Below, piece by piece: positions 1-64,000 of a DNA stretch of 64,000 nt. The stretch spans positions 1,984,001-2,048,000 of the forward strand of contig NZ_JAATNG010000001.1 of NCBI RefSeq assembly GCF_013184805.1, read 5' to 3'. Source of the stretch: Pseudoruegeria sp. HB172150. Its GTDB lineage: Bacteria; Pseudomonadota; Alphaproteobacteria; Rhodobacterales; Rhodobacteraceae. Below the pieces are notes generated by a model that saw only the letters and a list, made by a program, of their open reading frames with translations, made no database searches and was not told the DNA's origin. A program made the translations under genes and the position numbers. The first letter of the stretch is position 1, and each line of letters opens with the position of its first letter.

Positions 1-1032
1 GAGCCGGAGATCCTTGCCGCGCAGGTCGTCGTGGATGCCGGGCAGCTTGGCGATCAGCGGATCGCGGCCATGCTCGGGCACAAAATACAGCAGCGTGACC
101 TCTCCGAGCGCTTCCAGAATGTCGACCTTGCCGTCGATCACACAGGTTTCGCCCTGAGCCAGCGTCAGGTCTTCGGGCCGGACGCCGACCTTGACCTTCA
201 TCCCCATATCCGCGTCGGTCGTGGGGATCGCAGATACCGCGATGCCTTCGCCATCCAGCTTGATCCTTGTCTGCGCGCCGGTCTCGATCACCTCGCCGGG
301 AATCAGGTTCATCGCGGGAGAGCCGATGAACTGCGCGACGAATTCGTTCTGCGGTTTCTCGTACAGGTCCAGCGGCGTGCCGACCTGACTGATCCCCTTG
401 TCCGCCAGCACGACGATGCGCGAGGCGAGCGTCATCGCTTCCACCTGATCGTGGGTGACGTAGATCATGGTCGAGTCGGGCATCGATTCCTTGAGCTGAG
501 CGATCTCGATCCGCGTGGCCACGCGCAGCGCCGCGTCGAGGTTCGAGAGCGGTTCGTCGAACAGGTAGACCTTGGGATCGCGCACGATGGACCGACCGAT
601 AGCCACCCGCTGCCGCTGTCCGCCGGACAGGGCCTTGGGCAGGCGGTCGAGATAGGGTTCAAGCTGCAGGATCTTTGCCGCCTTGTTCACCGCTGCGTCG
701 ATCTCTTCCTTGGTTTTCTTCGCGATTTTCAGTGCAAAGGACATGTTTTCCCGCACGGTCATGTGCGGGTAAAGCGCGTAGGATTGAAACACCATGGCAA
801 TGCCGCGCTGGGCGGGCGGCACGTCGTTGACGACCAGCCCGTCGATTTCCAGCGTGCCGGAGGTGATCTTTTCCAGCCCCGCGATCATCCGCAGCAGCGT
901 TGACTTGCCGCACCCGGATGGGCCGACGAAGACGATCAGCTCTCCGGTCTGGATGTCGAGGTTGATGTCCTTCAGAACCTCGACCGTCCCGCCGTATTTC
1001 TTGCCGACATCGGTCAGTTTCAGCTCAGCCAT
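1..1032 (-). CDS. aglK: Alpha-glucoside ABC transporter ATP-binding protein (AglK/UgpC/MalK type), 3' end cut by window
   Basis: This is the cytoplasmic ATPase that powers the sugar importer formed with the two permeases and binding protein upstream. The start is the ATG at 1032 (MAELKLTDVG). The 344 codons in the window show Walker A GPSGCGKST at residues 37-45, the signature LSGGQ at 135-139 and Walker B ending FDE at 158-160. An OB-fold regulatory domain of the MalK/UgpC kind follows, with a VGVRPEDL motif. Family members are about 350-370 residues, so only the last few residues are missing. The gene lies 12 bases after the alpha-glucosidase, last in the aglE-F-G-A-K order known from Sinorhizobium. 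Assignment to alpha-glucosides rests on that order; the protein alone would only say CUT1-family sugar ATPase. Confidence 0.93.
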   Translation of the reverse strand, partial: MAELKLTDVGKKYGGTVEVLKDINLDIQTGELIVFVGPSGCGKSTLLRMIAGLEKITSGTLEIDGLVVNDVPPAQRGIAMVFQSYALYPHMTVRENMSFALKIAKKTKEEIDAAVNKAAKILQLEPYLDRLPKALSGGQRQRVAIGRSIVRDPKVYLFDEPLSNLDAALRVATRIEIAQLKESMPDSTMIYVTHDQVEAMTLASRIVVLADKGISQVGTPLDLYEKPQNEFVAQFIGSPAMNLIPGEVIETGAQTRIKLDGEGIAVSAIPTTDADMGMKVKVGVRPEDLTLAQGETCVIDGKVDILEALGEVTLLYFVPEHGRDPLIAKLPGIHDDLRGKDLRL

Positions 1033-1044
1033 GGGCGTCCTCCC

Positions 1045-2706
1045 TTACCCGTTCTTCTCGATGCCGAAATACGCGGCAAGCGGCGGCAGCATGACGGTTC
1101 CGTTCTCTGCCGTTCTCTCGTAGGGCGCGTCCGGCGCGGCTGTCCAGTCACCGTCGGGCAGCGAGACAGTTGCAGGCGCGCCGCCGAAATTGAAAGCACA
1201 CAGAATGCGTTCTTTTTCATGGGCCCGGATCAGGACAAGGATGTCCTGACTGGCCTCCACCACCTCAAGGCTGCCCTTGGCGAAGGCGGCATGCGCCGTC
1301 CGGAACGCGATGGCCCTTCGGTAGAAGGCAAGCGTGGAGGACGGGTCGTCCTCCTGCACCGACACCGCGCGGTTCACGTGTTCCATCGCGACCGGCAGCC
1401 ACGGCTTGCCCTCGGTGAAGCCGCCGTTGTGATTGTCGCGGTTCCACGGCATCGGAGTGCGGCAGCCGTCACGGCCCTTGAACTTCGGCCAGAAGCGGAT
1501 GCCGTAGGGATCCTGAAGGTCCTCGTAGGCGACATAGGCCTCGGTCAGGCCCAGTTCCTCGCCCTGATACAGGCAGAGCGTGCCGCGTAGTGACATCAAC
1601 AGCGCCGCGGCCAGGCGCAGCCCGTCCTCGGACAGGTACCAGCGCGAGGCGTGGCGCACCACGTCGTGGTTGGAAAACGCCCAGCAGGCCCAGCCGTCGC
1701 CGATGCCTTCCTCGTAATCCTTCAGCACCTGTGCCACGTGGCTGCCCGACAGCGGCTCGTTCGCGAGAAAGTCGAAGCCGTAGCACATGTGGACCTTGTC
1801 GCCGCCCGAGGTGTAGGCCGCCTGGATTTCCATCCCGCGCTGCGCCTCGCCGACCTCGCCCACCGCGGTGGAACCGGGAAACTCGTCCAGCACCGCCCGG
1901 AAACGCTTGAGGAATTCCAGGTTCTCGGGCTGGTTCTTGGAATAGAGGTGGTTCTGCCAGTTATACGGGTTCACCGCCGGCGCGGTCTTGTCGTTGCGCT
2001 CCGACGGGTCGAGCGCGGGATTGTCGCGCAGCTTCTTGTCGTGGAAATAGAAATTGATGGTGTCGAGACGGAAGCCGTCGACGCCCCGTTCCAGCCAGAA
2101 GCGGGTGATGTCCAGCAGCTCGTCCTGCACGGCCGGGTTGTGCAGGTTCAGGTCCGGCTGCGAGGTCAGGAAGTTGTGCAGGTAGTACTGCATCCGTTCC
2201 CCGTCCCATTCCCAGGCCGAGCCGCCGAAGATCGACAGCCAGTTGTTGGGCGGCGAGCCATCCGGTTTCGCATCGGCCCAGACATACCAGTCGGACCGGG
2301 CATTGTCGGCGGAGGCGCGGCTTTCCTTGAACCACGGGTGTACCTCGGAACTGTGCGAGATCACGAGGTCGATCAGGACCTTCAGGCCCAGTTCATGCGC
2401 GCGTTCGATCAGCGCGTCGAAATCTCCGAGCGTGCCGAACATCGGGTCGACATCGCGGTAGTCCGAGACGTCGTAGCCGAAGTCCAGCATCGGCGACTTC
2501 ATGAAGGGCGAAATCCAGATCGCATCGACCCCGAGGGACGCGATATGCGGCAGGCGATGGATGATGCCGGCCAGGTCCCCGACCCCGTCGCCGTTGGAAT
2601 CCTGATAGCTGCGGGGATAGATCTGGTAAATCACCGCGCCGCGCCACCAGTCGGGATCGGTGGAGGTGTTGTCGCGGTGCGGTGTCGTCGGGTCGAGCAG
2701 GTTCAA
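1045..2706 (-). CDS. aglA: Alpha-glucosidase, GH13 family (AglA)
   Basis: A cytoplasmic glycoside hydrolase that would split imported alpha-glucosides such as sucrose, maltose or trehalose into hexoses. GH13 signatures are clear: the N-terminal WWRGAVIYQIYPRS block (about residues 20-33), GFRLDT with the nucleophile Asp215, the acid/base region AVGEVGE (281-287) and the SNHD motif with Asp347. The open frame runs upstream into the permease gene, so the start must be internal. I chose TTG at 2706, because AGAGG lies six bases before it and the resulting 553 residues fit the family. No ATG is available before the first conserved block. It sits between the aglG permease and the aglK ATPase. Confidence 0.92.
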   Translation of the reverse strand: MNLLDPTTPHRDNTSTDPDWWRGAVIYQIYPRSYQDSNGDGVGDLAGIIHRLPHIASLGVDAIWISPFMKSPMLDFGYDVSDYRDVDPMFGTLGDFDALIERAHELGLKVLIDLVISHSSEVHPWFKESRASADNARSDWYVWADAKPDGSPPNNWLSIFGGSAWEWDGERMQYYLHNFLTSQPDLNLHNPAVQDELLDITRFWLERGVDGFRLDTINFYFHDKKLRDNPALDPSERNDKTAPAVNPYNWQNHLYSKNQPENLEFLKRFRAVLDEFPGSTAVGEVGEAQRGMEIQAAYTSGGDKVHMCYGFDFLANEPLSGSHVAQVLKDYEEGIGDGWACWAFSNHDVVRHASRWYLSEDGLRLAAALLMSLRGTLCLYQGEELGLTEAYVAYEDLQDPYGIRFWPKFKGRDGCRTPMPWNRDNHNGGFTEGKPWLPVAMEHVNRAVSVQEDDPSSTLAFYRRAIAFRTAHAAFAKGSLEVVEASQDILVLIRAHEKERILCAFNFGGAPATVSLPDGDWTAAPDAPYERTAENGTVMLPPLAAYFGIEKNG

Positions 2707-2723
2707 CTTAGGCCTCTGTTTAC

Positions 2724-4058
2724 TTACTTGACGGACCCGGCCAGAAGGCCGCGGACCAGGTATTTCTGCATCATGAAGAACACCAGCAGCGGAACGGCGA
2801 TGGACACGAAGGCAGCCGTTGCCAGGATTTCCCAATTGCCGCCACGGGTGCCGAGAAGTTCGACGATCTGGTTGGTCATCACGGTCGTGTCGCCGGTGGC
2901 GTCGATCAGGAAGACCTTGGCGACCAGCAGGTCGTTCCACGTCCACAGGAACTGGAAGATCGCGAAGCTGGCGAGCGCCGGGAAACTGAGCGGCAGGATG
3001 ATCCGCACGAAGATCTGGTAATCGGTGGCGCCGTCGACCTTGGCATTCTCGATGATGTCGCGCGGCAGGCCGACCATGTAGTTCCGGAGCAGGTAGATCG
3101 CCAGCGGCAGGCCAAAGCCGGTATGCGCCAGCCAGACCCCGAGGTAGCCCTTGCCGATGCCGATGGCGAGGTGAAGCTTCAGGAGCGGGATCAGCGCCAG
3201 TTGCAGCGGCACGACGAGCAGCGCCACGACGAAGGCGATCAGCAGCGCGCGACCAGGGAAATCCATCCACGCCAGCGCGTATGCGGCGAAGGCTGCGATC
3301 ACGATGGGGATGATCGTGGCCGGGATCGTCACCGTCAGTGTGGACATGAAGGCTCGCGACATGTCGTCGGTGGACTGCGCGCCCGCGACCTTGCCACTGC
3401 TGAGACCGAATATCGCGATCAGCGCGAAGAACAGCAGGAAACCACCGATGTAATGCGCAAAGGACATCACGCCGGTTTCGTAGCTTCGGAAGATCAGCGT
3501 CAGGGCAAAGCCGAACAGTAGCGAGGCGACCGCGTAGATGACGATGTTCCTGGCTACATCCTTACCCAGCACCTGATCGTAGTTCGCGAGCGTGAATTCC
3601 GGTGGCACGGTTGCGGTAACAAACACCCGCTCGCCACGGCTGCCCTCGAAGGCTTCGGCGCTCTCCAGGCGATAGTCGCCGTTCTCCTCGACCGTGATTC
3701 TGGAACCGTCACGCATTTCGGCCGTCTCTCCGGGCTGGTAAGCGCCGATATCCCTGGCCGAAATCGCAAAGGCCGAAAGGTTGGAGACCGTGCTTTCCGC
3801 CTCTTCGAAGAGGTTGCCGGTGACTACGAACTGGTCGCCTTCCTGCACCTGCGTGTCCGGCGCCGCCGTCCGCAGGGTCAGGTTCTGTTCGATCGGAAAG
3901 GCCGCCTTCCACCAGCCGGTGGAGGAGATCTGGTCCGCCGTGCGGAACGACGAGATGAACAGGCCCACGGTCGGCACCATCCAGACGAAGACCAGCAGGG
4001 CGACGGAAAGGTGAACGGCCCAGGTGAGGCCAGCCTTGGAACCAGCGATGTTGTCCAT
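2724..4058 (-). CDS. aglG: Alpha-glucoside ABC transporter permease (AglG)
   Basis: An inner-membrane permease of the MalG class with 444 residues. The EAA-loop region that contacts the ATPase is visible (GLPRDIIENAKVDGATDYQIF, shortened here to its core ENAKVDGA). A first membrane segment (about residues 13-35) is followed by a long extracytoplasmic stretch, roughly residues 40-160, and then the usual TM core. The start codon overlaps the stop of aglF (TAATG), so the two permeases are translationally coupled. At 444 residues it is longer than most MalG-type permeases (about 280-300); the extra length is the periplasmic insert, a trait known for AglG proteins. Confidence 0.92.
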   Translation of the reverse strand: MDNIAGSKAGLTWAVHLSVALLVFVWMVPTVGLFISSFRTADQISSTGWWKAAFPIEQNLTLRTAAPDTQVQEGDQFVVTGNLFEEAESTVSNLSAFAISARDIGAYQPGETAEMRDGSRITVEENGDYRLESAEAFEGSRGERVFVTATVPPEFTLANYDQVLGKDVARNIVIYAVASLLFGFALTLIFRSYETGVMSFAHYIGGFLLFFALIAIFGLSSGKVAGAQSTDDMSRAFMSTLTVTIPATIIPIVIAAFAAYALAWMDFPGRALLIAFVVALLVVPLQLALIPLLKLHLAIGIGKGYLGVWLAHTGFGLPLAIYLLRNYMVGLPRDIIENAKVDGATDYQIFVRIILPLSFPALASFAIFQFLWTWNDLLVAKVFLIDATGDTTVMTNQIVELLGTRGGNWEILATAAFVSIAVPLLVFFMMQKYLVRGLLAGSVK

Positions 4059-5056
4059 TACCGCATCTCCTTCCGGGCCGAGCGCACGTTCCAGACAAGG
4101 ATCGGCAGCACCAGGACCATGATCACGATCGCCGAGGCGGAGCCGACGCCCCAGTCACCGGCGCGGAACAGCTTGTCGTACATGTAGTTGGCCAGAACCT
4201 GCGTATTCCACTGGCCGTTGGTCATCGCAAATACGATGTCGAAGATCTTCAGCACGACCAGCGTGATCGTGGTCCAGACCACGACGATGGTGCCCGCGAT
4301 CTGCGGCACCTTGATCTTGAAGAAGATCTGGAACGGGTTCGCGCCGTCGATGATCGCCGCCTCGATGGTTTCCTCGGGGATACCGCGCAGGGCGGCGGAC
4401 AGGATCACCATGGCAAAGCCGGTCTGGATCCAGATCAGCACGATCATCAGGAACATGTTGTTCCACAGGGGGATGGTCAGCCATTGCTGCGGTTCACTTC
4501 CGCCAAGGCCAAGGTAGATGGCGTTCAGGATGCCGATCTGCTCCTGCCCCAGCGGCTTGGCGTCATAGACCAGCTTCCAGATCACCGATGCACCGACAAA
4601 GCTGATGGCCATCGGCATGAAGACCAGCGACTTGGCAAGGTTGCCCCACTTAATGCGGTCGGTCAGCTGCGCCGCCATCAGCCCGAAGGCGGTGGAGGCA
4701 GCGGGCACGATCAGGAGCCAAAGGAAATTGTTGCGCAGTGCTTCGAGGAATTTCGGCTCTCCGAACATCCGGGCGTAGTTGTCGAAGCCGACATACTGCC
4801 CGAGGGAGCGGTTGAAGAAGCTCAGCCGCAGCGTCTCGAACACGGGATAGGCAAGGTAGAGCCCAAGGGCGAACATCGCGGGAAACAGGAACAGCCAGGG
4901 GCGGATCGCGTTGGCGCGGTTTATGTTCTGGCCGATGTTCGGGCCCTTCGCCGGGAACAGGACCTTATCGAGGAACAGGTTCGACAGGTAGAAATACCCG
5001 ATACAGCCACCGACGCCGATCGCGATCGTGATGACTGCCAGTAATGCCGGATGCAT
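4058..5056 (-). CDS. aglF: Alpha-glucoside ABC transporter permease (AglF)
   Basis: An inner-membrane permease of the MalF class that pairs with AglG to form the import channel. It has an N-terminal membrane segment, a short loop with LFPAKGPN, and then a six-segment core with the EAA-type loop (IPEETIEAAIIDGAN, key residues EAAIIDGA). I chose the ATG at 5056 (MHPALLAV) over the longer frame from 5083, because GGGAGG lies directly upstream with good spacing and the extra residues are charged and unrelated to the family. That gives 332 residues. The gene follows the binding-protein gene after about 120 bases. Confidence 0.92.
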   Translation of the reverse strand: MHPALLAVITIAIGVGGCIGYFYLSNLFLDKVLFPAKGPNIGQNINRANAIRPWLFLFPAMFALGLYLAYPVFETLRLSFFNRSLGQYVGFDNYARMFGEPKFLEALRNNFLWLLIVPAASTAFGLMAAQLTDRIKWGNLAKSLVFMPMAISFVGASVIWKLVYDAKPLGQEQIGILNAIYLGLGGSEPQQWLTIPLWNNMFLMIVLIWIQTGFAMVILSAALRGIPEETIEAAIIDGANPFQIFFKIKVPQIAGTIVVVWTTITLVVLKIFDIVFAMTNGQWNTQVLANYMYDKLFRAGDWGVGSASAIVIMVLVLPILVWNVRSARKEMR

Positions 5057-5175
5057 GCCGCCCTCCCTTCGCGCGGGTGACACGGATCGATGCCGCTTGT
5101 TTCACCCGTATCTTGCCGACGACCCGAGGCGCGGAACGCCCCGGGTCACCGATTTTCGTTATGTGTCAGGCAGGC

Positions 5176-6435
5176 TTACGGCCAGCTTGCCTGGATTTCC
5201 GAAGCGACGTCTTCGGCCGACTTGCCGCCGACGAAGTCGACCATGCCGGTCCAGAACGACCCCTGACCCACGGCCGGTGGCATCAGGTCCGACGCGTCGA
5301 AGCGGAAGGTGGTCGCGCCCAGCAGGATCTCGTTCATCTTGCGCAGGGTCGGGTCGGAGAAGACGTCGAGGTCAACGCCGGTATGCGGCGTCAGGAAGCC
5401 CTTGCGCGCCATCCACAGTTCATGTGCTTCCGGTGTTTCCAGGAACGCGATCAGCTCGTGCGCGGCGGGGCTGTCGTTGGTGATCGCCCACAGCGTGCCG
5501 GCGCCAAGAACCGGGTTGCCCAGGTCCTTCTCCGCGTAGGCCGGGAAGTAGAAGAAGTCGACATCCTCACCCACGACCGTGCCTTCCGGGAAGAAGGACG
5601 GGATGAACGACGCCTGACGGTGCATCATGCACTGCGCCGGCACATCGAACAGACCCTTGGGGGAATCGCGGAAGTCGGTGGACCCGACCGCCCCGGAGCC
5701 GCCCGCGACGAAATCGTCGTTCTTGGCAAACCAGCCGAATTCGTCGATGGCGGCCACCACGCGTTCGTCATCGAACGGGATCTCGTTCGACACCCATTCG
5801 TCGTAGACCTCGGGCGGCTGCGTGCGCAGCATCAGGTCCTCGACCCAGTCGGTCGCGGGCCAGCCGGTAGCGCCGCCGGACCCGAGGCCGATGCACCACG
5901 GCGTTTCGCCATCCTCGACCATCTGTTCGGTCAGCGCCTTCAGGTCTTCCATGGATTCCGGCACTTCGTAGCCGAAATCCTCGAAGTTTTCGGGGATGTA
6001 CCAGACCAGCGACTTCAGATCGACCTTGTAGAAGAAACCGAAGAGCCGGTCTTCGCCGTTCTCGTCCGCATAGGTGCCGAGATCGACCCAGGACTGGCCG
6101 GCGGCGTAGTTGTCCTTCACCCAGTCCGCGGTTCCGTCGGCCAGCGGCGTCAGGAACCCGCGCGCGGCGAGGTTCGCGGCCAGCGCAGGTTGCGGGAACA
6201 CCGAGACGTTCGGGGCCGATCCGGCCTCGGCGTCGATCTGGATCTGCTGCTCGAAGCTGTCCGAGCCGGTGTAACGCACGTCATGGCCGGATTCCTCGGC
6301 GAAGGCGTTCAGAATGACCTCGACATGCTCCTGGTCCGGACCGATCCACGGACCGAAAACGGTAATCTGTTCGGCATTTGCCGAACCGGCAACCAGCGCG
6401 ACAGATGCTGCGCCGGTGTAGAGTAGATGTTTCAT
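5176..6435 (-). CDS. aglE: Alpha-glucoside ABC transporter substrate-binding protein (AglE)
   Basis: The periplasmic receptor of the importer, 419 residues, with an obvious Sec signal peptide (MKHLLYTGAASVALVAGSANA, cleavage after ANA at about residue 21). The mature protein is a type-1 sugar-binding protein of the solute-binding family 1, beginning QITVFGPW. The start at 6435 is preceded by GGGAGGG at ideal spacing. It is the first gene of the minus-strand operon and faces the lacI-type regulator across a promoter region with two operator copies. Ligand specificity cannot be read from sequence; alpha-glucosides are inferred from the operon. Confidence 0.92.
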   Translation of the reverse strand: MKHLLYTGAASVALVAGSANAEQITVFGPWIGPDQEHVEVILNAFAEESGHDVRYTGSDSFEQQIQIDAEAGSAPNVSVFPQPALAANLAARGFLTPLADGTADWVKDNYAAGQSWVDLGTYADENGEDRLFGFFYKVDLKSLVWYIPENFEDFGYEVPESMEDLKALTEQMVEDGETPWCIGLGSGGATGWPATDWVEDLMLRTQPPEVYDEWVSNEIPFDDERVVAAIDEFGWFAKNDDFVAGGSGAVGSTDFRDSPKGLFDVPAQCMMHRQASFIPSFFPEGTVVGEDVDFFYFPAYAEKDLGNPVLGAGTLWAITNDSPAAHELIAFLETPEAHELWMARKGFLTPHTGVDLDVFSDPTLRKMNEILLGATTFRFDASDLMPPAVGQGSFWTGMVDFVGGKSAEDVASEIQASWP

Positions 6436-6500
6436 GGATTTCCCTCCCGATCTGGCGCGCTGGCGCCTTCCAAGGTGAACTGAGCGCCTGAATCGATTTC

Positions 6501-6512
6501 CAAAGCGCTTTG
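6501..6512. promoter_or_regulatory. LacI-type operator, copy 1 (aglE side)
   Basis: Perfect 12-bp palindrome CAAAGCGCTTTG, 66 bases upstream of the aglE start. The central CG flanked by A/T half-sites is typical of LacI-GalR operators. Confidence 0.85.
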
Positions 6513-6664
6513 GGCGCCGTCAGGCTCTTTCATCTGAGGTTAACTGTCAATGCGCAATCGTCAAGGTACGAAGAATTAAAGGGAATTCTGCACCTGCAAT
6601 GACGCAGCGCAGAAATTGAATGTTTTGACGCCGCTGCCATCCGCGCGTAGTTTCGAAATTGCCT

Positions 6665-6676
6665 CAAAGCGCTTTG
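6665..6676. promoter_or_regulatory. LacI-type operator, copy 2 (aglR side)
   Basis: A second exact copy of CAAAGCGCTTTG, only 15 bases upstream of the regulator's ATG, so it overlaps the start of its own transcription unit. This implies autoregulation as well as control of the lacI-bgl-glk genes. The centres of the two copies are 164 bases apart, which would allow looping. Confidence 0.85.
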
Positions 6677-6691
6677 ACCACCGGAACGTGC

Positions 6692-7726
6692 ATGAACCTC
6701 AAGGAACTGTCGGAAAAGCTGGGCCTCTCGCAAACCACAGTGAGCCGCGCGCTGAACGGCTATCCCGAGGTTGCCGAGGCGACGCGCCGCAAGATCCTCG
6801 AAGCCGCCGCAAAACACAACTATCGCCCGAACGCCCGCGCGAAAAGCCTTGCGACAGGCCGGGCCATGGCCGTGGGGCATGTCATTCCGGTGTCGTCGCA
6901 GCATGAAATGGTGAACCCGATCTTTGCGGACTTCATCGCCGGGGCCGGCGAGAGCTATCTAAGGCACGGATATGACATGGTGTTGTCACTCGTTCCCGAC
7001 GACGAAGAGGAACGCGCATACCGAGAACTCGCCGCCAAGGGATCCGTCGACGGGATCATCGTTCATGGCCCCCGGATCGACGACACCCGCGTCGAAATGC
7101 TGCGCAAGATCGGCCTGCCCTTCGTGGTGCATGGCCGCATGTCGCGGCGGATCGACGATTACGACTGGGTGGACGTGAACAACCTCAGCGCCTTTCGACG
7201 TGCCACGGAGTTCCTGCTGGACCTCGGCCACCGCCGCATCGCCCTGATCAACGGTCTCGTCTCGATGGATTTCGCCGAGCGGCGCCTGATGGGCTATGTC
7301 GAGGCGCTCGAGGAACGCGGGCTTGAGAACGACGACGCATTGATACGGTCCGGAGAGATGACCGAGGCCTATGGATTCGATGCGACGACAGAAATGCTGG
7401 CCCTTACCGAGCCGCCGACCGCTTTCCTCTGTTCGTCGATGATCGCCGCCATGGGCGTGCGCCGCGCCGTCGAATTGGCAGAGCTGAAACTTGCGCGCGA
7501 CGTTTCGATCATTACCCATGACGACGATCTGTCCTACCTGTCGAACGGACGCGAGGTTCCGATCTTCACCGCCACCCGCTCCTCGGTGCGGCAGGCGGGG
7601 CGCATCTGTGCCGAACGGGTGATCGACCTCGTCCAGAACCCCGACCAGCCGGCGCAACACTGCCTGCTGGAGGCCGAACTCACGGTGGGCCAGTCGACCG
7701 GTCCCGCCCCTACGAACCAAACCTGA
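6692..7726 (+). CDS. aglR: LacI-family transcriptional regulator of the alpha-glucoside locus (AglR-like)
   Basis: A DNA-binding repressor with 344 residues. The N-terminal HTH is unmistakable (LKELSEKLGLSQTTVSRALN, residues 3-22) and is followed by the hinge helix and a periplasmic-binding-protein-like sensor domain. I start it at the ATG at 6692, because the HTH begins at residue 3 and the longer frame runs through the operator. It is transcribed away from aglEFGAK and towards the beta-glucosidase and glucokinase genes. Presumably it releases the two flanking CAAAGCGCTTTG sites when a glucoside-derived sugar binds. Confidence 0.9.
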   Translation: MNLKELSEKLGLSQTTVSRALNGYPEVAEATRRKILEAAAKHNYRPNARAKSLATGRAMAVGHVIPVSSQHEMVNPIFADFIAGAGESYLRHGYDMVLSLVPDDEEERAYRELAAKGSVDGIIVHGPRIDDTRVEMLRKIGLPFVVHGRMSRRIDDYDWVDVNNLSAFRRATEFLLDLGHRRIALINGLVSMDFAERRLMGYVEALEERGLENDDALIRSGEMTEAYGFDATTEMLALTEPPTAFLCSSMIAAMGVRRAVELAELKLARDVSIITHDDDLSYLSNGREVPIFTATRSSVRQAGRICAERVIDLVQNPDQPAQHCLLEAELTVGQSTGPAPTNQT

Positions 7727-7739
7727 TTAAGAGGTATCC

Positions 7740-9065
7740 ATGCTTCCCATACGCGCCGAATTCCCCAAGGGCTTTGTCTTCGGGGCGTCGACCTCGTCCT
7801 ACCAGATCGAGGGCCACGCCCAGGGTGGCGCCGGCCGCACCCATTGGGACGATTTCGCCGCGACGCCCGGGAATGTGGTGCGGGCAGAGAACGGATCGCG
7901 GGCCTGCGATCACTATAACAGATACGAGGAAGACTTTGATCTTCTGGCAAAAATGGGGGTCGATGCCTACCGCTTCTCGACGTCCTGGGCGCGGGTCCTG
8001 CCGGAAGGGCGCGGTAAGCCGAACCCGGAAGGACTCGATTTCTACGACCGGCTCGTCGACGCGATGCTGGAGCGCGGGCTCAAACCCTTCCCGACGCTCT
8101 ATCACTGGGAACTGCCCTCGCCGCTGGCCGATCTCGGCGGCTGGCGCAACCGCGACATCGCCGAGTGGTTCGGCGATTTCACCAAGGTGATCATGGGCCG
8201 CATCGGCGACCGCGTGCATGCCGCCGCCCCGATCAACGAGCCGTGGTGCGTGGCGTGGCTGTCGCATTTCATGGGTCTGCATGCCCCCGGCATCCGCGAC
8301 ATCCGCGCCGCCGCGCGGGCGATGCACCACGTCCTGCTGGCGCATGGCCGGTCGATCGAGGTAATGCGCGGGCTGGGCATGAAGAACCTCGGCGCCGTGA
8401 CCAACCACGAATGGCCCCTGCCCGCCGACGGCACCGAGGAGGCCGCCAAGGCCGCGCATCTTTACGACGGGATCTATAACCGCTGGTTCCTGTCCGGCAT
8501 CTATTCGGGCACCTATCCCGCCGACGTGCTCGAGGGGCTGGAGCCGCATATGCCGACGAACTGGCAGGACGACATGAAGGCGATCTCGGCGCCGGTCGAC
8601 TGGGCGGGAATCAACTACTACACCCGCAAGCTGATCTCGCCGGGTGAGTCCGGCCTGTTCGGCGATTTCAAGGAAGGTGTCGGCGACCTGCCGCAGACGA
8701 CGATGGGATGGGAGATCTATCCCGAGGGCCTGTACCAGATGATCAAGCGTGTCGGCGACGCCTATGCCCGGAACATCCCGATCTACGTAACGGAGAACGG
8801 CATGTCGGCGGCGGACGTGGTCCGAAACGGTGCCGTGAACGATCAGCACCGCATCGACTACCTGCAACAACACCTTGGGGTCGTGAAACGCGCCATCGCC
8901 GATGGCACCGACGTTCGCGGCTATTTCATCTGGTCGCTGCTGGACAATTACGAATGGGCGTTGGGATACGAAAAACGCTTCGGTCTGATCCATGTCGACT
9001 TCGACACTCTGGAACGCACGCCGAAAGCCTCTTATGACGCGCTGAAGAAAGCCCTGGCCAAGTAG
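7740..9065 (+). CDS. bglA: GH1 beta-glucosidase
   Basis: A 441-residue retaining glycoside hydrolase of family GH1 that would cleave beta-glucosides to glucose. The acid/base motif NEP (Glu167) and the nucleophile motif TENG (Glu352) are intact, as is the N-terminal FPKGFVFGASTSSYQIEG signature. There is no signal peptide, so it acts in the cytoplasm on imported substrate. It follows the regulator by 13 bases and precedes glucokinase by 4, so the three form one transcription unit. Its presence suggests that the ABC importer also takes beta-linked sugars, or that both linkages are handled under one repressor. Confidence 0.94.
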   Translation: MLPIRAEFPKGFVFGASTSSYQIEGHAQGGAGRTHWDDFAATPGNVVRAENGSRACDHYNRYEEDFDLLAKMGVDAYRFSTSWARVLPEGRGKPNPEGLDFYDRLVDAMLERGLKPFPTLYHWELPSPLADLGGWRNRDIAEWFGDFTKVIMGRIGDRVHAAAPINEPWCVAWLSHFMGLHAPGIRDIRAAARAMHHVLLAHGRSIEVMRGLGMKNLGAVTNHEWPLPADGTEEAAKAAHLYDGIYNRWFLSGIYSGTYPADVLEGLEPHMPTNWQDDMKAISAPVDWAGINYYTRKLISPGESGLFGDFKEGVGDLPQTTMGWEIYPEGLYQMIKRVGDAYARNIPIYVTENGMSAADVVRNGAVNDQHRIDYLQQHLGVVKRAIADGTDVRGYFIWSLLDNYEWALGYEKRFGLIHVDFDTLERTPKASYDALKKALAK

Positions 9066-9069
9066 GACC

Positions 9070-10056
9070 ATGACCAGACAGCCCGACCGCTATTCCCTTG
9101 TCGCCGATATCGGCGGGACGAACACACGCGTCGCCCTCGCCGAGGGGCTCGACATCGTACATGGCACCGTGCGCCGCTACCGGAACGCCGAATATCCGGG
9201 GCTGGAGACGGTCCTGCGCGAGTATCTCGAGTCCGAGGATGACGTCGACTGCGCCGGCGCCTGCGTTGCCGTGGCGGGCCCGGTTCGCAACGGTGTCGGG
9301 CAGCTGACCAACCTTGACTGGCGCATCGACACGGACACGCTGGCGCGGGCGACGCAGGCTGAAACCGTATCGATCCTGAACGACCTGCAGGCGCAGGGCT
9401 TTGCGCTGGAACACCTGAAGCCCGAAAGCCTGCAAACCGTGATCCCGATGCCCGACGCAGTGCCCGACGCCACCCGGCTGGTGGTGGGCGCCGGCACCGG
9501 CTTCAACTCTGCCACCGTCTATCACACCCGCAAGGGCCGGATCGTGCCGCCCGCCGAGGCGGGGCATGCGAACATGCCGATCCGGAACGAGGCCGATCTG
9601 CGCCTCGCGAAATTCGTCGAGACGGCGCATGGCTTCCCCGGCATCGAGGATGTGCTGGCGGGCCGCGGGCTGGAACGCATCTACGCCTGGCTGGGCCACG
9701 AGCAGGGCGCGGTCCGCGAAGTCCGCGCCAAGGAGATCATGGAGGCGCTGGCCGAAGGCAGCGATCCGCGTGCCGAGGAAACCGCGCGCGTCTATGTGCG
9801 GCTGCTGGGCTCCGTCGTCGGAAACCTCGCTCTGACCATGCTGCCCTTCGGCGGGATCTACCTGATCGGCGGCGTCGCGACGGCTTTCGCGCCTTATCTG
9901 GAGCGCTTCGGTTTCGACGACGCTTTCCGCGACAAGGGCCGCTTTGCCGGGTTCATGCAGAATTTCGGCGTGTCGGTGGTGTCGGACGACTATGCCGCGC
10001 TGGTCGGCTGCGCGAGTCATCTGTGCGAGGTGATCGAGCACGAGGCGGATTTCTGA
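9070..10056 (+). CDS. glk: Glucokinase (Glk family)
   Basis: This ATP-dependent enzyme phosphorylates the glucose released by the two glucosidases to glucose-6-phosphate, which the zwf-pgl-pgi products further along can use. The 328 residues show the phosphate-binding motif DIGGTN at residues 13-18, the adenosine-side motif VVGAGTGFN and the conserved EAGHANMP block of proteobacterial Glk (not the ROK family). It starts 4 bases after the beta-glucosidase stop. Confidence 0.92.
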   Translation: MTRQPDRYSLVADIGGTNTRVALAEGLDIVHGTVRRYRNAEYPGLETVLREYLESEDDVDCAGACVAVAGPVRNGVGQLTNLDWRIDTDTLARATQAETVSILNDLQAQGFALEHLKPESLQTVIPMPDAVPDATRLVVGAGTGFNSATVYHTRKGRIVPPAEAGHANMPIRNEADLRLAKFVETAHGFPGIEDVLAGRGLERIYAWLGHEQGAVREVRAKEIMEALAEGSDPRAEETARVYVRLLGSVVGNLALTMLPFGGIYLIGGVATAFAPYLERFGFDDAFRDKGRFAGFMQNFGVSVVSDDYAALVGCASHLCEVIEHEADF

Positions 10057-10071
10057 GCTTCCCATCGGAAG

Positions 10072-10812
10072 CTATTGCAGCGCCTTGAAAATCATCCGGA
10101 CCGCGATGAGTGCCAGCAGCACCAGGATCACCCGGTCGAAAACCCTGGGCGGCAGGTGCCGGGCGATGAAATTGCCCACCGGCATGGCGCCGAACAGCGG
10201 AATCATCGCCAGCAGCCCGTAGAGGAACCTCTGTGGCGTCATGATCCCGTACCACCACAAAACCGGGATCTGCAGCGCCGAGATCAGCGCGAAGAAGACG
10301 GATATCGTTGCGATGAAACTCTCGCGTTTCAGCTTCATCGAGTTGAGGAAGGTGATCGAGACAGGCGCGGAGATGCCGGTCGCCCCCTGCAGCACGCCTG
10401 CGACGGTCCCCGTGGGCCAGACCGCGCGCAGGGCGGCGGTATAGCTCAGCACCCAGTCCGGTCGCGCGAGACGGAACGCGATGTAGCCGAAAACGGTGGC
10501 CGCCACCGCGATCAGCAGGACCTGTGCGGGAACGCTGGCCAGAATAACGGTGCCGATCAGCACGCCGATGCCGCCGGATGTTGCGAAACCCCAGGTGAAG
10601 GCGTTCGGCAGCATGTCACGCCGGTAGAACCAGCCCTGCCACAAGTTGCTCAGCAGGTTCGGCACGACCATCACCGCCACCGCAAGCTGCACGTCGAAGA
10701 ACAATGCGAGGACCGGAACGGCCAGAACCGGCGCTCCTGCCCCGATCGCACCCTTCAGCAGGCCACCCATTGCGATCGCGACGAAGATCAGCGCGAATTC
10801 CCCGATCACCAC
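10072..10812 (-). CDS. TauE/SafE family sulfite-exporter-like membrane protein
   Basis: A 246-residue inner-membrane protein with about seven or eight hydrophobic segments. It has the family's glycine-rich N-terminal motif (GGLLKGAIGAGAPVLAVP) and the repeated half GVLQGATGISAPVSI. TauE/SafE (formerly DUF81) proteins are proposed exporters of sulfite, sulfoacetate or other organic anions; the substrate here is unknown. It converges on glucokinase with a 15-base gap, so it is not part of that operon. Confidence 0.88.
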   Translation of the reverse strand: MVIGEFALIFVAIAMGGLLKGAIGAGAPVLAVPVLALFFDVQLAVAVMVVPNLLSNLWQGWFYRRDMLPNAFTWGFATSGGIGVLIGTVILASVPAQVLLIAVAATVFGYIAFRLARPDWVLSYTAALRAVWPTGTVAGVLQGATGISAPVSITFLNSMKLKRESFIATISVFFALISALQIPVLWWYGIMTPQRFLYGLLAMIPLFGAMPVGNFIARHLPPRVFDRVILVLLALIAVRMIFKALQ

Positions 10813-11275
10813 CCGGCCCCCTTACTCCGCACCGTCATTCCGCCTGATCCCTTCGTTAACCTGTGAATAGCTCCTAGAACGCGGAACTCCGGGCTGCAAC
10901 TGGGGCCGGGAGTATGCGCTATTGCATGGCACCGTGCACAGTCACGACGCCCGTGCGCTGGTACGCGAGATCATGAGAAAGCACATTGCGAACCGGCATC
11001 AATCCGGTCGCGCAATTGCGCCAGCCTTCTACTACGGGCGAATACAGATAAGACACGCCGGTCCGCGCCATGCGCGACATCGTTTAACCATTTCCTAAGA
11101 CTGCGGTGGAAACACTGATCTTCCAGGCCCAGAAACAGGGGTGCGTCACGTTTCCGCGTGACTATCCGGACTTAGCCGGGCATCACTATTGCTGCACCCG
11201 ACAGTTACGGTAGTGTGACAACAAGTTTGCGATTTAAGCAGCGGGTCGGGCAGCAGGCCGCAGAAGGAGGCAGTG
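10813..11275. other. 463-base intergenic region upstream of the sphingolipid locus
   Basis: I see no convincing gene here. It should contain the promoter of the alpha-oxoamine synthase and of the minus-strand TauE gene. Two symmetric elements stand out: the palindrome GCGCAATTGCGC at 11010-11021, just after a hairpin-capable stretch (AACCGG/CCGGT at about 10991-11008), and the inverted repeat GTCACG-N6-CGTGAC at 11145-11162. A strong ribosome-binding site, AAGGAGG, is at 11264-11270. Confidence 0.5.
11145..11162. promoter_or_regulatory. Inverted repeat GTCACG-N6-CGTGAC, candidate regulator site
   Basis: Six-base arms separated by six bases, 114 bases before the start of the oxoamine-synthase gene. 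This resembles a dimeric regulator site in geometry, but I cannot name the regulator. Confidence 0.35.
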
Positions 11276-12508
11276 ATGGCGACTGAGGCAAAGCCGGAAA
11301 GGCCGGGGTTTCAGGCTGTCGCCGAAAGGCGGTTCCGGCTGGCTGGCAAGTCGATCATCGAAAAGGGCCACCCCTATTTCGTTCCCGTCGACCGGCTGGA
11401 ACAGATGTATGCCGCGCGGCCCGATGGCTATGTCAGCCTGGCGCATTACGACTACCTCGGACTTGCCCGCCATCCGGAGGTGCTGGGTGCCGCGTCCGAC
11501 GCGCTGCACACCCACGGCGCGGGAGTCGGCGCCTCGCGTCTTGTCGGCGGCGAGCGCACCGCGCATCGCGCGCTGGAACGGAACCTCGCGAAATTCCTTG
11601 GCGTCGGCGACGTACTGACGCTGATCTCCGGCTACCTGACCAATCTGTCGCTGATCAACCACCTGCTGGGACCGCGCGACCTGGTGCTGATCGACTCGCT
11701 GGCCCACAACTCCATCGTCGTGGGCGCGCGGTCCGGCCGGTTCGAGTGCAAGACCTTCGCGCATAACGACCTCGACGATCTGGCGGCAAAGCTGACCGCG
11801 GCGCGGGGCGAATACCGTCACGTCCTGATCGTGGTCGAGGGTCTTTATTCGATGGATGGAGATATCCCCGACCTGCCCCGCCTGATCGAGATGAAGAAGC
11901 GCCACGACGCCTGGCTTCTGGTGGACGAGGCGCATTCCTTCGGTGTGCTGGGCCGCAACGGGCGGGGCGTTTGCGAGCATTTCGGCATCGATCCAGCGGA
12001 AATCGAACTGTCGGTCGGCACCCTGTCGAAAAGCTTCGTGTCCTCGGGCGGGTTCATCTGTGCCTCTGCCGACGTGATCGCATGGCTGCGTTTCACCCTG
12101 CCCGGCTTCGTCTATTCGGTCGGCCTGTCGCCCGCGACGGTGGCCAGCGCGAATGCCGCGCTGCACATCCTGCGGCGGGAACCGGATCGCGTGGAGCGGC
12201 TGAAGCGCAAGTCGCTTCTGTTCCGGGATGCCGCGCGCGATGCGGGACTCGATCCGGGCAAGGCAATCGGCGCTGCCGTCGTTCCGCTGTTCTTCGACAG
12301 CGCCGAAGAGACGATGATGGTCAGCCAGGCGCTGATGAACAGCGGTATCTACGCCCCGCCCATCGTGCAGATCGGCGTGCCGAAGGATCAGCCGCGGATC
12401 CGCTTCTTCTTTTCCGCCGAACATGACGAGGCCGATATACTGCGTGCCGTCGACGTGGTGGCGGGCGCGACGCGGGTCCGGTCGGTTCCCCGTCTCGCCA
12501 CGGTCTGA
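11276..12508 (+). CDS. Serine-palmitoyltransferase-like alpha-oxoamine synthase
   Basis: A cytoplasmic PLP enzyme of the alpha-oxoamine synthase family (SPT, KBL, BioF, HemA), 410 residues. The PLP-binding lysine is Lys252 in GTLSKSF; VDEAH (216-220) and the stacking-histidine region SLAHNS (141-146) are intact. The family condenses an acyl thioester with an amino acid. Serine palmitoyltransferase, giving 3-ketosphinganine, is the best reading because a 3-ketosphinganine-reductase-like SDR and lipid genes follow. 2-Amino-3-ketobutyrate ligase and AONS are the alternatives, but no tdh or bio genes are nearby. AAGGAGG five bases upstream fixes the ATG at 11276 rather than the GTG at 11273. It opens the locus. 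Confidence 0.82.
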   Translation: MATEAKPERPGFQAVAERRFRLAGKSIIEKGHPYFVPVDRLEQMYAARPDGYVSLAHYDYLGLARHPEVLGAASDALHTHGAGVGASRLVGGERTAHRALERNLAKFLGVGDVLTLISGYLTNLSLINHLLGPRDLVLIDSLAHNSIVVGARSGRFECKTFAHNDLDDLAAKLTAARGEYRHVLIVVEGLYSMDGDIPDLPRLIEMKKRHDAWLLVDEAHSFGVLGRNGRGVCEHFGIDPAEIELSVGTLSKSFVSSGGFICASADVIAWLRFTLPGFVYSVGLSPATVASANAALHILRREPDRVERLKRKSLLFRDAARDAGLDPGKAIGAAVVPLFFDSAEETMMVSQALMNSGIYAPPIVQIGVPKDQPRIRFFFSAEHDEADILRAVDVVAGATRVRSVPRLATV

Positions 12509-12572
12509 GCCGCTCTGCAAAACACCGCCGACGGCTCTGCAATCCATCTCGCCAGGTCTTCCGGGCCAGCGT

Positions 12573-13187
12573 ATGACTGCGATCATGAATCGCCGCGCCA
12601 TGATCCTGTCGAGCGGGGCCGCCGCCCTTCTGCCAGCCTTGCCGGCGGGGGCGGCGACATTGCGCAGCGTGAAGGTGGCGGAACAGCCCAGAGTCCCGCT
12701 GTTGCAGCCGGAGTGGCCGGTGCCGGACGAGCCGAACCAGATCTTTTACCTGCAGCGGTCGATCAACGCGAACACCATCGTCTTCACGGCGCGCTATGAC
12801 GGCGACGGGCAGCTGGTCTTTCCCGATGCGGCCGAGATCTACTGGCGCCGCTACGGGGATGCGGGGGAACGAATGCCGCTGAAACCGATCGAAAAGATCC
12901 TCGCCTTCGGGATGCAGATCCGCAAACGGCCCGAGCCAGATCAGTATACCGTGTGGCTAAACCCGCTTCCCCAGCTGTCCATGCTGCTGATGCAGACCGC
13001 CCCCGGTCAGGCGCAGTTGCTGGGCCGGATCGGCGGACAGACCGCGCGTGCCGTCTATGCCTATGCCGAGGTCGACGATACCGGGCTGATCCCGCGCGTG
13101 AACGGGCTGTCTCTGCACGGCGTGCTGCCGGACGGCGGCGCGATTTCGGAGTATTTCAGCGTCGCGGGCGGGGAATACCGGCCTTAA
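12573..13187 (+). CDS. Exported protein resembling DUF4833
   Basis: A 204-residue protein of unknown function. The N-terminus has two arginines and a hydrophobic stretch (NRRAMILSSGAAALLPALPAGAA), which reads as a secretion signal, possibly Tat, cleaved near residue 30. The body carries a pattern I associate with DUF4833: residues QIFYLQRSINANTIVF, then IYWRRYGDAG and a conserved YTVWLNPLP segment. The start could also be the ATG at 12585. It lies 64 bases after the SPT-like gene and 88 before inositol-phosphate synthase, in the same direction. It may be a periplasmic lipid-binding or lipid-modifying partner, but that is only inferred from position. Confidence 0.6.
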   Translation: MTAIMNRRAMILSSGAAALLPALPAGAATLRSVKVAEQPRVPLLQPEWPVPDEPNQIFYLQRSINANTIVFTARYDGDGQLVFPDAAEIYWRRYGDAGERMPLKPIEKILAFGMQIRKRPEPDQYTVWLNPLPQLSMLLMQTAPGQAQLLGRIGGQTARAVYAYAEVDDTGLIPRVNGLSLHGVLPDGGAISEYFSVAGGEYRP

Positions 13188-13275
13188 CCCGGAATTAGAC
13201 CGGAAGTTGCTGGCACCGCGCCGCGACCCGTGCCAAGAGATTGGCCCAGAGTAACGGGACTGTAACGGGCTATAC

Positions 13276-14388
13276 ATGGCGAAGACCCAAAGCGGTCGCA
13301 TCAGAACGGCTATAGCAGGGGTTGGGAACTGCGCGTCATCGCTGGTGCAGGCGGTTTCCTATTGCCGCGCCATGGGGGAAGAGGCGGTCGGCGTCAGCTT
13401 TCCGGTGCTGGGCGGATACCGACCGGAGGATGTCGAGATTGTCGCGGGCTTCGACATCGACGCGCGCAAGGTGAACCGGCCCATTGGCGAAGCGGTCCTC
13501 GCCACGCCCAACTGCACCGAGGTTTTCTGGGACAGGCTGGATGATCAGCCGGCGCAGGTACATCGCGGTCCCGATCTCGACGGCATCTCCGCCTATATGC
13601 GCAATCAACCGTCCGATTTGAGTTTCGCGCCGTCAGACGCCCCGGCCCTGACACGGGACGAGGTGGTTGCAAAGCTCAGGGCCGCGCAGGCCGGGGTTTT
13701 GATCCTGTTCCTGCCGGTCGGTTCCACTGCAGCGGTGGAATTCTACGCTGACTGCGCGCTCGCCGCAGGCTGCGCAGTGGTCAACGGCATCCCTGTCTTC
13801 CTCGCTTCGAAGCCTGCTTGGGCGCTGCGGTTCGAAGAGGCTGGCCTTCCGATCCTTGGCGACGATTTCAAAGCGCAGTTCGGCGCGACCGTCATCCATC
13901 GCGCGCTGGCGCATCTGGCGGATATGCGCGGCGTGAAGATCGACCGCACCTACCAGCTGAACGTCGGCGGCAATACCGACTTCCTCAACATGATGGACAT
14001 GGACCGGCTGGCAACGAAACGCGAGTCGAAGACAGAGGCCGTGCAGGCCGCGATGGACACCCGCCTCGCCGATGGCGACATCCGTATCGGGCCGTCGGAT
14101 TACGTGCCATGGCTGCAGGACCGCAAGGTCGCATATGTCCGCCTCGAAGGCCGGCTGCTGGGCGGCGCGCGCACCAGCGTCGAACTGCGGCTGGAGGTGG
14201 AAGACAGCCCGAATGCCGCTGCCATGGCCCTTACTGCGATCCGCATTGCCCGGATCGCGCGTGACCGGGGACTTGCAGGCGCGATCCCCGATGCCTGCGC
14301 CTTCCTGTTCAAGCATCCGCCGGTGCAGATGGACGACCCGGAGGCGCATGACCGGTTGCTCGCCTTCGCCGAAGGCGACACCGAATGA
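13276..14388 (+). CDS. ino1: Myo-inositol-1-phosphate synthase (MIPS)
   Basis: This cytoplasmic enzyme isomerises glucose-6-phosphate to inositol phosphate with bound NAD. The 370 residues begin with the nucleotide-binding motif AIAGVGNCASS and include the family block LNVGGNTDFLNM and the catalytic-region motif IGPSDYVPWL. Length and motifs fit the actinobacterial/archaeal short MIPS class rather than the 500-residue eukaryotic one. The stop overlaps the start of the following SDR gene (ATGA), so the inositol branch and the long-chain-base branch are translated together. This is the strongest evidence that the locus makes an inositol-containing lipid. Confidence 0.92.
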   Translation: MAKTQSGRIRTAIAGVGNCASSLVQAVSYCRAMGEEAVGVSFPVLGGYRPEDVEIVAGFDIDARKVNRPIGEAVLATPNCTEVFWDRLDDQPAQVHRGPDLDGISAYMRNQPSDLSFAPSDAPALTRDEVVAKLRAAQAGVLILFLPVGSTAAVEFYADCALAAGCAVVNGIPVFLASKPAWALRFEEAGLPILGDDFKAQFGATVIHRALAHLADMRGVKIDRTYQLNVGGNTDFLNMMDMDRLATKRESKTEAVQAAMDTRLADGDIRIGPSDYVPWLQDRKVAYVRLEGRLLGGARTSVELRLEVEDSPNAAAMALTAIRIARIARDRGLAGAIPDACAFLFKHPPVQMDDPEAHDRLLAFAEGDTE

Positions 14389-15173
14389 ACACCCCCGACA
14401 AACGCCCCGCCTTCATCACCGGCGGCTCCAGCGGTATCGGCCTGGCCCTTGCCCGGCAGCTCGCCGAGCGCGGCCACCCTGTCGCGATTTTCGCAAGACG
14501 TCCCAACAAGTTGCAGGCCGCAGCTGAAGCGATCGGTCCGAATGTCCGCGCCTATCCCTGCGACGTCGCCAACCGCGCCTCGGTCGAGGCCTCGGTGTCG
14601 CAGGCCATCGAGGAACTCGGCGCGCCCGGCTACGCCATCGCCAATGCCGGCGTGGCCGAACCGGGCGAGTTTCTGGAACAGCGCATCGACGCGCACGAAT
14701 ACCAGATGCAGATCAACTACTTCGGCGCGCTCTATTTCGCCCGTGCCTGCGCAGTGGCGATGCCCGAGGGCGCGAATCTGGTTTTCGTCGGCTCGGGCTC
14801 CGCCTTCTTCGGCATCTACGGTTATGGCGCCTACGCCCCGTCCAAATTCGCCGTGCGCGGTCTGGCGGAGGTGCTGCGGGTGGAACTGGCGCCCCGGGGC
14901 ATTTCGGTCACGCTCGCCTATCCTCCCGACACCGAAACGCCCATGCTGGAAACCGAGGAACGGCTGAAACCAGAAGCGACGAAGCTCATCACCGCAAGCG
15001 GCGGGTTGTGGTCGCCCGAAGACGTGGCCCGGGTCATCCTCAAACGCACGGACAAGGGACGTTTTGCCGTCACCCCCGGCTGGCAGATGACCGCGCTTCT
15101 CTGGCTGCATTCGCTGCTGGCGCCGGGGTTGCGACGCTGGCAGGCGGGGATCGTGCGGAAGACCCGCAAATGA
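14385..15173 (+). CDS. Short-chain dehydrogenase, 3-ketosphinganine (3-ketodihydrosphingosine) reductase-like
   Basis: A 262-residue classical SDR. It has the cofactor motif TGGSSGIG (12-19), NAG (87-89), the catalytic serines SGS around 137-139 and the Tyr150-x3-Lys154 pair. The segment after the active site (SKFAVRGLAEVLRVEL and then LAYPPDTETP) closely matches what I recall of the eukaryotic enzyme KDSR, including the PPDT-TP block that distinguishes KDSR from most SDRs. It would reduce the ketone made by the SPT-like enzyme to sphinganine. Known alphaproteobacterial ceramide loci use a different, epimerase-like reductase (CerR). It overlaps its neighbours on both sides (ATGA), in the middle of the operon. 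Confidence 0.8.
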   Translation: MNTPDKRPAFITGGSSGIGLALARQLAERGHPVAIFARRPNKLQAAAEAIGPNVRAYPCDVANRASVEASVSQAIEELGAPGYAIANAGVAEPGEFLEQRIDAHEYQMQINYFGALYFARACAVAMPEGANLVFVGSGSAFFGIYGYGAYAPSKFAVRGLAEVLRVELAPRGISVTLAYPPDTETPMLETEERLKPEATKLITASGGLWSPEDVARVILKRTDKGRFAVTPGWQMTALLWLHSLLAPGLRRWQAGIVRKTRK

Positions 15174-16060
15174 TGCCGGAGATCGCGCTGCTGGCACAGG
15201 CCTGCCTTGTATTGCTGGCGTTCGGCGCGCTGCTGGTGCTGGTACTGGCCGTCGTCCCGGCTACCGCGGCCACAGCGCGCGACGCGCTGCCGATCCTTCT
15301 GACCGAGGTCGTCATCGTCGGTGTCGCCGTCGGCGCGCTCTGGGCCGGTGGCTGGATATTGACCGCCGCCCTCCTTCTGCATGCCGCCCGAACCGGATAC
15401 GAGGCGGCCCGCGTGCGCCTTCCCGACGAAAGCCCATGGCCCGCCCTTGGCTTCGGCATCGGACTGGCCGCGCTCGGCTGGCTGGGCTCGGTATACCTTT
15501 CTGAAGTGTTTGCAGCCAATGTCGCGATGCTGGCCCTGTTCGCGCTGATCGGTGCACTGGTTCTTGCCTTCTCCGATCCGCGCACATCCCCTGCGGCCGC
15601 CTGGCTCGACATTGTGCTGTTTCCCGGCCTGCCTCTCATCGTCTTCACGGCCGCGGGCCTTCGCGGCGAGGCGGCACTGCTGCTGGCCGCGTTCCTGCTG
15701 GTCGAGACCTTCGACAGCTACGCCCTGCTCGGCGGCAAGCTTTTCGGCCGGCGCAAGGCGTTTCCGCAGATCAGCCCCGGCAAGACCATCGAGGGACTGA
15801 TCGCCGGGGCGGTGATGCTGGTTTTCACCGCCGTGCTGCTGGGCCCTGCCCTTGGCGTCCCGGTGACAATGGCCGCCGCTGCCGCGCTCGCTGCTGGCTC
15901 CTTCAGTGTCGCGGGCGACCTTTGCGCCTCGCGCCTCAAACGGATCGCGGGGGTCAAGGATTACCCGCGCATCATGCCATACCAGGGCGGGCTCCTTGAC
16001 ATCACCGACGCCTGGATTGCCACAACCATCGGGTTCCTTGCCCTCTCGGGCGCGTTCTGA
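15170..16060 (+). CDS. CdsA-family phosphatidate/phospholipid cytidylyltransferase, divergent
   Basis: An integral membrane protein of 296 residues with about eight hydrophobic segments. The C-terminal half carries the CDP-diglyceride synthase pattern: GGKLFGRRKAFPQISPGKTIEG, then SVAGDLCASRLKRIAGVKD and a final PYQGGLLDITD. In canonical CdsA the last motif reads HGG-x-LDR-x-D; here His is replaced by Gln and Arg by Ile. It probably makes a CDP-activated lipid from CTP, either CDP-diacylglycerol or an activated sphingoid lipid. The ATG at 15170 overlaps the preceding stop (ATGA), and a second ATG follows immediately. Confidence 0.8.
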   Translation: MMPEIALLAQACLVLLAFGALLVLVLAVVPATAATARDALPILLTEVVIVGVAVGALWAGGWILTAALLLHAARTGYEAARVRLPDESPWPALGFGIGLAALGWLGSVYLSEVFAANVAMLALFALIGALVLAFSDPRTSPAAAWLDIVLFPGLPLIVFTAAGLRGEAALLLAAFLLVETFDSYALLGGKLFGRRKAFPQISPGKTIEGLIAGAVMLVFTAVLLGPALGVPVTMAAAAALAAGSFSVAGDLCASRLKRIAGVKDYPRIMPYQGGLLDITDAWIATTIGFLALSGAF

Positions 16061-16146
16061 CCTCCCGTGCGCCGCGAAGCATTTGAACCGGCGCCCTCTT
16101 CACCGCATCATCGCGCCGTGATCCGGACACCAGAGACCCCGTTGCC

Positions 16147-17349
16147 ATGACGCGCAGCCCGATGATCCGGCTGCTGACCCGGCGCGCGTCGCGGGTTCTC
16201 CTCGGATTGATGGCTCTGATCGTCATGATCTTCATCACCGAGATATTCACCTCCGAACTCGAGGCGGTGATTTCAAGCGGCGGCCATGCGCTTGACCTGC
16301 TGCGCCTGCTGCTGCTGCGCACCCCCGAGGTCATCGACTTTGCCCTGCCGATCGTGCTGTTCCTCGGTCTCTACTTCGCTATCGACGGCGCCCGGACGGA
16401 TCGTGAACTGATCATCTGCGCCGCCGCCGGCGAGCGCTGGCAGAAGATTCCGCGCGTCGCGCTGACATTCGGTTTGCTGGCGATGCTGCTGTCGCTGCTC
16501 TTTTCCGGCCTGATCACGCCCGCCTCCAACCACCTGCTGCGGCTGACTTATTACGACCTGCAGTCACAGCGCATCCTGCAGGCGATCACTGACCCCGGCG
16601 ACCGCATCCATATCCAGGAGATCGAGGGCCGAACGATCATCGCCAGCCCGCCCGACTCACCGGACAGCGAACGCGGCTCTCTTTTCATTTACAGCGGCAC
16701 GGCGGATGGCGGGTGGCGGGTGGCGCGCGCGGATGACTGGGCGGTTGTCGGCCCGGATGACGACGGGGCCTATCAGGTCGCACTGAAGCGGTTCCGCGAG
16801 TATCGCGGCGACGCGGCCGAAGCGCCGCCGCCCACGGATATGCCAGACGACACACCGGGAAAGGCCACGCTCGATTTCGCGCAGGTTAATGTGCAGACTG
16901 TGGAGGTAGCGCTGCAGATCGGCGATATCGTCGAGGCTGTCGACCGCAGTCGCCATTTCAACGAACGCTTCCTGTTGCAGGCAGGCGGACCCGTGGACGG
17001 CGAACCGGTGGAAAACGCCGACGGTGCGATAGCGCCCGCCCCTACACCCACCTTCGGCGAAATCGTCGCCGCCGCGCTCCTTTGCCCGGTCGCCGCGCTG
17101 CTCGCGGTCGCGGGCGCAGCCCTTGCGGGCACGCGGCGCGGGCGCTTTCTCGGACTGCCACTTGGCCTGATCCTCGTTCTCGGCGGGGATGTCGGCGGTC
17201 GCGCCGTGCTGGGAGAGGCGGCGGCGCTCGGGTATCCGGCGTTCTGGGCAGGGGCCATGGCGCTGCTGGCGCTCGGCCTTGCCCCCGCCCTGATCTACGT
17301 CCGGCACCGCGCCGAGCGGATCGTCATCCCGCTCCGGGGCCGGGAATGA
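16147..17349 (+). CDS. LptF/LptG (YjgP/YjgQ) family permease, first of a pair
   Basis: A 400-residue inner-membrane protein with the LptF/LptG layout: three membrane segments in the first 130 residues, a periplasmic beta-jellyroll-like domain (about 140-290), then three more segments. LptF and LptG normally form the channel of the ABC exporter that lifts lipopolysaccharide to the outer membrane, with LptB ATPase and LptC, neither of which is encoded here. Canonical lptFG in this bacterial group usually lies in another locus, so this pair is probably a paralogue serving the lipid made by the surrounding genes. The end overlaps the next permease (ATGA). Confidence 0.85.
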   Translation: MTRSPMIRLLTRRASRVLLGLMALIVMIFITEIFTSELEAVISSGGHALDLLRLLLLRTPEVIDFALPIVLFLGLYFAIDGARTDRELIICAAAGERWQKIPRVALTFGLLAMLLSLLFSGLITPASNHLLRLTYYDLQSQRILQAITDPGDRIHIQEIEGRTIIASPPDSPDSERGSLFIYSGTADGGWRVARADDWAVVGPDDDGAYQVALKRFREYRGDAAEAPPPTDMPDDTPGKATLDFAQVNVQTVEVALQIGDIVEAVDRSRHFNERFLLQAGGPVDGEPVENADGAIAPAPTPTFGEIVAAALLCPVAALLAVAGAALAGTRRGRFLGLPLGLILVLGGDVGGRAVLGEAAALGYPAFWAGAMALLALGLAPALIYVRHRAERIVIPLRGRE

Positions 17350-18461
17350 GGGGCCGGCCCGCCGTTTTCGCGCTCGCCACCCGGCGTGCTGCGGCGGAGT
17401 ATCTGGCAGGCGTCCTGCTGATCCTCTTCATCCTGCTGATGATCGCCTACACCATCGACCTGGCCGGAAATTTCCCCAAGCTGCGCACCGCCGCACAGCG
17501 TCAGGGCGTGTTCCTGCCTACGCTCCTCTTCCCGTATCTCGGCCAGCGCGGGGTCGACATCGTCACCCGCATGTTGCCGATGGCCACATTCTTCGGCGTG
17601 TTCCTGATCGAGATCTTCCGCCGGATGCGGCTGGAAAGCGTAATGCTCGCCGCCGCCGGCGCGACGCCCGCGCGCGGCTTCGCGGCCCTGCTCTGGGTGG
17701 CGCTTGTCCTCGGCAGTGTCCACTGGGCGCTGGAAACGCGCTGGCGGCCGGCGGCGATCTGGGCGCAGGTGGAGACCGGCTTTGGCAGCTACGCACAGCG
17801 ATTTCCACGTACATGGCGCGACAACACCTGGCTGGTCGCGGGCGATACGGCGATCCGTGCCGACATCCTGCGCGACAGCGACGCCCAGATGCGTAACGCG
17901 GTCATCTTCCACGGCATTCGCGATGATCAGCTTCAAGCAATCGATGGGGCCGCGCGCATCTTGCCGACCGCCACGCCGCTGGTCTGGCAGATGGAGGGCG
18001 TCACGCGATGGGAGCCCGGCAACGCCGGGACCGGCGCCGCACCATTGTCCGCGCCAGACGGCACCCTCGACCTCGCTCTCATCCCCGAGCAGCTGCAGTA
18101 CCACGACGTCCCCGGCTTCTACCTGCCCAATGGGCCGCTTCACGCCATTGCCGCTATGCCGGACCCGCCCGAGAACATCGCCGACATCGAAACCGCGATC
18201 TGGCGCCGCCGCGTCGCATGGTTCCTGCCCGGAGTGGTCGCATTGCTGGCGGCGGGCCTTGCCCATCTTGGCTTCGAAGGCCGACGCGTGCTGATCCCGC
18301 ACCAGATCGCGTTTGCCGCGGCTGGCTACGGCTATACCGCCGCCATCAAGACTTTCTGGAGCCTTGGCGAGCTTGGCACGCTGTCCGCGCCCGTCGCCCT
18401 GCTGACACCGCTGCTGGCCGGGCTGGCGGTCGCGGTTCTGCTGATCAGGCGGGCGACGTGA
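17346..18461 (+). CDS. LptF/LptG (YjgP/YjgQ) family permease, second of a pair
   Basis: A 371-residue partner to the preceding permease, with the same topology: N-terminal membrane segments, the IFRRMRLESVMLAAAGATP coupling-helix region (key residues RLESVMLAAAG at about 80-95) that would contact an ATPase, a periplasmic domain and a C-terminal hydrophobic bundle. The ATGA overlap couples its translation to the first permease, as expected for a heterodimeric channel. Its last 17 bases overlap the convergent nucleotidyltransferase gene. Confidence 0.85.
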   Translation: MRGRPAVFALATRRAAAEYLAGVLLILFILLMIAYTIDLAGNFPKLRTAAQRQGVFLPTLLFPYLGQRGVDIVTRMLPMATFFGVFLIEIFRRMRLESVMLAAAGATPARGFAALLWVALVLGSVHWALETRWRPAAIWAQVETGFGSYAQRFPRTWRDNTWLVAGDTAIRADILRDSDAQMRNAVIFHGIRDDQLQAIDGAARILPTATPLVWQMEGVTRWEPGNAGTGAAPLSAPDGTLDLALIPEQLQYHDVPGFYLPNGPLHAIAAMPDPPENIADIETAIWRRRVAWFLPGVVALLAAGLAHLGFEGRRVLIPHQIAFAAAGYGYTAAIKTFWSLGELGTLSAPVALLTPLLAGLAVAVLLIRRAT

Positions 18462-19194
18462 TCTCTTTCCGCGCCTCGACAATCCAAGGATAGACAACGC
18501 GTTCGGCCCGCTCCAGCATCGACAGGTTATCAACCTCGGCCCAAGGCAGATCGTCGATGCGGAATACCTCGACCGGCAGTTCGCGTCCGAGTTCGACGAT
18601 GCCCGCTTCGTAATGTTCGTCCGGCACACGGGCGAGCACTCTCGGGCCGACCTCCCGCAAAGCCTCGACCGCTTCGGCGCTCAGCCGGGTGATTCCGACC
18701 AGCTCGCCATAGGGTGGTTCCGGCCGCACAGACAGGTCCTTCGAAATCGCGGCAAGGTGCTTCCCCGGCCCGGTCCAGACATAAACCTCGTCCCCCGCCC
18801 GGGTCGGACCCGACGTCAGCAGCCGCGTCTCCCCGTCCAGCGCAGCCGCAAGCGCCTGCGGCGCATAGACAAGGTCCGATTCCAGCACGAGGCACGGGCC
18901 CGACAGGTCCTTCAGCCCTGTCAGCAGCGACAACAGGCTGCCCGTCACCGCATAGGCTGGGTTGTGCACCAGTTCCACATCTGCATCTGACCCGTGTGCC
19001 GACTGAAAATGATCCGCGAGATGGCCGGTGACGATCCGGATCTTCGGTACCCCGAAAGCCCTAAGGCTGGCCAGAGATTGCGAGATCAGGGTCTCTCCGC
19101 CCATCGGCAGCATGCCTTTGGGAACCATCTTTCCAAGCGGCCCCATCCGAATGCCCATGCCCGCCGCAACGATGACGGCCGTGATCCCGGTCAT
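18445..19194 (-). CDS. NTP-transferase, inositol-1-phosphate (or polyol/amino-alcohol phosphate) cytidylyltransferase-like
   Basis: A 249-residue cytoplasmic nucleotidyltransferase of the sugar-1-phosphate type. The signature AAGMGIRMGPLGKMVPK lies at residues 10-26 and the metal-binding Asp107 in LESDLVY. A second metal site is in WAEVDNLSMLERAE near the C-terminus, a layout shared by inositol-phosphate and phosphocholine cytidylyltransferases. With inositol-phosphate synthase and two CDP-alcohol transferases next to it, CTP plus inositol-1-phosphate giving CDP-inositol is the most likely reaction. It runs against its neighbours: convergent with the LptG-like gene (17-base overlap) and divergent from the next CDP-alcohol transferase. 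I chose the ATG at 19194 because the nucleotide motif begins a few residues later. Confidence 0.75.
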   Translation of the reverse strand: MTGITAVIVAAGMGIRMGPLGKMVPKGMLPMGGETLISQSLASLRAFGVPKIRIVTGHLADHFQSAHGSDADVELVHNPAYAVTGSLLSLLTGLKDLSGPCLVLESDLVYAPQALAAALDGETRLLTSGPTRAGDEVYVWTGPGKHLAAISKDLSVRPEPPYGELVGITRLSAEAVEALREVGPRVLARVPDEHYEAGIVELGRELPVEVFRIDDLPWAEVDNLSMLERAERVVYPWIVEARKEITSPA

Positions 19195-19291
19195 GCCTGC
19201 CCTTTCCTCGTCCCGGTCCGCGCGCGAACCGGGCGTGCCTTGACCCGAACGGTATGCTAGGGGGGGCACGGCATCAAGACGGCAGGCAGCG

Positions 19292-19984
19292 ATGAACGTG
19301 CAGGAAAATGAAAAGGTTGGCATCGGCCGGATCGCCGCCGACCTGCGCGGCAAGCGCATCGCCGACGAATTGCGCAGCGCGTGGTCGCTGACCCTGCTTT
19401 ACCGGGTACCCAGCCTGCCCTTCGTCTGGAGTTTCGCACGCCTCGGCATCGGGCCGATGCCCGTCACCGGGGTGGGCCTTTTCATCGCCCTTTCTCTGCC
19501 GTTCCTCGCCTGGGGCGTGCCGCTCTCCGCCGCCCCCTGGGCGGTGGTCGTCGCGGCCGTCCTGTTCCAGATCCTCGACTGCGCCGACGGCACCCTCGCC
19601 CGCGTGACCGGCCGCACGTCGCCCGCCGGGGCAGAGTTCGACCTGTTCGTCGACATGGTGCAATGGGCCTGCCTCTACATCGCCATCGGCCTCCTCGCTG
19701 ACCGCACCCTCGGCACCGGCTTTGGCTGGACCGCACTGGCCCTTGTCGCGGCCTGGACGCGCCTTTTCGCCCGCATGCTGCGAGAGCGGCTCGGCGGACT
19801 GGACGACGCAGACCCGGCGCCGCTGCGCCTCGCCGACCTGCCCATAGTCTTCGTCTCCGGCCTGTCCGGCCTGTTTCCGTTCCTGGCGCTCACGGGCGTG
19901 TGGCTAGGCGTGGCGGCAACCTTGCTCCTGCTCTACAGCCTGCTCGACATCGGCGACGCGTTGCTACCGCATCTCCGCCCGTGA
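19292..19984 (+). CDS. CDP-alcohol phosphatidyltransferase (first of two)
   Basis: A 230-residue membrane enzyme with a complete catalytic motif: Asp96-x2-Asp99-Gly100-x2-Ala103-Arg104-x8-Gly113-x3-Asp117-x3-Asp121. The family transfers a substituted phosphate from a CDP-linked alcohol to a hydroxyl acceptor. An amphipathic N-terminal extension of about 40 residues precedes the membrane core. Next to the cytidylyltransferase, it could take CDP-inositol as donor and a lipid hydroxyl as acceptor, as the archaeal di-inositol-phosphate synthases do with soluble inositol phosphate; CDP-lipid as donor is the alternative. The stop overlaps the start of the glycosyltransferase (GTGA). Confidence 0.85.
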   Translation: MNVQENEKVGIGRIAADLRGKRIADELRSAWSLTLLYRVPSLPFVWSFARLGIGPMPVTGVGLFIALSLPFLAWGVPLSAAPWAVVVAAVLFQILDCADGTLARVTGRTSPAGAEFDLFVDMVQWACLYIAIGLLADRTLGTGFGWTALALVAAWTRLFARMLRERLGGLDDADPAPLRLADLPIVFVSGLSGLFPFLALTGVWLGVAATLLLLYSLLDIGDALLPHLRP

Positions 19985-21114
19985 AAATCGTCCAGCTCTG
20001 CCCTTACGCGATGGATCGCCCGGGCGGCGTGCAGCGGCACGTCCGTGACCTCTCCGCATGGCTGGAGAGCGAGGGGCACAGAACCCGCATCATCGCCCCG
20101 CCCTCCCCGGGCGGCCAGACCGGCGCCGACGGCAAAATCACCAGCATCGGCCACGCCCGGAAGCTGGCCCTTCATGGCACCGAATTCGAGGTCAGCTGGG
20201 CCAGCCGCGCCGCCCTGCGCGCCCTTGCCCGCGAACTGAAGCTCTGGGGCGCGGAGCTTGTGCACATGCACACGCCGTGGACACCGTTTCTTACGGCCCA
20301 GATGTTCCGCGCCCTCGCCCTGCCCGCAGTTACCACGGTCCACGCCACGCTTCCCGAATCCGGCCTGAATTCAATCGCCGACCGCTTCATCCGACGGAGC
20401 GCGCGGCGCCTCCTGCCGCAATCGCGCGCCGTCGTGATCCCGTCCGGGGCGCCGCTGCCGATGCTGCGCCGCCTGCTGCCCGGCCTCGAACCGCAGATCC
20501 TGCCGCCTGCCATCGACCTGTCTCCCTGGGTCACGGCGGGCCGGTCGCCGGTGCGGCGCAAGGGGCTTTCGCTGGTTTTCCTCGGCCGGCTGGAGCCGCG
20601 CAAGGGCGTCGACGTGCTGCTCGACGCCTGGCCGCGCATTGCCGCGGCGCTGCCCGACGCGCATCTCACCATCGCTGGCGACGGACCACTGCGCCCGCAG
20701 GTCGACGCCGCCCGTTCCGACAGACTGCACCTTGTGCGCCGCCCGGACGACGCCGCAGCACAGGTGCTGCTGGCCGCCGCCGATTTCTGCCTCGCCCCGG
20801 CGCCATATGGCGAAAGCTTCGGTCTTGTGCTCACAGAGGCGATGGCCGCCGGCAGCCTGCCCGTCGCCGCCGCCAATCCCGGCTTCGCCTCCGTCCTCAC
20901 CGGCCCCGGCGCGGAACTGCTGGTTCCGCCCGGAGACGCCGGTGCCCTGGCGCGGAAGATCATCACCCTAGCCGCAGCCCCGGAGACCTGTGACAGCCTC
21001 CACCGCTGGTCCCGGCACGAGGCCGCCCGACTCGACATAGCGCATCAGGGCCCGCGGTTTCTCCGGCTCTACGAATCCGTTCTCGCGGACCATCCGCCCG
21101 CTTCTTCCTGCTGA
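19981..21114 (+). CDS. GT4 glycosyltransferase, PimA-like (phosphatidylinositol mannosyltransferase type)
   Basis: A 377-residue GT-B fold enzyme of family GT4. The N-terminus (CPYAMDRPGGVQRHVRDL) matches the PimA signature CPYS-D-PGGVQ-HV of mycobacterial phosphatidylinositol mannosyltransferase unusually well. The C-terminal half has the nucleotide-sugar motif around FLGRLEPRKGVDVLL and the donor-binding block PYGESFGLVLTEAMAAG. I chose the GTG at 19981, which overlaps the preceding stop, because the PimA-like motif begins at once; the longer frame upstream lies inside the previous gene. It would add a sugar, perhaps mannose, to the inositol or other head group of the lipid. The sugar donor is not known. 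Confidence 0.82.
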   Translation: MKIVQLCPYAMDRPGGVQRHVRDLSAWLESEGHRTRIIAPPSPGGQTGADGKITSIGHARKLALHGTEFEVSWASRAALRALARELKLWGAELVHMHTPWTPFLTAQMFRALALPAVTTVHATLPESGLNSIADRFIRRSARRLLPQSRAVVIPSGAPLPMLRRLLPGLEPQILPPAIDLSPWVTAGRSPVRRKGLSLVFLGRLEPRKGVDVLLDAWPRIAAALPDAHLTIAGDGPLRPQVDAARSDRLHLVRRPDDAAAQVLLAAADFCLAPAPYGESFGLVLTEAMAAGSLPVAAANPGFASVLTGPGAELLVPPGDAGALARKIITLAAAPETCDSLHRWSRHEAARLDIAHQGPRFLRLYESVLADHPPASSC

Positions 21115-21135
21115 AAATATCCCCGCCGGAGGCTC
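21101..21135 (+). repeat. 35-bp dispersed repeat, copy 1
   Basis: This stretch begins in the last codons of the glycosyltransferase gene and runs past its stop. It matches the reverse complement of 44845-44879 at 31 of 35 positions, including the identical 3' half CCCGCCGGAGGCTC. It looks like a small intergenic repeat placed at gene ends. Confidence 0.65.
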
Positions 21136-21271
21136 CCGCACGCGCCGCCTGCACCAGAGCCGGGCAAAAGCGCAGACGTCGAAAACAGCCACCCGCGAAG
21201 GCCATGCGATGTTGCCAATCCCCGGCCCGCGTGGCACGGCTGACCCGACCGCCACAGGGCAAGGGACACGC

Positions 21272-22828
21272 GTGAGCACGGCCGATCTGATCCTCGCCGC
21301 CGATTTCGGCACATCGGGCGTCAAGATCGGGGCTGTCGGGCCCGACCTCGTGCCGGTGGCCACAACGGTCGAGCCCTATCCGCTGCACCTGCCCGCGCCG
21401 TCTCATGCCGAGCAGATCCCCGAAGACTGGTGGAACGCGCTCGCGCGCGGCATCGCGCGGCTGAAGGCAGAGATCCCCGATCTCGCCGCGCGTTGCGGTG
21501 CGGTGGTCTTCACGGCACAGCTCTGCGCGGTGATCTGTGCCAAATCCGACGGTACGGTGCTGCGCCCGGCGATGGTCTGGCTCGACAAGCGCGCGGCGCC
21601 GCTGATCCGCAAGCGCATGGGCGGGCTTGTGACACTGGCGGGGTACAACCTGCCCTTCCTTCTGCGCTCGATCCGGATCGCCAATGGCGCGCCGTCGCAT
21701 AATGGCATGGACCCGCCGGGCAAGATGCTCTGGCTTATGCAGCATGAGCCGGACGTTTTTTCCGGCGCCGACCATATCCTCGACGTGAAGGACTGGCTGC
21801 TTCTGCGCGCGACCGGGACGGTCACCACCACTGCAGACAGCGCCAACCTGACCTGGCTGATGGACACACGGCGGGGGCGCGAAGGCTGGTCGCCGAAACT
21901 GGCGCATCACCTTGGCCTGACGCTCGACAAGCTGCCGAAGATCGTCGACGGCACCGAGGTTGTCGGCGGGCTGACCCGGGAGGCCGCTGAGGGCCTGGGA
22001 CTGCGCGCCGACATTCCCGTCGTCGCAGGCGGCGGCGACGTGACGGCGACCGCCATCGGCTCCGGCGCGGTGGCGGATGGCGCGCTGCATCTGTGCCTCT
22101 CGACCTCCTCCTGGGTGTCGGGCTTCTACGACCGCCGGGTGCTGAACATCTTCGCTTCCTATGCCACGGTCACGTCGGCTATCGGGCATCGGCCGCTGCT
22201 GATCGCGACGCAGGAATCCGCGGGCTCGGCCCTCGCCTGGCTCGCGCGGATGCAGGGTGCGGGCACGGACGATGCGGCTCTGTCCGCCTATTACGACAGG
22301 ATCGGCAACTACGCCGCGGACGATCCGTTCTTCCTGCCCTGGCTCGCAGGGGAACGCTCGCCGATGGACGAGGAACGCCTGCGCGGCGCCTTCTACGGGC
22401 TGAACCTGCGGCACGGGCCAGAGGCACTGAAGCGCGCGGCGCTGGAGGGCGTGGCCTGCAACATCCGCTGGGCCTACGATCTGGTGGCAAAGGAGCGCGG
22501 CACGCGCACCGACGGGCCGATCCCCGCGGTCGGCGGTGCGGCGGCTAACCCGCAACTGGCGCAGGCATTGGCCGACGTGCTGAACCGGCCCATCTCTGTC
22601 GGCGAAACCGCCCTTGCCGGGATGCGCGGCGCGGCGGCCATCGCGGCGCCAACACTGGGCTGGGCCGGGGACGTGTGGCAGGCTGCGGGCAGGTTGCGTG
22701 ACGGGCCGGCGCGGAACTTCGTGCCGGATCCGGGGCGCGTGGCGATGCTGCAGGACCGCTATGCCGAGTTAGCATTGCTGCGCAAGTCGCTGGCAAAGCT
22801 CTACAAACGCCGTAAGGGCAAGGCATGA
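21272..22828 (+). CDS. FGGY-family carbohydrate (polyol/ketose) kinase, xylulokinase-like
   Basis: A 518-residue ASKHA-fold kinase. The N-terminal phosphate motif AADFGTSGVKIG begins at about residue 9; the FGGY C-terminal signature is recognisable around PFFLPWLAGERSP and the adenosine region AVGGAAANPQLAQ. Such enzymes phosphorylate xylulose, ribulose, glycerol or other polyols. GTG at 21272, five bases after AAGGGA, fits better than the longer frame. Xylulokinase is the default label, but no xylose genes are nearby. Its stop overlaps the second CDP-alcohol transferase (ATGA), so a role in phosphorylating a head-group polyol or inositol is plausible but untested. Confidence 0.75.
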   Translation: MSTADLILAADFGTSGVKIGAVGPDLVPVATTVEPYPLHLPAPSHAEQIPEDWWNALARGIARLKAEIPDLAARCGAVVFTAQLCAVICAKSDGTVLRPAMVWLDKRAAPLIRKRMGGLVTLAGYNLPFLLRSIRIANGAPSHNGMDPPGKMLWLMQHEPDVFSGADHILDVKDWLLLRATGTVTTTADSANLTWLMDTRRGREGWSPKLAHHLGLTLDKLPKIVDGTEVVGGLTREAAEGLGLRADIPVVAGGGDVTATAIGSGAVADGALHLCLSTSSWVSGFYDRRVLNIFASYATVTSAIGHRPLLIATQESAGSALAWLARMQGAGTDDAALSAYYDRIGNYAADDPFFLPWLAGERSPMDEERLRGAFYGLNLRHGPEALKRAALEGVACNIRWAYDLVAKERGTRTDGPIPAVGGAAANPQLAQALADVLNRPISVGETALAGMRGAAAIAAPTLGWAGDVWQAAGRLRDGPARNFVPDPGRVAMLQDRYAELALLRKSLAKLYKRRKGKA

Positions 22829-23436
22829 TCGACGGTCTGATGAAGGACGTGATCGACCCGCTCTGGGAAGCAATGGCGCGTCCGCTGGCCCGTGCCGGGC
22901 TTACACCGAACCAGGTCACCGCGCTGGGGCTGGCGCTGATCATCCTCGCCTCGCTGGCCTATCTCTGGCACCGCTCGCCCTGGATCTACGGCCTGACGCT
23001 GGCATTTGCCTTCGTCTTCGATGCGCTGGATGGCGCCGTGGCCCGGCAGACCGGGCTTTCCAGCAAGGTTGGCGGTTACTTCGACGCAATGGTCGACCGG
23101 TATCAGGAACTGATCGTCCTGCTCGCCATCGGCTGGGTCACAGGCCACTGGGCACTGGCGCTGCTGGCGTTTTCCGGTGCTATGCTGACCAGTTACGCCA
23201 AGGCCCGCACCGCCATCGAGACGCCGGTCAGCAACACCGACTGGCCGGACCTGTTCGAGCGGATGGAGCGGATCATCTACCTCTGCTTTCTGCTTCTGCT
23301 CGCCGGGCTACTGCCGTGGAACTGGGTTCTTCCCGCCGGGCTGACCGTTTACGCGATCCTCTGCCACGTCACAGCGCTGCAACGCATCCGGCGTGCTTTT
23401 CTGCTTCTGAAAGAGGCGGATAGAAACGAAAGCTAA
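22825..23436 (+). CDS. CDP-alcohol phosphatidyltransferase (second of two)
   Basis: A 203-residue polytopic membrane enzyme with the intact family motif: Asp66-x2-Asp69-Gly70-x2-Ala73-Arg74-x8-Gly83-x3-Asp87-x3-Asp91. The first 30 residues (NPLARAGLTPNQVT-like, here LARAGLTPNQVT) are the typical lead-in of phosphatidylinositol-phosphate and phosphatidylglycerol-phosphate synthases. It is coupled to the FGGY kinase by an ATGA overlap, and its last 4 bases overlap the convergent regulator gene. It is sequence-distinct from the other copy at 19292-19984, so the two probably use different donors or acceptors, for example inositol phosphate with CDP-lipid against CDP-inositol with a lipid hydroxyl. 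Confidence 0.88.
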   Translation: MIDGLMKDVIDPLWEAMARPLARAGLTPNQVTALGLALIILASLAYLWHRSPWIYGLTLAFAFVFDALDGAVARQTGLSSKVGGYFDAMVDRYQELIVLLAIGWVTGHWALALLAFSGAMLTSYAKARTAIETPVSNTDWPDLFERMERIIYLCFLLLLAGLLPWNWVLPAGLTVYAILCHVTALQRIRRAFLLLKEADRNES

Positions 23437-25664
23437 GCTACTGCCAGCCGCTGCCGCAGCGCCTGCGCGGTGCGGATATCGGCGGAAAAGGACGCGCCCC
23501 GATCCACCGCTTCCAGCCCCCGGTCCAGCCTCAGCGCCGCGTCGCGAGCGCGGCCTGTCTGCCGCAGATAAGCCGCGAACCCGACCGAGGCCCGCAGCTC
23601 GTGCAGCCCCGATCCGGTTCGCCGCGCCGCCTCCACCGCCGACAGGAACGCCGCCTCCGCCTGCCCCGCCCGCGTATCGCGGTTGCGGATCAACAATTGC
23701 GCCTGCAGCCGCAGCAATTCCGGCTCATAGTGCAGCACACCGGTCGCCGACGCAGCCGCCAGCCCCTCGTCCACCTGCAGCAGCGCGTCATCGCCACCTG
23801 CGCTTAGCGCCGCATCGGCCAGCCATGCGTGGATCATGGGCACAGCTAGTGTACCGCCGCCACGGCGATAGTCGCCGAGCGCCCCTGCCAACTGCCGCGC
23901 CGCGTCCGGCTCGCCCAGCCTGTCCCGGGCGCGGGCGACGATCGCGCGCGCCAATGCCTGCCGCAGAGGCTGACCCTGCGCCTGTCCCGCCGCCGTCTGT
24001 GCCAGCGCCAGGCTGACCCGCGCCGCGCCTAGCTCGCCCTGCACCAGCGCGGCGAAAAGCCGGCACCACAGGGCGGTGTCCGCGCAGCCCAGCCCCTGCG
24101 CCTCGCTCAGCACGCGGCGCACCGTCTCGCCCGATGCGGCGGTGCGGCCGCGCAGCACCCGCGTCCAGGCCAGCAGGCTGCGCGCAACCATGCCAGGGTC
24201 CAGCCCCGGCGGTCCGTCCGGCAGGTACAGGTCCTCGACCGGCAACAGCGCCTCTTCCGCCGCCGCCAGCCGCCCGCGAAAGAACCGCGAGGCACCGACC
24301 ATAACGTCACCGATGGCCCGGTCACGTCCGCCGCAGGAACGCACCTGCTCTCCCAGGGCCAGGACCAGCGCCAGATCGCCCCGCGTCAGGGCCGCGCGCC
24401 AGCTTTGCCAGAGGACGGGCAACTGCGGCGGTCTCGTTACTATCGCCGGCCTCTCCTCAGCCGTTCGCAGGATGTAAAGCCCGGCGCGTTCCTCCGCCGC
24501 CGTCAGATACCAGTCCACCGGGCTCAGACCGCCGAATGATGCATCGGCCAGCGCCTCGCCCGTCTGTGCCAGCGCAACCGTCCGTGCGGCGGAGAGCAGT
24601 GGCAACCCCATCGCCCCGTCGCCGCTGCGCACCACAAGCCCGCGTGCCACCGCCGCGGCGGGCAATACACTGATCGGCCGTGCCCCTTGCACCGCCACCG
24701 GCTCAGCCGTGAGGATCAGCGCGACAAGCCCGGCCCGTTCCGCCTGTTCCTCGGCCTCGCCTCCGTCGAACACGGCGACCACCCGGTCGCCCGGCCCAGG
24801 CAAAACCGTACCATCGTATCCCTCGACCGTGCGCCGCGCGAAATCTGCAAACGCGGCTTGCGCGTGCAGCACGACACCGGGATCAATCCCTGGATCGAAC
24901 GCCGAAAGCTCCGGAAGGCAAGCGATGAGCACCGCCGCCTCATGCGGATCGCCGGGGATGCCGGTCGCATCGGGAAGACAGACTTCGACCGGTTCGAGCG
25001 CGGCGATATTCTCGAACGCGGTCTCACGTGGTATCGCACATTTCGGCGTAGCCTTTCGCGCCCGGGTCCAGACGCGATGCGCCTGTTCCGATCCCGGATC
25101 CACGGCAAGCAAGGCTGCGACCGCCCCCATGGCGGCCCGGGTGTTTCCCGTAGTCTGCTCGCTTTCCAATAGCTGTTTCAGCGCCCCGACCGCAATCGCC
25201 TGCAGGCGATTGCATTCGGATGATTGCCAGGCGCTGAACGACTGTGAAGGCAAGGTCAGGCCCTGCAAGAACGGCCCCCGGTAGATCTGCGCGACCTTGC
25301 TCAGGTCGTGGTCCTCTCCGGAAGCGACACAGACCTCCAGCGCGCGGCAGTCGGCAATTGCCGGGTCGGCGACAAAGGTAACCACTGTGTTGCTGGCGCG
25401 GATCGCATCCAGCCCGGCTTCCCGAAGCGCCTTGCGCAGAACGGCCAGCTCCTGCCGCAGGCTTGCGCGGGCCTGTCCCGGCGAGCGTTTCGGCCAGAAC
25501 ATTTCTGCCAGTTCCTGTCGCGGAACGGGCCGGCCCGCCGATTGCACCAAGTAGGCCAGCAGCCCCCAGCATCGCCGCGACGTCATCCGCACGGGGCAGC
25601 CGGTTTCGCCGGACAGTTCGAGATCTCCCAGCAACCGGATCTGCATGCGGTTCCGCTCTGACAT
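23433..25664 (-). CDS. SARP/BTAD-type transcriptional activator with long C-terminal sensor/TPR region
   Basis: A 743-residue regulator. Residues 5-100 form a winged-helix OmpR-like DNA-binding domain (IRLLGDLELSGETG, then WGLLAYLVQSAGRPVPRQELAEMFWP), followed by a bacterial transcriptional activation domain at about 100-200. A central region (about 230-430) may be a ligand or cyclase-like domain, and an alanine-rich, helical TPR-like C-terminus follows. This SARP architecture is best known from Streptomyces antibiotic clusters but occurs scattered in alphaproteobacteria. It converges on the last lipid-locus gene (4-base overlap). Regulation of that locus is possible but not shown by any site I can see. 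Confidence 0.78.
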   Translation of the reverse strand: MSERNRMQIRLLGDLELSGETGCPVRMTSRRCWGLLAYLVQSAGRPVPRQELAEMFWPKRSPGQARASLRQELAVLRKALREAGLDAIRASNTVVTFVADPAIADCRALEVCVASGEDHDLSKVAQIYRGPFLQGLTLPSQSFSAWQSSECNRLQAIAVGALKQLLESEQTTGNTRAAMGAVAALLAVDPGSEQAHRVWTRARKATPKCAIPRETAFENIAALEPVEVCLPDATGIPGDPHEAAVLIACLPELSAFDPGIDPGVVLHAQAAFADFARRTVEGYDGTVLPGPGDRVVAVFDGGEAEEQAERAGLVALILTAEPVAVQGARPISVLPAAAVARGLVVRSGDGAMGLPLLSAARTVALAQTGEALADASFGGLSPVDWYLTAAEERAGLYILRTAEERPAIVTRPPQLPVLWQSWRAALTRGDLALVLALGEQVRSCGGRDRAIGDVMVGASRFFRGRLAAAEEALLPVEDLYLPDGPPGLDPGMVARSLLAWTRVLRGRTAASGETVRRVLSEAQGLGCADTALWCRLFAALVQGELGAARVSLALAQTAAGQAQGQPLRQALARAIVARARDRLGEPDAARQLAGALGDYRRGGGTLAVPMIHAWLADAALSAGGDDALLQVDEGLAAASATGVLHYEPELLRLQAQLLIRNRDTRAGQAEAAFLSAVEAARRTGSGLHELRASVGFAAYLRQTGRARDAALRLDRGLEAVDRGASFSADIRTAQALRQRLAVA

Positions 25665-25817
25665 GGCGCCAACTCCCCCGAAACGTTCGGGTAACCGGGG
25701 CGCTTACGCCATTTGGCCAGCGCCCTGCTGGCACGGCAGCAATCCGTGCACCGACCCTTTGGTTGTGCGGAGTTCTATGTAAACATTCGGTTAATGCCGG
25801 TGTCCGACGTCAGCAGG

Positions 25818-26558
25818 CTATGCTTCGGTCCCGGCCTCGACGACGATTGGCCTGCGTGCGCGCAGCACCGTTACCACCGCCAGCGCAAACATGGCGTGGC
25901 CCAGCATGCAGCAGGTCGCGTAGAGCCAAAGCGCCTGGCCGCTCAGTTCGGCAACCAGCACCCGTCCGAAGAGCACTGCTGTCGTGCCATGCACCACCGC
26001 GACCAACAGGATGTTCATTCCCGCCACCCGCAATGCCATGAAGGCAAAGGCCCCACCCGCCGCAATCAATGCAGCCGGCAGGCCTTCTGGCAGTTTGTAG
26101 AGCACCATCGCCAGTGCCGACACGCCGAATGCCCCAGGCAGGTTCGCTCTGAATACCTTCAGCGTCGCCTCGCGAAAGAACAGCTCTTGCGGGAGCGCGA
26201 TGATCGCGATCTGGACGAACAGCGCCCAGAGCAGGCTCTGTACGCCGGGTACGAACACGACGATGTCGGTTAGCAGCAGGCCGCAAGCGATCGGAACGCT
26301 CAGCACGACGGGTATCAGGCCCAGCAGGGAAACACTTCGTCCCCAGGACCAGCCGAGGCCGTCCTGATCGTACAGGCGGCGGCCCGGAGCGCGAATCAGC
26401 GACGGAACATCCCGGCCCAGAAGGAACAACGCAAACGCCGCAGTCATCACGCCAACCACGCCAGCGGACGCAAGTGGTGTCAGATCCAGTCCTCCGCGGC
26501 GCATGAACTCTCCAAGCCCGGCCACGAAAAACAAGAATATCGCGTAGGTTAGCGGCAT
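25818..26558 (-). CDS. Polytopic membrane protein, CPBP (Abi/CAAX-protease-like) family
   Basis: A 246-residue protein with about seven hydrophobic segments. It has an E-x3-R motif (QELFFRE, around residue 124-130), which is the first catalytic motif of CPBP intramembrane proteases, and a later VAVVHGTTAVLF resembling the histidine motif. The expected middle histidine (F-x3-H) seems to be replaced in LYKLPEG, so activity is uncertain. The frame starting at 26558 is chosen because the hydrophobic N-terminus begins at once. It is an isolated gene on the minus strand, with 153 bases to the regulator. Confidence 0.55.
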   Translation of the reverse strand: MPLTYAIFLFFVAGLGEFMRRGGLDLTPLASAGVVGVMTAAFALFLLGRDVPSLIRAPGRRLYDQDGLGWSWGRSVSLLGLIPVVLSVPIACGLLLTDIVVFVPGVQSLLWALFVQIAIIALPQELFFREATLKVFRANLPGAFGVSALAMVLYKLPEGLPAALIAAGGAFAFMALRVAGMNILLVAVVHGTTAVLFGRVLVAELSGQALWLYATCCMLGHAMFALAVVTVLRARRPIVVEAGTEA

Positions 26559-26766
26559 CGTTGTCCCGTTGTTGTCTTTTTGTCATAGCATGTGGAAAAG
26601 ACGATTCCGTCAAGTGTTTTCAATTGAAACTTTTCCTACACATCTCGCCCAACGACACGCCGGTCACCCGAAACCGACCCGTCATCGTTCCACACCCACT
26701 GTGGATAAAACGCTAATACCACCGGTGGTTGTGTTTCAAGTGCTATATCCGAAGGTGACGTAAGGA

Positions 26767-27678
26767 CTATTCGGCCGGTGCCTCTATCTGGGCCGCCTCC
26801 AGTCTTTCAAGCAACTCTGCTTCACGTGCAGCTGCAGCGTCCAATTGCTCCCGCAGTGATCTGGCTTCACTGCGCGCCTCTGTCAGTTCTGTGCGCAGCG
26901 CATCGGTGCGGCTCTCCGCCTCGACGATAAGCTGCAGCAAAGTCCGGTCTGTCTGGCCGCCGGACGTTATCGTCCCGGGCTCCGACAGGCGCAGCAGCGC
27001 CTTTACCGCCGCAAGGTGTGGCGCACCGTCCTGCTCGACGGACTGGCGCAGCGCGGAGCGATAGGACCGCAGCGCCGCATCGGGCTGGTCCTGGGCTTCG
27101 GAAATCCGGCCGATGTTGTAGCTGAGCCGCGCGAGGTCCGGCGCGGCAGCGCGGGCACGCGCGCAGGTCCAGAGCGCCGCGTCCGGGTCGATCTCTCCCA
27201 CGGCAATGCCGGTGGCGCCGTCGCTGAGCGCGCTGTCCTCTGGATCACCGGCCATCCGGTCGCAAGCCGCAATCAGTGCCGTACGTCGGTCCGTGGCAGC
27301 CTGAAGATCTGCAAGCTGACGCCGTGCGTCTTCCGCAAAAGCGCCTTCCGGAAAGGTCTTCAGGTAGTCACCGTATGCGTCAGCTGAGTTCTCCGCACGC
27401 GCAGCCCGCCAAGCTGCCCGGTCGGCGCCCGATGCACTGCCTGTGCCGCTCGTGCCGCCGCCGAAGGAAAAGCTTTCCAGCGGGTCGTTGTCCTGTTCCG
27501 GCGATTCAGACGCCGGAACCGGCGTCTCGGCCTGTGCCTGCTCCGGCGCGTCGGCGGGGTCGGAGACTTCCGGTTCGGGCTCCGACTCCTGGAAAACGAA
27601 TCCCTGCGCTGCGACCGCACCCGGCAGACACGCGGAAAACAGGCAGGCCGCGGCAAAACAGGCAAGAAATCGACGCAT
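26767..27678 (-). CDS. Exported protein with C-terminal coiled coil, function unknown
   Basis: A 303-residue protein with a signal peptide (RRFLACFAAACLFSACLPGAVAAQ). The FSAC within it is a marginal lipobox, and AVAA-Q is an alternative ordinary cleavage site. A Pro/Glu-rich linker (residues 30-75) follows, then a helical TPR/Sel1-like region around residues 85-230 and a strong coiled coil at the C-terminus (about 245-300, rich in Glu, Ala, Leu and Arg). I chose the ATG at 27678 because GGAGG sits six bases upstream. No family is recognised; a cell-envelope scaffold is only a guess. Confidence 0.65.
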   Translation of the reverse strand: MRRFLACFAAACLFSACLPGAVAAQGFVFQESEPEPEVSDPADAPEQAQAETPVPASESPEQDNDPLESFSFGGGTSGTGSASGADRAAWRAARAENSADAYGDYLKTFPEGAFAEDARRQLADLQAATDRRTALIAACDRMAGDPEDSALSDGATGIAVGEIDPDAALWTCARARAAAPDLARLSYNIGRISEAQDQPDAALRSYRSALRQSVEQDGAPHLAAVKALLRLSEPGTITSGGQTDRTLLQLIVEAESRTDALRTELTEARSEARSLREQLDAAAAREAELLERLEAAQIEAPAE

Positions 27679-27940
27679 TGCACCCCTCCGCAATCTGGCC
27701 GGACCGACCGACTATGTCCGGATTCCCTTTATTGATCAAACCGCTCGATCTTCCGGCAGTTATCGCATGGACCTGTGACATTTTAGACAACCCAAAACGA
27801 ATCGGCACGACGATGCCGTAATTGCGCCTCCCAACAGGCCAATAAATCTGGTGTTCTACGGTTACGGGCCCGAAGGGGCGATGCTCCCGGGACCGGCGCG
27901 AAACGGCAAGTTCGCGCAAATTGGAGAGCAGGACAAAAAA

Positions 27941-28093
27941 ATGAACAAGAAACAAGACAGCCAGTTCGACGAGCGGCCCGAAACGCCGCCACGCAGCTAC
28001 CCCGCCCCCCAGGCAGAGCAGCGCCGCTTCTACCGCCCCGAAGAAATGGTCGACGAAAAACGCCCCATCTTCACCGACTGGGCCAGCATCTGA
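27941..28093 (+). CDS. Small charged hypothetical protein
   Basis: A 50-residue, highly polar protein (MNKKQDSQFDERPETPPRSY...), ending PIFTDWASI. The ATG at 27941 is chosen because the preceding in-frame residues look random and an AGGA lies eight bases upstream. No membrane segment or known domain is visible. It precedes the TfoX-C gene by 39 bases in the same direction. Confidence 0.5.
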   Translation: MNKKQDSQFDERPETPPRSYPAPQAEQRRFYRPEEMVDEKRPIFTDWASI

Positions 28094-28132
28094 GCCCTTG
28101 CAGGACCGCCGCGCCCGGCTAGTCTGGGCGCC

Positions 28133-28462
28133 ATGGCCGACCCTGTCTCGACGATACGAAACCTTGGCCCTGCCTCCGACAGGGTCTACGCCCTCGCCGG
28201 CATCGACAGCGCCGACGCGCTGCGCGATCTGGGACCGGACGAAGCGTACCGCCGGCTTCTCGCCAGCGGCAGCAGGCCGCACTTCATCGCCTACTACGCC
28301 ATGGTGATGGGTCTGCAGGGACGCCCCTGGAACGATTGCCAGGGCGCCGAAAAGACCGCGCTTCGCGCCCGTTTCGACGCCATCTGCGCCGAAGCCTGTC
28401 CCGCCGGCCTATCCGCCATCGAAGCCGCCCTAGACGAAATCGGCGTCCGCGCGCCGCGCTGA
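28133..28462 (+). CDS. TfoX C-terminal domain protein
   Basis: A 109-residue cytoplasmic protein that consists of the helical TfoX-C domain alone. It starts SIRNLGPASDRV-like (here TIRNLGPASDRVYALAGI) and has the conserved DLGPDEAYRRLL segment and W-x-DCQGAEK. TfoX is a competence regulator in gammaproteobacteria, but stand-alone TfoX-C proteins are common in alphaproteobacteria and their job is unknown. Confidence 0.85.
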   Translation: MADPVSTIRNLGPASDRVYALAGIDSADALRDLGPDEAYRRLLASGSRPHFIAYYAMVMGLQGRPWNDCQGAEKTALRARFDAICAEACPAGLSAIEAALDEIGVRAPR

Positions 28463-28527
28463 CAGGCGGGAACCGCACCGCCTTTCCCTTCGTTAGGTTC
28501 ACGCAACCGCAACGCCGGGTAGGACCG

Positions 28528-28929
28528 ATGAGCACCGCATACACGTTCGACACACGCGCCGGAACCGAAGCCCGGACCACACGTCCGCGCACCGACCGTC
28601 AGGCCACCCTCGACCGGTTGCAGAGCATCGCGAACACCATGGACGCGCGGTTCCGCATCCCGATCTTCAACGTCCGGCTCGGCTTCGACACGCTTATCGG
28701 GCTCGTGCCAGGCATCGGCGACGCCGTGGCCCTGCTCCCCGGCCTCTACATCCTCTACGAAGCCCGCCGCATCGGCGCCCCCGCGCACCTGCTGGCCCGC
28801 ATGGGCCTCAACTCCGGCATCGACCTCGCCATCGGCACCATCCCCATCGTCGGCGATCTCTTCGACATCGGGTTCAAGTCGAACCGCCGCAATGTCCGCC
28901 TCCTGCGAGAGCATTTCCAGTGCCGGTAG
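28528..28929 (+). CDS. DUF4112 membrane protein
   Basis: A 133-residue protein. After a polar N-terminus come two hydrophobic hairpins containing the DUF4112 pattern (RFRIPIF..RLGFDTLIGLVPGIGD and then IDLAIGTIPIVGDLFDIGFK). The start is the ATG at 28528; the in-frame stretch before it lies in the previous gene. Function unknown. Confidence 0.85.
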   Translation: MSTAYTFDTRAGTEARTTRPRTDRQATLDRLQSIANTMDARFRIPIFNVRLGFDTLIGLVPGIGDAVALLPGLYILYEARRIGAPAHLLARMGLNSGIDLAIGTIPIVGDLFDIGFKSNRRNVRLLREHFQCR

Positions 28930-28995
28930 CCAGCGCACATTCGCTTGCGCTGACGACCGCATCTGTCACCCTGCTGCGCAAATACGGAGGCTGCC

Positions 28996-29451
28996 ATGAC
29001 CGAACTCCCCCTGCCCGCCACCGGAGGCTGCCGCTGCGGCGCCGTCCGTTTCGAAATTTCCGCGTCGCCGTTCTTTTCCTCCGCCTGCCATTGCCGCGGC
29101 TGCCAGCGGATGACCGGCAGCGCCTATTCCCTAACGATGTCGGTCCCGGCAGTCGGCTTTCGCGTGGACAGCGGCGATCCGGTGCCCGGCGGCCTGCGAA
29201 ACGAGAACAAGCACATGCACTGCCCCGACTGCCATTCCTGGGTCTTCACCCGGCCCGCCGGCGCAGATTTCCTCGTCAATGTCCGCACGACCATGCTGGA
29301 CAATGTGCCCGGTGACGTTCCCTTCATAGAGACGTGCCTGGCCGAGGCGCTGCCCTACGCCGCCCTCGACGCGCCGCACCAGTTCGACGGCTTTCCGCCG
29401 GAAGACCAGTACGAACCGCTGATGCGGAAATACGCCTCCGAACGGCACTGA
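28996..29451 (+). CDS. GFA-family zinc-binding protein (CENP-V/GFA domain), copy 1
   Basis: A 151-residue protein with the GFA fold. The zinc ligands are visible: GGCRCGAVRF near residue 12, CHCRGCQRMTG at about 32-42, and a later CPDC. The family is named after glutathione-dependent formaldehyde-activating enzyme, but most members have no proven activity. A second, distinct GFA protein is at 58967-59359. The annotated start (29/28996) has a GGAGG 8 bases before. Confidence 0.88.
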   Translation: MTELPLPATGGCRCGAVRFEISASPFFSSACHCRGCQRMTGSAYSLTMSVPAVGFRVDSGDPVPGGLRNENKHMHCPDCHSWVFTRPAGADFLVNVRTTMLDNVPGDVPFIETCLAEALPYAALDAPHQFDGFPPEDQYEPLMRKYASERH

Positions 29452-29467
29452 CGGCGCAAAAGAAATA

Positions 29468-29498
29468 GGCCCGCCCCGGAACGCATCCGGCGCGGGCC
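29468..29498 (-). terminator. Terminator downstream of ndk
   Basis: GGCCCGC/GCGGGCC outer arms and CCGGA/TCCGG inner arms around an ACGCA loop, one mismatch between them. On the minus strand the hairpin is followed by TATTTCTTTT, so it should stop ndk transcription. Confidence 0.7.
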
Positions 29499-29528
29499 CT
29501 TCAATCTGTATCCGTGAAAGTTCCCGGC

Positions 29529-29951
29529 TTAGCCGACGATCTCGATCCCGGCGAAGAAGTAGGAAATTTCCACCGCAGCCGTCTCCGGCGCGTCCGACCC
29601 GTGGACGGAGTTCTCGCCGACCGACTCGGCGAACTCGGCGCGGATCGTGCCCGCGGCGGCATCGGCCGGATTGGTCGCGCCCATCACTTCGCGGTTCTTC
29701 GCGATGGCACCTTCGCCTTCCAGCACCTGCACGACAACCGGCGCGGACGCCATGAATTCGCACAGTTCGTCGTAGAACGGGCGCTCGGCGTGCACTTCGT
29801 AGAACTTGCCGGCCTGCTCCTTCGACAGGTGGATGCGCTTCTGCGCGATGATCCGCAGCCCCGCTTCCTCGAACTTGGCGTTGATCTTGCCGGTCAGGTT
29901 GCGGTTGGTGGCGTCGGGCTTGATGATCGACAGCGTGCGCTCGATGGCCAT
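29529..29951 (-). CDS. ndk: Nucleoside diphosphate kinase
   Basis: A cytoplasmic enzyme that exchanges the terminal phosphate between nucleoside tri- and diphosphates. The 140 residues have the standard N-terminus ([11 protein letters not shown]) and the phospho-histidine His117 in ENSVHGSD. Length and motifs are entirely normal. It is a single-gene unit with its own terminator. Confidence 0.97.
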
Positions 29952-30127
29952 GTCGGGGTCTCCTTGATGAAAGACCGGACAAGCCTGTCCGGTCCCGAAA
30001 TCGTCATTGCTGCGCCGGTTAGCACGGAGATTCGCGATTGCAAAGCCCTACCGGCGCCAGTGGTGGACCCGGCATTTCACCCCAACGCAACGTTTTCACG
30101 ACGGGATACCGACAATCCTGCGGCGCG

Positions 30128-30538
30128 TCAGAAGACCGATTGCTTCCCCAACGTCAGGGTAAAGCCGCGATTTTCCGCGTTCAGGCAGGTCATCCCGTCC
30201 GGCTCGGAAAAACAGGCGACGCCCCCGCGCGAATGGCTGAAGCCCGGCTCCATTTTCTGCACTGAAGGGTCGGCGATCGTGTCGCCCGCGCACAACAAAT
30301 GCCCCGGCCCGGTTGGCTTGACCTCGAAGGCAAAACCCCAGTCCAGGTCGCAATCCTCCGGTGGCTCGGTGAAACTCGGTTCCGCCCCCGCGATGTCGCA
30401 GCGCACGTAATTCTCCAGCCCGGTGATGATGACACAGGCGATGGCGCCGTCCGGCGTCTGGAACGGCAGGTCGGGCAGGTTATAATCCTGCGCATGAACA
30501 GGTGCGGCAACAAGCAGGACGGGCAGGATGTGACGCAT
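30128..30538 (-). CDS. Small secreted protein, DUF6636-like
   Basis: A 136-residue protein with a signal peptide (MRHILPVLLVAAPVHAQ, cleaved after HA-Q). The mature part has five or six cysteines spaced as in the DUF6636 family (PFQTPDGAIACVI, then CDIAG, CDLDWGF, GHLLCAGD and ACFSEPDGMTCLN), probably disulphide-bonded in the periplasm. The start at 30538 is set by the signal peptide. Function unknown. Confidence 0.65.
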   Translation of the reverse strand: MRHILPVLLVAAPVHAQDYNLPDLPFQTPDGAIACVIITGLENYVRCDIAGAEPSFTEPPEDCDLDWGFAFEVKPTGPGHLLCAGDTIADPSVQKMEPGFSHSRGGVACFSEPDGMTCLNAENRGFTLTLGKQSVF

Positions 30539-30620
30539 CGGCGGCCTCCGGGCTTGGCGGCACCCTAGGCGGCGCCAGCCGCCATTGACAAGCGCCGCCG
30601 GGCAAAGCATCCCGGCGCGC

Positions 30621-32471
30621 ATGCTTCGGATCGAGGACATAACCTACGCCATCGACGGCCGCCCCCTGTTCGAGGGCGCATCGGCGACGATTCCCACCGG
30701 CCACAAGGTCGGACTCGTGGGCCGCAACGGCGCGGGCAAGACCACGCTGTTCCGTCTGATCCGGGGCGAACTGGCCTTGGAGTCGGGCGAGATCTCCCTG
30801 CCCACGCGCGCCCGCATCGGCGGCGTCGCGCAGGAAGTGCCGGGGTCGGAAGTATCGCTGATCGACACAGTTCTGGAGGCCGATACAGAGCGCGCCGAAC
30901 TGCTGGCAGAGGCAGAAACCGCGACCGACGGCACCCGGATCGCAGAGGTTCAGACCCGGCTTGCCGATATCGACGCATGGTCGGCAGAAGCGCGCGCTTC
31001 GTCGATTCTCAAGGGCCTCGGTTTCACCGACGAGGAACAGCGCATGCCCTGCTCCGCCTTCTCCGGCGGCTGGCGGATGCGCGTGGCGCTGGCGGCAGTA
31101 CTATTCGCGGCGCCCGACCTGCTGCTTCTCGACGAACCGACCAACTATCTCGACCTTGAAGGCGCGCTGTGGCTGGAAAGCTACCTTGCTAAATACCCGC
31201 ATACGGTCATCGTCATCTCGCACGACCGTGGCCTTCTGAACCGTGCTGTGGGCTCGATCCTGCATCTGGAGGATCGCAAGCTCACCTATTACGCCGTTCC
31301 CTATGACCAGTTCGCGGAACGTCGGGCGGAGAAGATCGCGCAGGCCGAGGCCGAGAACGTCAAGGCCAAGGCCCGGATCGCGCATCTGCAAAGCTTCGTG
31401 GACCGCTTCCGCTACAAGGCATCTAAGGCGGTGCAGGCGCAGTCGCGGCTGAAGATGATCGAACGGATCAAGCTGGTCGCGACACCGCAGGAAGCCGCAC
31501 TCAGGAAGTTCACGTTCCCCGAGCCCGAGGAACTGTCGCCGCCGATCATCTCGCTGGAAAACGCCGCCACAGGTTATGGCGAGCGCAAGGTCCTGCGCGG
31601 CATGACCCTGCGGATCGATCAGGACGACCGGATCGCGCTCCTTGGCCGCAACGGTCAGGGCAAGTCGACCCTGGCCAAGCTGCTGTCAGACCGGCTGGGC
31701 CTGATGGACGGCCGCATGACCAAGGCGCGCAAGCTGCGCATCGGTTATTTCGCGCAGCATCAGGTGGACGAATTGCGGGTCGAGGAAACGCCGCTGGAAC
31801 ACCTGCGGCGTCTGCTGCCGGGTGAATTGCCGGGCAAGCACCGGGCGCGGCTTGGCGGCTTCGGGCTGGGCGCCGCACAGGCGGAAACCGTCGTCGGAAA
31901 GCTTTCGGGCGGGCAGAAGGCGCGGCTGTCGCTGATGCTGGCGACGCTCGACGCGCCGCACCTGCTGATCCTCGACGAACCGACCAACCACCTCGACATC
32001 GAAAGCCGCGAGGCGCTGGTCGAGGCGCTGACCGAATATACCGGCGCAGTGATCCTCGTCAGCCACGACATGCACCTTCTGAGCCTCGTCGCCGACCGGC
32101 TCTGGCTGGTGAAGGACGGCCATGTCACGCCTTACGAAGAGGATCTGGAGGCCTATCGCCGGATGCTCCTGTCCTCGGACAAGCCAGTCGACAAGGCCAG
32201 GGCGGAAAAGCCGAAGCCCGTGGCCTCCCGCGAGCAGAAGCTGGCGTTGCGCGCCGAGGTCCGGAAATGCGAGGCGCGCGTCGAGAAGCTGAACGACATG
32301 CGCGACAAGCTGGCGAAGAAGCTGGCCGATCCGGGGCTCTACGAGCCGGAGAAACTCGGCGAGATGGAAGTCTGGCAAAAGAAATACGCCGAGGTCATGG
32401 ATGGTCTCGACCGCGCCGAAGGGCTCTGGATGCAGGCACAGGAAAAGCTGGAGGCGGCGGAGACGCACTGA
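30621..32471 (+). CDS. ABC-F family ATPase (YheS/Uup-like)
   Basis: A 616-residue soluble protein with two tandem ABC domains and no membrane segment. The Walker A motifs are GRNGAGKTT and GRNGQGKST, and the signatures are FSGGWRMRVAL and LSGGQKARLSL. A charged P-site tether linker lies between the domains, and the C-terminal coiled coil is Lys/Glu-rich. ABC-F proteins act on the ribosome, in relief of stalling or drug protection. I start it at 30621 (MLRIEDIT), the family N-terminus. Antibiotic resistance should not be assumed: this looks like the housekeeping type. Confidence 0.93.
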   Translation: MLRIEDITYAIDGRPLFEGASATIPTGHKVGLVGRNGAGKTTLFRLIRGELALESGEISLPTRARIGGVAQEVPGSEVSLIDTVLEADTERAELLAEAETATDGTRIAEVQTRLADIDAWSAEARASSILKGLGFTDEEQRMPCSAFSGGWRMRVALAAVLFAAPDLLLLDEPTNYLDLEGALWLESYLAKYPHTVIVISHDRGLLNRAVGSILHLEDRKLTYYAVPYDQFAERRAEKIAQAEAENVKAKARIAHLQSFVDRFRYKASKAVQAQSRLKMIERIKLVATPQEAALRKFTFPEPEELSPPIISLENAATGYGERKVLRGMTLRIDQDDRIALLGRNGQGKSTLAKLLSDRLGLMDGRMTKARKLRIGYFAQHQVDELRVEETPLEHLRRLLPGELPGKHRARLGGFGLGAAQAETVVGKLSGGQKARLSLMLATLDAPHLLILDEPTNHLDIESREALVEALTEYTGAVILVSHDMHLLSLVADRLWLVKDGHVTPYEEDLEAYRRMLLSSDKPVDKARAEKPKPVASREQKLALRAEVRKCEARVEKLNDMRDKLAKKLADPGLYEPEKLGEMEVWQKKYAEVMDGLDRAEGLWMQAQEKLEAAETH

Positions 32472-32633
32472 CGCGCCGCCGCTTTCGGAGCCTGTCTTCG
32501 CGCCTGTTCACGGCGTGTAAAGGCCGAGTCTGTATTTTCTCCTGCGATTTCAGTGTGTTGAATGGCGTCCGCAAGCGGACACAGCCATTTCGTCCCTCTG
32601 GCGCCTTTCCTGCCCCTCCGATATGACCTGCCC

Positions 32634-33260
32634 ATGGACCCCACGGCCCTCATAACCGCCTTTGTCGCCCTCTTCGTGGTCATCGACCCGATCGGCCTCT
32701 CTCCTCTTTTCGTCGCACTCACCCAGGGCATCGAGCCCGCACGCCGCCGTGCCATCGGACTGCGCGCCTGCCTCGTCGCCATCGGCCTCCTGACCCTCTT
32801 CGGCCTCTTCGGCGAGACCCTCCTCGAATTCGTCGGCATCTCCATGCCCGCCTTCCGCATCGCCGGCGGCATCCTCCTGTTCCTCACCGCCCTCGACATG
32901 CTCTTCGAGCGCCGCACCAAGCGCCGCGAGAACCGTAGCCATGAAGAGGATGACCCCGGCGACGATCCGTCCGTCTTCCCCCTCGCCGTCCCGCTTCTCG
33001 CCGGCCCCGGCGCCATGGCCACGATGATCCTCCTCGTCGGCCAGTCCGGGAGCGACTGGACCTGGATCCTTGCAGTCCATCTGGTGATGATCGCCGTTGT
33101 CGCCATCGCCTTCACGCTGTTCCTCGCTGCCGGCCTGATCGAGCGCCTGCTCGGCCCCACCGGTATCAACGTCGTCACCCGCCTGCTCGGCATGCTCCTC
33201 GCCGCGCTGTCGGTCCAGTTCGTCCTCGACGGCCTCCGCGGCGCGGGTATCGCCCTCTGA
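32634..33260 (+). CDS. MarC/UPF0056 family membrane protein
   Basis: A 208-residue protein with six predicted membrane segments and the family motif VVIDPIGLSPLFVALT near the N-terminus. A second half repeat contains PLAVPLLAGPGAM. ATG at 32634 (MDPTALITAF) is the family start. A role as a small-molecule transporter is assumed but not proven for MarC proteins. A 162-base gap after the ABC-F gene holds its promoter. Confidence 0.9.
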   Translation: MDPTALITAFVALFVVIDPIGLSPLFVALTQGIEPARRRAIGLRACLVAIGLLTLFGLFGETLLEFVGISMPAFRIAGGILLFLTALDMLFERRTKRRENRSHEEDDPGDDPSVFPLAVPLLAGPGAMATMILLVGQSGSDWTWILAVHLVMIAVVAIAFTLFLAAGLIERLLGPTGINVVTRLLGMLLAALSVQFVLDGLRGAGIAL

Positions 33261-33328
33261 CGCTTGCGTGAAGCCGCTGACACAGCCCCAGAACTTTCCT
33301 ATCTATGGGGAAGAAAGGATCGCCCCTC

Positions 33329-33910
33329 ATGGACAGCTACGACATCGGCCGCCTCGTCTACCTGGTCCTGCTGGGCTGCGTGGTCCTCAGCTACTTCCTT
33401 GTCAGCAATCGCGGCAACCTGGGCCAGGTCGCGCGGCACGCGCTGCTCTGGGGCCTGATCTTCATCGGCGTCATCGCCGGCGTCGGTCTCTGGTCCGACA
33501 TTCGCCGGGACGTGATGCCACAACAGTCGGTCTTTGCCGAAGACGGCCGGATCGAGGTGCCCCGCGCCCATGACGGTCACTACTATCTGACCGCCCTGGT
33601 CAACGAGAAGCCGGTGATCTTCGTCGTCGACACCGGCGCGACGGGCATCGTCCTGACCCAGAGCGACGCGCGAATGGTCGGGATCGATCCAGACAGGCTG
33701 GTTTTTTCCGGACAGGCCGGCACCGCCAACGGCGTCGTCCAGACTGCCCCCGCCCGCGTTGACGAATTTGCTGTCGGCCCGATCACCGACCATGACGTCA
33801 GGGTCTGGGTGAACCGCGGCGATATGGAAGGCTCCCTGCTGGGCATGGATTACCTGCAGCGCTTCAACCGGATCGAGATCTCCGGCGACAAGCTGGTCCT
33901 CGAGCGCTGA
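33329..33910 (+). CDS. Membrane-anchored retropepsin-like aspartic protease (TIGR02281 type)
   Basis: A 193-residue protein: two N-terminal membrane segments (residues 6-24 and about 38-55), then a soluble single-domain clan AA protease. The active-site motif is FVVDTGATGIVL, about residues 100-112. Single-chain retropepsins of this kind must dimerise, since one chain supplies only one Asp. The ATG at 33329 follows AAGGA. Family members occur widely in alphaproteobacteria with unknown substrates. The following gene begins right at its stop. Confidence 0.85.
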   Translation: MDSYDIGRLVYLVLLGCVVLSYFLVSNRGNLGQVARHALLWGLIFIGVIAGVGLWSDIRRDVMPQQSVFAEDGRIEVPRAHDGHYYLTALVNEKPVIFVVDTGATGIVLTQSDARMVGIDPDRLVFSGQAGTANGVVQTAPARVDEFAVGPITDHDVRVWVNRGDMEGSLLGMDYLQRFNRIEISGDKLVLER

Positions 33911-34011
33911 GGACGCGGGCCATCACCGCGCCTTCGCCCGACCCGGACGAGCCGAAACGCGGCCCCCGCAACCCGCTCTGGCGCAACCTGCTGCGGCTTG
34001 CCATCGTCCTT

Positions 34012-34617
34012 GTGGCGGCTTTTCTGCTGTATCGCCTGACGCATTATCTGATGACGGCGACGAACTCGCTTACACCGGAAACGGCGGCCATGCACCGCGT
34101 GCTTCTGGTCGTCATCCTTCTCGCCTACGCGCTTCTGATCGCGGTGCCATTCGTTCCGGGGGTGGAAATCGGCCTGACGATGATCGCCATGGGCGGGTCG
34201 ACGATGGCACCCTTCGTCTATCTCGCGACGGTTCTGGGGCTGTCGGTGTCCTACGGCGTCGGCCGGTGGCTGCCCTACCGGAACCTCTGCCGGATGCTGA
34301 ACGATCTTGGCCTGAAACGCTGGAGCGGGCTGGTGGAAACGATCCGTCCTTTGTCGCCGGACGAGCGGCTGGCGGCGCTGCGGACGAGGCTTCCCCACTG
34401 GCTGGGCCCGGTGGCTGTGCGTGGCCGCTATTTGCTGCTGGCATTGCTGATCAACCTGCCCGGCAGCACCGTGATCGGCGGCGGCGGCGGGATCTGTTTC
34501 ATGGCCGGTCTTACGCGCCTGTTTCTACCCGCGGCCACTCTTGCGACCATCGCGCTTGCGGTGCTGCCATTGCCGCTGGGCGTCTGGCTTTGGTGGCCCG
34601 GTTTCATACATCAGTAA
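34012..34617 (+). CDS. Polytopic membrane protein of unknown function
   Basis: A 201-residue protein with about four or five hydrophobic segments and a soluble stretch around residues 88-140. I could not place it in a family. The coordinates use the GTG at 34012, but the coding frame stays open back to 33907 and reads as a plausible polar N-terminus leading into the first membrane helix (RNPLWRNLLRLAIVLVAAF). No ATG, GTG or TTG exists there, only CTG at 33907, which would overlap the protease stop as CTGA. The true start may therefore be non-canonical and coupled to the protease gene. Confidence 0.7.
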   Translation: MAAFLLYRLTHYLMTATNSLTPETAAMHRVLLVVILLAYALLIAVPFVPGVEIGLTMIAMGGSTMAPFVYLATVLGLSVSYGVGRWLPYRNLCRMLNDLGLKRWSGLVETIRPLSPDERLAALRTRLPHWLGPVAVRGRYLLLALLINLPGSTVIGGGGGICFMAGLTRLFLPAATLATIALAVLPLPLGVWLWWPGFIHQ

Positions 34618-34727
34618 CGCCACTCGGTCGCTGCGATGCCGCCGGAGGACCGAATTCCGCCGCCAATCGCCTTTCTCCCCCACCGTCAATCGCTATCCTG
34701 CGCCGCAGTCACATGTGAAAGGCCCCT

Positions 34728-36767
34728 ATGGATCCGCTCGTCATCTTCACCCCTTCCGGCAAACGCGGGCGTTTTCCCAAGGGCACGCCCGTCCTGACCG
34801 CGGCGCGGCAACTGGGCGTGGATCTCGATTCCGTCTGTGGTGGGCGCGGCATCTGCTCGAAATGCCAAGTGACCCCCGGCTACGGCGAGTTCGCCAAGCA
34901 TGGTGTGACGGTCCGCGAAGACGCGCTGTCCGACTGGAACGCGGTCGAGGAACGCTATGACCGCGTGCGCGGGCTGAAGACCGGACGCAGACTGGGCTGC
35001 CAGGCGCAGATCCAGGGCGACGTGGTAATCGACGTGCCGCCCGAAAGCCAGGTTCACAAGCAGGTGGTCCGGAAGGCCGCAGCCGAGCGCGCCGTCGTCA
35101 TGGATCCGGCAACCCGGCTGTTCTATGTCGAGGTCGAAGAGCCCGACATGCATGAGCCGTCGGGCGACCTCGAGCGCCTGAAGGCCGCCCTCGCCAAACA
35201 ATGGCAGGTGGGCGAGCAAGGCCTCCGCGTGCCGCTTCCGGTGCTGTCGAAACTTCAGCCTGCCCTGCGCAAGGGCGAATGGAAGGTCACCGTCGCCCTG
35301 CACCGCGATCATGCGGATGACGAGGAGCGGCTGCTCGATATCTGGCCAGGATACTGGGAAGGGCGGCTTTATGGCCTTGCTGTAGACCTTGGCTCCACCA
35401 CCATCGCTGCGCATCTCTGCGACCTGCGGAATGGCGATGTCGTCGCCAGTGCGGGTGTGATGAACCCGCAGATCCGGTTCGGAGAGGACCTGATGAGCCG
35501 TGTGTCGTACGCCATGATGAACACGGGCGGCGACCGCGAGATGACAACCGCCGTTCGCGAAGCGCTGAACGGACTGGTGAAAGGCATCGCCGAAGATGCC
35601 GGCATCGAGCCGGCCCAGATCATGGAGACGGTATTCGTCTGCAATCCGGTGATGCATCACCTGCTGATCGGGCTGGACCCGGTGGAACTGGGGCAAGCGC
35701 CTTTCGCTTTGGCCACCTCGGGCGCGATGTCGCTGGATGCGACGGAACTTGATCTGACCGCCATCAACCCGGCAGCCAGAGTCTATGTGCTGCCCTGCAT
35801 CGCCGGACATGTCGGCGCCGATGCGGCGGCGGTGGCGCTTTCCGAAGAGCCGTACAAATCCGACGATCTCGTCCTGATCGTCGATGTCGGCACGAATGCC
35901 GAAATTCAGCTTGGCGACAAGAACCGGGCCCTTGCCTGTTCCTCTCCCACCGGCCCTGCGTTCGAGGGCGCGCAGATCTCCTCTGGCCAGCGCGCAGCGC
36001 CGGGTGCCATCGAGCGGGTGCGTATCGACCCGGTGAGTAAGGAACCGCGGTTCCGCGTGGTCGGCTCCGATCTCTGGTCCGATGAGGACGGTTTCGCCGA
36101 GGCGACAGCCGTGACCGGGATCACCGGAATCTGCGGCTCCGGCATCATCGAGGCGGTCGCTGAAATGCGGATTGCGGGTCTTGTAGACTCAAAGGGCCTG
36201 ATCGGTTCGGCCGAACAGACCGGAACCGCCCGCAGCCTGCCCGAGGGGCGTACCCATGCCTATCTGCTTCACGATGGCAGCGCCGAAGGCGGACCTGTAA
36301 TCACCGTGACCCAGGGCGACATTCGCGCCATCCAGTTGGCGAAATCCGCGCTTTATGCCGGGGCGCGGCTGCTGATGGACGAGATCGGAACCGACACCGT
36401 GGACCGTGTCGTTCTTGCCGGCGCGTTCGGTGCACATATCTCGCCGCTGCACGCGATGGTTCTCGGGATGATCCCCGACTGCCCGCTGGACAATGTGACC
36501 TCTGCCGGAAACGCCGCCGGCACTGGCGCGCGGATCGCTCTATGTTCTCTGGCTGCACGGGCAGAGATCGAACGGCGGGTGTATGAGATCCACAAAGTCG
36601 AGACTGCTATCGAGCCGCGGTTCCAGGAGCATTTCGTGGCGGCCAACGCGATCCCGCATGCGACCGCGCCTTTTAGTCAGTTGCGGCAGGTTGTGTCGCT
36701 GCCAGATGTGGCGTTCAACACGGGCGATGCGGATGGCGGCGGACGCAGGCGGCGCAGGCGTGTGTGA
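34728..36767 (+). CDS. Corrinoid-protein reductive activator (RamA/RACo type, DUF4445, with 2Fe-2S domain)
   Basis: A 679-residue cytoplasmic protein. The N-terminal plant-type ferredoxin domain has Cys37, Cys43, Cys46 and Cys91; a linker domain and an ASKHA-fold activator domain (about 220-650, DLGSTTIAAHL and DVGTNAEIQL) follow. Such proteins use ATP to reduce cob(II)alamin back to cob(I)alamin. In Rhodobacteraceae such as Phaeobacter a homologue has been reported to be needed for methionine synthesis with a split MetH lacking its reactivation domain, and that is the likely client here. It could alternatively serve a methyltransferase for methylated compounds; no such gene is in the window. 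Confidence 0.85.
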   Translation: MDPLVIFTPSGKRGRFPKGTPVLTAARQLGVDLDSVCGGRGICSKCQVTPGYGEFAKHGVTVREDALSDWNAVEERYDRVRGLKTGRRLGCQAQIQGDVVIDVPPESQVHKQVVRKAAAERAVVMDPATRLFYVEVEEPDMHEPSGDLERLKAALAKQWQVGEQGLRVPLPVLSKLQPALRKGEWKVTVALHRDHADDEERLLDIWPGYWEGRLYGLAVDLGSTTIAAHLCDLRNGDVVASAGVMNPQIRFGEDLMSRVSYAMMNTGGDREMTTAVREALNGLVKGIAEDAGIEPAQIMETVFVCNPVMHHLLIGLDPVELGQAPFALATSGAMSLDATELDLTAINPAARVYVLPCIAGHVGADAAAVALSEEPYKSDDLVLIVDVGTNAEIQLGDKNRALACSSPTGPAFEGAQISSGQRAAPGAIERVRIDPVSKEPRFRVVGSDLWSDEDGFAEATAVTGITGICGSGIIEAVAEMRIAGLVDSKGLIGSAEQTGTARSLPEGRTHAYLLHDGSAEGGPVITVTQGDIRAIQLAKSALYAGARLLMDEIGTDTVDRVVLAGAFGAHISPLHAMVLGMIPDCPLDNVTSAGNAAGTGARIALCSLAARAEIERRVYEIHKVETAIEPRFQEHFVAANAIPHATAPFSQLRQVVSLPDVAFNTGDADGGGRRRRRRV

Positions 36768-36928
36768 TCCGCGGCTCTCAACACCTCACTGGGAGTTCTA
36801 CACCGGCCAAGTCACGGGCCCTGTTTGAATTTTTGATGAAACCTCACGTCATGCACTACCCGGACTTGTCCGGCCTCGAATTACGCGGCAAAGTTGTTGC
36901 AGGCGATTTTCAGTGAAAGGTTTGGCCC

Positions 36929-37372
36929 ATGAGCACCTCGATCGGACCTGTCGAGCTTGTCGTGATCGACTTTGAGGGCAACCAGTTCAATGGAGAGGTC
37001 GCTTCCAGCCTTCTCGACCTCATCGACAAGGGCTTTATCCGTGTCATCGACCTTGCCGTCGTCATCAAAGATGCCGACGGCAATGCAGATGTACTCGAAA
37101 TGCAGGATCTGCGCGAGGATGTGGCTCAGGCGATGAAAGCACTAGCAGGCGAGTTCAGCGGCCTGATGTCAGAAGAAGACCTGATGGATCTTGTTGCAGA
37201 GGTTCCGGACAACTCCACGTCCATGATGGTCCTGTTCGAGCATCTATGGCTTGGTGATTTCGCCAAGGCTGTGCGCGCATCGGGCGGTGTGCTGACAATG
37301 GCGCAGCGGATCCCCGGCGATATCGTGGACGCGGCCCGCGCGAGCCTTCTGGAAGCGGCAAAAACGGCCTGA
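36929..37372 (+). CDS. DUF6325-like protein
   Basis: A 147-residue soluble, acidic protein. The opening (IGPVELVVIDFEGNQFNGEVASSLLDLID, core EGNQFNGE) and the IDLAVVIKDADGN block are the pattern I associate with DUF6325/DUF1269-like proteins. It is followed after 27 bases by a SHOCT-domain gene, a pairing seen in several bacteria. Function unknown. Codon use looks less GC-rich than in the genes around it. Confidence 0.7.
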   Translation: MSTSIGPVELVVIDFEGNQFNGEVASSLLDLIDKGFIRVIDLAVVIKDADGNADVLEMQDLREDVAQAMKALAGEFSGLMSEEDLMDLVAEVPDNSTSMMVLFEHLWLGDFAKAVRASGGVLTMAQRIPGDIVDAARASLLEAAKTA

Positions 37373-37399
37373 CCGAACTTATTCAGATAGGAGTTAACC

Positions 37400-37681
37400 A
37401 TGCTTGGAAGCAGACGCGGACGGCCCAGCCTCATCGGTCAAGCCGCAAGAACCGCGGGCCGCACGGCTGTTGTCGTCGGAACCGCCAACGCGATGACCCG
37501 TAAACGGGGCCCGGCCAACGCGGCACAGCCGGAACCGGCAGTTGCCCCCGCTCCCGCATCTGCGGGCGGCCTCGATGCGGATGCGATCGCACGGCTCAAG
37601 GAACTGGCTGACCTCAAAGCCGCGGGCATTCTGACCGACGCCGAGTTTGAAGCGCAGAAAGCGCGTATTCTAAACGCCTGA
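37400..37681 (+). CDS. SHOCT-domain protein
   Basis: A 93-residue protein: basic N-terminus (LGSRRGRPSLIGQAARTAGRTA), a Pro/Ala linker, and a C-terminal SHOCT domain of about 30 residues (ARLKELADLKAAGILTDAEFEAQKARIL). SHOCT domains are short helical oligomerisation or membrane-proximal modules. AGGAG lies upstream. It pairs with the DUF6325-like gene before it. Confidence 0.8.
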   Translation: MLGSRRGRPSLIGQAARTAGRTAVVVGTANAMTRKRGPANAAQPEPAVAPAPASAGGLDADAIARLKELADLKAAGILTDAEFEAQKARILNA

Positions 37682-37797
37682 CTTCGTAAAACCATGTGTG
37701 GTGGCGGTGCCTTACACGCACCGCCGAGCAGACCCGGCAAGGGCCAACATTCAGATTGACTGGCCCTCCCGCCTTGTCTACCTCTGCCGGACGGAAC

Positions 37798-37871
37798 GCG
37801 GGTGTAGCTCAATGGTAGAGCAGGAGCTTCCCAAGCTTAAGACGAGGGTTCGATTCCCTTCACCCGCTCCA
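37798..37871 (+). tRNA. tRNA-Gly (anticodon CCC)
   Basis: A 74-base gene with encoded CCA. Acceptor arms GCGGGTG/CACCCGC, D stem GCTC/GAGC, anticodon loop TTCCCAA giving anticodon CCC (codon GGG), and T arm GAGGG-TTCGATT-CCCTT. The anticodon stem has one mismatch at its base and a G-T pair, both tolerated in this tRNA type. Confidence 0.95.
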
Positions 37872-38032
37872 AGCCACCGCTATCAACCGTAGTCAGTTTC
37901 TCAGGCACTTAGGGCGGAAGTGCGCTTCGAACCTTCCTGATTCGCAATTTTTGACGTAGCGTTAGCTTGGCGGCGCGCCGGCAGGCCTCCGTCGTTCGTT
38001 GGTTATTCTTGATTACACGGGGGATGCGCCAG

Positions 38033-38455
38033 ATGTCCCGCAAGACTTGGTTCATAGTCGGTGCCTGTGTTGCCGTGGGCGCAGGAGCGCTCGCGATGAA
38101 TTATATGATGGCGCCTGAGGACGACGAACTCGTGCAGTCCGTGACTCTGCGGCACTACGTCGACGGGTATGAGAGAAATCTCGACGCCTTGCGTGATCAA
38201 CTTGGCGCAGAAAGCTGGTCTGACGACTCGATTTCGCGTCACCTGGCATCGGCGCAGCGGGAAGCCGTCGGATTGGCGGAGCGGCTTCCGAACCTTCCCG
38301 GGACTCTGTTGGTTGATCTCACCGAAATTGACCCGGAGACGACTTCGCGGGTGGAGGTGCGTGCGGCGTTCGATACGCTAGAAACACACCGGCCCACTCT
38401 TATTGCCGCCACTTGTGAAGTCGATGTCAGCGCTCACGCAGATTGCGGCGGATAG
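38033..38455 (+). CDS. Small protein with N-terminal membrane anchor, function unknown
   Basis: A 140-residue protein: one hydrophobic N-terminal segment (TWFIVGACVAVGAGALAMNY, residues 4-24), then a soluble, acidic helical region, rich in Asp/Glu. A cysteine pair near the C-terminus (CEVDVSAHADC) could form a disulphide, placing the soluble part in the periplasm. The start could also be the ATG at 38024, nine bases earlier. No family recognised, and base composition is lower in GC than the neighbours. Confidence 0.55.
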   Translation: MSRKTWFIVGACVAVGAGALAMNYMMAPEDDELVQSVTLRHYVDGYERNLDALRDQLGAESWSDDSISRHLASAQREAVGLAERLPNLPGTLLVDLTEIDPETTSRVEVRAAFDTLETHRPTLIAATCEVDVSAHADCGG

Positions 38456-38867
38456 TCGCCAACGACGCGATTTTCAGAGCTGCGGTATAGGCATATCCGG
38501 ATCTCTTTTTGTTGTTTTCCAATCGCCCTATAGTTGATAGTCCGGGCGCTATCGGAAGACAGCAAGGATCACACGTCCGGATTGCAGGGAACCATGTCGG
38601 GTTCGATCCGGCCTATGGAACAGAGCTTTACAATGCATGCGTCAGTCTCGGCACAATGCAAGGCACGATCGCGCGAAAATCGGCGTAGGACGCCCAAATG
38701 AGAGCCGCCAAAAATCACGACACTGCCCTCGCTAACGTGCTGGTACGACCACTCGGCAACTCGATATGATGCCAAGGCGTATCGGTATGCGACTGCTACC
38801 CATCATTCATTGGATGCGCGGCTTTGTCGTTGCGAGTTGAGCGGAGTTTCCGCGTGGAGGAACATTC
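38456..38867. other. 412-base region with no supported gene
   Basis: Base composition is lower in GC than around it. A 68-codon minus-strand frame (38569-38775) exists but shows no domain, poor codon structure and no clear ribosome-binding site, so I do not call it. The last part should contain the promoter of the META-domain gene, with GTGGAGG just before its start. Confidence 0.4.
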
Positions 38868-39806
38868 ATGAGACCGGCAATATTCTGCGCCGCGATTTTT
38901 GCGTTGGCCGAGCCAGTCAATGGTGCCGAATGGCGCATCGTCGCCGTGGACGGGTTCGAGGCACTCGGCGAGCCCGAAATCCGGTTCGACCCGGACGGAA
39001 CGATCACCGGAAGCACCGGCTGCAATGAATTTGTCGGGCGCGGGCGAACCGAAGCAACATCGTTGGTCATCGATGGAAACTTAGCACTAACCCGAAAAGC
39101 GTGTACCGACCTGGCGCTGACCCGCCAGGAGGCCACGATCGGCACCTTGTTACAGGGATCAATCGAACTGGCTTTCGATCCGTTCGGCACGACGATGACC
39201 CTGTCGCGCGACGGCACGTCGCTTGCACTGGTCACCGGCGACGACCCGGTGCGCAGCGATCCTTCGGAACGAACGGCCATGCCGCTTGCGTTCAATGCGC
39301 CATACCTCAACGTGCAGGGCCTGAGGGGAAATCTGAACCTGCGCAATGCCCCTTCGACCGAAGGGGAGGTCGTCGCCAAGATCACGGTTGGGACAATGTT
39401 GTCGAACCAGGGGTGCCAGCAGGGAGCGGAGCACGACTGGTGTGAGGTCCAAACACTCGACGAAACGCCGACGCAGGGCTGGGCAGCGGCCGAGTACCTG
39501 CAGCCCGTAAGTGCCGAGAGACGGGCTGACGAAGGATTGTTCGACCGGACCGGACGACTATCCTGCAAACTAGGCGGCAACAACGAGCCGCTGGATTGCG
39601 ACTATGGCGTAGCGACCGACAGGGATCTTGCGGTCCTCACCGTCTACCTTCCAAGCGGCAGCGCGCGCGTGATGTTCTTTGCTGATGGCGGTTTTGCCTA
39701 TCACGGCAGTGCCAACGCCACGGTGGAGACAGTCGAGGACATCGTGCGTGTCAGCATCGGCGACGAGCGCTACGAGATCCCGGTGTCCGAGGTTTCGCCC
39801 GGCTGA
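38868..39806 (+). CDS. Secreted META-domain (HslJ-like) and SH3-domain protein
   Basis: A 312-residue exported protein. After a signal peptide (MRPAIFCAAIFALAEPVNGA) comes a META domain (about 22-120) with its signature STGCNEFVG, found in the heat-shock lipoprotein HslJ. Next is a bacterial SH3 domain (about 145-210; LNLRNAPSTEGEVVAKI, then DWCEV and GWAAAEYL). A C-terminal beta-rich domain (about 225-310) is unassigned. It probably binds something in the periplasm or cell wall. It ends exactly one base before the convergent pgi gene. Confidence 0.85.
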   Translation: MRPAIFCAAIFALAEPVNGAEWRIVAVDGFEALGEPEIRFDPDGTITGSTGCNEFVGRGRTEATSLVIDGNLALTRKACTDLALTRQEATIGTLLQGSIELAFDPFGTTMTLSRDGTSLALVTGDDPVRSDPSERTAMPLAFNAPYLNVQGLRGNLNLRNAPSTEGEVVAKITVGTMLSNQGCQQGAEHDWCEVQTLDETPTQGWAAAEYLQPVSAERRADEGLFDRTGRLSCKLGGNNEPLDCDYGVATDRDLAVLTVYLPSGSARVMFFADGGFAYHGSANATVETVEDIVRVSIGDERYEIPVSEVSPG

Positions 39807-41414
39807 TCAGCCCTTGTGGGCATGGATGTAGGCCACGAGTTGTTTCGTGGAACCATCCTTGGAGTCGGCGCTCTCGTCACCCGTCACGATGGGCCCCAGA
39901 GCCGTCGCCAGTTCCTTTCCAAGTTCCACGCCCCATTGGTCGTAGGAATTGATACCCAGGATCACGCCCTCGACGAATACGCGATGCTCGTACAGCGCAA
40001 TGATCTGGCCCAGCATTTTTGGCGTCAGCTTCGGATAGATCAGCGTTGTCGAGGGGCGGTTTCCGGCAAAGACCCGGTGGCTTGCCTGCCGCTCCAGTTC
40101 GGCGCCAGCGAACTTGCCCGCGACCTTTTCCTTGGCCTCCTCCAGCGACCGGCCGCGCATCAGAGCCTCGGACTGCGCGAGGCAATTTGCCAGCAGCAAG
40201 TCGTGCTGGTGCGCAAGATCGCGTTCGTGCCCCTGTGCCGCCACCATGAATTCACAGGGGACAACGCGGGTGCCCTGATGGATCAGTTGGTAGAAGGCGT
40301 GCTGACCGTTGGTGCCCGGTTCTCCCCAGACGATTGGGCCAGAATTGCAATCCAGCTGGCTACCGTCCATGGCGACGGACTTGCCGTTGCTCTCCATCTC
40401 CAGCTGCTGGAAATAGGCCGGCAGCCTCGACAGCCGCTGGTCATAAGGCAGAACCGCGCGAGTCGCATGACCGCATAACTGATTGTGCCAAATCCCGACG
40501 AGCGCCAGCATCAGCGGCATGTTCTCGATGCCGGCCGCTTCGCGGAAATGCGCGTCCATCGCGGCCCCGCCTGCAAGAAACTCGCGGAAATCGTCCGGTC
40601 CGATGGCCAGCATCAGCGACAGTCCGATCGGCCCCCAGATTGAATACCGGCCGCCGACCCAATCCTCGAAACCGAACACTCGAGCCGGGTCGATGCCGAA
40701 CTCTGCTGTCTTATCGAGGTTCGAGGAAAGCGCCGCGAAATGATCACCAGCCACATCGGACCCGCAATGCGATGCGATCCAATCGCGCGCGGTTGCGGCG
40801 TTTGTCATTGTCTCGATGGTGGTGAAGGTCTTTGAGGCGACGATCACGAGAGTCGTTGCAGCATTCAGATCCTTCAGGGTGTCGTGGATATGTGCACCGT
40901 CCACGTTGGAAACGAAGTGACAGCGCGGACCATCCGCATAGGGCGCCAGCGCCAGCACGCCCATGGCCGGGCCGAGGTCGGATCCGCCGATGCCTATGTT
41001 CACAACGTCCGTGAAGGCCCGACCACCCGGCGCCTTGATCTCTTCCTTGCGGACTGCGTCAGCGAACGTGGCCATCCTGTCCAGCGTTTCGCGTACGCCA
41101 GGCATCACGTCGTTGCCGTCGACTATGACCGACGCGTCCAGGTTCCGAAGTGCCGTGTGCAGGACCGCCCTGCCCTCGGTTTCGTTAATTTTCTGGCCGG
41201 AAAACATCGCCTCGCACCGCGACGCAACATCGGCCCTGTCCACGAGTGCCAGCAGAGCGTCGCGCGTTTCGGCGTCGATGTTGGTCTTGGAATAATCGAA
41301 GAGCATGTCGAGCGCCGTGACCGAGAAATCCCGTGCGCGGTTGTTATCATCGAAGAGCGACAGGATCTGACGCTCCCCGGTTTTCGCTTGGAGGGTCTTC
41401 AGCTCTTCGAACAT
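39807..41414 (-). CDS. pgi: Glucose-6-phosphate isomerase
   Basis: A cytoplasmic enzyme that interconverts glucose-6-phosphate and fructose-6-phosphate. The 535 residues include the PGI signature regions ([12 protein letters not shown] at about 146-157 and the [22 protein letters not shown] block, with catalytic Glu in WGEPGTN). It is the last gene of the zwf-pgl-pgi operon, four bases after pgl, so fructose-derived carbon can return to glucose-6-phosphate and enter the Entner-Doudoroff pathway. Confidence 0.97.
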
Positions 41415-41418
41415 GGGA

Positions 41419-42093
41419 TTACTCCGCCCAGTGGACTGTGGCGTCGCCCAAGACCGAGATGACCGGGGCCTTGACCGGGTCGCCTTCCTTGCGGGCCCGT
41501 TCCAGCGCCTCTCGCTTTTTCGGGCCGGTGATCAATATGTGCGTGTTCATCGCACCCCTGAGTACGGGCTTCGTCAGCGTGATGCGCGGTTCCGGCTGAT
41601 CCTTGCTTCGCACTGGCAGAAGCGGCGGAGCATTGTCGGCCAATGCGTCCTCCAGCCCGACGGCATAGGGAAAGAGCGAGGCTGTGTGCATGTCGTCGCC
41701 CATGCCGAGCAAAAGGACGGTGATCGGCAGCACCTCCTTCACCCGTTCGGACAGTTCATCCAGCACGGTCTCTGGTTCCTCCGCCTCCGCGTAGAGCGGC
41801 ACATACTTCGCCGCGGCCGCGCGTTCGACTAGCAAACGTTCGCGGATCAATCGGGTGTTGGAGCGTTCGGATTCCTCTGGGACCCAGCGTTCGTCGGTCA
41901 GCATCACGCGCACTTGCGACCAATCGAGATCTGCCGCGCACAGCGCGTCGAAAACCGGGCCCGGCGTGGTGCCGCCCGGCACCGCAAGCGTGGCCTCGTC
42001 ATGGCGCTGGACATGGCTGTTGAGTTCGCCCGCCAGTTTGTTGGCCAGTGTGATCATCATCAGGTCGCGGTCGGGATATTCAACGAAGTTCAT
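41419..42093 (-). CDS. pgl: 6-phosphogluconolactonase
   Basis: This enzyme opens 6-phosphogluconolactone made by Zwf to 6-phosphogluconate. It has 224 residues, with the substrate motif [12 protein letters not shown], the DERWV block ([15 protein letters not shown]) and [13 protein letters not shown] as in DevB-type lactonases. The ATG at 42093 overlaps the zwf stop (ATGA), which decides the start over the longer upstream frame. Confidence 0.95.
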
Positions 42094-43547
42094 TCCCTGA
42101 TGTCCCGCCAGCGACGCCCCTCTCGATAGAGCAGCATCAGTGCCTCCTCCGGTCCGGCCGAGCCCGGGTCGTATAGCTTCGGACGGTCTCCCGCTTTTTC
42201 CCAGGATTCTATGATCGGATCGGCCCAAGCCCAGGCGGCCTCCGCCTCGTCGCCGCGCATGAACAGTGTCTGATTGCCGCGTATCACGTCCATGATGAGC
42301 CGTTCATAGGCGTCCGGTATATCGGCCGCCTCGGGCCCGAGGGCTTCGGCAAAGGACATATCGAGCGGAACTTCGATCAGACGCATGCCGCCAGGTCCGG
42401 GTTCCTTGATCGTCACCCTGAGGTTCATACCCTCGTTCGGTTGCAGCCGGATGACAAGCACGTTGCCGCGCCGGTCGTTTGGGTTCTCGCCGAAAATCGA
42501 GTGCGGCGGGTGCTTGAAGACCACGGCAATCTCGCTGGCACGGGTCTTCAACCGCTTGCCGGTGCGGACGTAGATCGGCGTGCCCTTCCAGCGCCAGTTG
42601 GAAATATGCAGCTTCATGGCGATGAAGCTTTCCGTGGTCGAGCGCTCGTCCTCCACATCAGTGAAATAACTGTCAATGCCTTCGGCCCCGGAATACTGGC
42701 CGCGGACGATATCTTGCGGCCCCACCGGGTCGAGAGCTCGGATGACCTTCAGCTTTTCATCACGCACCGCGTCGGGCTCGAAATGATGCGGCGGCTCCAT
42801 TGCGATCAGGCACAAGAGCTGCATCATGTGGTTCTGCACCATGTCCCGCATCGCGCCGGACTTGTCATAGTAGGTGCCCCGGCCGCCAACACCGACGGTC
42901 TCGGCGACAGTGATCTGGATGTGATCCACGTAAAGTGCGTTCCACAATGGCTCGAACAGAACATTCCCGAAACGGACCGCCATCAGGTTCTGAACGGTCT
43001 CTTTTCCTAGATAGTGGTCGATCCGGTAGATCTGTTCCTCGGCAAAATACTTGCGCAGCGTGGCGTTCAGATCTTTCGCAGATTTCAGGTCGTGGCCGAA
43101 CGGTTTCTCGACGACGATCCGCGCGTGGTTTCCGGCGATCTTGTACTTGTGCAGGTGCTCTGCCAGGTGGCCGAACAGGCTGGGGCCGACCGAAAAATAA
43201 TAGGCACGGACCACATCCTCTCGCATCTTGTCCGCGAGTTCCTTCCAGCCCTGGTCACCCGTGGCGTCGACGGCATTGTAGCTCAGAAGCTTGAGGAAAC
43301 CGTCGATTTTGGGGGCATCGTCCTTGCCTTCGATGGCGAACTCCTCGATCGCCTCTCGGACAAACTGACGGAACTCGTCGTCGGTCATCTCACGGCGCGA
43401 GGCGCCGACGATACGGGAGTCATCGGGCAGCTGACCTGCCCAGTAGCGCCGGTACAGGCCCGGCAGGATCTTGCGGCGCGCGAGGTCGCCTGTGCCACCG
43501 AAGATGACCAGATCGAAGGGATCTACGGGGATGACGCGCGAAACCAT
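42090..43547 (-). CDS. zwf: Glucose-6-phosphate 1-dehydrogenase
   Basis: It oxidises glucose-6-phosphate to the lactone and makes NAD(P)H. 485 residues: the nucleotide motif FGGTGDLARRKI starts at residue 13, and the active-site signature RIDHYLGKE is present. ATG at 43547 is preceded by AGAGG at good spacing; the longer frame starts beyond the promoter region. It is the first gene of the operon, and a LacI-type palindrome lies 23 bases upstream of its start. Confidence 0.97.
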   Translation of the reverse strand: MVSRVIPVDPFDLVIFGGTGDLARRKILPGLYRRYWAGQLPDDSRIVGASRREMTDDEFRQFVREAIEEFAIEGKDDAPKIDGFLKLLSYNAVDATGDQGWKELADKMREDVVRAYYFSVGPSLFGHLAEHLHKYKIAGNHARIVVEKPFGHDLKSAKDLNATLRKYFAEEQIYRIDHYLGKETVQNLMAVRFGNVLFEPLWNALYVDHIQITVAETVGVGGRGTYYDKSGAMRDMVQNHMMQLLCLIAMEPPHHFEPDAVRDEKLKVIRALDPVGPQDIVRGQYSGAEGIDSYFTDVEDERSTTESFIAMKLHISNWRWKGTPIYVRTGKRLKTRASEIAVVFKHPPHSIFGENPNDRRGNVLVIRLQPNEGMNLRVTIKEPGPGGMRLIEVPLDMSFAEALGPEAADIPDAYERLIMDVIRGNQTLFMRGDEAEAAWAWADPIIESWEKAGDRPKLYDPGSAGPEEALMLLYREGRRWRDIRE

Positions 43548-43569
43548 GGGCAGCCTCTTTTGGATTTGG

Positions 43570-43581
43570 GTTAGCGCTAAC
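43570..43581. promoter_or_regulatory. LacI-type operator upstream of zwf
   Basis: Perfect 12-bp palindrome GTTAGCGCTAAC between the divergent zwf operon and the radical SAM gene, 23 bases before the zwf ATG. It differs from the agl operator (CAAAGCGCTTTG) in the outer bases, so a different LacI-family regulator is expected, probably one tied to the Entner-Doudoroff or gluconate pathway. Confidence 0.8.
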
Positions 43582-43719
43582 GGGCCCGCATGTAGCACAT
43601 GCTGGTCCGAAGTCTAGCGTGGTTGTCGGGCATCACAACCACGTGCAGCGCGATTGCGCGGCTTTTCTGCCGCGGTGCGGCGCGTTAGCTGTTTTCGGAT
43701 GGCGGATGGGCAGGACCCG

Positions 43720-44673
43720 ATGAAGGATCAGGTTTTCGAGGCGCTGGACCCAGGAAAATTCCGGGATCGCGAGGTGACGGCGAAGGGCGAGGCGCGGGCG
43801 TCGGTCGCGCTGAGCGATCCGCGGACGCTGTGGTTCAATACCGGAACGCTCTGCAATATCGAATGCGTCAATTGCTATATCGAAAGCTCGCCGGAGAATG
43901 ACCGGCTGGTCTACATAAGATCTGCGGAGGTCGCGGAGTATCTGGACCAGCTGGAAGCGCGGAACTGGGGCGTTCGCGAGATCGGCTTTACCGGCGGCGA
44001 ACCGTTTATGAACCCGGAGATAATCGCGATGGCGGGGGCAGCGCTGGAGCGCGGCTATGAGGTCCTGATCCTGACAAACGCGATGCGGCCCATGATGCGG
44101 CCGAAGGTTCAGGACGGGCTGCGGGATCTTGCCGCAATGCATGGCAACCGGCTGATATTGCGGGTTTCGGTCGATCACTGGGACGCGTGCCTGCATGACG
44201 AGGAACGCGGAGCCGGGAGCTTTGCGAAGACCCTGCGCGGGATGGAATGGCTGCGCGATTCCGGCGTGCGCATGGCGGTGGCCGGGCGGACCGTCTGGGG
44301 CGAGAGCGAGGCGGAGGCGCGGGCCGGATATGCGGCGCTCTACGCGCGGCACGGACTTGCCGTCGATGCATTCGATCCGGCTATGACGGTATTGTTTCCG
44401 GAGATGGACTCGCGGGTGGATGTACCCGAGATCACGACCGCCTGCTGGGGCATCCTGGGCAAGTCGCCTGGGGATGTGATGTGCGCCTCGAGCCGTATGG
44501 TGGTGAAGCGGAAGGGCGCGGACCGCTGTGCCGTCGTGGCCTGTACTCTGCTGCCCTATGAGTCGGCATTCGAGCTTGGGGAAACGCTGGCAGAGGCGGA
44601 GGGTAAGGTGTTCCTGAACCATCCGCATTGCGCAAAGTTCTGCGTACTGGGCGGGGCGAGCTGTTCCGGCTGA
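43720..44673 (+). CDS. Radical SAM protein, substrate unknown
   Basis: A 317-residue enzyme with the radical SAM cluster motif Cys45-x3-Cys49-x2-Cys52 (TLCNIECVNCYIES) and the SAM-binding GFTGGEPFMNPE. The C-terminal part has further cysteines (TACWGIL, MCASS, CAVVAC, HCAKFC and the final ASC), enough to hold an auxiliary cluster. The ATG at 43720 follows AGGA; an upstream ATG at 43699 is possible. It is divergent from zwf and shares the promoter region. Peptide modification and cofactor synthesis are both possible; no obvious precursor peptide is adjacent. Confidence 0.82.
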   Translation: MKDQVFEALDPGKFRDREVTAKGEARASVALSDPRTLWFNTGTLCNIECVNCYIESSPENDRLVYIRSAEVAEYLDQLEARNWGVREIGFTGGEPFMNPEIIAMAGAALERGYEVLILTNAMRPMMRPKVQDGLRDLAAMHGNRLILRVSVDHWDACLHDEERGAGSFAKTLRGMEWLRDSGVRMAVAGRTVWGESEAEARAGYAALYARHGLAVDAFDPAMTVLFPEMDSRVDVPEITTACWGILGKSPGDVMCASSRMVVKRKGADRCAVVACTLLPYESAFELGETLAEAEGKVFLNHPHCAKFCVLGGASCSG

Positions 44674-44844
44674 GCGGCGTTTCGGCCAGGCACCGGAGGT
44701 ACACAGCCTGTACACCCACCGTACGCAGGCCGTGCGCACGGATTTCATTGATGTTGCGATGGGTGCCGCCCCCCAGTCCCGCGATGGGTCGGTCGCGTGG
44801 CCGGGCGGCGCGATGTCCCGGCGGTCGCGGGGGCGGTCGGTGCT

Positions 44845-44879
44845 GGAGCCTCCGGCGGGAATGTTTTCGGCCGGAAGAA
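44845..44879 (-). repeat. 35-bp dispersed repeat, copy 2 (inverted)
   Basis: Reverse complement of 21101-21135 with four mismatches in 35. It lies in the 260-base gap between the radical SAM gene and the NAD(P)HX dehydratase gene, about 55 bases past the latter's stop, in the same relation to a gene end as copy 1. Confidence 0.65.
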
Positions 44880-44933
44880 GGGGCGGATCGTTTGCGGGTC
44901 GGAGGACGTATCTCTGTCCCCGGCAGGCTGCGG

Positions 44934-46496
44934 TCAGAGACCGAGGTCGCGGAAGACCTTCGGGAGCATTTCGGGGAGGTCCTCGGCGATCAGACCGGGG
45001 CCGAAGGCGCGGGCGCATTCGACATGGAGCCAGGCCGCAGTTTCGGCGGCCTGCATCGGTGCGAAGCCACGTGCGAGGAGGCCGGCGATGAAACCGGCCA
45101 GCACGTCCCCTGCCCCCGCAGTCGCCAGCCAGGGCGCGGCGCGGTCGTAGGCGGCGGAGTTGATCGAGGCGCGGCCCGAGGGCTCGGCAATGACGGTATC
45201 GGGCCCTTTGAAGAGGATAGTGCAGCCGGCACTGGCGGCGGCGTCGCGGGTGGCGTCGACCTTGGAATAGGCCGGGGCGCTTGCGGCTTCCTCGGCAAGC
45301 TTGTTGGCGATGTCCAGGAACAGGCGCGCGAACTCGCCTCCATGGGGGGTGAGGATGCAATTGTCGTGAAGCAGCGCGAAAAGCGCGGGATCCCCCGCGA
45401 TAAGGGTCAGGGCGTCGGCATCGAGGACCGTCTTGCGGCGGGCCTTCAGGCAGGTTTCGATGAGCGCCTTGCTGTCGTCGGTCAAGCCGAGGCCGGGACC
45501 AAGGCAGAGGGCATTGAGGCGGGTATCCTCTAGCGTCTTTTCCAGCGCGGACACATCGCCGACGCCGCGCAGCATGACGGCATTGAGCTGCGCGGCATTC
45601 TCCTGCATCGCGGCGGGCGGGCAGCCGATGGTGACCAGCCCAGCCCCTATTCGCAACGCGCCGCGGGCGGCCATGCGCGCGGCGCCGCCGCGGCCGGGTC
45701 CGCCTGAGAGGATCAGGGCGTGGCCGTGGGCGTATTTGTGCTGGAAGGCGGATTTCGACGCGTGCGGGCTATCTTCCAATTCGAACAGAACGGCGTCTTT
45801 AGTGAGGAGTTCCACGGACGAAGACCCGTCGCCGTATGAACCGACACCAATGTCAACGACCTGGAGTGCGCCGCAAAACCCTGCTCCCGGAAACAATCGA
45901 TGGCCGACTTTCTCATGATGGATAGAGACTGTCAGAGCGACGTCGAAGACCGTGCTTTCGGCAAAGTGGCGGCCACTATCTAGGCAAAGGCCTGACGGGC
46001 AGTCGATGGCGACCCCGGCACGGCCGAGTTCTCCATGAACCGCAAAAGCCGTTTTTGAAATGACATCCTCCACCGACCTGCCAAGGCCGGTTCCAGAGAG
46101 AGCGTCGATGTAGATTGCCGGATCTTCTAAGTTGCAGGTCGCGGCAACCTTATCGGGTTGTAGAGCGGTTACCTCTCCCATCTCCCCCCAACGCTCGTAG
46201 TTCGCCCGCGCCTCCGGCGGCAGCTGCGACGGATTGCCGTAGAGAAAGACCTCGACCTCCCAGCCCCAGTGTTTCAGCAGGCGCGCCACGACGAAGCCGG
46301 TTCCGCCATTGTTTCCGGGCCCGCAGAGCACGACAGCACGGTGAGTCGTGGCCTGTAGCTCGGGCCATTCCTCGAAGACCGCCTCGACGACGCCCCGCCC
46401 TGCCCGTTCCATGAGTTCCAGCCCGGTCACCTCGCCCGACGCGATGGCGGCATCGATGACGGCCTGCATCTGGGCGGCGGTGAGAAGTTCCGTCAC
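44934..46496 (-). CDS. nnrD: Bifunctional NAD(P)H-hydrate repair enzyme: degenerate epimerase domain plus ADP-dependent dehydratase
   Basis: A 520-residue protein. Residues 1-210 are a YjeF_N (epimerase) domain, and about 235-515 a YjeF_C dehydratase with the kinase-like motifs LTPHGGEF and ATAGAGDVLAGF. It repairs damaged, hydrated NADH and NADPH. In the N-domain the usual GNNGGDG reads GNNGGTG (residues 61-67) and the canonical DIPSGLD-like motif reads DCPSGLC, so its epimerase activity may be weak or lost. The separate gene just upstream supplies an intact copy. GTG at 46496 overlaps that gene's stop (GTGA), which fixes the start. Confidence 0.88.
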   Translation of the reverse strand: MTELLTAAQMQAVIDAAIASGEVTGLELMERAGRGVVEAVFEEWPELQATTHRAVVLCGPGNNGGTGFVVARLLKHWGWEVEVFLYGNPSQLPPEARANYERWGEMGEVTALQPDKVAATCNLEDPAIYIDALSGTGLGRSVEDVISKTAFAVHGELGRAGVAIDCPSGLCLDSGRHFAESTVFDVALTVSIHHEKVGHRLFPGAGFCGALQVVDIGVGSYGDGSSSVELLTKDAVLFELEDSPHASKSAFQHKYAHGHALILSGGPGRGGAARMAARGALRIGAGLVTIGCPPAAMQENAAQLNAVMLRGVGDVSALEKTLEDTRLNALCLGPGLGLTDDSKALIETCLKARRKTVLDADALTLIAGDPALFALLHDNCILTPHGGEFARLFLDIANKLAEEAASAPAYSKVDATRDAAASAGCTILFKGPDTVIAEPSGRASINSAAYDRAAPWLATAGAGDVLAGFIAGLLARGFAPMQAAETAAWLHVECARAFGPGLIAEDLPEMLPKVFRDLGL

Positions 46497-47200
46497 GCCG
46501 AGGTGTCCGCCCATCTGCTGAGGCCAATATCCTTCACCACCAGTTTGCCGCAGACCTCCGGACCGGCACCGGTGACCTGGCCCGTCTTCGGAGCGTGGAA
46601 GGTCACCGTGAGGTCGGCGGCGGCCGCAACCCCCGGGTGTGGCGGCGGATCGCAGAGCAGTTCTCCATTGTCTGCGTCCAGCCCGGAAGGGATATCGACG
46701 GCGACGATGCGCCATTCATAGGCAAAGGTGTTCTCGACCAGCCCGACAACCGCGGTGAAGAGCTCGAAATCCAGCGGTCGGGTCAGGCCGATACCGAAGA
46801 GCGCGTCGACGAAAATAGCTCCGGGGCGGTAGATTTCCAGCGTGGGTGCATAGCTTTGTGGCGGGAACGGCGCGACCGGACCCATTGCGCGCCAGCGGTC
46901 GTAACTGGCATGGGCGTCAGGCGGCAGTTTCTCCGGGTCGCCATAGAGAAACACTACGACATGCAGGCCCTGTTCGGCAAATAGTCGGGCCACGACAAAG
47001 CCGTCGCCGCCATTGTTCCCGGGCCCGCAAAGCACAACCACCGGCAGAGTCCCATCGGCCAGGGCTGGCCATTCCTCCAGCGTGGCATCGACGACGCCGC
47101 GGCCGGCAAGTTCCATCAATTCGAGCCCCGACACCTCTCCTGAGGCGATCGCGGCCCGCTCTATCGCGCGCATTTGGGCGGTCGAAATGGGTATCGTCAT
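46493..47200 (-). CDS. nnrE: Stand-alone NAD(P)H-hydrate epimerase (YjeF_N domain)
   Basis: A 235-residue enzyme that interconverts R and S forms of NAD(P)HX so the dehydratase can use both. It has the intact motifs GNNGGDG (61-67), DALFGIGL and VDIPSGLDAD. It aligns without gaps over the first 70 residues with the N-domain of the protein encoded next (both have IASGEV-GLELME-AGRGVV), so the two arose by tandem duplication. The start at 47200 is the only good ATG. The 177-base gap beyond it separates it from the divergent glnB. Confidence 0.88.
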   Translation of the reverse strand: MTIPISTAQMRAIERAAIASGEVSGLELMELAGRGVVDATLEEWPALADGTLPVVVLCGPGNNGGDGFVVARLFAEQGLHVVVFLYGDPEKLPPDAHASYDRWRAMGPVAPFPPQSYAPTLEIYRPGAIFVDALFGIGLTRPLDFELFTAVVGLVENTFAYEWRIVAVDIPSGLDADNGELLCDPPPHPGVAAAADLTVTFHAPKTGQVTGAGPEVCGKLVVKDIGLSRWADTSA

Positions 47201-47335
47201 GGATTATCCGGTCCCGTTTTGACAACTCGCATTGGTTTAGGGCAATTTGCATAAATAATGAGCAATGGGTCAGAATCCCCTGTTGCGGCGCTCTTTGCGT
47301 TACCCTACCGAATTGTGACGCAGGTAGAGAAGTGA

Positions 47336-47716
<381 letters not shown>

Positions 47717-47773
47717 GACGCGCCGCCCGGGCCATTTTCAGACAACCAAACGTTCCACGACAAGGGAAAAACT

Positions 47774-49180
47774 ATGAGCAACGCTGACGTTCTTAAGACG
47801 ATCAAGGATGAAGAGGTCGAATATGTCGACATCCGCTTCACCGACCCGCGCGGCAAGCTGCAGCACGTGACGGTAATGTCGGACCAAGTCGACGAGGACT
47901 TCCTGGAGGAGGGGTTCATGTTCGACGGTTCGTCCATCGCCGGATGGAAGTCGATCGACCAGTCGGACATGAAACTGATGCCCGACGGGTCGTCTGCTTA
48001 CATGGATCCGTTCTACGCGGAAAAAACCCTTTGCGTGCACTGTACCGTCGTGGAGCCTGACACGATGGAAGCCTATGACCGCGATCCGCGCGGCACCGCC
48101 GAGAAGGCCGAGGCCTACCTGGTGTCCTCGGGCATCGGCGACACAGCCTATATGGGACCGGAAGCGGAATTCTTCCTATTCGACGATGTGCGCTACGAAG
48201 TGTCGATGCAGAAGGTCGGCTACCAGGTGGATGCGCTCGACGCGGCATGGAACACCGATACCGAATACGAGATGGGCAATACTGGCCACCGTCCCGGCGT
48301 CAAAGGCGGCTATTTCCCGGTGAACCCGATCGACGACGGCCAGGACATCCGGTCCGAAATGCTGTCGACAATGAAGCGCATGGGGATGAGTGTCGACAAG
48401 CACCACCACGAAGTGGCGTCGTGCCAGCACGAGCTGGGCCTGATCTTCGGCACCGTCACCAAGCAGGCGGACGAGCTGCAGAAATACAAGTATGTCATCC
48501 ACAACGTGGCGCAGGCCTACGGCAAGTCGGCGACCTTCATGCCGAAGCCGATCGCCGGCGACAACGGGACGGGCATGCACGTGAACATGTCGGTCTGGAA
48601 GGACGGCAAGCCGCTCTTCGCGGGCGACAAATATGCCGATCTCAGCGACGAGGCGCTGTGGTACATCGGCGGCATCCTGAAGCACGCCAAGGCGCTGAAC
48701 GCCTTCACTAACCCGTCGACCAATTCGTACAAACGCCTGATCCCGGGCTTCGAGGCGCCGGTGCTGCGCGCCTACTCGGCGCGGAACCGGTCGGGCTGCG
48801 TGCGAATCCCGTGGGCAGAATCGCCGAAGGCAAAGCGTGTGGAAGCCCGCTTTCCCGACCCGTCTTCGAACCCGTACCTGTGCTTCTCGGCTCTGCTTAT
48901 GGCCGGTCTCGACGGGATCAAGAACAAGATCGATCCGGGCGCCGCGATGGACAAAGACCTTTACGATCTGCCGCCGGAAGAGCTGGCCGGGATCCCGACC
49001 GTCTGCGCTTCGCTGCGCGAAGCCATGGACGAGCTGGAAAAGGACATGGACTTCCTGCTGGCCGGCGACGTGTTCACCAAGAGCCAGATCGAAGGGTACA
49101 TGGAGCTCAAGTGGGAAGAGATCTACGCCTACGAGCACACCCCGCACCCGATGGAATTCAAGATGTACTACAGCTGCTGA
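47774..49180 (+). CDS. glnA: Glutamine synthetase, type I
   Basis: It makes glutamine from glutamate, ammonia and ATP, the main route of ammonium assimilation. 468 residues, the standard GSI-beta length, with FDGSSIAGW near residue 50, the ATP motif [14 protein letters not shown] and the adenylylation Tyr near 397 in [10 protein letters not shown]. It lies downstream of glnB in one unit and ends before a strong terminator. Confidence 0.98.
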
Positions 49181-49204
49181 TCGACGGCCGCAGAATAGAG
49201 AGAG

Positions 49205-49230
49205 GGGCGCCGGTTTCGGCGCCCTTTTTT
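49205..49230 (+). terminator. Rho-independent terminator of glnBA
   Basis: Eight-base perfect stem GGGCGCCG/CGGCGCCC with a GTTT loop, followed by six T. It starts 24 bases after the glnA stop. Confidence 0.95.
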
Positions 49231-49401
49231 GGTTTACAGATTTCAACAGCGGGCGCAGCGAACGGATCAGGATGATCCCTCGCGCAATCGGAGTCAGTTG
49301 CAGGGAAGCCGAGTGTACAGGCCCGAACCTGCGGCGTAAGGGGTATTTATTCCCAAACGGGCGGTGAGAGGGCGACTCTAGCAGGCATACCAGCTGGAGG
49401 A

Positions 49402-49890
49402 GTTCATTCAGATGCCTCCCCTGAAGCCGGGCTGTCAGAATTAGGCCTAACCCTGCCGCGGCCGACAAAGGTGCCAGATGGGTTGCATCTGCCGTTTTCA
49501 TTCATGACTGCAAGGGGTGATAGGCTTTTGCTTTCCGGCCATGCCAAGACCGCGATGGACGGAAGAATCGCGGGACCATTTGGAACAGTCGGAACCCACC
49601 TATCGACCGACCAAGCCTATGCCGATGCGTGGGGAAATACCGCTTCCGCGTTGGCGAAAATCAAAGCGGTGATCGGAGAGTTATCCAGAATATCCGGATG
49701 GTTGCGGGTTCACCGGATTGTCACCTCGGTGCCTGGCTAAACCCAGCGGCATCTCGTCATGAACGGGTTCAGTGACCTAGTCTTCGAAGTCTTCGGCACG
49801 GCTGTGGGTCGGCATACCCGGTCGACCATCGGAGTGGCGGGCTTGCCGCTGGGTTTCGCGATGGAGATCGAGGGTGAGGTCGTGATCTGA
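49402..49890 (+). pseudogene. RidA/YjgF-family gene broken by an in-frame stop
   Basis: Reading one frame through gives a RidA-like protein: LSELGLTLPRP near the start, then RGDRLLLSGHAKTAMDGRI, GTVGTHLSTDQAYADA and GWLRVHRIVTSVPG. A TAA stop at 49738-49740 follows, and after it in the same frame come TQRHLVMNGFSDLVFEVFG, GRHTRSTIGVAGLPL and EIEGEVVI, then a real stop. The family (about 150 residues) expects a codon at the TAA, so a single base change most likely made the stop. The upstream part has no in-frame ATG, so the start may be lost as well; 49402 is approximate. The ORF of 89 residues (49471-49740) is the front half only. Confidence 0.75.
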
Positions 49891-50026
49891 CTTGCACCGA
49901 AAAGGCGGCTCCGACGCCGGGTTGCACGCGGGTAAGCGGGCGGCGTTGCGTGTCTTTTCTTTTCCTGATTGCAGAGTTCCGTGATATACTCACCTGATAG
50001 TTTAATGATATTCTGGGGGCTTCCCC

Positions 50027-51142
50027 ATGGACGTATTTCAGGCCGCAATGGCATTTGCCGTGGTGATGATCATGTCTTCCACCGCGGTTACCGGGCTGAC
50101 GGAAACTTATCTTCGGATCACGGCCAAGCGGGCGCGGGTACTGGCGGCGACAGTGTTGCGGTTCCTCAAGGAGGACCGGGTTCTGCAGGCCGCAGTCGAG
50201 GATGTGAGCCTGCTGGCCGATGCCAAGCTGGCGAAGGTTCGAGACCGGCTGACCGAAAATCCGGCCGGTGGCGCGCCAATCGGCGAGAACGGTTCCTTTC
50301 TCAACAGACTGCGTGGGATGGTTGCGTGGAACCACGGTGCCGAACGGGTGGACAAGCTGTCCACTTACGCCTTCCTGCAGCGTCTGGCGACGACCGATCT
50401 TGGCAGGGAAATTGCCGAAACCGCGAATGAAAGCATACTGCGCGGCCTGACGATGGGGTTCGAGCGCTATGTCGCCGCCTCCAACGAACTGTTCCGCAAG
50501 CAGGCTCAGGCGATCGCAATGGTCGTCTCGATCATCTTCGCGTTCGCGATGAACATCGATGCAGTACGGCTGTTCAACTATCTGTTCGAGGAGCGGGAGA
50601 TCAGCGGCGCAATCAGCGGCGAGTTCGAAGAAGCCGCCCGCCTGGATGAAGCGACCCGTTCTGCGTTCCAGCGGGTGCTGGATGTCCTGGAGATCGATGC
50701 GGAAGTCGAACTGACCGATGAGCAGCGCGCGATGATCAGCGAGCGTTTAATGGCCACCGAAGAAAACTTGCGGAGGCTTAGCACGGAATTCGATCTGCCG
50801 ATCGGCCATAGCTATTTCCCTTATGGAAAAAGCGGCGTCCCGAATGACGCAGACATCGGCGATTATGCCTCCTGGGCGGCAAAGGTGCTTCTGGCCGGCT
50901 TCCTGATCGGACTTGGCGGACCGTTCTGGTACAAGGTTTTCTCTTCCTTGTCGCATATCACACAGCTGCTGCGGACAATGGGAGACGGCCAGGTACGGGA
51001 TGAGGCTGTACAGAAGAAGGACGGAACCCAGCCCGCGTCTCAAGAGCTGGTTGATGCGGTGTCCACAGACCCTGGGAAATCCAGAGAGCTGATGCGGCTA
51101 TTCCGCGTATTCGCCGGGCTGGATGCAGAAAAGCCGGCGTAG
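50027..51142 (+). CDS. Membrane protein of unknown function with large soluble loop
   Basis: A 371-residue protein: one hydrophobic N-terminal segment (about 5-25), a long soluble helical region (about 30-155), a second membrane segment (IAMVVSIIFAFAMNI, about 162-178), an acidic coiled-coil-like region (190-265), and a third segment near 290-305 (VLLAGFLIGLGGPFWY). No family recognised. The last codons form one arm of a 12-bp hairpin. The convergent gene beyond, also a membrane protein of unknown function, ends 88 bases away. Confidence 0.7.
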   Translation: MDVFQAAMAFAVVMIMSSTAVTGLTETYLRITAKRARVLAATVLRFLKEDRVLQAAVEDVSLLADAKLAKVRDRLTENPAGGAPIGENGSFLNRLRGMVAWNHGAERVDKLSTYAFLQRLATTDLGREIAETANESILRGLTMGFERYVAASNELFRKQAQAIAMVVSIIFAFAMNIDAVRLFNYLFEEREISGAISGEFEEAARLDEATRSAFQRVLDVLEIDAEVELTDEQRAMISERLMATEENLRRLSTEFDLPIGHSYFPYGKSGVPNDADIGDYASWAAKVLLAGFLIGLGGPFWYKVFSSLSHITQLLRTMGDGQVRDEAVQKKDGTQPASQELVDAVSTDPGKSRELMRLFRVFAGLDAEKPA

Positions 51143-51156
51143 GGTACGCCGGCTTT
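51130..51156. terminator. Perfect 12-bp hairpin over the stop codon of 50027-51142
   Basis: AAAGCCGGCGTA and TACGCCGGCTTT around a three-base loop, with the stop codon TAG inside. It lacks a T run but lies at a convergent gene junction. Confidence 0.6.
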
Positions 51157-51172
51157 CCAGAGCGATGCGTCT

Positions 51173-51215
51173 GGGATGCGCCCGGATCTCCGCTTACACG
51201 ATCCGGGCGCATCCC
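51173..51215. terminator. Perfect 16-bp inverted repeat between convergent genes, candidate bidirectional terminator
   Basis: GGGATGCGCCCGGATC and its exact reverse complement, separated by 11 bases. A run of six T begins 11 bases after it on the plus strand. Confidence 0.55.
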
Positions 51216-51230
51216 CCGCTGGAGAATTTT

Positions 51231-52127
51231 TTAACCCAAGAACGGCATCAACTGCATTGCCGTCTCCGTCAGGCCCATCTTCTCGCCGACCGAGATCAGT
51301 CCGGTCGCCGCCATCGTATAGGCCGTAAATCTGAATGAGCCGCCCGAGAGCGCGTTGTATGTCAATGCCGAGGCACCGAGCGGCAGGGCGAAGATCATTA
51401 TCGTCGCACTCAAAATATAGAGCGCCGAACGGCCGGCCGCGGTATCGGAGAGCGATTTGGTCTCGGGGCCGTCCTGGTGAGCAAGGAAGGCACGCAGGGC
51501 GTCACCCAGCAGATCCTCTTCCTCGTCGTCTTCCGGCTTTTGTCCCAGCCAGTCGGCCACGCGGGGCGACATGTGCGGCTCTTCCATGAAAATCGCCTTG
51601 CGGGAATTGCGGTCATGCGAGGCTTCGAAAGCGAAGTCTGGTATCCGGTCGACAATATCTGTCAGCCAGTCCTCTGCCTCTTCGCCGGTCATCAGGCGAT
51701 CGAGCCCCGGGCATTGTACCAGGTCCACATGGGCCACGGTCAGGATATGGTCAACGAGTTCCCAGACCAGCCGCTGCTTGCGGCCTTGCGGAACCGGACC
51801 GCCGGTTGTCCGGTCCAGCGCGACGATGCTAATGCTAGCTTTGTGGTTCGACAGGCGCTGCAGCACTTTGCGGCGCTTTTTCTCGTCTTCCGGCGGGCGA
51901 GTTACCCCTCGGAAGTGACGGATGGCGAAGGGCTTATCAGTGTAGGCGATCACCACCTGCACACCCGGCAGGGTCATGGAAATATAGTCGCCGGCGACAT
52001 AGCCGCGATCCTCGATAGGAAATCCGAGGTTCTCCACCAGGGATTCCAGTGCCAGCCTGTCGACGCGGTCCAACATGTCGCCGGTAGCGCCGTAGAGCAG
52101 TTTTGCCTCGATCTTATTGTTTGTCAT
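51231..52127 (-). CDS. Hypothetical protein with C-terminal membrane segments
   Basis: A 298-residue protein. The first 200 residues are soluble and read as a globular domain (LLYGATGDMLDRVDRLALE, then GVQVVIAYTDKPFAIRHF); an acidic linker (KPEDDEEEDLLGDAL) follows, then two hydrophobic segments (ALYILSATIMIFALPLGASA and the C-terminal FTAYTMAATGLISVG). The ATG at 52127 (MTNNKIEAK) is preferred to the longer frame. No family recognised. It faces 50027-51142 tail to tail and is divergent from 52468-53286. Confidence 0.65.
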   Translation of the reverse strand: MTNNKIEAKLLYGATGDMLDRVDRLALESLVENLGFPIEDRGYVAGDYISMTLPGVQVVIAYTDKPFAIRHFRGVTRPPEDEKKRRKVLQRLSNHKASISIVALDRTTGGPVPQGRKQRLVWELVDHILTVAHVDLVQCPGLDRLMTGEEAEDWLTDIVDRIPDFAFEASHDRNSRKAIFMEEPHMSPRVADWLGQKPEDDEEEDLLGDALRAFLAHQDGPETKSLSDTAAGRSALYILSATIMIFALPLGASALTYNALSGGSFRFTAYTMAATGLISVGEKMGLTETAMQLMPFLG

Positions 52128-52157
52128 CGGTCCAGATTCGCCCTGACAATCGTTCAT

Positions 52158-52467
52158 TGGTTAAAATCTGGCTAACAACTGTGAAGAGATTAGGGCGGGA
52201 TTAGTGCTATTGTTGTGCAAGCGACCGGTAATCTGCAAGAATCCGCCGGTATCGTTTTCATCCCGGAGCCACAGCGCACGAATTTCTTGTTTTTCCTTTG
52301 TTTACCTTGCGGAAACCAGCACGGGGATTCCCAAAAATAAGCGATTTTCCGCCCACTTAGACGTCAATAAATGCTAAATCTGCCCTTAGGGAACCCTGTT
52401 AGCGCCGCAGTTTCGGCACATTGCTTAAGTCTATATACAAAAAGACAGGTTTCAGAGGGTTCCGGGG
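52158..52467. other. 310-base AT-rich intergenic region between divergent unknown genes
   Basis: No gene visible. The stretch is markedly richer in A and T than the rest of the window, with runs such as TTTTTCCTTTG around 52291 and AAAAATAAGCG near 52332. It must hold the promoters of both flanking genes. I see no clear operator. Confidence 0.45.
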
Positions 52468-53286
52468 ATGGACTCACTCACTCCGATTTTCGAATCGAGC
52501 CTCCTGTTTCAAGCGCCGATCGATGACGATCCGGCGGGGCTGGAGGAAGATGTAGGCAGGATCGCAAGGGCGTGCGACCTGACAGTTAGGATGCTGCCGA
52601 CCGACGATCCGGCCTTCAGGCTGTTTCATCTCGGCGAGATCCAGGTCCTAATCACCGGCTGCGGCGATCCGCTGCCCGCTGCACATTTCCTGGAAGCACA
52701 ACGTCCTGGCGAAACCCTGTTGAACGAGACCGCGGTGCTGGCGCGGCTGACCTCGCACGAATACAGCCTGTCCGTTCTGGTGACGGACAATCCCGAACTG
52801 CCATTCCCCGATTGCGAAGAGCGGCAAACACTGAAGGAACGGCTGTGCAGGCATATCACTGACGCGCTGCGCGAGCGGCACCGGGCCTCGCTGGTGTTCT
52901 GGAGCGACACGGACATGCTGTTCGCAAGCGAGGAATTCGCCAAGGCCTGCGGAAAGGGCAAGCAGGCAGAAACCGAGCGCCGACGTGCACCAGCGACGCT
53001 AGAAGAGGGTCGCAAGCAGTTCGACAGCCAGCGGACGCTGGAGGCGAACGCGATGTTCTACATCCAGACCCAGATTACGCAGGGCGCGCACCGGCGCGAA
53101 GCGCGGAGCCAGTCTGTGATCGAGCGCATTACCGGTGGCCAAACCTCGCGCGACGAGATGCAGCCGGTGCAGCCGCTGGTCCGGCCGAGTAAGCACCAGG
53201 TGGTGCGCGGGGCATCAATGATGTGCTCTTCCGCCGCAATCGGCATTTGCACGATGCCGGTTCTCGGCACGATGGTCTTCGGCTAG
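52468..53286 (+). CDS. Hypothetical protein
   Basis: A 272-residue protein. The first 150 residues look like a globular alpha/beta domain (PTDDPAFRLFHLGEIQVLITG and SVLVTDNPELPFPDCEE). A charged helical stretch (160-225, rich in Arg, Glu and Gln) and a hydrophobic C-terminus with several Met and Cys follow (GASMMCSSAAIGICTMPVLGTMVFG), which could be a membrane tail. The N-terminal half vaguely recalls DUF4261 proteins, but I cannot support that. The start at 52468 has a weak GGGG just before it. Confidence 0.6.
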   Translation: MDSLTPIFESSLLFQAPIDDDPAGLEEDVGRIARACDLTVRMLPTDDPAFRLFHLGEIQVLITGCGDPLPAAHFLEAQRPGETLLNETAVLARLTSHEYSLSVLVTDNPELPFPDCEERQTLKERLCRHITDALRERHRASLVFWSDTDMLFASEEFAKACGKGKQAETERRRAPATLEEGRKQFDSQRTLEANAMFYIQTQITQGAHRREARSQSVIERITGGQTSRDEMQPVQPLVRPSKHQVVRGASMMCSSAAIGICTMPVLGTMVFG

Positions 53287-53464
53287 GGCTCACCTTCCTG
53301 CGGCCGGACGGGCCATATCGCCCGACTGTCGCAGCCGTGGCGTCTTGGGTGGTCGCGCAGGCGCTTTTTCCCGAACAGTTCGCAAACGGACCCGTTCCGT
53401 GTCGGTTTCCTGCCGGACTTGCTTCCTCGCCCGCCTAGCATCTGTGGTATACGGAGGTGTGCCG

Positions 53465-54814
53465 ATGACCCAGTTCTACCGCGACGCCAGGAAGATCGAC
53501 CCCACGAAAGGCCCGGTGCTGGGCGACGGCACACCGAACGACGCCGACCGCTGCGAAATCGGACCGACCGAGCTGGCCTATGGCGAGTGGGAGGCGGCGG
53601 GGCTGGTGCTGCCGGATCTGGCGCGAATGCGGGAATACCGCTGGCGGCGGCTGGTCGAGGGGATCGTGGCGCGGGACTGGGGCGGCGTGGTGCTGACCGA
53701 TCCGCTGAACATCCGCTACGCCACGGATTCCACGAATATGCAGCTTTGGAACATGCACAACCCGTTCCGGGCGCTGTTCGTCGGCGCGGACGGCTACATG
53801 GCGATCTGGGATTACGAGCGGGCGCCGTTCCTGACGGAATTCAATCCTTTGGTGAGGGAGCGCATCCGCGAGACCGGCGCGGATTTCTTCTATTTCGACG
53901 CGGGCGACGTTGCGGAGGACAAGGCGCGCGCCTGGGCCGGGAAGGTCGATTCGCTGGTGCGGGAGCATGGCGGCAGCAACAAGCGGCTGGGCATCGACAA
54001 GCTGATGCTGCACGGGGTCCGGGCACTGGAAGAGCTTGGCTACGACCTGATGGAAGGCGAGGAGCTGACCGAAAAGGCCCGCGTCATCAAGGGGCCGGAC
54101 GAGATACTCGCGATGCGCTGCGCGGTGAACGCCTGCGAGGCTGCGATGGCGGAGATGGAAGCCTTCGCGCGGGAATTCGGGCCGACCGGCATGGTCAGCG
54201 AGAACGACGTCTGGGCGCAGCTGCATCTGGGAAACATCCGGCGCGGCGGCGAGTGGATCGAGACGCGACTGCTGGCTTCCGGTCCGCGCACCAACCCGTG
54301 GTTCCAGGAATGCGGGCCGCGGAAGCTGCAGAACAACGAGATACTCGCCTTCGACACCGATCTGGTGGGCAGCTACGGGATCTGCGTGGATATCTCGCGC
54401 ACCTGGTGGATCGGCGACGAGAAACCCACCAACGCGATGATCTACGCGATGCGGCACGGGCACGAGCATATCATGACCAACATGGAGTTGTTGGCGCCGG
54501 GTGTGCCGATGCGTGACCTGACCTTCAACGCGCACAAGCTGGACGATCGGTTTCAGGAGCTGAAATACGGCTGCATGATGCACGGAGTGGGCCTGTGCGA
54601 CGAGTGGCCCCGGATCTGCTATCCAGATGGGTTCGACGAGGGGGCCTACGAGTACCTGCTCGAGCCGGGCATGGTGCTGTGCGTCGAGGCGCTGGTCGCG
54701 GAACCGGGCGGCGGCTTCTCGATCAAGCTGGAGGACCAAGTGCTGATCACCGATACGGGGTATGAACTGCTGACGTGGTATCCGTACGATGCGGCGCTGA
54801 TGGGGACGGCGTAG
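53465..54814 (+). CDS. dddP: DMSP lyase DddP (M24 peptidase fold)
   Basis: This enzyme cleaves dimethylsulfoniopropionate to dimethyl sulphide and acrylate. It belongs to the M24 (creatinase/aminopeptidase P) fold, yet is not a peptidase. The 449 residues match the DddP pattern from start (IDPTKGPVLGDGTPND) to end. The metal ligands are Asp297, Asp299, Asp309, His373, Glu408 and Glu423 and the catalytic base is Asp379, each exactly two residues beyond the positions reported for Ruegeria lacuscaerulensis DddP. GGAGG seven bases before the ATG at 53465 fixes the start. No other DMSP genes (dmdA, acuI, dddD) are in the window. Confidence 0.92.
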   Translation: MTQFYRDARKIDPTKGPVLGDGTPNDADRCEIGPTELAYGEWEAAGLVLPDLARMREYRWRRLVEGIVARDWGGVVLTDPLNIRYATDSTNMQLWNMHNPFRALFVGADGYMAIWDYERAPFLTEFNPLVRERIRETGADFFYFDAGDVAEDKARAWAGKVDSLVREHGGSNKRLGIDKLMLHGVRALEELGYDLMEGEELTEKARVIKGPDEILAMRCAVNACEAAMAEMEAFAREFGPTGMVSENDVWAQLHLGNIRRGGEWIETRLLASGPRTNPWFQECGPRKLQNNEILAFDTDLVGSYGICVDISRTWWIGDEKPTNAMIYAMRHGHEHIMTNMELLAPGVPMRDLTFNAHKLDDRFQELKYGCMMHGVGLCDEWPRICYPDGFDEGAYEYLLEPGMVLCVEALVAEPGGGFSIKLEDQVLITDTGYELLTWYPYDAALMGTA

Positions 54815-54891
54815 ACCCACCTGACTACCAAGACAGGACGGCCCGGATTCGGCTATTGTTGGCGGAAGTCAGCAAACACTGGAGCAGGCAT

Positions 54892-55374
54892 ATGGACTTC
54901 CGACGGCCCGTCACCCGCGAGCACGTCAGGGCGCTTTGCCGTCTGGCGGTGAAACCGGAGCAGGATGGCCAGGTGGCTCCGAATGCGATCACCCTGGCTC
55001 AGGCGGCCTATGAGCCGGGCGGCTTGGTCTGGGGGCTGTGGGACGGGGACGTTCCTGTCGGACTCTTGGCGATGATCGACCCAGTGCAGCATCCCGAGGG
55101 CGAAGAGGTGGAATACGACGCGGCCTATATCTGGCGCCTGATGGTGGATGCGGATTATCAGGGCAAGGGTTTTGGCCAGCGGGCGCTGGCGGAGGCGGCG
55201 ACGGTGGCCGAAGACTGGGACAGGCCCCGGCTACTGGTGTCCGCGGTGGAGAAGGAATTCGGCGCGATCCCGTTCTACGAGCGCTGCGGGTTCCGGCGGA
55301 CGGGGCGCATCTTGGATGGCGAGGTGGAAATGGCGGTGACGGTCGCCGAGTTCCGGCGGTGCATTCAGGGGTGA
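54892..55374 (+). CDS. GNAT-family N-acetyltransferase
   Basis: A 160-residue acetyl-CoA-dependent acyltransferase. The cofactor motif is visible as VDADYQGKGFGQRALAEA (core Q-G-K-G-F-G), and the C-terminal part has IPFYERCGFRRTGR. The start is the ATG at 54892 (MDFRRPVTREHVRALC). It lies 77 bases downstream of dddP in the same direction and may share its transcript; the substrate is unknown. Confidence 0.9.
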   Translation: MDFRRPVTREHVRALCRLAVKPEQDGQVAPNAITLAQAAYEPGGLVWGLWDGDVPVGLLAMIDPVQHPEGEEVEYDAAYIWRLMVDADYQGKGFGQRALAEAATVAEDWDRPRLLVSAVEKEFGAIPFYERCGFRRTGRILDGEVEMAVTVAEFRRCIQG

Positions 55375-55415
55375 GCGACGGCCCGGAGTAGCCGCGGCCT
55401 GCCCTTTGTCGCGCC

Positions 55416-55641
55416 TCAGCCAAGGTCGTGGTGAAAGTGGGACAGGTTCCCGTTCAGATCCTTCACTGTGAACTGGCGTAGGCCCCAAGGCTTGTCCGCA
55501 ATCGGGTCGACGATATCGGCGCCGATCCGGCCCTCTTCATTGTGCCAAGCCACATCGGAAGCCGAACTTGTCGTGGAAATAGTCCTGGGCGCTTCGCACG
55601 TCGCGCACGGGCAATTCCGGGATCGGCTGGTCGATGATCAT
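55416..55641 (-). pseudogene. Decayed VOC (glyoxalase-fold) gene
   Basis: On the minus strand the start at 55641 reads MIIDQPIPELPVRDVRSAQDYFHDKFGF, the usual opening of a VOC protein. The frame then shifts and continues as DVAWHNEEGRIGADIVDPI and ADKPWGLRQFTVKDLNGNL, ending SHFHHDLG at the stop at 55416. Normal proteins of this type are about 115-120 residues; here about 45 central residues are missing, and the two halves meet at GRIGA/GADIV. A frameshift plus an internal deletion best explain it. An intact VOC gene lies 147 bases upstream. Confidence 0.7.
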
Positions 55642-55788
55642 CGCTGCGGTTCCCTGCTGTGTTGTCCAGTGCCGCGACCTATGGCGCCGCGCTGCCGGAT
55701 CGGGCTTGGGCCACACGGGGTCGTGCTGAAAAGGATAGTGAATACTATCTGACGAACATGATCAGATATTTTGTCATTTCCCGCGATT

Positions 55789-56202
55789 TCACACGTTTTC
55801 TTCGATGTGGCATACGGCCTCCAGCTTGAATCCGTGGGGATCGAGCCAGTAGGTCGCGTAGTGGGTGCCGTATTGCGGAAAGTTCTGTGGCGCCTCGAGG
55901 ATGCAGGCAGGGTCTTTCGAACCCGCCCAGTCGTGAGCTTCACGAACGATGGCGCGGCTAGCCACGGCGAAGCCGATATGCTGCAGGCCGACGGCATGGC
56001 GCGAATAGGTCGCCGCTTCGCGCGCTTCATAGAAGAAGAGTTGCGTGCCGAGTGTCCCGTTCGGTCCGTAATTGAACTCTGGAGCTGTCGGGAACCATTG
56101 TTTCATCCCCAGGATCGGCATCAGTTCATCATAGTAACTTCTGGCTTCCGCCAAGTCGGGGACGGCAAGGCCGATGTGATCAATGAAGCCGGTGCGGACC
56201 AT
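55789..56202 (-). CDS. VOC-family (glyoxalase-like) protein
   Basis: A 137-residue protein of the vicinal-oxygen-chelate fold with two beta-alpha-beta halves. The metal-ligand histidine region is visible near the start (IDHIGLAVPDLAEARSYYDEL) and in the middle (VGLQHIGFAV). The C-terminal half has the YATYWLDPHGFKLEAVC segment. The substrate is unknown: lyases, dioxygenases and resistance proteins all occur in the family. It shares orientation with the decayed VOC gene after it. Confidence 0.88.
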   Translation of the reverse strand: MVRTGFIDHIGLAVPDLAEARSYYDELMPILGMKQWFPTAPEFNYGPNGTLGTQLFFYEAREAATYSRHAVGLQHIGFAVASRAIVREAHDWAGSKDPACILEAPQNFPQYGTHYATYWLDPHGFKLEAVCHIEENV

Positions 56203-56394
56203 ACGCTTTCCTGATCGCTAACACGTGATATGTTAACTATCTCGTGCATTGCCCGGATATCAATCGGTAACCTGCGGCGGGCGTGTCACAGTCAGGGGTG
56301 TCGCGGTGTGTTGACTGCGCGATCGCTGGATTGCCGTCTGTTGCTTCAATAACGATGGTAGCGGACCATTTGATTTCATTAGCGAGTGTCCGCC

Positions 56395-56982
56395 ATGACC
56401 CTGAACCGCCGAACCCTGCTGACTGGCGCAATTGCGGCCGTTTCCGGCACACGGGCCCTCGCCCAGGAAATCCCGGCCACGACAGAACTGCCGGCGGGAC
56501 CACTCGTGCCGCCGCCGCAGATCGTGCAGATGCCAGTGAAATACCGGCCCGGCGTGATCCTGGTCTATCCAAACGAGTTCGCGCTGTACTGGACCGTGCC
56601 CGACGGGTTCGCGATCCGTTATGCAGTGCGAGTCGGGCGCGGCAATCTTTACGAGCCGGGCGAGTATACGATTGGAGCCAAGAAGGAATGGCCGTCTTGG
56701 GTGCCGACGCCGGGCATGATCGATCGCGAGCCAGAGCGCTGGGGGCAGTTTGCAGATGGAATGCCGGGCGGGCCCGACAACCCGCTGGGCGCGCGGGCGC
56801 TGTACCTGTTCCAGCCGGGGCGCGGCGACACTTTTTTGCGGATCCATGGCACCAACGCGCCAGAAAGCATTGGGCACGCGGTCTCGAATGGCTGCGTCGG
56901 GCTGATCAACGATCATATGGTGCACCTCTATGATCAGGTGCCGCTCGGGACGCAGGTGTTCCTCTATCCGAAGGATTTCTGA
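56395..56982 (+). CDS. L,D-transpeptidase (YkuD domain), Tat-type signal
   Basis: A 195-residue periplasmic enzyme that would cross-link or trim peptidoglycan or attach proteins to it. The N-terminus has a twin-arginine-like signal (LNRRTLLTGAIAAVSG). The YkuD active site is visible: His151 in IHGTNAPESIG and the catalytic Cys167 in SNGCVGL. The usual arginine two residues after that cysteine (SHGCIRM in most members) is Gly here. I prefer the ATG at 56395 to the GTG at 56386. Confidence 0.88.
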   Translation: MTLNRRTLLTGAIAAVSGTRALAQEIPATTELPAGPLVPPPQIVQMPVKYRPGVILVYPNEFALYWTVPDGFAIRYAVRVGRGNLYEPGEYTIGAKKEWPSWVPTPGMIDREPERWGQFADGMPGGPDNPLGARALYLFQPGRGDTFLRIHGTNAPESIGHAVSNGCVGLINDHMVHLYDQVPLGTQVFLYPKDF

Positions 56983-57024
56983 ACGTTCTGGTAGTGTTGC
57001 CGGGACAAATTGAGGCGGTGTGAC

Positions 57025-57933
57025 GTGCTTTTCTATACGATCTGGCCGCTTTTCGGGCTGATCTGTCTTGGCTTCGTATTCACCAAGACCGGATTCCCGG
57101 ACCCGGCGTTCTGGCCCGCGGCGGAGCGGGCGAATTACTTTGTGCTGTTCCCGGCGCTGCTGGTTACCAGCCTTGTGGAAGCGCCGGTGCGCGATCCTGC
57201 GATCCTGCGGCTTGGCGGCGCGGCGCTCGTAACAATCTGCGTGGCAGCGGCGGGGATGACGTTAGCACGTCTGATCCGTCCGGTGCCGGCAGCGCGGTTC
57301 GGCCCCGCGCTGCAGGGTGTGATCAGGTTCAACACCTATCTGGGCCTCGCGATCACCGGCAGCCTGACCGGTGACGAGGGGCTGACTCGGGCGGCGGTGT
57401 ACCTGGCGATCGCAGTGCCTTTCGTGAACGTGCTGTCAATCATTGCACTCACCGAGGCGCGTGGGACGCGGATGCCGGCAATCCTGCTGCGCGCCGTGCT
57501 GACCAATCCGCTGATCCTGGCCTGCACCTTTGGCTTCGCTCTGGCGCTGGCCGGAGTCGGGCTGCCCTTCGGAACCGACCGTTTCCTGGAATTGATGGCG
57601 CAGGCGAGTCTTCCGCTGGGCCTGCTTTGCGTCGGTGCGGCGCTGCAGCCCGCTGCCGTCCGGCAGGACATCGCGGCCCTCGCGGGGAACGGGGCGCTGC
57701 GGCTACTGGGCATGCCGGTGCTGGCGGTGCTGGGCGGCCACATCTTCGGGTTGGAGGGAACAGAGGCCCTAATCCTTGTGATCTTCGCGGCAATCCCGAC
57801 GGCGCCGACCGCCTATGTGCTGACGCGGCAGCTGGGCGGCGACGGCACGTTCATGGCGGGCCTGGTCACCGCGCAGACCTTCGCAGCGGTGCTGACGATC
57901 CCACTTGTGCTGCTGGTTTACGGAAGCTGGTGA
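57025..57933 (+). CDS. AEC-family (auxin-efflux-carrier-like) transporter
   Basis: A 302-residue membrane protein with about ten hydrophobic segments, in the bile/arsenite/riboflavin transporter superfamily. The pattern of ILLRAVLTNPLILACTFGF and the final VLTRQLGGDGTFMAGLVTAQTFAA matches the AEC family. Substrates are mostly small organic acids such as malonate or malate. GTG at 57025 fits better than the TTG at 57010, since the first helix starts at once. Confidence 0.88.
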   Translation: MLFYTIWPLFGLICLGFVFTKTGFPDPAFWPAAERANYFVLFPALLVTSLVEAPVRDPAILRLGGAALVTICVAAAGMTLARLIRPVPAARFGPALQGVIRFNTYLGLAITGSLTGDEGLTRAAVYLAIAVPFVNVLSIIALTEARGTRMPAILLRAVLTNPLILACTFGFALALAGVGLPFGTDRFLELMAQASLPLGLLCVGAALQPAAVRQDIAALAGNGALRLLGMPVLAVLGGHIFGLEGTEALILVIFAAIPTAPTAYVLTRQLGGDGTFMAGLVTAQTFAAVLTIPLVLLVYGSW

Positions 57934-58069
57934 AGCGCCCTGCCCCGTGCCGAAACCGCAGCGGTATGGGCATGCTCACGCCAATCTGAAAACCGGTGCC
58001 ACGCAAAGGGTTACCGGGGCGCAATCGCCCCGCTATGGTGCTGGGTAAGCGTATCTGGAGGTCTGTTTC

Positions 58070-58858
58070 ATGCGTTCTATTGCCACATTGTTCCTTTGCT
58101 CCCTTCCCGTTGCCTCACTCGCCGCCCCCTGCGGCAACGATGCGTCCGGCTTCAATGCCTGGAAAGCCGCCTTTGCACAGGAAGCCGCGCAGGCAGGCGT
58201 GGGCCAGCCGGGGCTAGCCGCGCTGGCCAATGCCGGCTACTCGCACGGAACGATCGGGGCTGACCGGAACCAGAAGAGTTTCACCTACACTCTCGACAGA
58301 TTCATGGAGATCCGCGGCGCCAATTACATTGTGAACCGCGGCCGACAGATGAAGGCGCAGAACCCGCAGTTTTATGCAAGTCTGGAGCGGGTCTACGAGG
58401 TGCCGGCAGGGGTGTTGCTGGCAATCCACGGGATGGAGACCGGGTTCGGCGGGTTCATGGGGGACACGAATCTCGTCTCTGCAACAGCGACGCTGACCTA
58501 TGACTGCCGGCGACCGGAGTTCTTTCGCCCGCATCTGATTGCGGCACTACAGATGGTAGATCGGGGCTGGATCTCGCCAGCGACGGTGGGCGCAAAGCAT
58601 GGTGAGCTGGGGCACACGCAGTTCCTGCCGGGTAACGTGCTGGCCTATGGCCGCGACGGCAATGGCGACGGGCGCGTGGACCTGACCAACCTGGCCGACG
58701 CGATGGCTTCGACCGCCTGGTACCTTCGGCAGAAAGGATGGCAGCCTGGCGCGGGCTATCAGGAGGGGCAGCCGAATTTCGCCGCGATCAAGGAGTGGAA
58801 CGCGGCAAGCGTCTATCAGCGCGCCATCGCCATCATCGCGGCACAGATCGACGGTTAG
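58070..58858 (+). CDS. Lytic murein transglycosylase (MltB-like)
   Basis: A 262-residue periplasmic enzyme that cleaves peptidoglycan glycan strands. It has a signal peptide (MRSIATLFLCSLPVASLAA), a SLT_2-type domain with catalytic Glu123 in HGMETGFGGF, and the later GELGHTQFLPGNVLAYG and DLADAMASTAWYL-like blocks (here LADAMASTAWYLRQKGW). MltB in enterobacteria is a lipoprotein; this one has Sec cleavage and no lipobox. Confidence 0.92.
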   Translation: MRSIATLFLCSLPVASLAAPCGNDASGFNAWKAAFAQEAAQAGVGQPGLAALANAGYSHGTIGADRNQKSFTYTLDRFMEIRGANYIVNRGRQMKAQNPQFYASLERVYEVPAGVLLAIHGMETGFGGFMGDTNLVSATATLTYDCRRPEFFRPHLIAALQMVDRGWISPATVGAKHGELGHTQFLPGNVLAYGRDGNGDGRVDLTNLADAMASTAWYLRQKGWQPGAGYQEGQPNFAAIKEWNAASVYQRAIAIIAAQIDG

Positions 58859-58966
58859 GGCGTTGCGATTTCATTCGCAAAAAGGACTACATCACGCGTT
58901 GCGCCGAAACATCTGATTTCAGGCAGCGTTGCGTGCTTAAGATAAATTCGAAATGGCTCCAGGCGA

Positions 58967-59359
58967 TCAATACCACATATCGGCGACGCAGGTCGCCTCG
59001 CGTTCGACGGTCCGCCAAGTATCCAGACCGTCGAAATGCTTGATCTTCACGTCGGCGACAGCCTCTGGCTCTGCCAGGCGCAGGTTGACTGCCATGCGGC
59101 GGCGGCCGTCCGGGCCCGGCTCTACCCCCCGCCAGTAGGTCAAGCAGCCACAGGTGTTGCAGAAGTGAAAGGCAAGCTCCTTGTCACCACGCACATAGTT
59201 GCCGGACGGACCGTCAACGAAAAGATCCTCGTTCTCGTACCCGTATCCCCATAGCGAGCCATATCTGCGGCAGGCGGTGCAGTTACAGGCGGTCGCGTGA
59301 TCGGGTGTTTCGGCAAGCCGCCAGGTTACGGCTCCGCAAAGGCAGGATCCTGTGAGCAT
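58967..59359 (-). CDS. GFA-family zinc-binding protein, copy 2
   Basis: A 130-residue protein. Zinc ligands are in GSCLCGAVTW (4-13), CNCTACRRYGSLWG (around 25) and CNTCGCLTYW (around 72). The ATG at 59359 is chosen because the first ligand motif begins two residues later. It differs strongly in sequence from the copy at 28996-29451, so the two belong to separate subfamilies. Confidence 0.88.
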   Translation of the reverse strand: MLTGSCLCGAVTWRLAETPDHATACNCTACRRYGSLWGYGYENEDLFVDGPSGNYVRGDKELAFHFCNTCGCLTYWRGVEPGPDGRRRMAVNLRLAEPEAVADVKIKHFDGLDTWRTVEREATCVADMWY

Positions 59360-59508
59360 CGCGCATCTCCTTCGCACGCAAGTTGGCGGATTAACAAGGC
59401 AATGACCATAGCCTTGTCGGTTTGACCTGACTCACGCAGTGCTGCCTTAAATCTGAAATTTCAACGCATTACGTTATGCGATCCGTTTAAGGGTGAAATT
59501 GAAACGCT

Positions 59509-60393
59509 TCAGAGGCCGATCCGAGCAAGCAGGCCGTGATGGTCCGATCCCAGAAGCGGCCTTAGCGTGACCGCGCCGGTTGCGCCTCTGGGGGCGTGGA
59601 CCTGGTCGATGGGAAGCGGCAGCAAGGGTCCCAGCCGAGCGAACGAGATTAGCGCGCGGCCGATCCGCTCGGTGTTTGTGGCGTGAGCGAGCCGCCCAAC
59701 CGAGCTGCCCCATGGGACCATGTTGAAATCGCCTCCGATCACGACCCGCCCCTGAAGAGTTTCAAGCACGGGTAGCAGCCGTTCGACCTGGTGCGCCTGG
59801 CCGTGCGGCCACGGCCAGTAATAGTGTACTGAAACGAGCCAGAGTGGACCGTGCGGCGTTTCCAGCTGAACGGCGGCGAGCCCGACGCCGCAGGTTTCGG
59901 TCCCCTCGATCAGCGGCCAGCGCGATGCGAGCGCGACGCCTCCGACGGTCTGGAAACGGCACCAGAATTGCGTCGGCAGGATATCCCTGACCCCGTCGAG
60001 CAACGCGCGGTTATTGTCCGTGACTTCCTGCAGAGTCAGGACGTCCGGCGCGGTGGCATGGATGTCGGCGATCAGCGGCGCGTGGTCACCAATGCTCCAG
60101 AGCATGTTTTTCTGGTAGAGCGTGACCGCGTCTTCCGGCACCGCCTGCGGTCGGAGCATGGCCCAGAGAATGGGCGTGACGGCGAGGAGAGCCGCCAAGA
60201 GCAGCCAGCTCGAGCCTTTCATGTTCACCAATCGCATCGCGGCGGCGACGAGGGCCAAGGTGGAGGCGATCTGCCAGCGCAGCACCGCGAGCGAATCGCC
60301 CATGGGGTGTAGTGCGCCGGCGAAGCTGAACGCGAGCAGGCAGAGCGCCAGCCCTGCCAGCATTGCCAGCACCACACGGAACGACTTGCCCAC
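59509..60393 (-). CDS. Membrane-anchored endonuclease/exonuclease/phosphatase (EEP) family protein
   Basis: A 294-residue protein: three hydrophobic N-terminal segments (about residues 5-30, 38-56 and 62-82) and then a DNase-I-like domain with PDVLTLQEVTDNN (metal Glu), VVIGGDFNMVPW and GSDHHGLLARI (catalytic His near the end). The domain is therefore probably extracytoplasmic. Substrates in the family range from DNA to phospholipids and inositol phosphates. The start is a GTG at 60393, with AGGGGAG just before it. Confidence 0.85.
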   Translation of the reverse strand: MGKSFRVVLAMLAGLALCLLAFSFAGALHPMGDSLAVLRWQIASTLALVAAAMRLVNMKGSSWLLLAALLAVTPILWAMLRPQAVPEDAVTLYQKNMLWSIGDHAPLIADIHATAPDVLTLQEVTDNNRALLDGVRDILPTQFWCRFQTVGGVALASRWPLIEGTETCGVGLAAVQLETPHGPLWLVSVHYYWPWPHGQAHQVERLLPVLETLQGRVVIGGDFNMVPWGSSVGRLAHATNTERIGRALISFARLGPLLPLPIDQVHAPRGATGAVTLRPLLGSDHHGLLARIGL

Positions 60394-60515
60394 TCCCCTG
60401 CCCCTCGCTCTCTTGCCGTCACCTTGGCGTTACGGTCCCAGCTGACACCTTGCCGATTGGTGCCGTCGGGACCAGCATTGGCGGCCTGCAGCCGCGACCC
60501 GAAAGGACGACCCAA

Positions 60516-61736
60516 ATGCCAACGGCGCCCGTGTTCTTTGACGGACCTTCTGGCGAGACGCTGTCCGCCCGTTTCGATTTGCCCGAGGGACCGACGCTCG
60601 TTACCGCGCTTTTCGCCCATTGCTTCACCTGCGGCAAGGACAACCCGGCCGCGCGGCGAATCTCGCAACGGCTGGCGGCGATGGGGATTGCGGTCCTGCG
60701 ATTCGATTTCGCGGGCCTGGGCGACTCGGAGGGGGATTTCGAGGAAACTACATTCGCCTCCAATGTCGGCGAACTGGTGGCTGCGGCGGAGTACCTGACG
60801 GGGCGCGGCATGGCGCCCGCACTGCTGATCGGGCACTCGCTAGGCGGCGCGGCGGTGGTCTGCGCCGCCGGGCAAATCGCCAGTGTGAAGGCGGTCACCG
60901 TGATCGGCGCACCGTTCGATCCGGCAAGTATTGTGCGCCATTTCGAGGACGCAATGCCAAAGATTGCCTCGGAAGGCGTGGCCGAGGTGTCTCTGGGCGG
61001 GCGCACGGTGCGGGTCGGGCGGCACTTTGTCGAGGATGTGCAGGAAGCGAACATCGAGGCGGCGCTAGCCGAACTGAAACGTGCACTGCTGGTGTTGCAC
61101 GCGCCACGCGATGCGGTGGTTGGGATAGAGAATGCCGCGCGCATCTTCGGGGCGGCGAAACATCCGAAGAGCTTCGTGACGCTGGACAATGCGGATCACC
61201 TAGTATCGCGAGCAGAGGATGCGGAATACGCGGCCGGAGTGATCTCGGCCTGGGCGGGCAAATACCTCGAGCTACATCCGCCGGCGCCGCCGCCTGGCGC
61301 GCCAGAAGGGATCGTGCGTGTGAGCGAAGCGGATGCGGACGGATTCCTGCAGGACGTCTCACACGGGCCCTGGCATCACACCGTGGCGGACGAGCCGGAA
61401 GCCTATGGCGGGACGAACCGGGGGATGTCGCCCTACGGGTTCGTGGCGGCCGGTCTGGGCGCCTGCACCTCGATGACGATCCGGATGTACGCGCGACGCA
61501 AGGACTGGCCGCTGCAGCATGTGCGGGTAGATGTGAGCCATTCCAAGGTGCATGCACAAGATGTCGGTGACGCCTCTTCCCCCAAGGTCGACCGGTTCCG
61601 GCGCGAGATTGCACTGGAGGGATCATTGTCCGGCACGCAGCGAGCGAAACTGCTGGCGATTGCCGATCGCTGTCCGGTGCACCGAACGCTGGAGGCGGAA
61701 GCGGTTATCGAGACCGTGCTGGTAAAACCCGGTTAG
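60516..61736 (+). CDS. Alpha/beta hydrolase fused to an OsmC-family domain
   Basis: A 406-residue fusion. Residues 1-255 form an alpha/beta hydrolase (nucleophile Ser108 in IGHSLGGAAV, His in NADHLVSRAED near 230). Residues about 270-406 are OsmC-like, with the two redox cysteines in GLGACTSMTI and RCPVHRTLE. OsmC domains reduce organic hydroperoxides, so the protein may first hydrolyse and then detoxify a lipid-like peroxide. GAAAGGA precedes the ATG at 60516. The architecture is known in several proteobacteria. Confidence 0.93.
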   Translation: MPTAPVFFDGPSGETLSARFDLPEGPTLVTALFAHCFTCGKDNPAARRISQRLAAMGIAVLRFDFAGLGDSEGDFEETTFASNVGELVAAAEYLTGRGMAPALLIGHSLGGAAVVCAAGQIASVKAVTVIGAPFDPASIVRHFEDAMPKIASEGVAEVSLGGRTVRVGRHFVEDVQEANIEAALAELKRALLVLHAPRDAVVGIENAARIFGAAKHPKSFVTLDNADHLVSRAEDAEYAAGVISAWAGKYLELHPPAPPPGAPEGIVRVSEADADGFLQDVSHGPWHHTVADEPEAYGGTNRGMSPYGFVAAGLGACTSMTIRMYARRKDWPLQHVRVDVSHSKVHAQDVGDASSPKVDRFRREIALEGSLSGTQRAKLLAIADRCPVHRTLEAEAVIETVLVKPG

Positions 61737-61887
61737 GAGCGGTTAACCATGCCGCGGCTTGGTGAAGGGACGATAGATGTGCGCGTGGAACTGAGCCAGG
61801 GGAACTGGATTCGACAGCGTGTCGGATCGAATGCCGTACGTGTGGTCGGCGATCCGCGAGAACTCGCGTGAAATCGATACTCCGTTA

Positions 61888-62310
61888 TTACCGGGCGGGA
61901 GGGATAGAGTAGGTCAGAGAGGCGCGAGCCACGGGCTCGGCGGCGCCCTCGGAATAGACAAGCACGTCTCCGACGGCGAGGACACGGCCGAGTTTCAGAA
62001 TCCTCCCCTCGGCGATCAGGTCTGTGGCTGCGGCGGGTTTGCGCATGAAATCGATGGAGCAGTTCGTCGTCACTGCCAGCGCCTGCGGGCCGATCATCGC
62101 CAGCAGGACGAGGTAGATCGTCACATCCGCCAAAGAAAAGATCGACGGGCCCGAGACTGTGCCACCCGGGCGCAGATTCTTCTCGCCAACATTCATCCGT
62201 ACGCGGATCGTTCCCCCGCCGACCTCCTCGACGGTGTAGTCGCCGGCGACCTGCGGAAATTCCGTCGCCATGAAGGCGTGGAGCTCATCCACCGTCATCT
62301 TTACTGTCAT
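61888..62310 (-). CDS. Hotdog-fold thioesterase (PaaI-like)
   Basis: A 140-residue acyl-CoA thioesterase-like protein. The hotdog helix region reads NLRPGGTVSGPSIFSLADVTIYLVLLAMIG, with GP-Asp usual for PaaI members here as the Asp in SLADV, and NCSIDFMRKP in the second strand. It is divergent from the enoyl-CoA hydratase across a short gap. A role in aromatic or fatty acid breakdown is plausible. Confidence 0.85.
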   Translation of the reverse strand: MTVKMTVDELHAFMATEFPQVAGDYTVEEVGGGTIRVRMNVGEKNLRPGGTVSGPSIFSLADVTIYLVLLAMIGPQALAVTTNCSIDFMRKPAAATDLIAEGRILKLGRVLAVGDVLVYSEGAAEPVARASLTYSIPPAR

Positions 62311-62366
62311 GCTTTTCCAATTCCTCCCGGACGCCTAGACTCGGGTGAAACTGCGCGGAGGACAAG

Positions 62367-63152
62367 ATGGCATTGCTGGAACGGGAGGATCAGGGCGCTG
62401 TCACCTATCTGCGGCTCAATTCGCCGGGGAACCTGAACGCATTAAGCGATACGATGCTGGCTGCGTTGCAGGATGCGTTCGACACGCTGGCAGAGGATCA
62501 GACGGTGCGCGTCGTGGTGCTGCGTGCGGAAGGTCGCGCGTTCTGTGCCGGGCACGATCTGAAGGAGATGACGCGGGGACGACAGGCCGAGGATGGCGGA
62601 GCCGCCTATTTCGCCCACCTGTTCCAGCGCTGCTCCGAGATGATGCAAGCGATTCCGCGTCTGCCGCAGCCGGTGATCGCCGAGGTTCAAGGGCTGGCCA
62701 CCGCCGCGGGGTGCCAGTTGGTCGCCTCCTGCGATATGGTGGTGGCGTCGGAGGAGGCTCGGTTTGGAGTGAACGGCGTGAGTATTGGACTGTTCTGCTC
62801 GACGCCGATGGTGGCGTTGTCGCGGAATATTCCGCGCAAGCAGGCATTCGAAATGCTGACGACCGGCGGGTTCATACAAGCGGAGCATGCACTGTCGCTT
62901 GGTCTTGTGAACCGGGTGGTGCCAGCATCGGAGTTATCGGCGGTGACCGAACAGCTGGCGGAAACCGTGGCGGGCAAACTTGCATCCGCAGTGCGGATCG
63001 GCAAACGCGCCTTTTACGAGCAAATACAGATGCCGCTAGACCAAGCCTATGCCTATACCGGGCAGGTCATGGTCGAGAACATGCTGGATCGCGATACCGA
63101 AGAAGGCATCGCCGCCTTCCTCGAGAAACGCGATCCGGAGTGGCGGCAATAA
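62367..63152 (+). CDS. Enoyl-CoA hydratase/isomerase family protein
   Basis: A 261-residue crotonase-fold enzyme. The CoA-binding and oxyanion blocks are clear: VLRAEGRAFCAGHDLKEM and VQGLATAAGCQLVASCDMVVAS. The C-terminal helix ends AAFLEKRDPEW. The residue pattern Gly/Cys near AAGCQL is typical of the group often labelled enoyl-CoA hydratase in Roseobacter, but the exact substrate is open. It starts 56 bases from the divergent thioesterase gene. Confidence 0.9.
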   Translation: MALLEREDQGAVTYLRLNSPGNLNALSDTMLAALQDAFDTLAEDQTVRVVVLRAEGRAFCAGHDLKEMTRGRQAEDGGAAYFAHLFQRCSEMMQAIPRLPQPVIAEVQGLATAAGCQLVASCDMVVASEEARFGVNGVSIGLFCSTPMVALSRNIPRKQAFEMLTTGGFIQAEHALSLGLVNRVVPASELSAVTEQLAETVAGKLASAVRIGKRAFYEQIQMPLDQAYAYTGQVMVENMLDRDTEEGIAAFLEKRDPEWRQ

Positions 63153-63155
63153 GTT

Positions 63156-63374
63156 TCATCGGATGCGGCGCAGGTCCCACGGCCAGCGATTGGCTTCGCG
63201 ATCGACCTCCTCAGGGGTCAAGCCCATATCCTCAATCAGATATGGCGGGAGGTCGCCGAGTCTGCGGCGTTCGCGGCGCACCTTCAGCATCAGGGACAGC
63301 CCGGCATCCATGGACTGTTTGCTGGGGAGGTTGTTGATGGGTCGACGCCTTCTAACATGAAGTAAGCTTGCCAT
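63156..63374 (-). CDS. DUF1127 small protein
   Basis: A 72-residue, Arg-rich protein. The DUF1127 helix pattern is present: RRERRRLGDLPPYLIEDMGLTPEEVDREA. In other alphaproteobacteria such proteins bind RNA and affect carbon or phosphate metabolism. It converges on the enoyl-CoA hydratase with three bases between the stops. Confidence 0.85.
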   Translation of the reverse strand: MASLLHVRRRRPINNLPSKQSMDAGLSLMLKVRRERRRLGDLPPYLIEDMGLTPEEVDREANRWPWDLRRIR

Positions 63375-63450
63375 AACACTGATCCGACAATGCAAATTCA
63401 GTGTCGAAGGGCAGTGGTCGCCGCCCCTCGTCGTTGCGTGTTATCTCGGG

Positions 63451-64000
63451 TCAAGCGCCGCCGTCGCGGGGCAGATCGTCGAAGGCGCCCCATTCCGACC
63501 ACGAGCGGTGGTAGACCCGGACCTGTGGATAGCCGAGCAAGCGCAGGGCGACATAGCTGTGCGCTGCGGCGAGGCCGACCTGGCAATGAATGGCGACATT
63601 GCTGTCGGGCGTGACACCGAATTCCGCGAACCGCGCCTGCAGGGCATCTGCCGGCAACATGCGGCCGGTGTCGCCGAGATTGCCGGCCCACGGGATGTTC
63701 TGGGCCCACGGGATATGGCCTTCGGCGTACATCTTCGCCGGACGCACGTCGATGACGCTTGCATCGTCCCGGTGCTCCAGTATCCAGTCGGCCGTGGCGT
63801 GGCGGCGCGGCATCAGCGCCGCAGTGAATGCACCGGGTTCGGCTGCTTCCGCCTGGCCGGTGGCGAGCGGTCCGCCTGCTTTGGTCCAGGCGGTGAGGCC
63901 CCCGTCGAGAACGCTGACGTTCTGATGACCGAGGTACTCAGCGAGCCAGAACATGCGAGCGGCGTGGAACGCGCCGCGGTCGTCGTAGAAGATCAGCCGC
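63451..64000 (-). CDS. sseA: Sulfurtransferase with rhodanese domains (mercaptopyruvate/thiosulfate sulfurtransferase), 5' part cut by window
   Basis: The C-terminal 182 residues of a two-domain rhodanese protein. The end of the first domain reads VSVLDGGLTAWTKAGG, and a complete second domain follows with VIDVRPAKMYAEGHIP and the catalytic cysteine in AIHCQVGLAA. The active-site loop CQVGLAA differs from the CGSGVTA typical of mercaptopyruvate sulfurtransferase and from CRxGxTA of rhodanese, so the exact donor is uncertain. The start lies beyond base 64000. Confidence 0.85.
   Translation of the reverse strand, partial: RLIFYDDRGAFHAARMFWLAEYLGHQNVSVLDGGLTAWTKAGGPLATGQAEAAEPGAFTAALMPRRHATADWILEHRDDASVIDVRPAKMYAEGHIPWAQNIPWAGNLGDTGRMLPADALQARFAEFGVTPDSNVAIHCQVGLAAAHSYVALRLLGYPQVRVYHRSWSEWGAFDDLPRDGGA

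Follow-up and report, generated by a model that had tools for sequence, protein, structure and literature searches.

A conserved gene cluster of Pseudoruegeria sp. HB172150 and its relatives with a predicted role in the synthesis of an inositol-containing sphingolipid

Which lipid would be made by a locus in which genes for inositol-lipid synthesis lie beside those for a long-chain base? The question is raised by positions 11276-23436 of a 64,000-nucleotide stretch of the Pseudoruegeria sp. HB172150 genome (hereafter "the window"), which an earlier note had read as a complete head-group and export pathway for an inositol-containing sphingolipid. The outline of this interpretation held, as a conserved locus joins inositol-lipid genes with a serine palmitoyltransferase (SPT)-like alpha-oxoamine synthase (AOS), an SDR and a second LptF/LptG pair, but its details had to be corrected. 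On balance, the gene content suggests that the locus is probably devoted to making a surface lipid in which a sphingoid-type base is joined to a glycosylated inositol phosphate. Twelve intact genes, all of them open frames, are present:

11276-12508, plus strand: AOS of the RkpG/SgaB-like branch, predicted serine palmitoyltransferase activity (PF00155, 2.5e-44)
12573-13187, plus strand: DUF4833 protein, apparently secreted, predicted all-beta (PF16117, 8.1e-19)
13276-14388, plus strand: inositol-3-phosphate synthase, MIPS (PF01658, 6.9e-32; TIGR03450, 362.5 bits)
14385-15173, plus strand: SDR, presumed 3-ketosphinganine reductase (PF00106, 1.1e-39)
15173-16060, plus strand: CdsA-like cytidylyltransferase with altered signature (PF01148, 3.6e-35)
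16147-17349, plus strand: LptF-like permease, divergent second copy (PF03739, 1.2e-18, N-terminal half matched)
17346-18461, plus strand: LptG-like permease, divergent second copy (PF03739, 2.2e-21)
18445-19194, minus strand: PntC-like nucleotidyltransferase, accessory, candidate aminoethylphosphonate (AEP) or phosphoethanolamine cytidylyltransferase (PF12804, 4.4e-16)
19292-19984, plus strand: CDP-alcohol phosphotransferase A (CDP-AP A), accessory, weakly choline/ethanolamine phosphotransferase-like (PF01066, 6.9e-7)
19981-21114, plus strand: GT4 glycosyltransferase, PimA-like (two PDB hits at E<=1e-12, each of them PimA)
21209-22828, plus strand: FGGY carbohydrate kinase, start uncertain (PF00370, 6.3e-33; PF02782, 3.6e-22)
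22825-23436, plus strand: CDP-AP B, phosphatidylinositol-phosphate (PIP) synthase-like (PF01066, 6.2e-14)

Eleven of these genes belong to the set named previously, every family of which was found in place as an intact open frame; the DUF4833 gene had been missed, and the minus-strand position of the nucleotidyltransferase gene had not been stated. For the AOS, an in-frame GTG at 11273 precedes the ATG at 11276. The ATGA and GTGA overlaps described before are seen at four of the eleven junctions (ATGA at mips/sdr, lptF/lptG and fggy/cdpB, GTGA at cdpA/gt4), while sdr and cdsA share one base and lptG overlaps the nucleotidyltransferase gene tail-to-tail by 17 bases. The motif D..DG..AR........G...D...D is intact in both CDP-APs, as had been claimed.

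Co-occurrence in other genomes had been proposed as a check, and the core genes are indeed conserved together. Ten of them (AOS, DUF4833, MIPS, SDR, CdsA-like enzyme, LptF, LptG, PimA-like GT4, FGGY kinase and PIP-synthase-like CDP-AP) occur in 17 of 19 tabulated relatives, the remaining two being readable only in part. Relatives were selected because a single cluster gene, be it MIPS, AOS or CDP-AP B, had a match there, yet the other core genes come along, and their co-occurrence exceeds chance. The FGGY kinase gene is present in every fully read locus and the DUF4833 gene in 18 of the 19 relatives, the nineteenth being read only in part. AOS, SDR and inositol genes form a single block in the fully read loci except for G003, where the AOS is separate from the block, and G001, where it lies on a different contig. 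Accessory genes vary among loci: the nucleotidyltransferase (absent from G101 and G268), the second CDP-AP, a Stealth transferase (14 of 19 relatives and partial in one more; not found in the window, G101 or G268), a desaturase (within the cluster of 9/19) and genes for AEP synthesis, which adjoin the AOS in four relatives. One AOS-selected Sediminibacterium locus (L055, 32% identity) showed no other cluster gene in 21 kb and was excluded from the table. A plasmid search returned the AOS at 42-55% identity in 12 records and no match to CDP-AP B. The set had been called unfamiliar in a roseobacter; a description of the cluster was not found in the open-licence PMC literature (titles and abstract starts), but other genomes share the set, in which the nucleotidyltransferase and CDP-AP A are accessory genes. 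As a combination, it appears to be a variant, not yet described, of lipid pathways known in bacteria.

The assignment of the AOS to the SPT type stood in part. Its best PDB match is the Sphingobacterium SPT (225.6 bits; KBL, 197.2; BioF, 194.2), and the motifs GTLSK and DEAH are present. However, it scores below every NCBIfam SPT cut-off (NF047599, 272.3 of 500 bits; NF047600, 278.1 of 640; NF047603, 196.2 of 670), its top score being that of bioF, likewise below cut-off, and in trees it joins AOSs from PKS and capsule loci in a branch apart from the canonical SPTs. The branch is supported at 100/100 in two trees, comprising 12 rows in one (22 rows in total) and 19 in the other (eight rows dropped); both were built without E. 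coli BioF, and their midpoint root, used for drawing only, places the canonical SPTs nearer to KBL than to the AOS branch. Ten of the 13 loci over the cut-off supplied the canonical SPT rows; the other three, L068 (no open frame at the inferred place), L065 and L069, were left out, and so was a further locus, L054 (contig end). A PKS-adjacent Pseudomonas AOS lies inside the branch in the 22-row tree, and branch members outside the cluster adjoin capsule, LTA-synthase or PKS genes. The cluster AOS grouped neither with KBL or ALAS (four trees) nor with E. coli BioF (the only tree including it), which favours the earlier reading over a placement with 2-amino-3-ketobutyrate ligases. PfSgaB, a Pseudomonas AOS adjoining a PKS, is a demonstrated SPT that uses L-serine near-exclusively (PMC12134224); its own sequence is in none of the AOS trees. 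Serine palmitoyltransferase activity is predicted for the cluster AOS. The SDR, a presumed 3-ketosphinganine reductase, is 35% identical to the SDR adjoining an AOS in S. meliloti and carries the motifs TGGSSGIG and YAPSK; among solved chains it comes nearest to alcohol dehydrogenases (85 bits).

Matches to YghO, the homologue of the bCerS CC_1154, were found in four of four canonical-SPT genomes and were absent from 11 of 13 cluster genomes, the other two, both Stappia, having marginal 74-residue matches. YghO was used in place of PF04339, which we had first assumed to mark ceramide synthases, because PF04339 is present in 15 of 16 genomes, among them five of the family that lack the cluster MIPS, but missing from one canonical-SPT genome. 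In the window, no acpR was seen to precede the AOS: the 463 bases ahead of it include no DSL-containing frame, and none of the six ORFs of at least 40 aa there resembles an ACP; Pfam showed no aasR or acyl-ACP synthetase in the locus. Neither a lipid kinase nor a PIP phosphatase was recognised among its Pfam and NCBIfam matches. As neither these two activities nor a convincing YghO homologue were recognised, the word "complete" was too strong.

On the inositol side, MIPS reaches 362.5 bits against a TIGR03450 cut-off of 638, and CDP-AP B is likewise below the NCBIfam cut-offs (NF040950, 127.1 of 180; NF045883, 88.6 of 170). PIP synthase uses a CDP-lipid and inositol phosphate as substrates. 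The SYAKAR and ER.ER motifs of CDP-AP B are invariant in 13 of 13 sequences; in a solved PIP synthase the aligned motifs are SYIKAR and ERPER, and the C-terminal QR aligns too. Residues of these SYxKAR/ERxER motifs (Ser, Lys and two Arg) were shown in PIP synthase to bind inositol phosphate (PMC4634129). CDP-AP B thus looks like a PIP synthase that keeps the inositol-phosphate motifs. The cluster CdsA, one of three PF01148 genes in the source genome (G000), has an altered signature (HGG to QGG, DR to DI) in all 18 aligned cluster CdsAs. This variant hints at a possible CDP-sphingolipid intermediate, which would represent distinct chemistry.

A PDB search with the GT4 gave two sequences at E<=1e-12, each of them PimA (1.3e-35 across residues 1-367 of 377), so that it is PimA-like along its full length. 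The FGGY kinase has xylulose kinase as its best PDB match (171.8 bits). It was rejected as a xylulokinase since, despite overall similarity, it has L-C-A where XylB has M-H-G, a stretch that we take to be sugar-binding. The DUF4833 protein has an N-terminal signal-like stretch, judged by eye, and an AlphaFold2 model (mean pLDDT 76.7) with a predicted all-beta fold, for which Foldseek gave no match at E<=0.001; no informative sequence match and no paper were found. The desaturase is a clear FA_desaturase, presumably resembling DES1. Its identification as a sphingolipid Delta4-desaturase was dropped, as Lipid_DES reached only E 0.034 in one of three and no solved relative was found. Four PF03739 genes exist in the source genome, with a non-cluster LptF/LptG pair elsewhere, making the cluster pair the second one, an extra pair of the kind found in canonical proteobacterial sphingolipid loci. 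Such pairs accompany canonical SPTs at one locus by Pfam and at two more by similarity, and are found in the sphingolipid loci of E. coli BL21 and Caulobacter (PMC11324152).

The nucleotidyltransferase had been likened to inositol-phosphate cytidylyltransferase. Instead, its family profile best matches PntC, the AEP cytidylyltransferase (PDB 6pd1, 192.1 bits vs. 34.5 for the inositol-phosphate enzyme 2xme), and its E105 and E196, conserved in all 12 sequences (positions from the printed alignment), correspond to Glu104 and Glu196 of Tde-PntC near the AEP amine. CDP-inositol as activated head group is therefore the weaker reading and was set aside, the gene also being missing from two loci. PEP mutase gave no match at E<=1e-10 in the source genome, so that AEP is not a sure substrate there; it would need to be imported, or phosphoethanolamine may serve. 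PEP mutase is linked to the cluster in G002, G004, G179 and G180, and 38% matches lie elsewhere in G003, G175 and G176. CDP-AP A matches 8ero at E 5.4e-5.

In the proposed pathway, the AOS would join serine to an acyl thioester in a condensation, after which the SDR would reduce the 3-keto group, while MIPS would convert glucose 6-phosphate to inositol 3-phosphate. The variant CdsA would turn a lipid phosphate, perhaps a sphingoid phosphate rather than phosphatidate, into a CDP-lipid, from which CDP-AP B would carry out the transfer to inositol phosphate. The PimA-like GT4 would add a sugar, as in PI-mannoside chemistry, and the second LptF/LptG pair would extract the lipid towards the outer membrane; where present, the PntC-like nucleotidyltransferase and CDP-AP A may add an AEP or ethanolamine-phosphate group. 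A fuller version is offered tentatively, as possible rather than probable: a glycosylinositol-phospho-sphingolipid, for which the variant CdsA would activate a sphingoid lipid with CDP and a PIPS-type transferase would act next, with PimA-like glycosylation and AEP or ethanolamine-phosphate decoration and without bCerS N-acylation, as a convergent counterpart of trypanosome glycoinositolphospholipids.

The usual lipid substrate of PIP synthase is CDP-diacylglycerol, and the inositol lipid could therefore be a glycerolipid. It is conceivable, though somewhat doubtful, that the locus serves two lipids with LptFG as common exporter: MIPS, CdsA, CDP-AP B and GT4 would make a PI-mannoside-like glycosylated phosphatidylinositol on diacylglycerol, and AOS and SDR a sphingoid base, free or N-acylated. 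CDP-AP B and GT4 match PIP synthase and PimA, which use glycerolipids, and Pfam recognised no sphingoid-base kinase among the locus genes. However, the genome has two further CdsA-like genes, the cluster CdsA differs consistently at two signature residues, and the single-block arrangement joins long-chain base and inositol genes with the two exceptions named.

The capsule and LTA-synthase neighbours of related AOSs, together with the widespread Stealth transferase, would also suit an AOS-SDR product that anchors a phosphoglycan or capsule-like polymer, as in Rkp-type loci, with the other genes building glycan rather than a head group. We consider this unlikely, as Pfam revealed no polymerase or capsule ABC exporter in the window locus, LptFG is dedicated, PIPS- and PimA-like enzymes are present, and three loci, including that of the window, lack the Stealth gene. 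Finally, the AOS might use a different amino acid, such as glycine or alanine, in which case the base would not be strictly sphingoid, a possibility raised by its position outside the curated SPT families and its bioF top score. Its grouping with PKS-type AOSs, among which PfSgaB, a different sequence, is serine-specific, and its separation from KBL, ALAS and BioF in the tree holding all three make this quite improbable.

The preferred reading, a sphingoid-type base joined to glycosylated inositol phosphate, has parallels in several known systems. Mycobacterial phosphatidylinositol mannoside synthesis begins with MIPS, PIPS and PimA. The same three enzyme types lie here in a single locus, but linked to AOS/SDR and LptFG, and the NCBIfam cut-offs for MIPS and PIPS are not reached. 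That bacteria do make inositol phosphoryl dihydroceramide is known from Bacteroides, which has a cluster, BT_1522-1526, in which MIPS adjoins a PIP-synthase-type CDP-AP, as here, and an alternative cluster that shares a nucleotidyltransferase and CDP-AP (PMC9246714), the nucleotidyltransferase here being PntC-like. A HAD hydrolase, PgpA-like phosphatase, BT_1522-type synthase and BT_1525 homologue were not recognised among the Pfam matches of our locus. In section 10 of the Bacteroides study no SPT is named for the cluster (PMC9246714), whereas AOS, SDR, LptFG, PimA-like GT and FGGY kinase are linked here.

Canonical proteobacterial loci hold SPT, AcpR, AasR, CerR, CerS and LptF/LptG (Caulobacter, E. 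coli BL21; PMC11324152, PMC9386255), with an acyl carrier protein gene before spt and an acyl-ACP synthetase (PMC9386255). An AOS, a reductase and an LptF/LptG pair are shared, but the AOS is of another branch, an SDR replaces the epimerase-type CerR, inositol head-group genes are added, AcpR and AasR are absent from the window locus, and a convincing bCerS is absent from the 13 genomes. With the PKS-derived sphinganines of Pseudomonas SgaAB (PMC12134224) and the PKS-AOS-SDR loci of S. meliloti and Shinella, the cluster shares the branch of PKS-adjacent AOSs and the SDR partner; inositol, glycosyl and export genes take the place of the PKS. The nearest chemical parallel to a decorated lipid are the glycoinositolphospholipids of Trypanosoma cruzi, composed of inositol-phosphoceramide, hexoses and AEP or ethanolamine phosphate (PMC7618162). 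This system is eukaryotic, and the likeness lies in the chemistry of the proposed product.

The ten-gene core can be used as a clear marker in surveys, and AEP genes adjoining the AOS would, if the reading is right, offer a genetic handle on phosphonolipid synthesis. Sphingoid-based inositol lipids would then reach marine Rhodobacterales and Stappia, by a route that would combine separately known parts: a PKS-type AOS without a PKS, PI-mannoside-type enzymes and a dedicated LptFG.

The locus at 11276-23436, which the earlier note had pointed out, is real and conserved. It comprises twelve genes, eleven of them on the plus strand, in the 5.06 Mb assembly (21 contigs) of Pseudoruegeria sp. HB172150, and its GC content is 67.1% compared with 62.8 and 63.0% in the flanks. 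All motifs checked in the encoded proteins are intact. The genes occur in the following order:

alpha-oxoamine synthase (AOS)
DUF4833 protein
inositol-3-phosphate synthase (MIPS)
SDR
CdsA-like protein
LptF
LptG
nucleotidyltransferase (ntpT), minus strand
CDP-alcohol phosphotransferase A (CDP-AP A)
GT4
FGGY
CDP-alcohol phosphotransferase B (CDP-AP B)

The best reading, held with modest confidence, is that the locus would make an inositol-containing sphingoid lipid and has a dedicated exporter for it.

All genes except ntpT and CDP-AP A form a core of ten, and the full core was found in 17 of 19 tabulated relatives, each picked via one cluster gene. The remaining two were read in part, namely a short contig (L051) and 20 kb fetched from genome G465. 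In the latter, FGGY and CDP-AP B stand as a pair (L168 5091-7228) without any other core gene, a hint at joint action. The cluster is split over three places in genome G003 and over two contigs in G001. A minus-strand BTAD/SARP-like regulator gene (window 23433-25664) overlaps CDP-AP B by 4 bases, tail to tail; of the 19 relatives, G001 and G003 alone showed homologues (44-45%) within the stretches read.

Of 101 genomes, 8 gave a MIPS match. Five of these belong to the genus (the genome of the window itself and four others at 82%), two distant genomes matched at 46-50%, and the last match, at 29%, was partial. An AOS alignment scan of genome contigs yielded 14 loci. No other cluster gene lies near the Sediminibacterium AOS (L055, 32%), and the Shimia contig L054 stops inside the AOS, with the cluster of this genome located on another contig (L106). 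CDP-AP B homologues (E<=1e-40) were present in 15 of 390 genomes sampled from the order, or 6 of 139 genera, and ten of these 15 loci were read. Psychromarinibacter belongs to the Rhodobacterales, Paracoccaceae (NCBI taxonomy). In the AOS tree, the Stappia (Hyphomicrobiales) AOS sits beside Rhodobacterales AOSs (support 93/85), which suggests a transfer.

Accessory genes vary among the 19 relatives, and two genomes (G101 and G268) carry the core with none of those tabulated:

ntpT, 15 of 19
Stealth, 14 of 19, plus one cut at the slice end
CDP-AP A, 13 of 19
desaturase, 9 of 19
aminoethylphosphonate (AEP) transaminase, 5 of 19
PEP mutase, 4 of 19
phosphonopyruvate decarboxylase, 4 of 19

All 13 relatives having CDP-AP A also have ntpT. 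The window locus carries both and no Stealth, desaturase or AEP gene, and a genome search found no close desaturase homologue elsewhere. NCBIfam cut-offs were passed by the AEP enzymes of loci L028 and L052 and by the L031 transaminase. Maritimibacter sp. ih11 is the only one of the 19 with a phosphodiesterase-like gene, which separates ntpT from lptG (L044 17313-18365).

The window AOS falls under every curated NCBIfam cut-off for SPT, BioF, KBL and ALAS, its top score being bioF (323.5 of 426.45). The nearest solved enzyme is Sphingobacterium SPT (225.6 bits), followed by KBL (197.2) and BioF (194.2). Phylogeny, which the earlier note had named as a check, did not place the AOS with KBL; it shares a branch with AOSs encoded in PKS and capsule loci, separate from canonical SPTs and KBL/ALAS. 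The split of SPT plus the window AOS branch from KBL/ALAS/BioF is supported at 98/96 in one tree, the only one to include E. coli BioF, a long branch; all trees are unrooted, and midpoint rooting of two later ones draws SPT nearer KBL. PKS-adjacent members of the branch occur in S. meliloti and Shinella, each with an SDR after it, and on a Pseudomonas plasmid with capsule genes. Another setting is a plasmid of Acidisoma sp. PAMC 29798 (L172 13127-15912), where capsule and LTA-synthase genes accompany an SDR, a sterol-desaturase-family gene and an AOS 55% identical to that of the window. The window SDR is 35, 36 and 28% identical to the S. meliloti, Shinella and Acidisoma SDRs, respectively, and among solved chains is closest to alcohol dehydrogenases. 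The PKS-adjacent AOS PfSgaB of P. fluorescens is described as an SPT using L-serine virtually exclusively (PMC12134224). Strain HB172150 itself has a second AOS, 43.7% identical to the first, located after a 2331-aa reducing PKS and before a 1077-aa protein (no Pfam match) and two capsule-synthesis genes. This is a PKS-AOS locus of SgaAB/Rkp type (L036 2638-16876; C1:1584637-1598875).

CDP-AP B aligns with PIP synthase structures, and its SYxKAR and ERxER motifs are invariant in 13 of 13 sequences; mutation of the aligned PIP synthase residues is described to impair inositol-phosphate use (PMC4634129). Both PDB matches of GT4 at E<=1e-12 are PimA. An alternative, considered rather improbable, is that the locus makes two separate lipids, a glycosylated phosphatidylinositol on diacylglycerol and a sphingoid base, which would share the LptF/LptG exporter. 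Three CdsA-like genes exist in the genome, one of them in the cluster. All 18 cluster members examined have QGG in place of HGG; behind the next Asp, the usual Arg has given way to Ile in 13, Ser in 3 and Thr in 2. The other two CdsA-like proteins of the genome retain HGG and DR. This pattern hints that the cluster enzyme may act on another lipid phosphate.

For the predicted inositol-containing sphingoid lipid, decoration with AEP or ethanolamine phosphate would be a possible role of ntpT. The earlier note had likened this protein to inositol-phosphate cytidylyltransferase, a likeness that did not hold: the family profile gives 34.5 bits for IPCT versus 192 bits, over nearly the whole length, for Treponema PntC-AEPT (LicC, 62). 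In PntC, a pair of Glu residues is located close to the amine of AEP (PMC6697681), and both are invariant in 12 of 12 ntpT sequences. As a genome search found no PEP mutase match, phosphoethanolamine or imported AEP is a possible substrate. CDP-AP A shows weak likeness to choline/ethanolamine phosphotransferases (E 5.4e-5). In L028 and L053, a nucleotidyltransferase domain lacking both PntC Glu residues is fused to PEP mutase (MobA-like in L028, 17186-18829); genomes with the fusion consequently carry two different nucleotidyltransferases.

Of the four LptF/LptG genes in the genome, two form the divergent cluster pair and the other two lie together at C1:2251404-2253592. Such a pair is included in the Caulobacter sphingolipid locus (PMC11324152) and is present in that of E. 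coli BL21. Four canonical-SPT slices were read as well: a pair was recognised by Pfam in one and by similarity in two, and none in the fourth (L109). The Caulobacter N-acyltransferase gene CC_1154 is described as having a counterpart in E. coli B, YghO (PMC9386255), which gave clear matches in every canonical-SPT genome searched (4 of 4). Among 13 cluster genomes, 11 were without a match and two Stappia showed marginal matches of 74 residues. Either a different N-acyltransferase is used or the base is left unacylated, for which the MYb115 sphinganines are a precedent. No acyl carrier protein gene lies in the gap before the AOS in the window, and neither a lipid kinase nor a PIP phosphatase was recognised among the Pfam and NCBIfam matches of the locus. 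FGGY and DUF4833, both core, have no assigned step; DUF4833 was modelled as an almost entirely beta fold (mean pLDDT 76.7), for which no structural match reached E<=0.001.

MIPS-linked inositol-lipid clusters have been described in Bacteroidetes (Heaver et al., PMC9246714). They share MIPS and a PIPS-type CDP-AP with the window locus, whereas their HAD, phosphatase and synthase, as described there, were not recognised among its Pfam matches. A Novosphingobium acidiphilum sphingolipid is reported to fragment like inositol phosphoryl dihydroceramide, without the Bacteroidetes cluster genes (PMC9246714). For a bolder, less probable reading of the product, a glycosylinositol-phospho-sphingolipid decorated with AEP or ethanolamine phosphate, the nearest chemical parallel is the GIPLs of Trypanosoma cruzi, described as joining inositol-phosphoceramide to hexoses and to either AEP or ethanolamine phosphate (PMC7618162).
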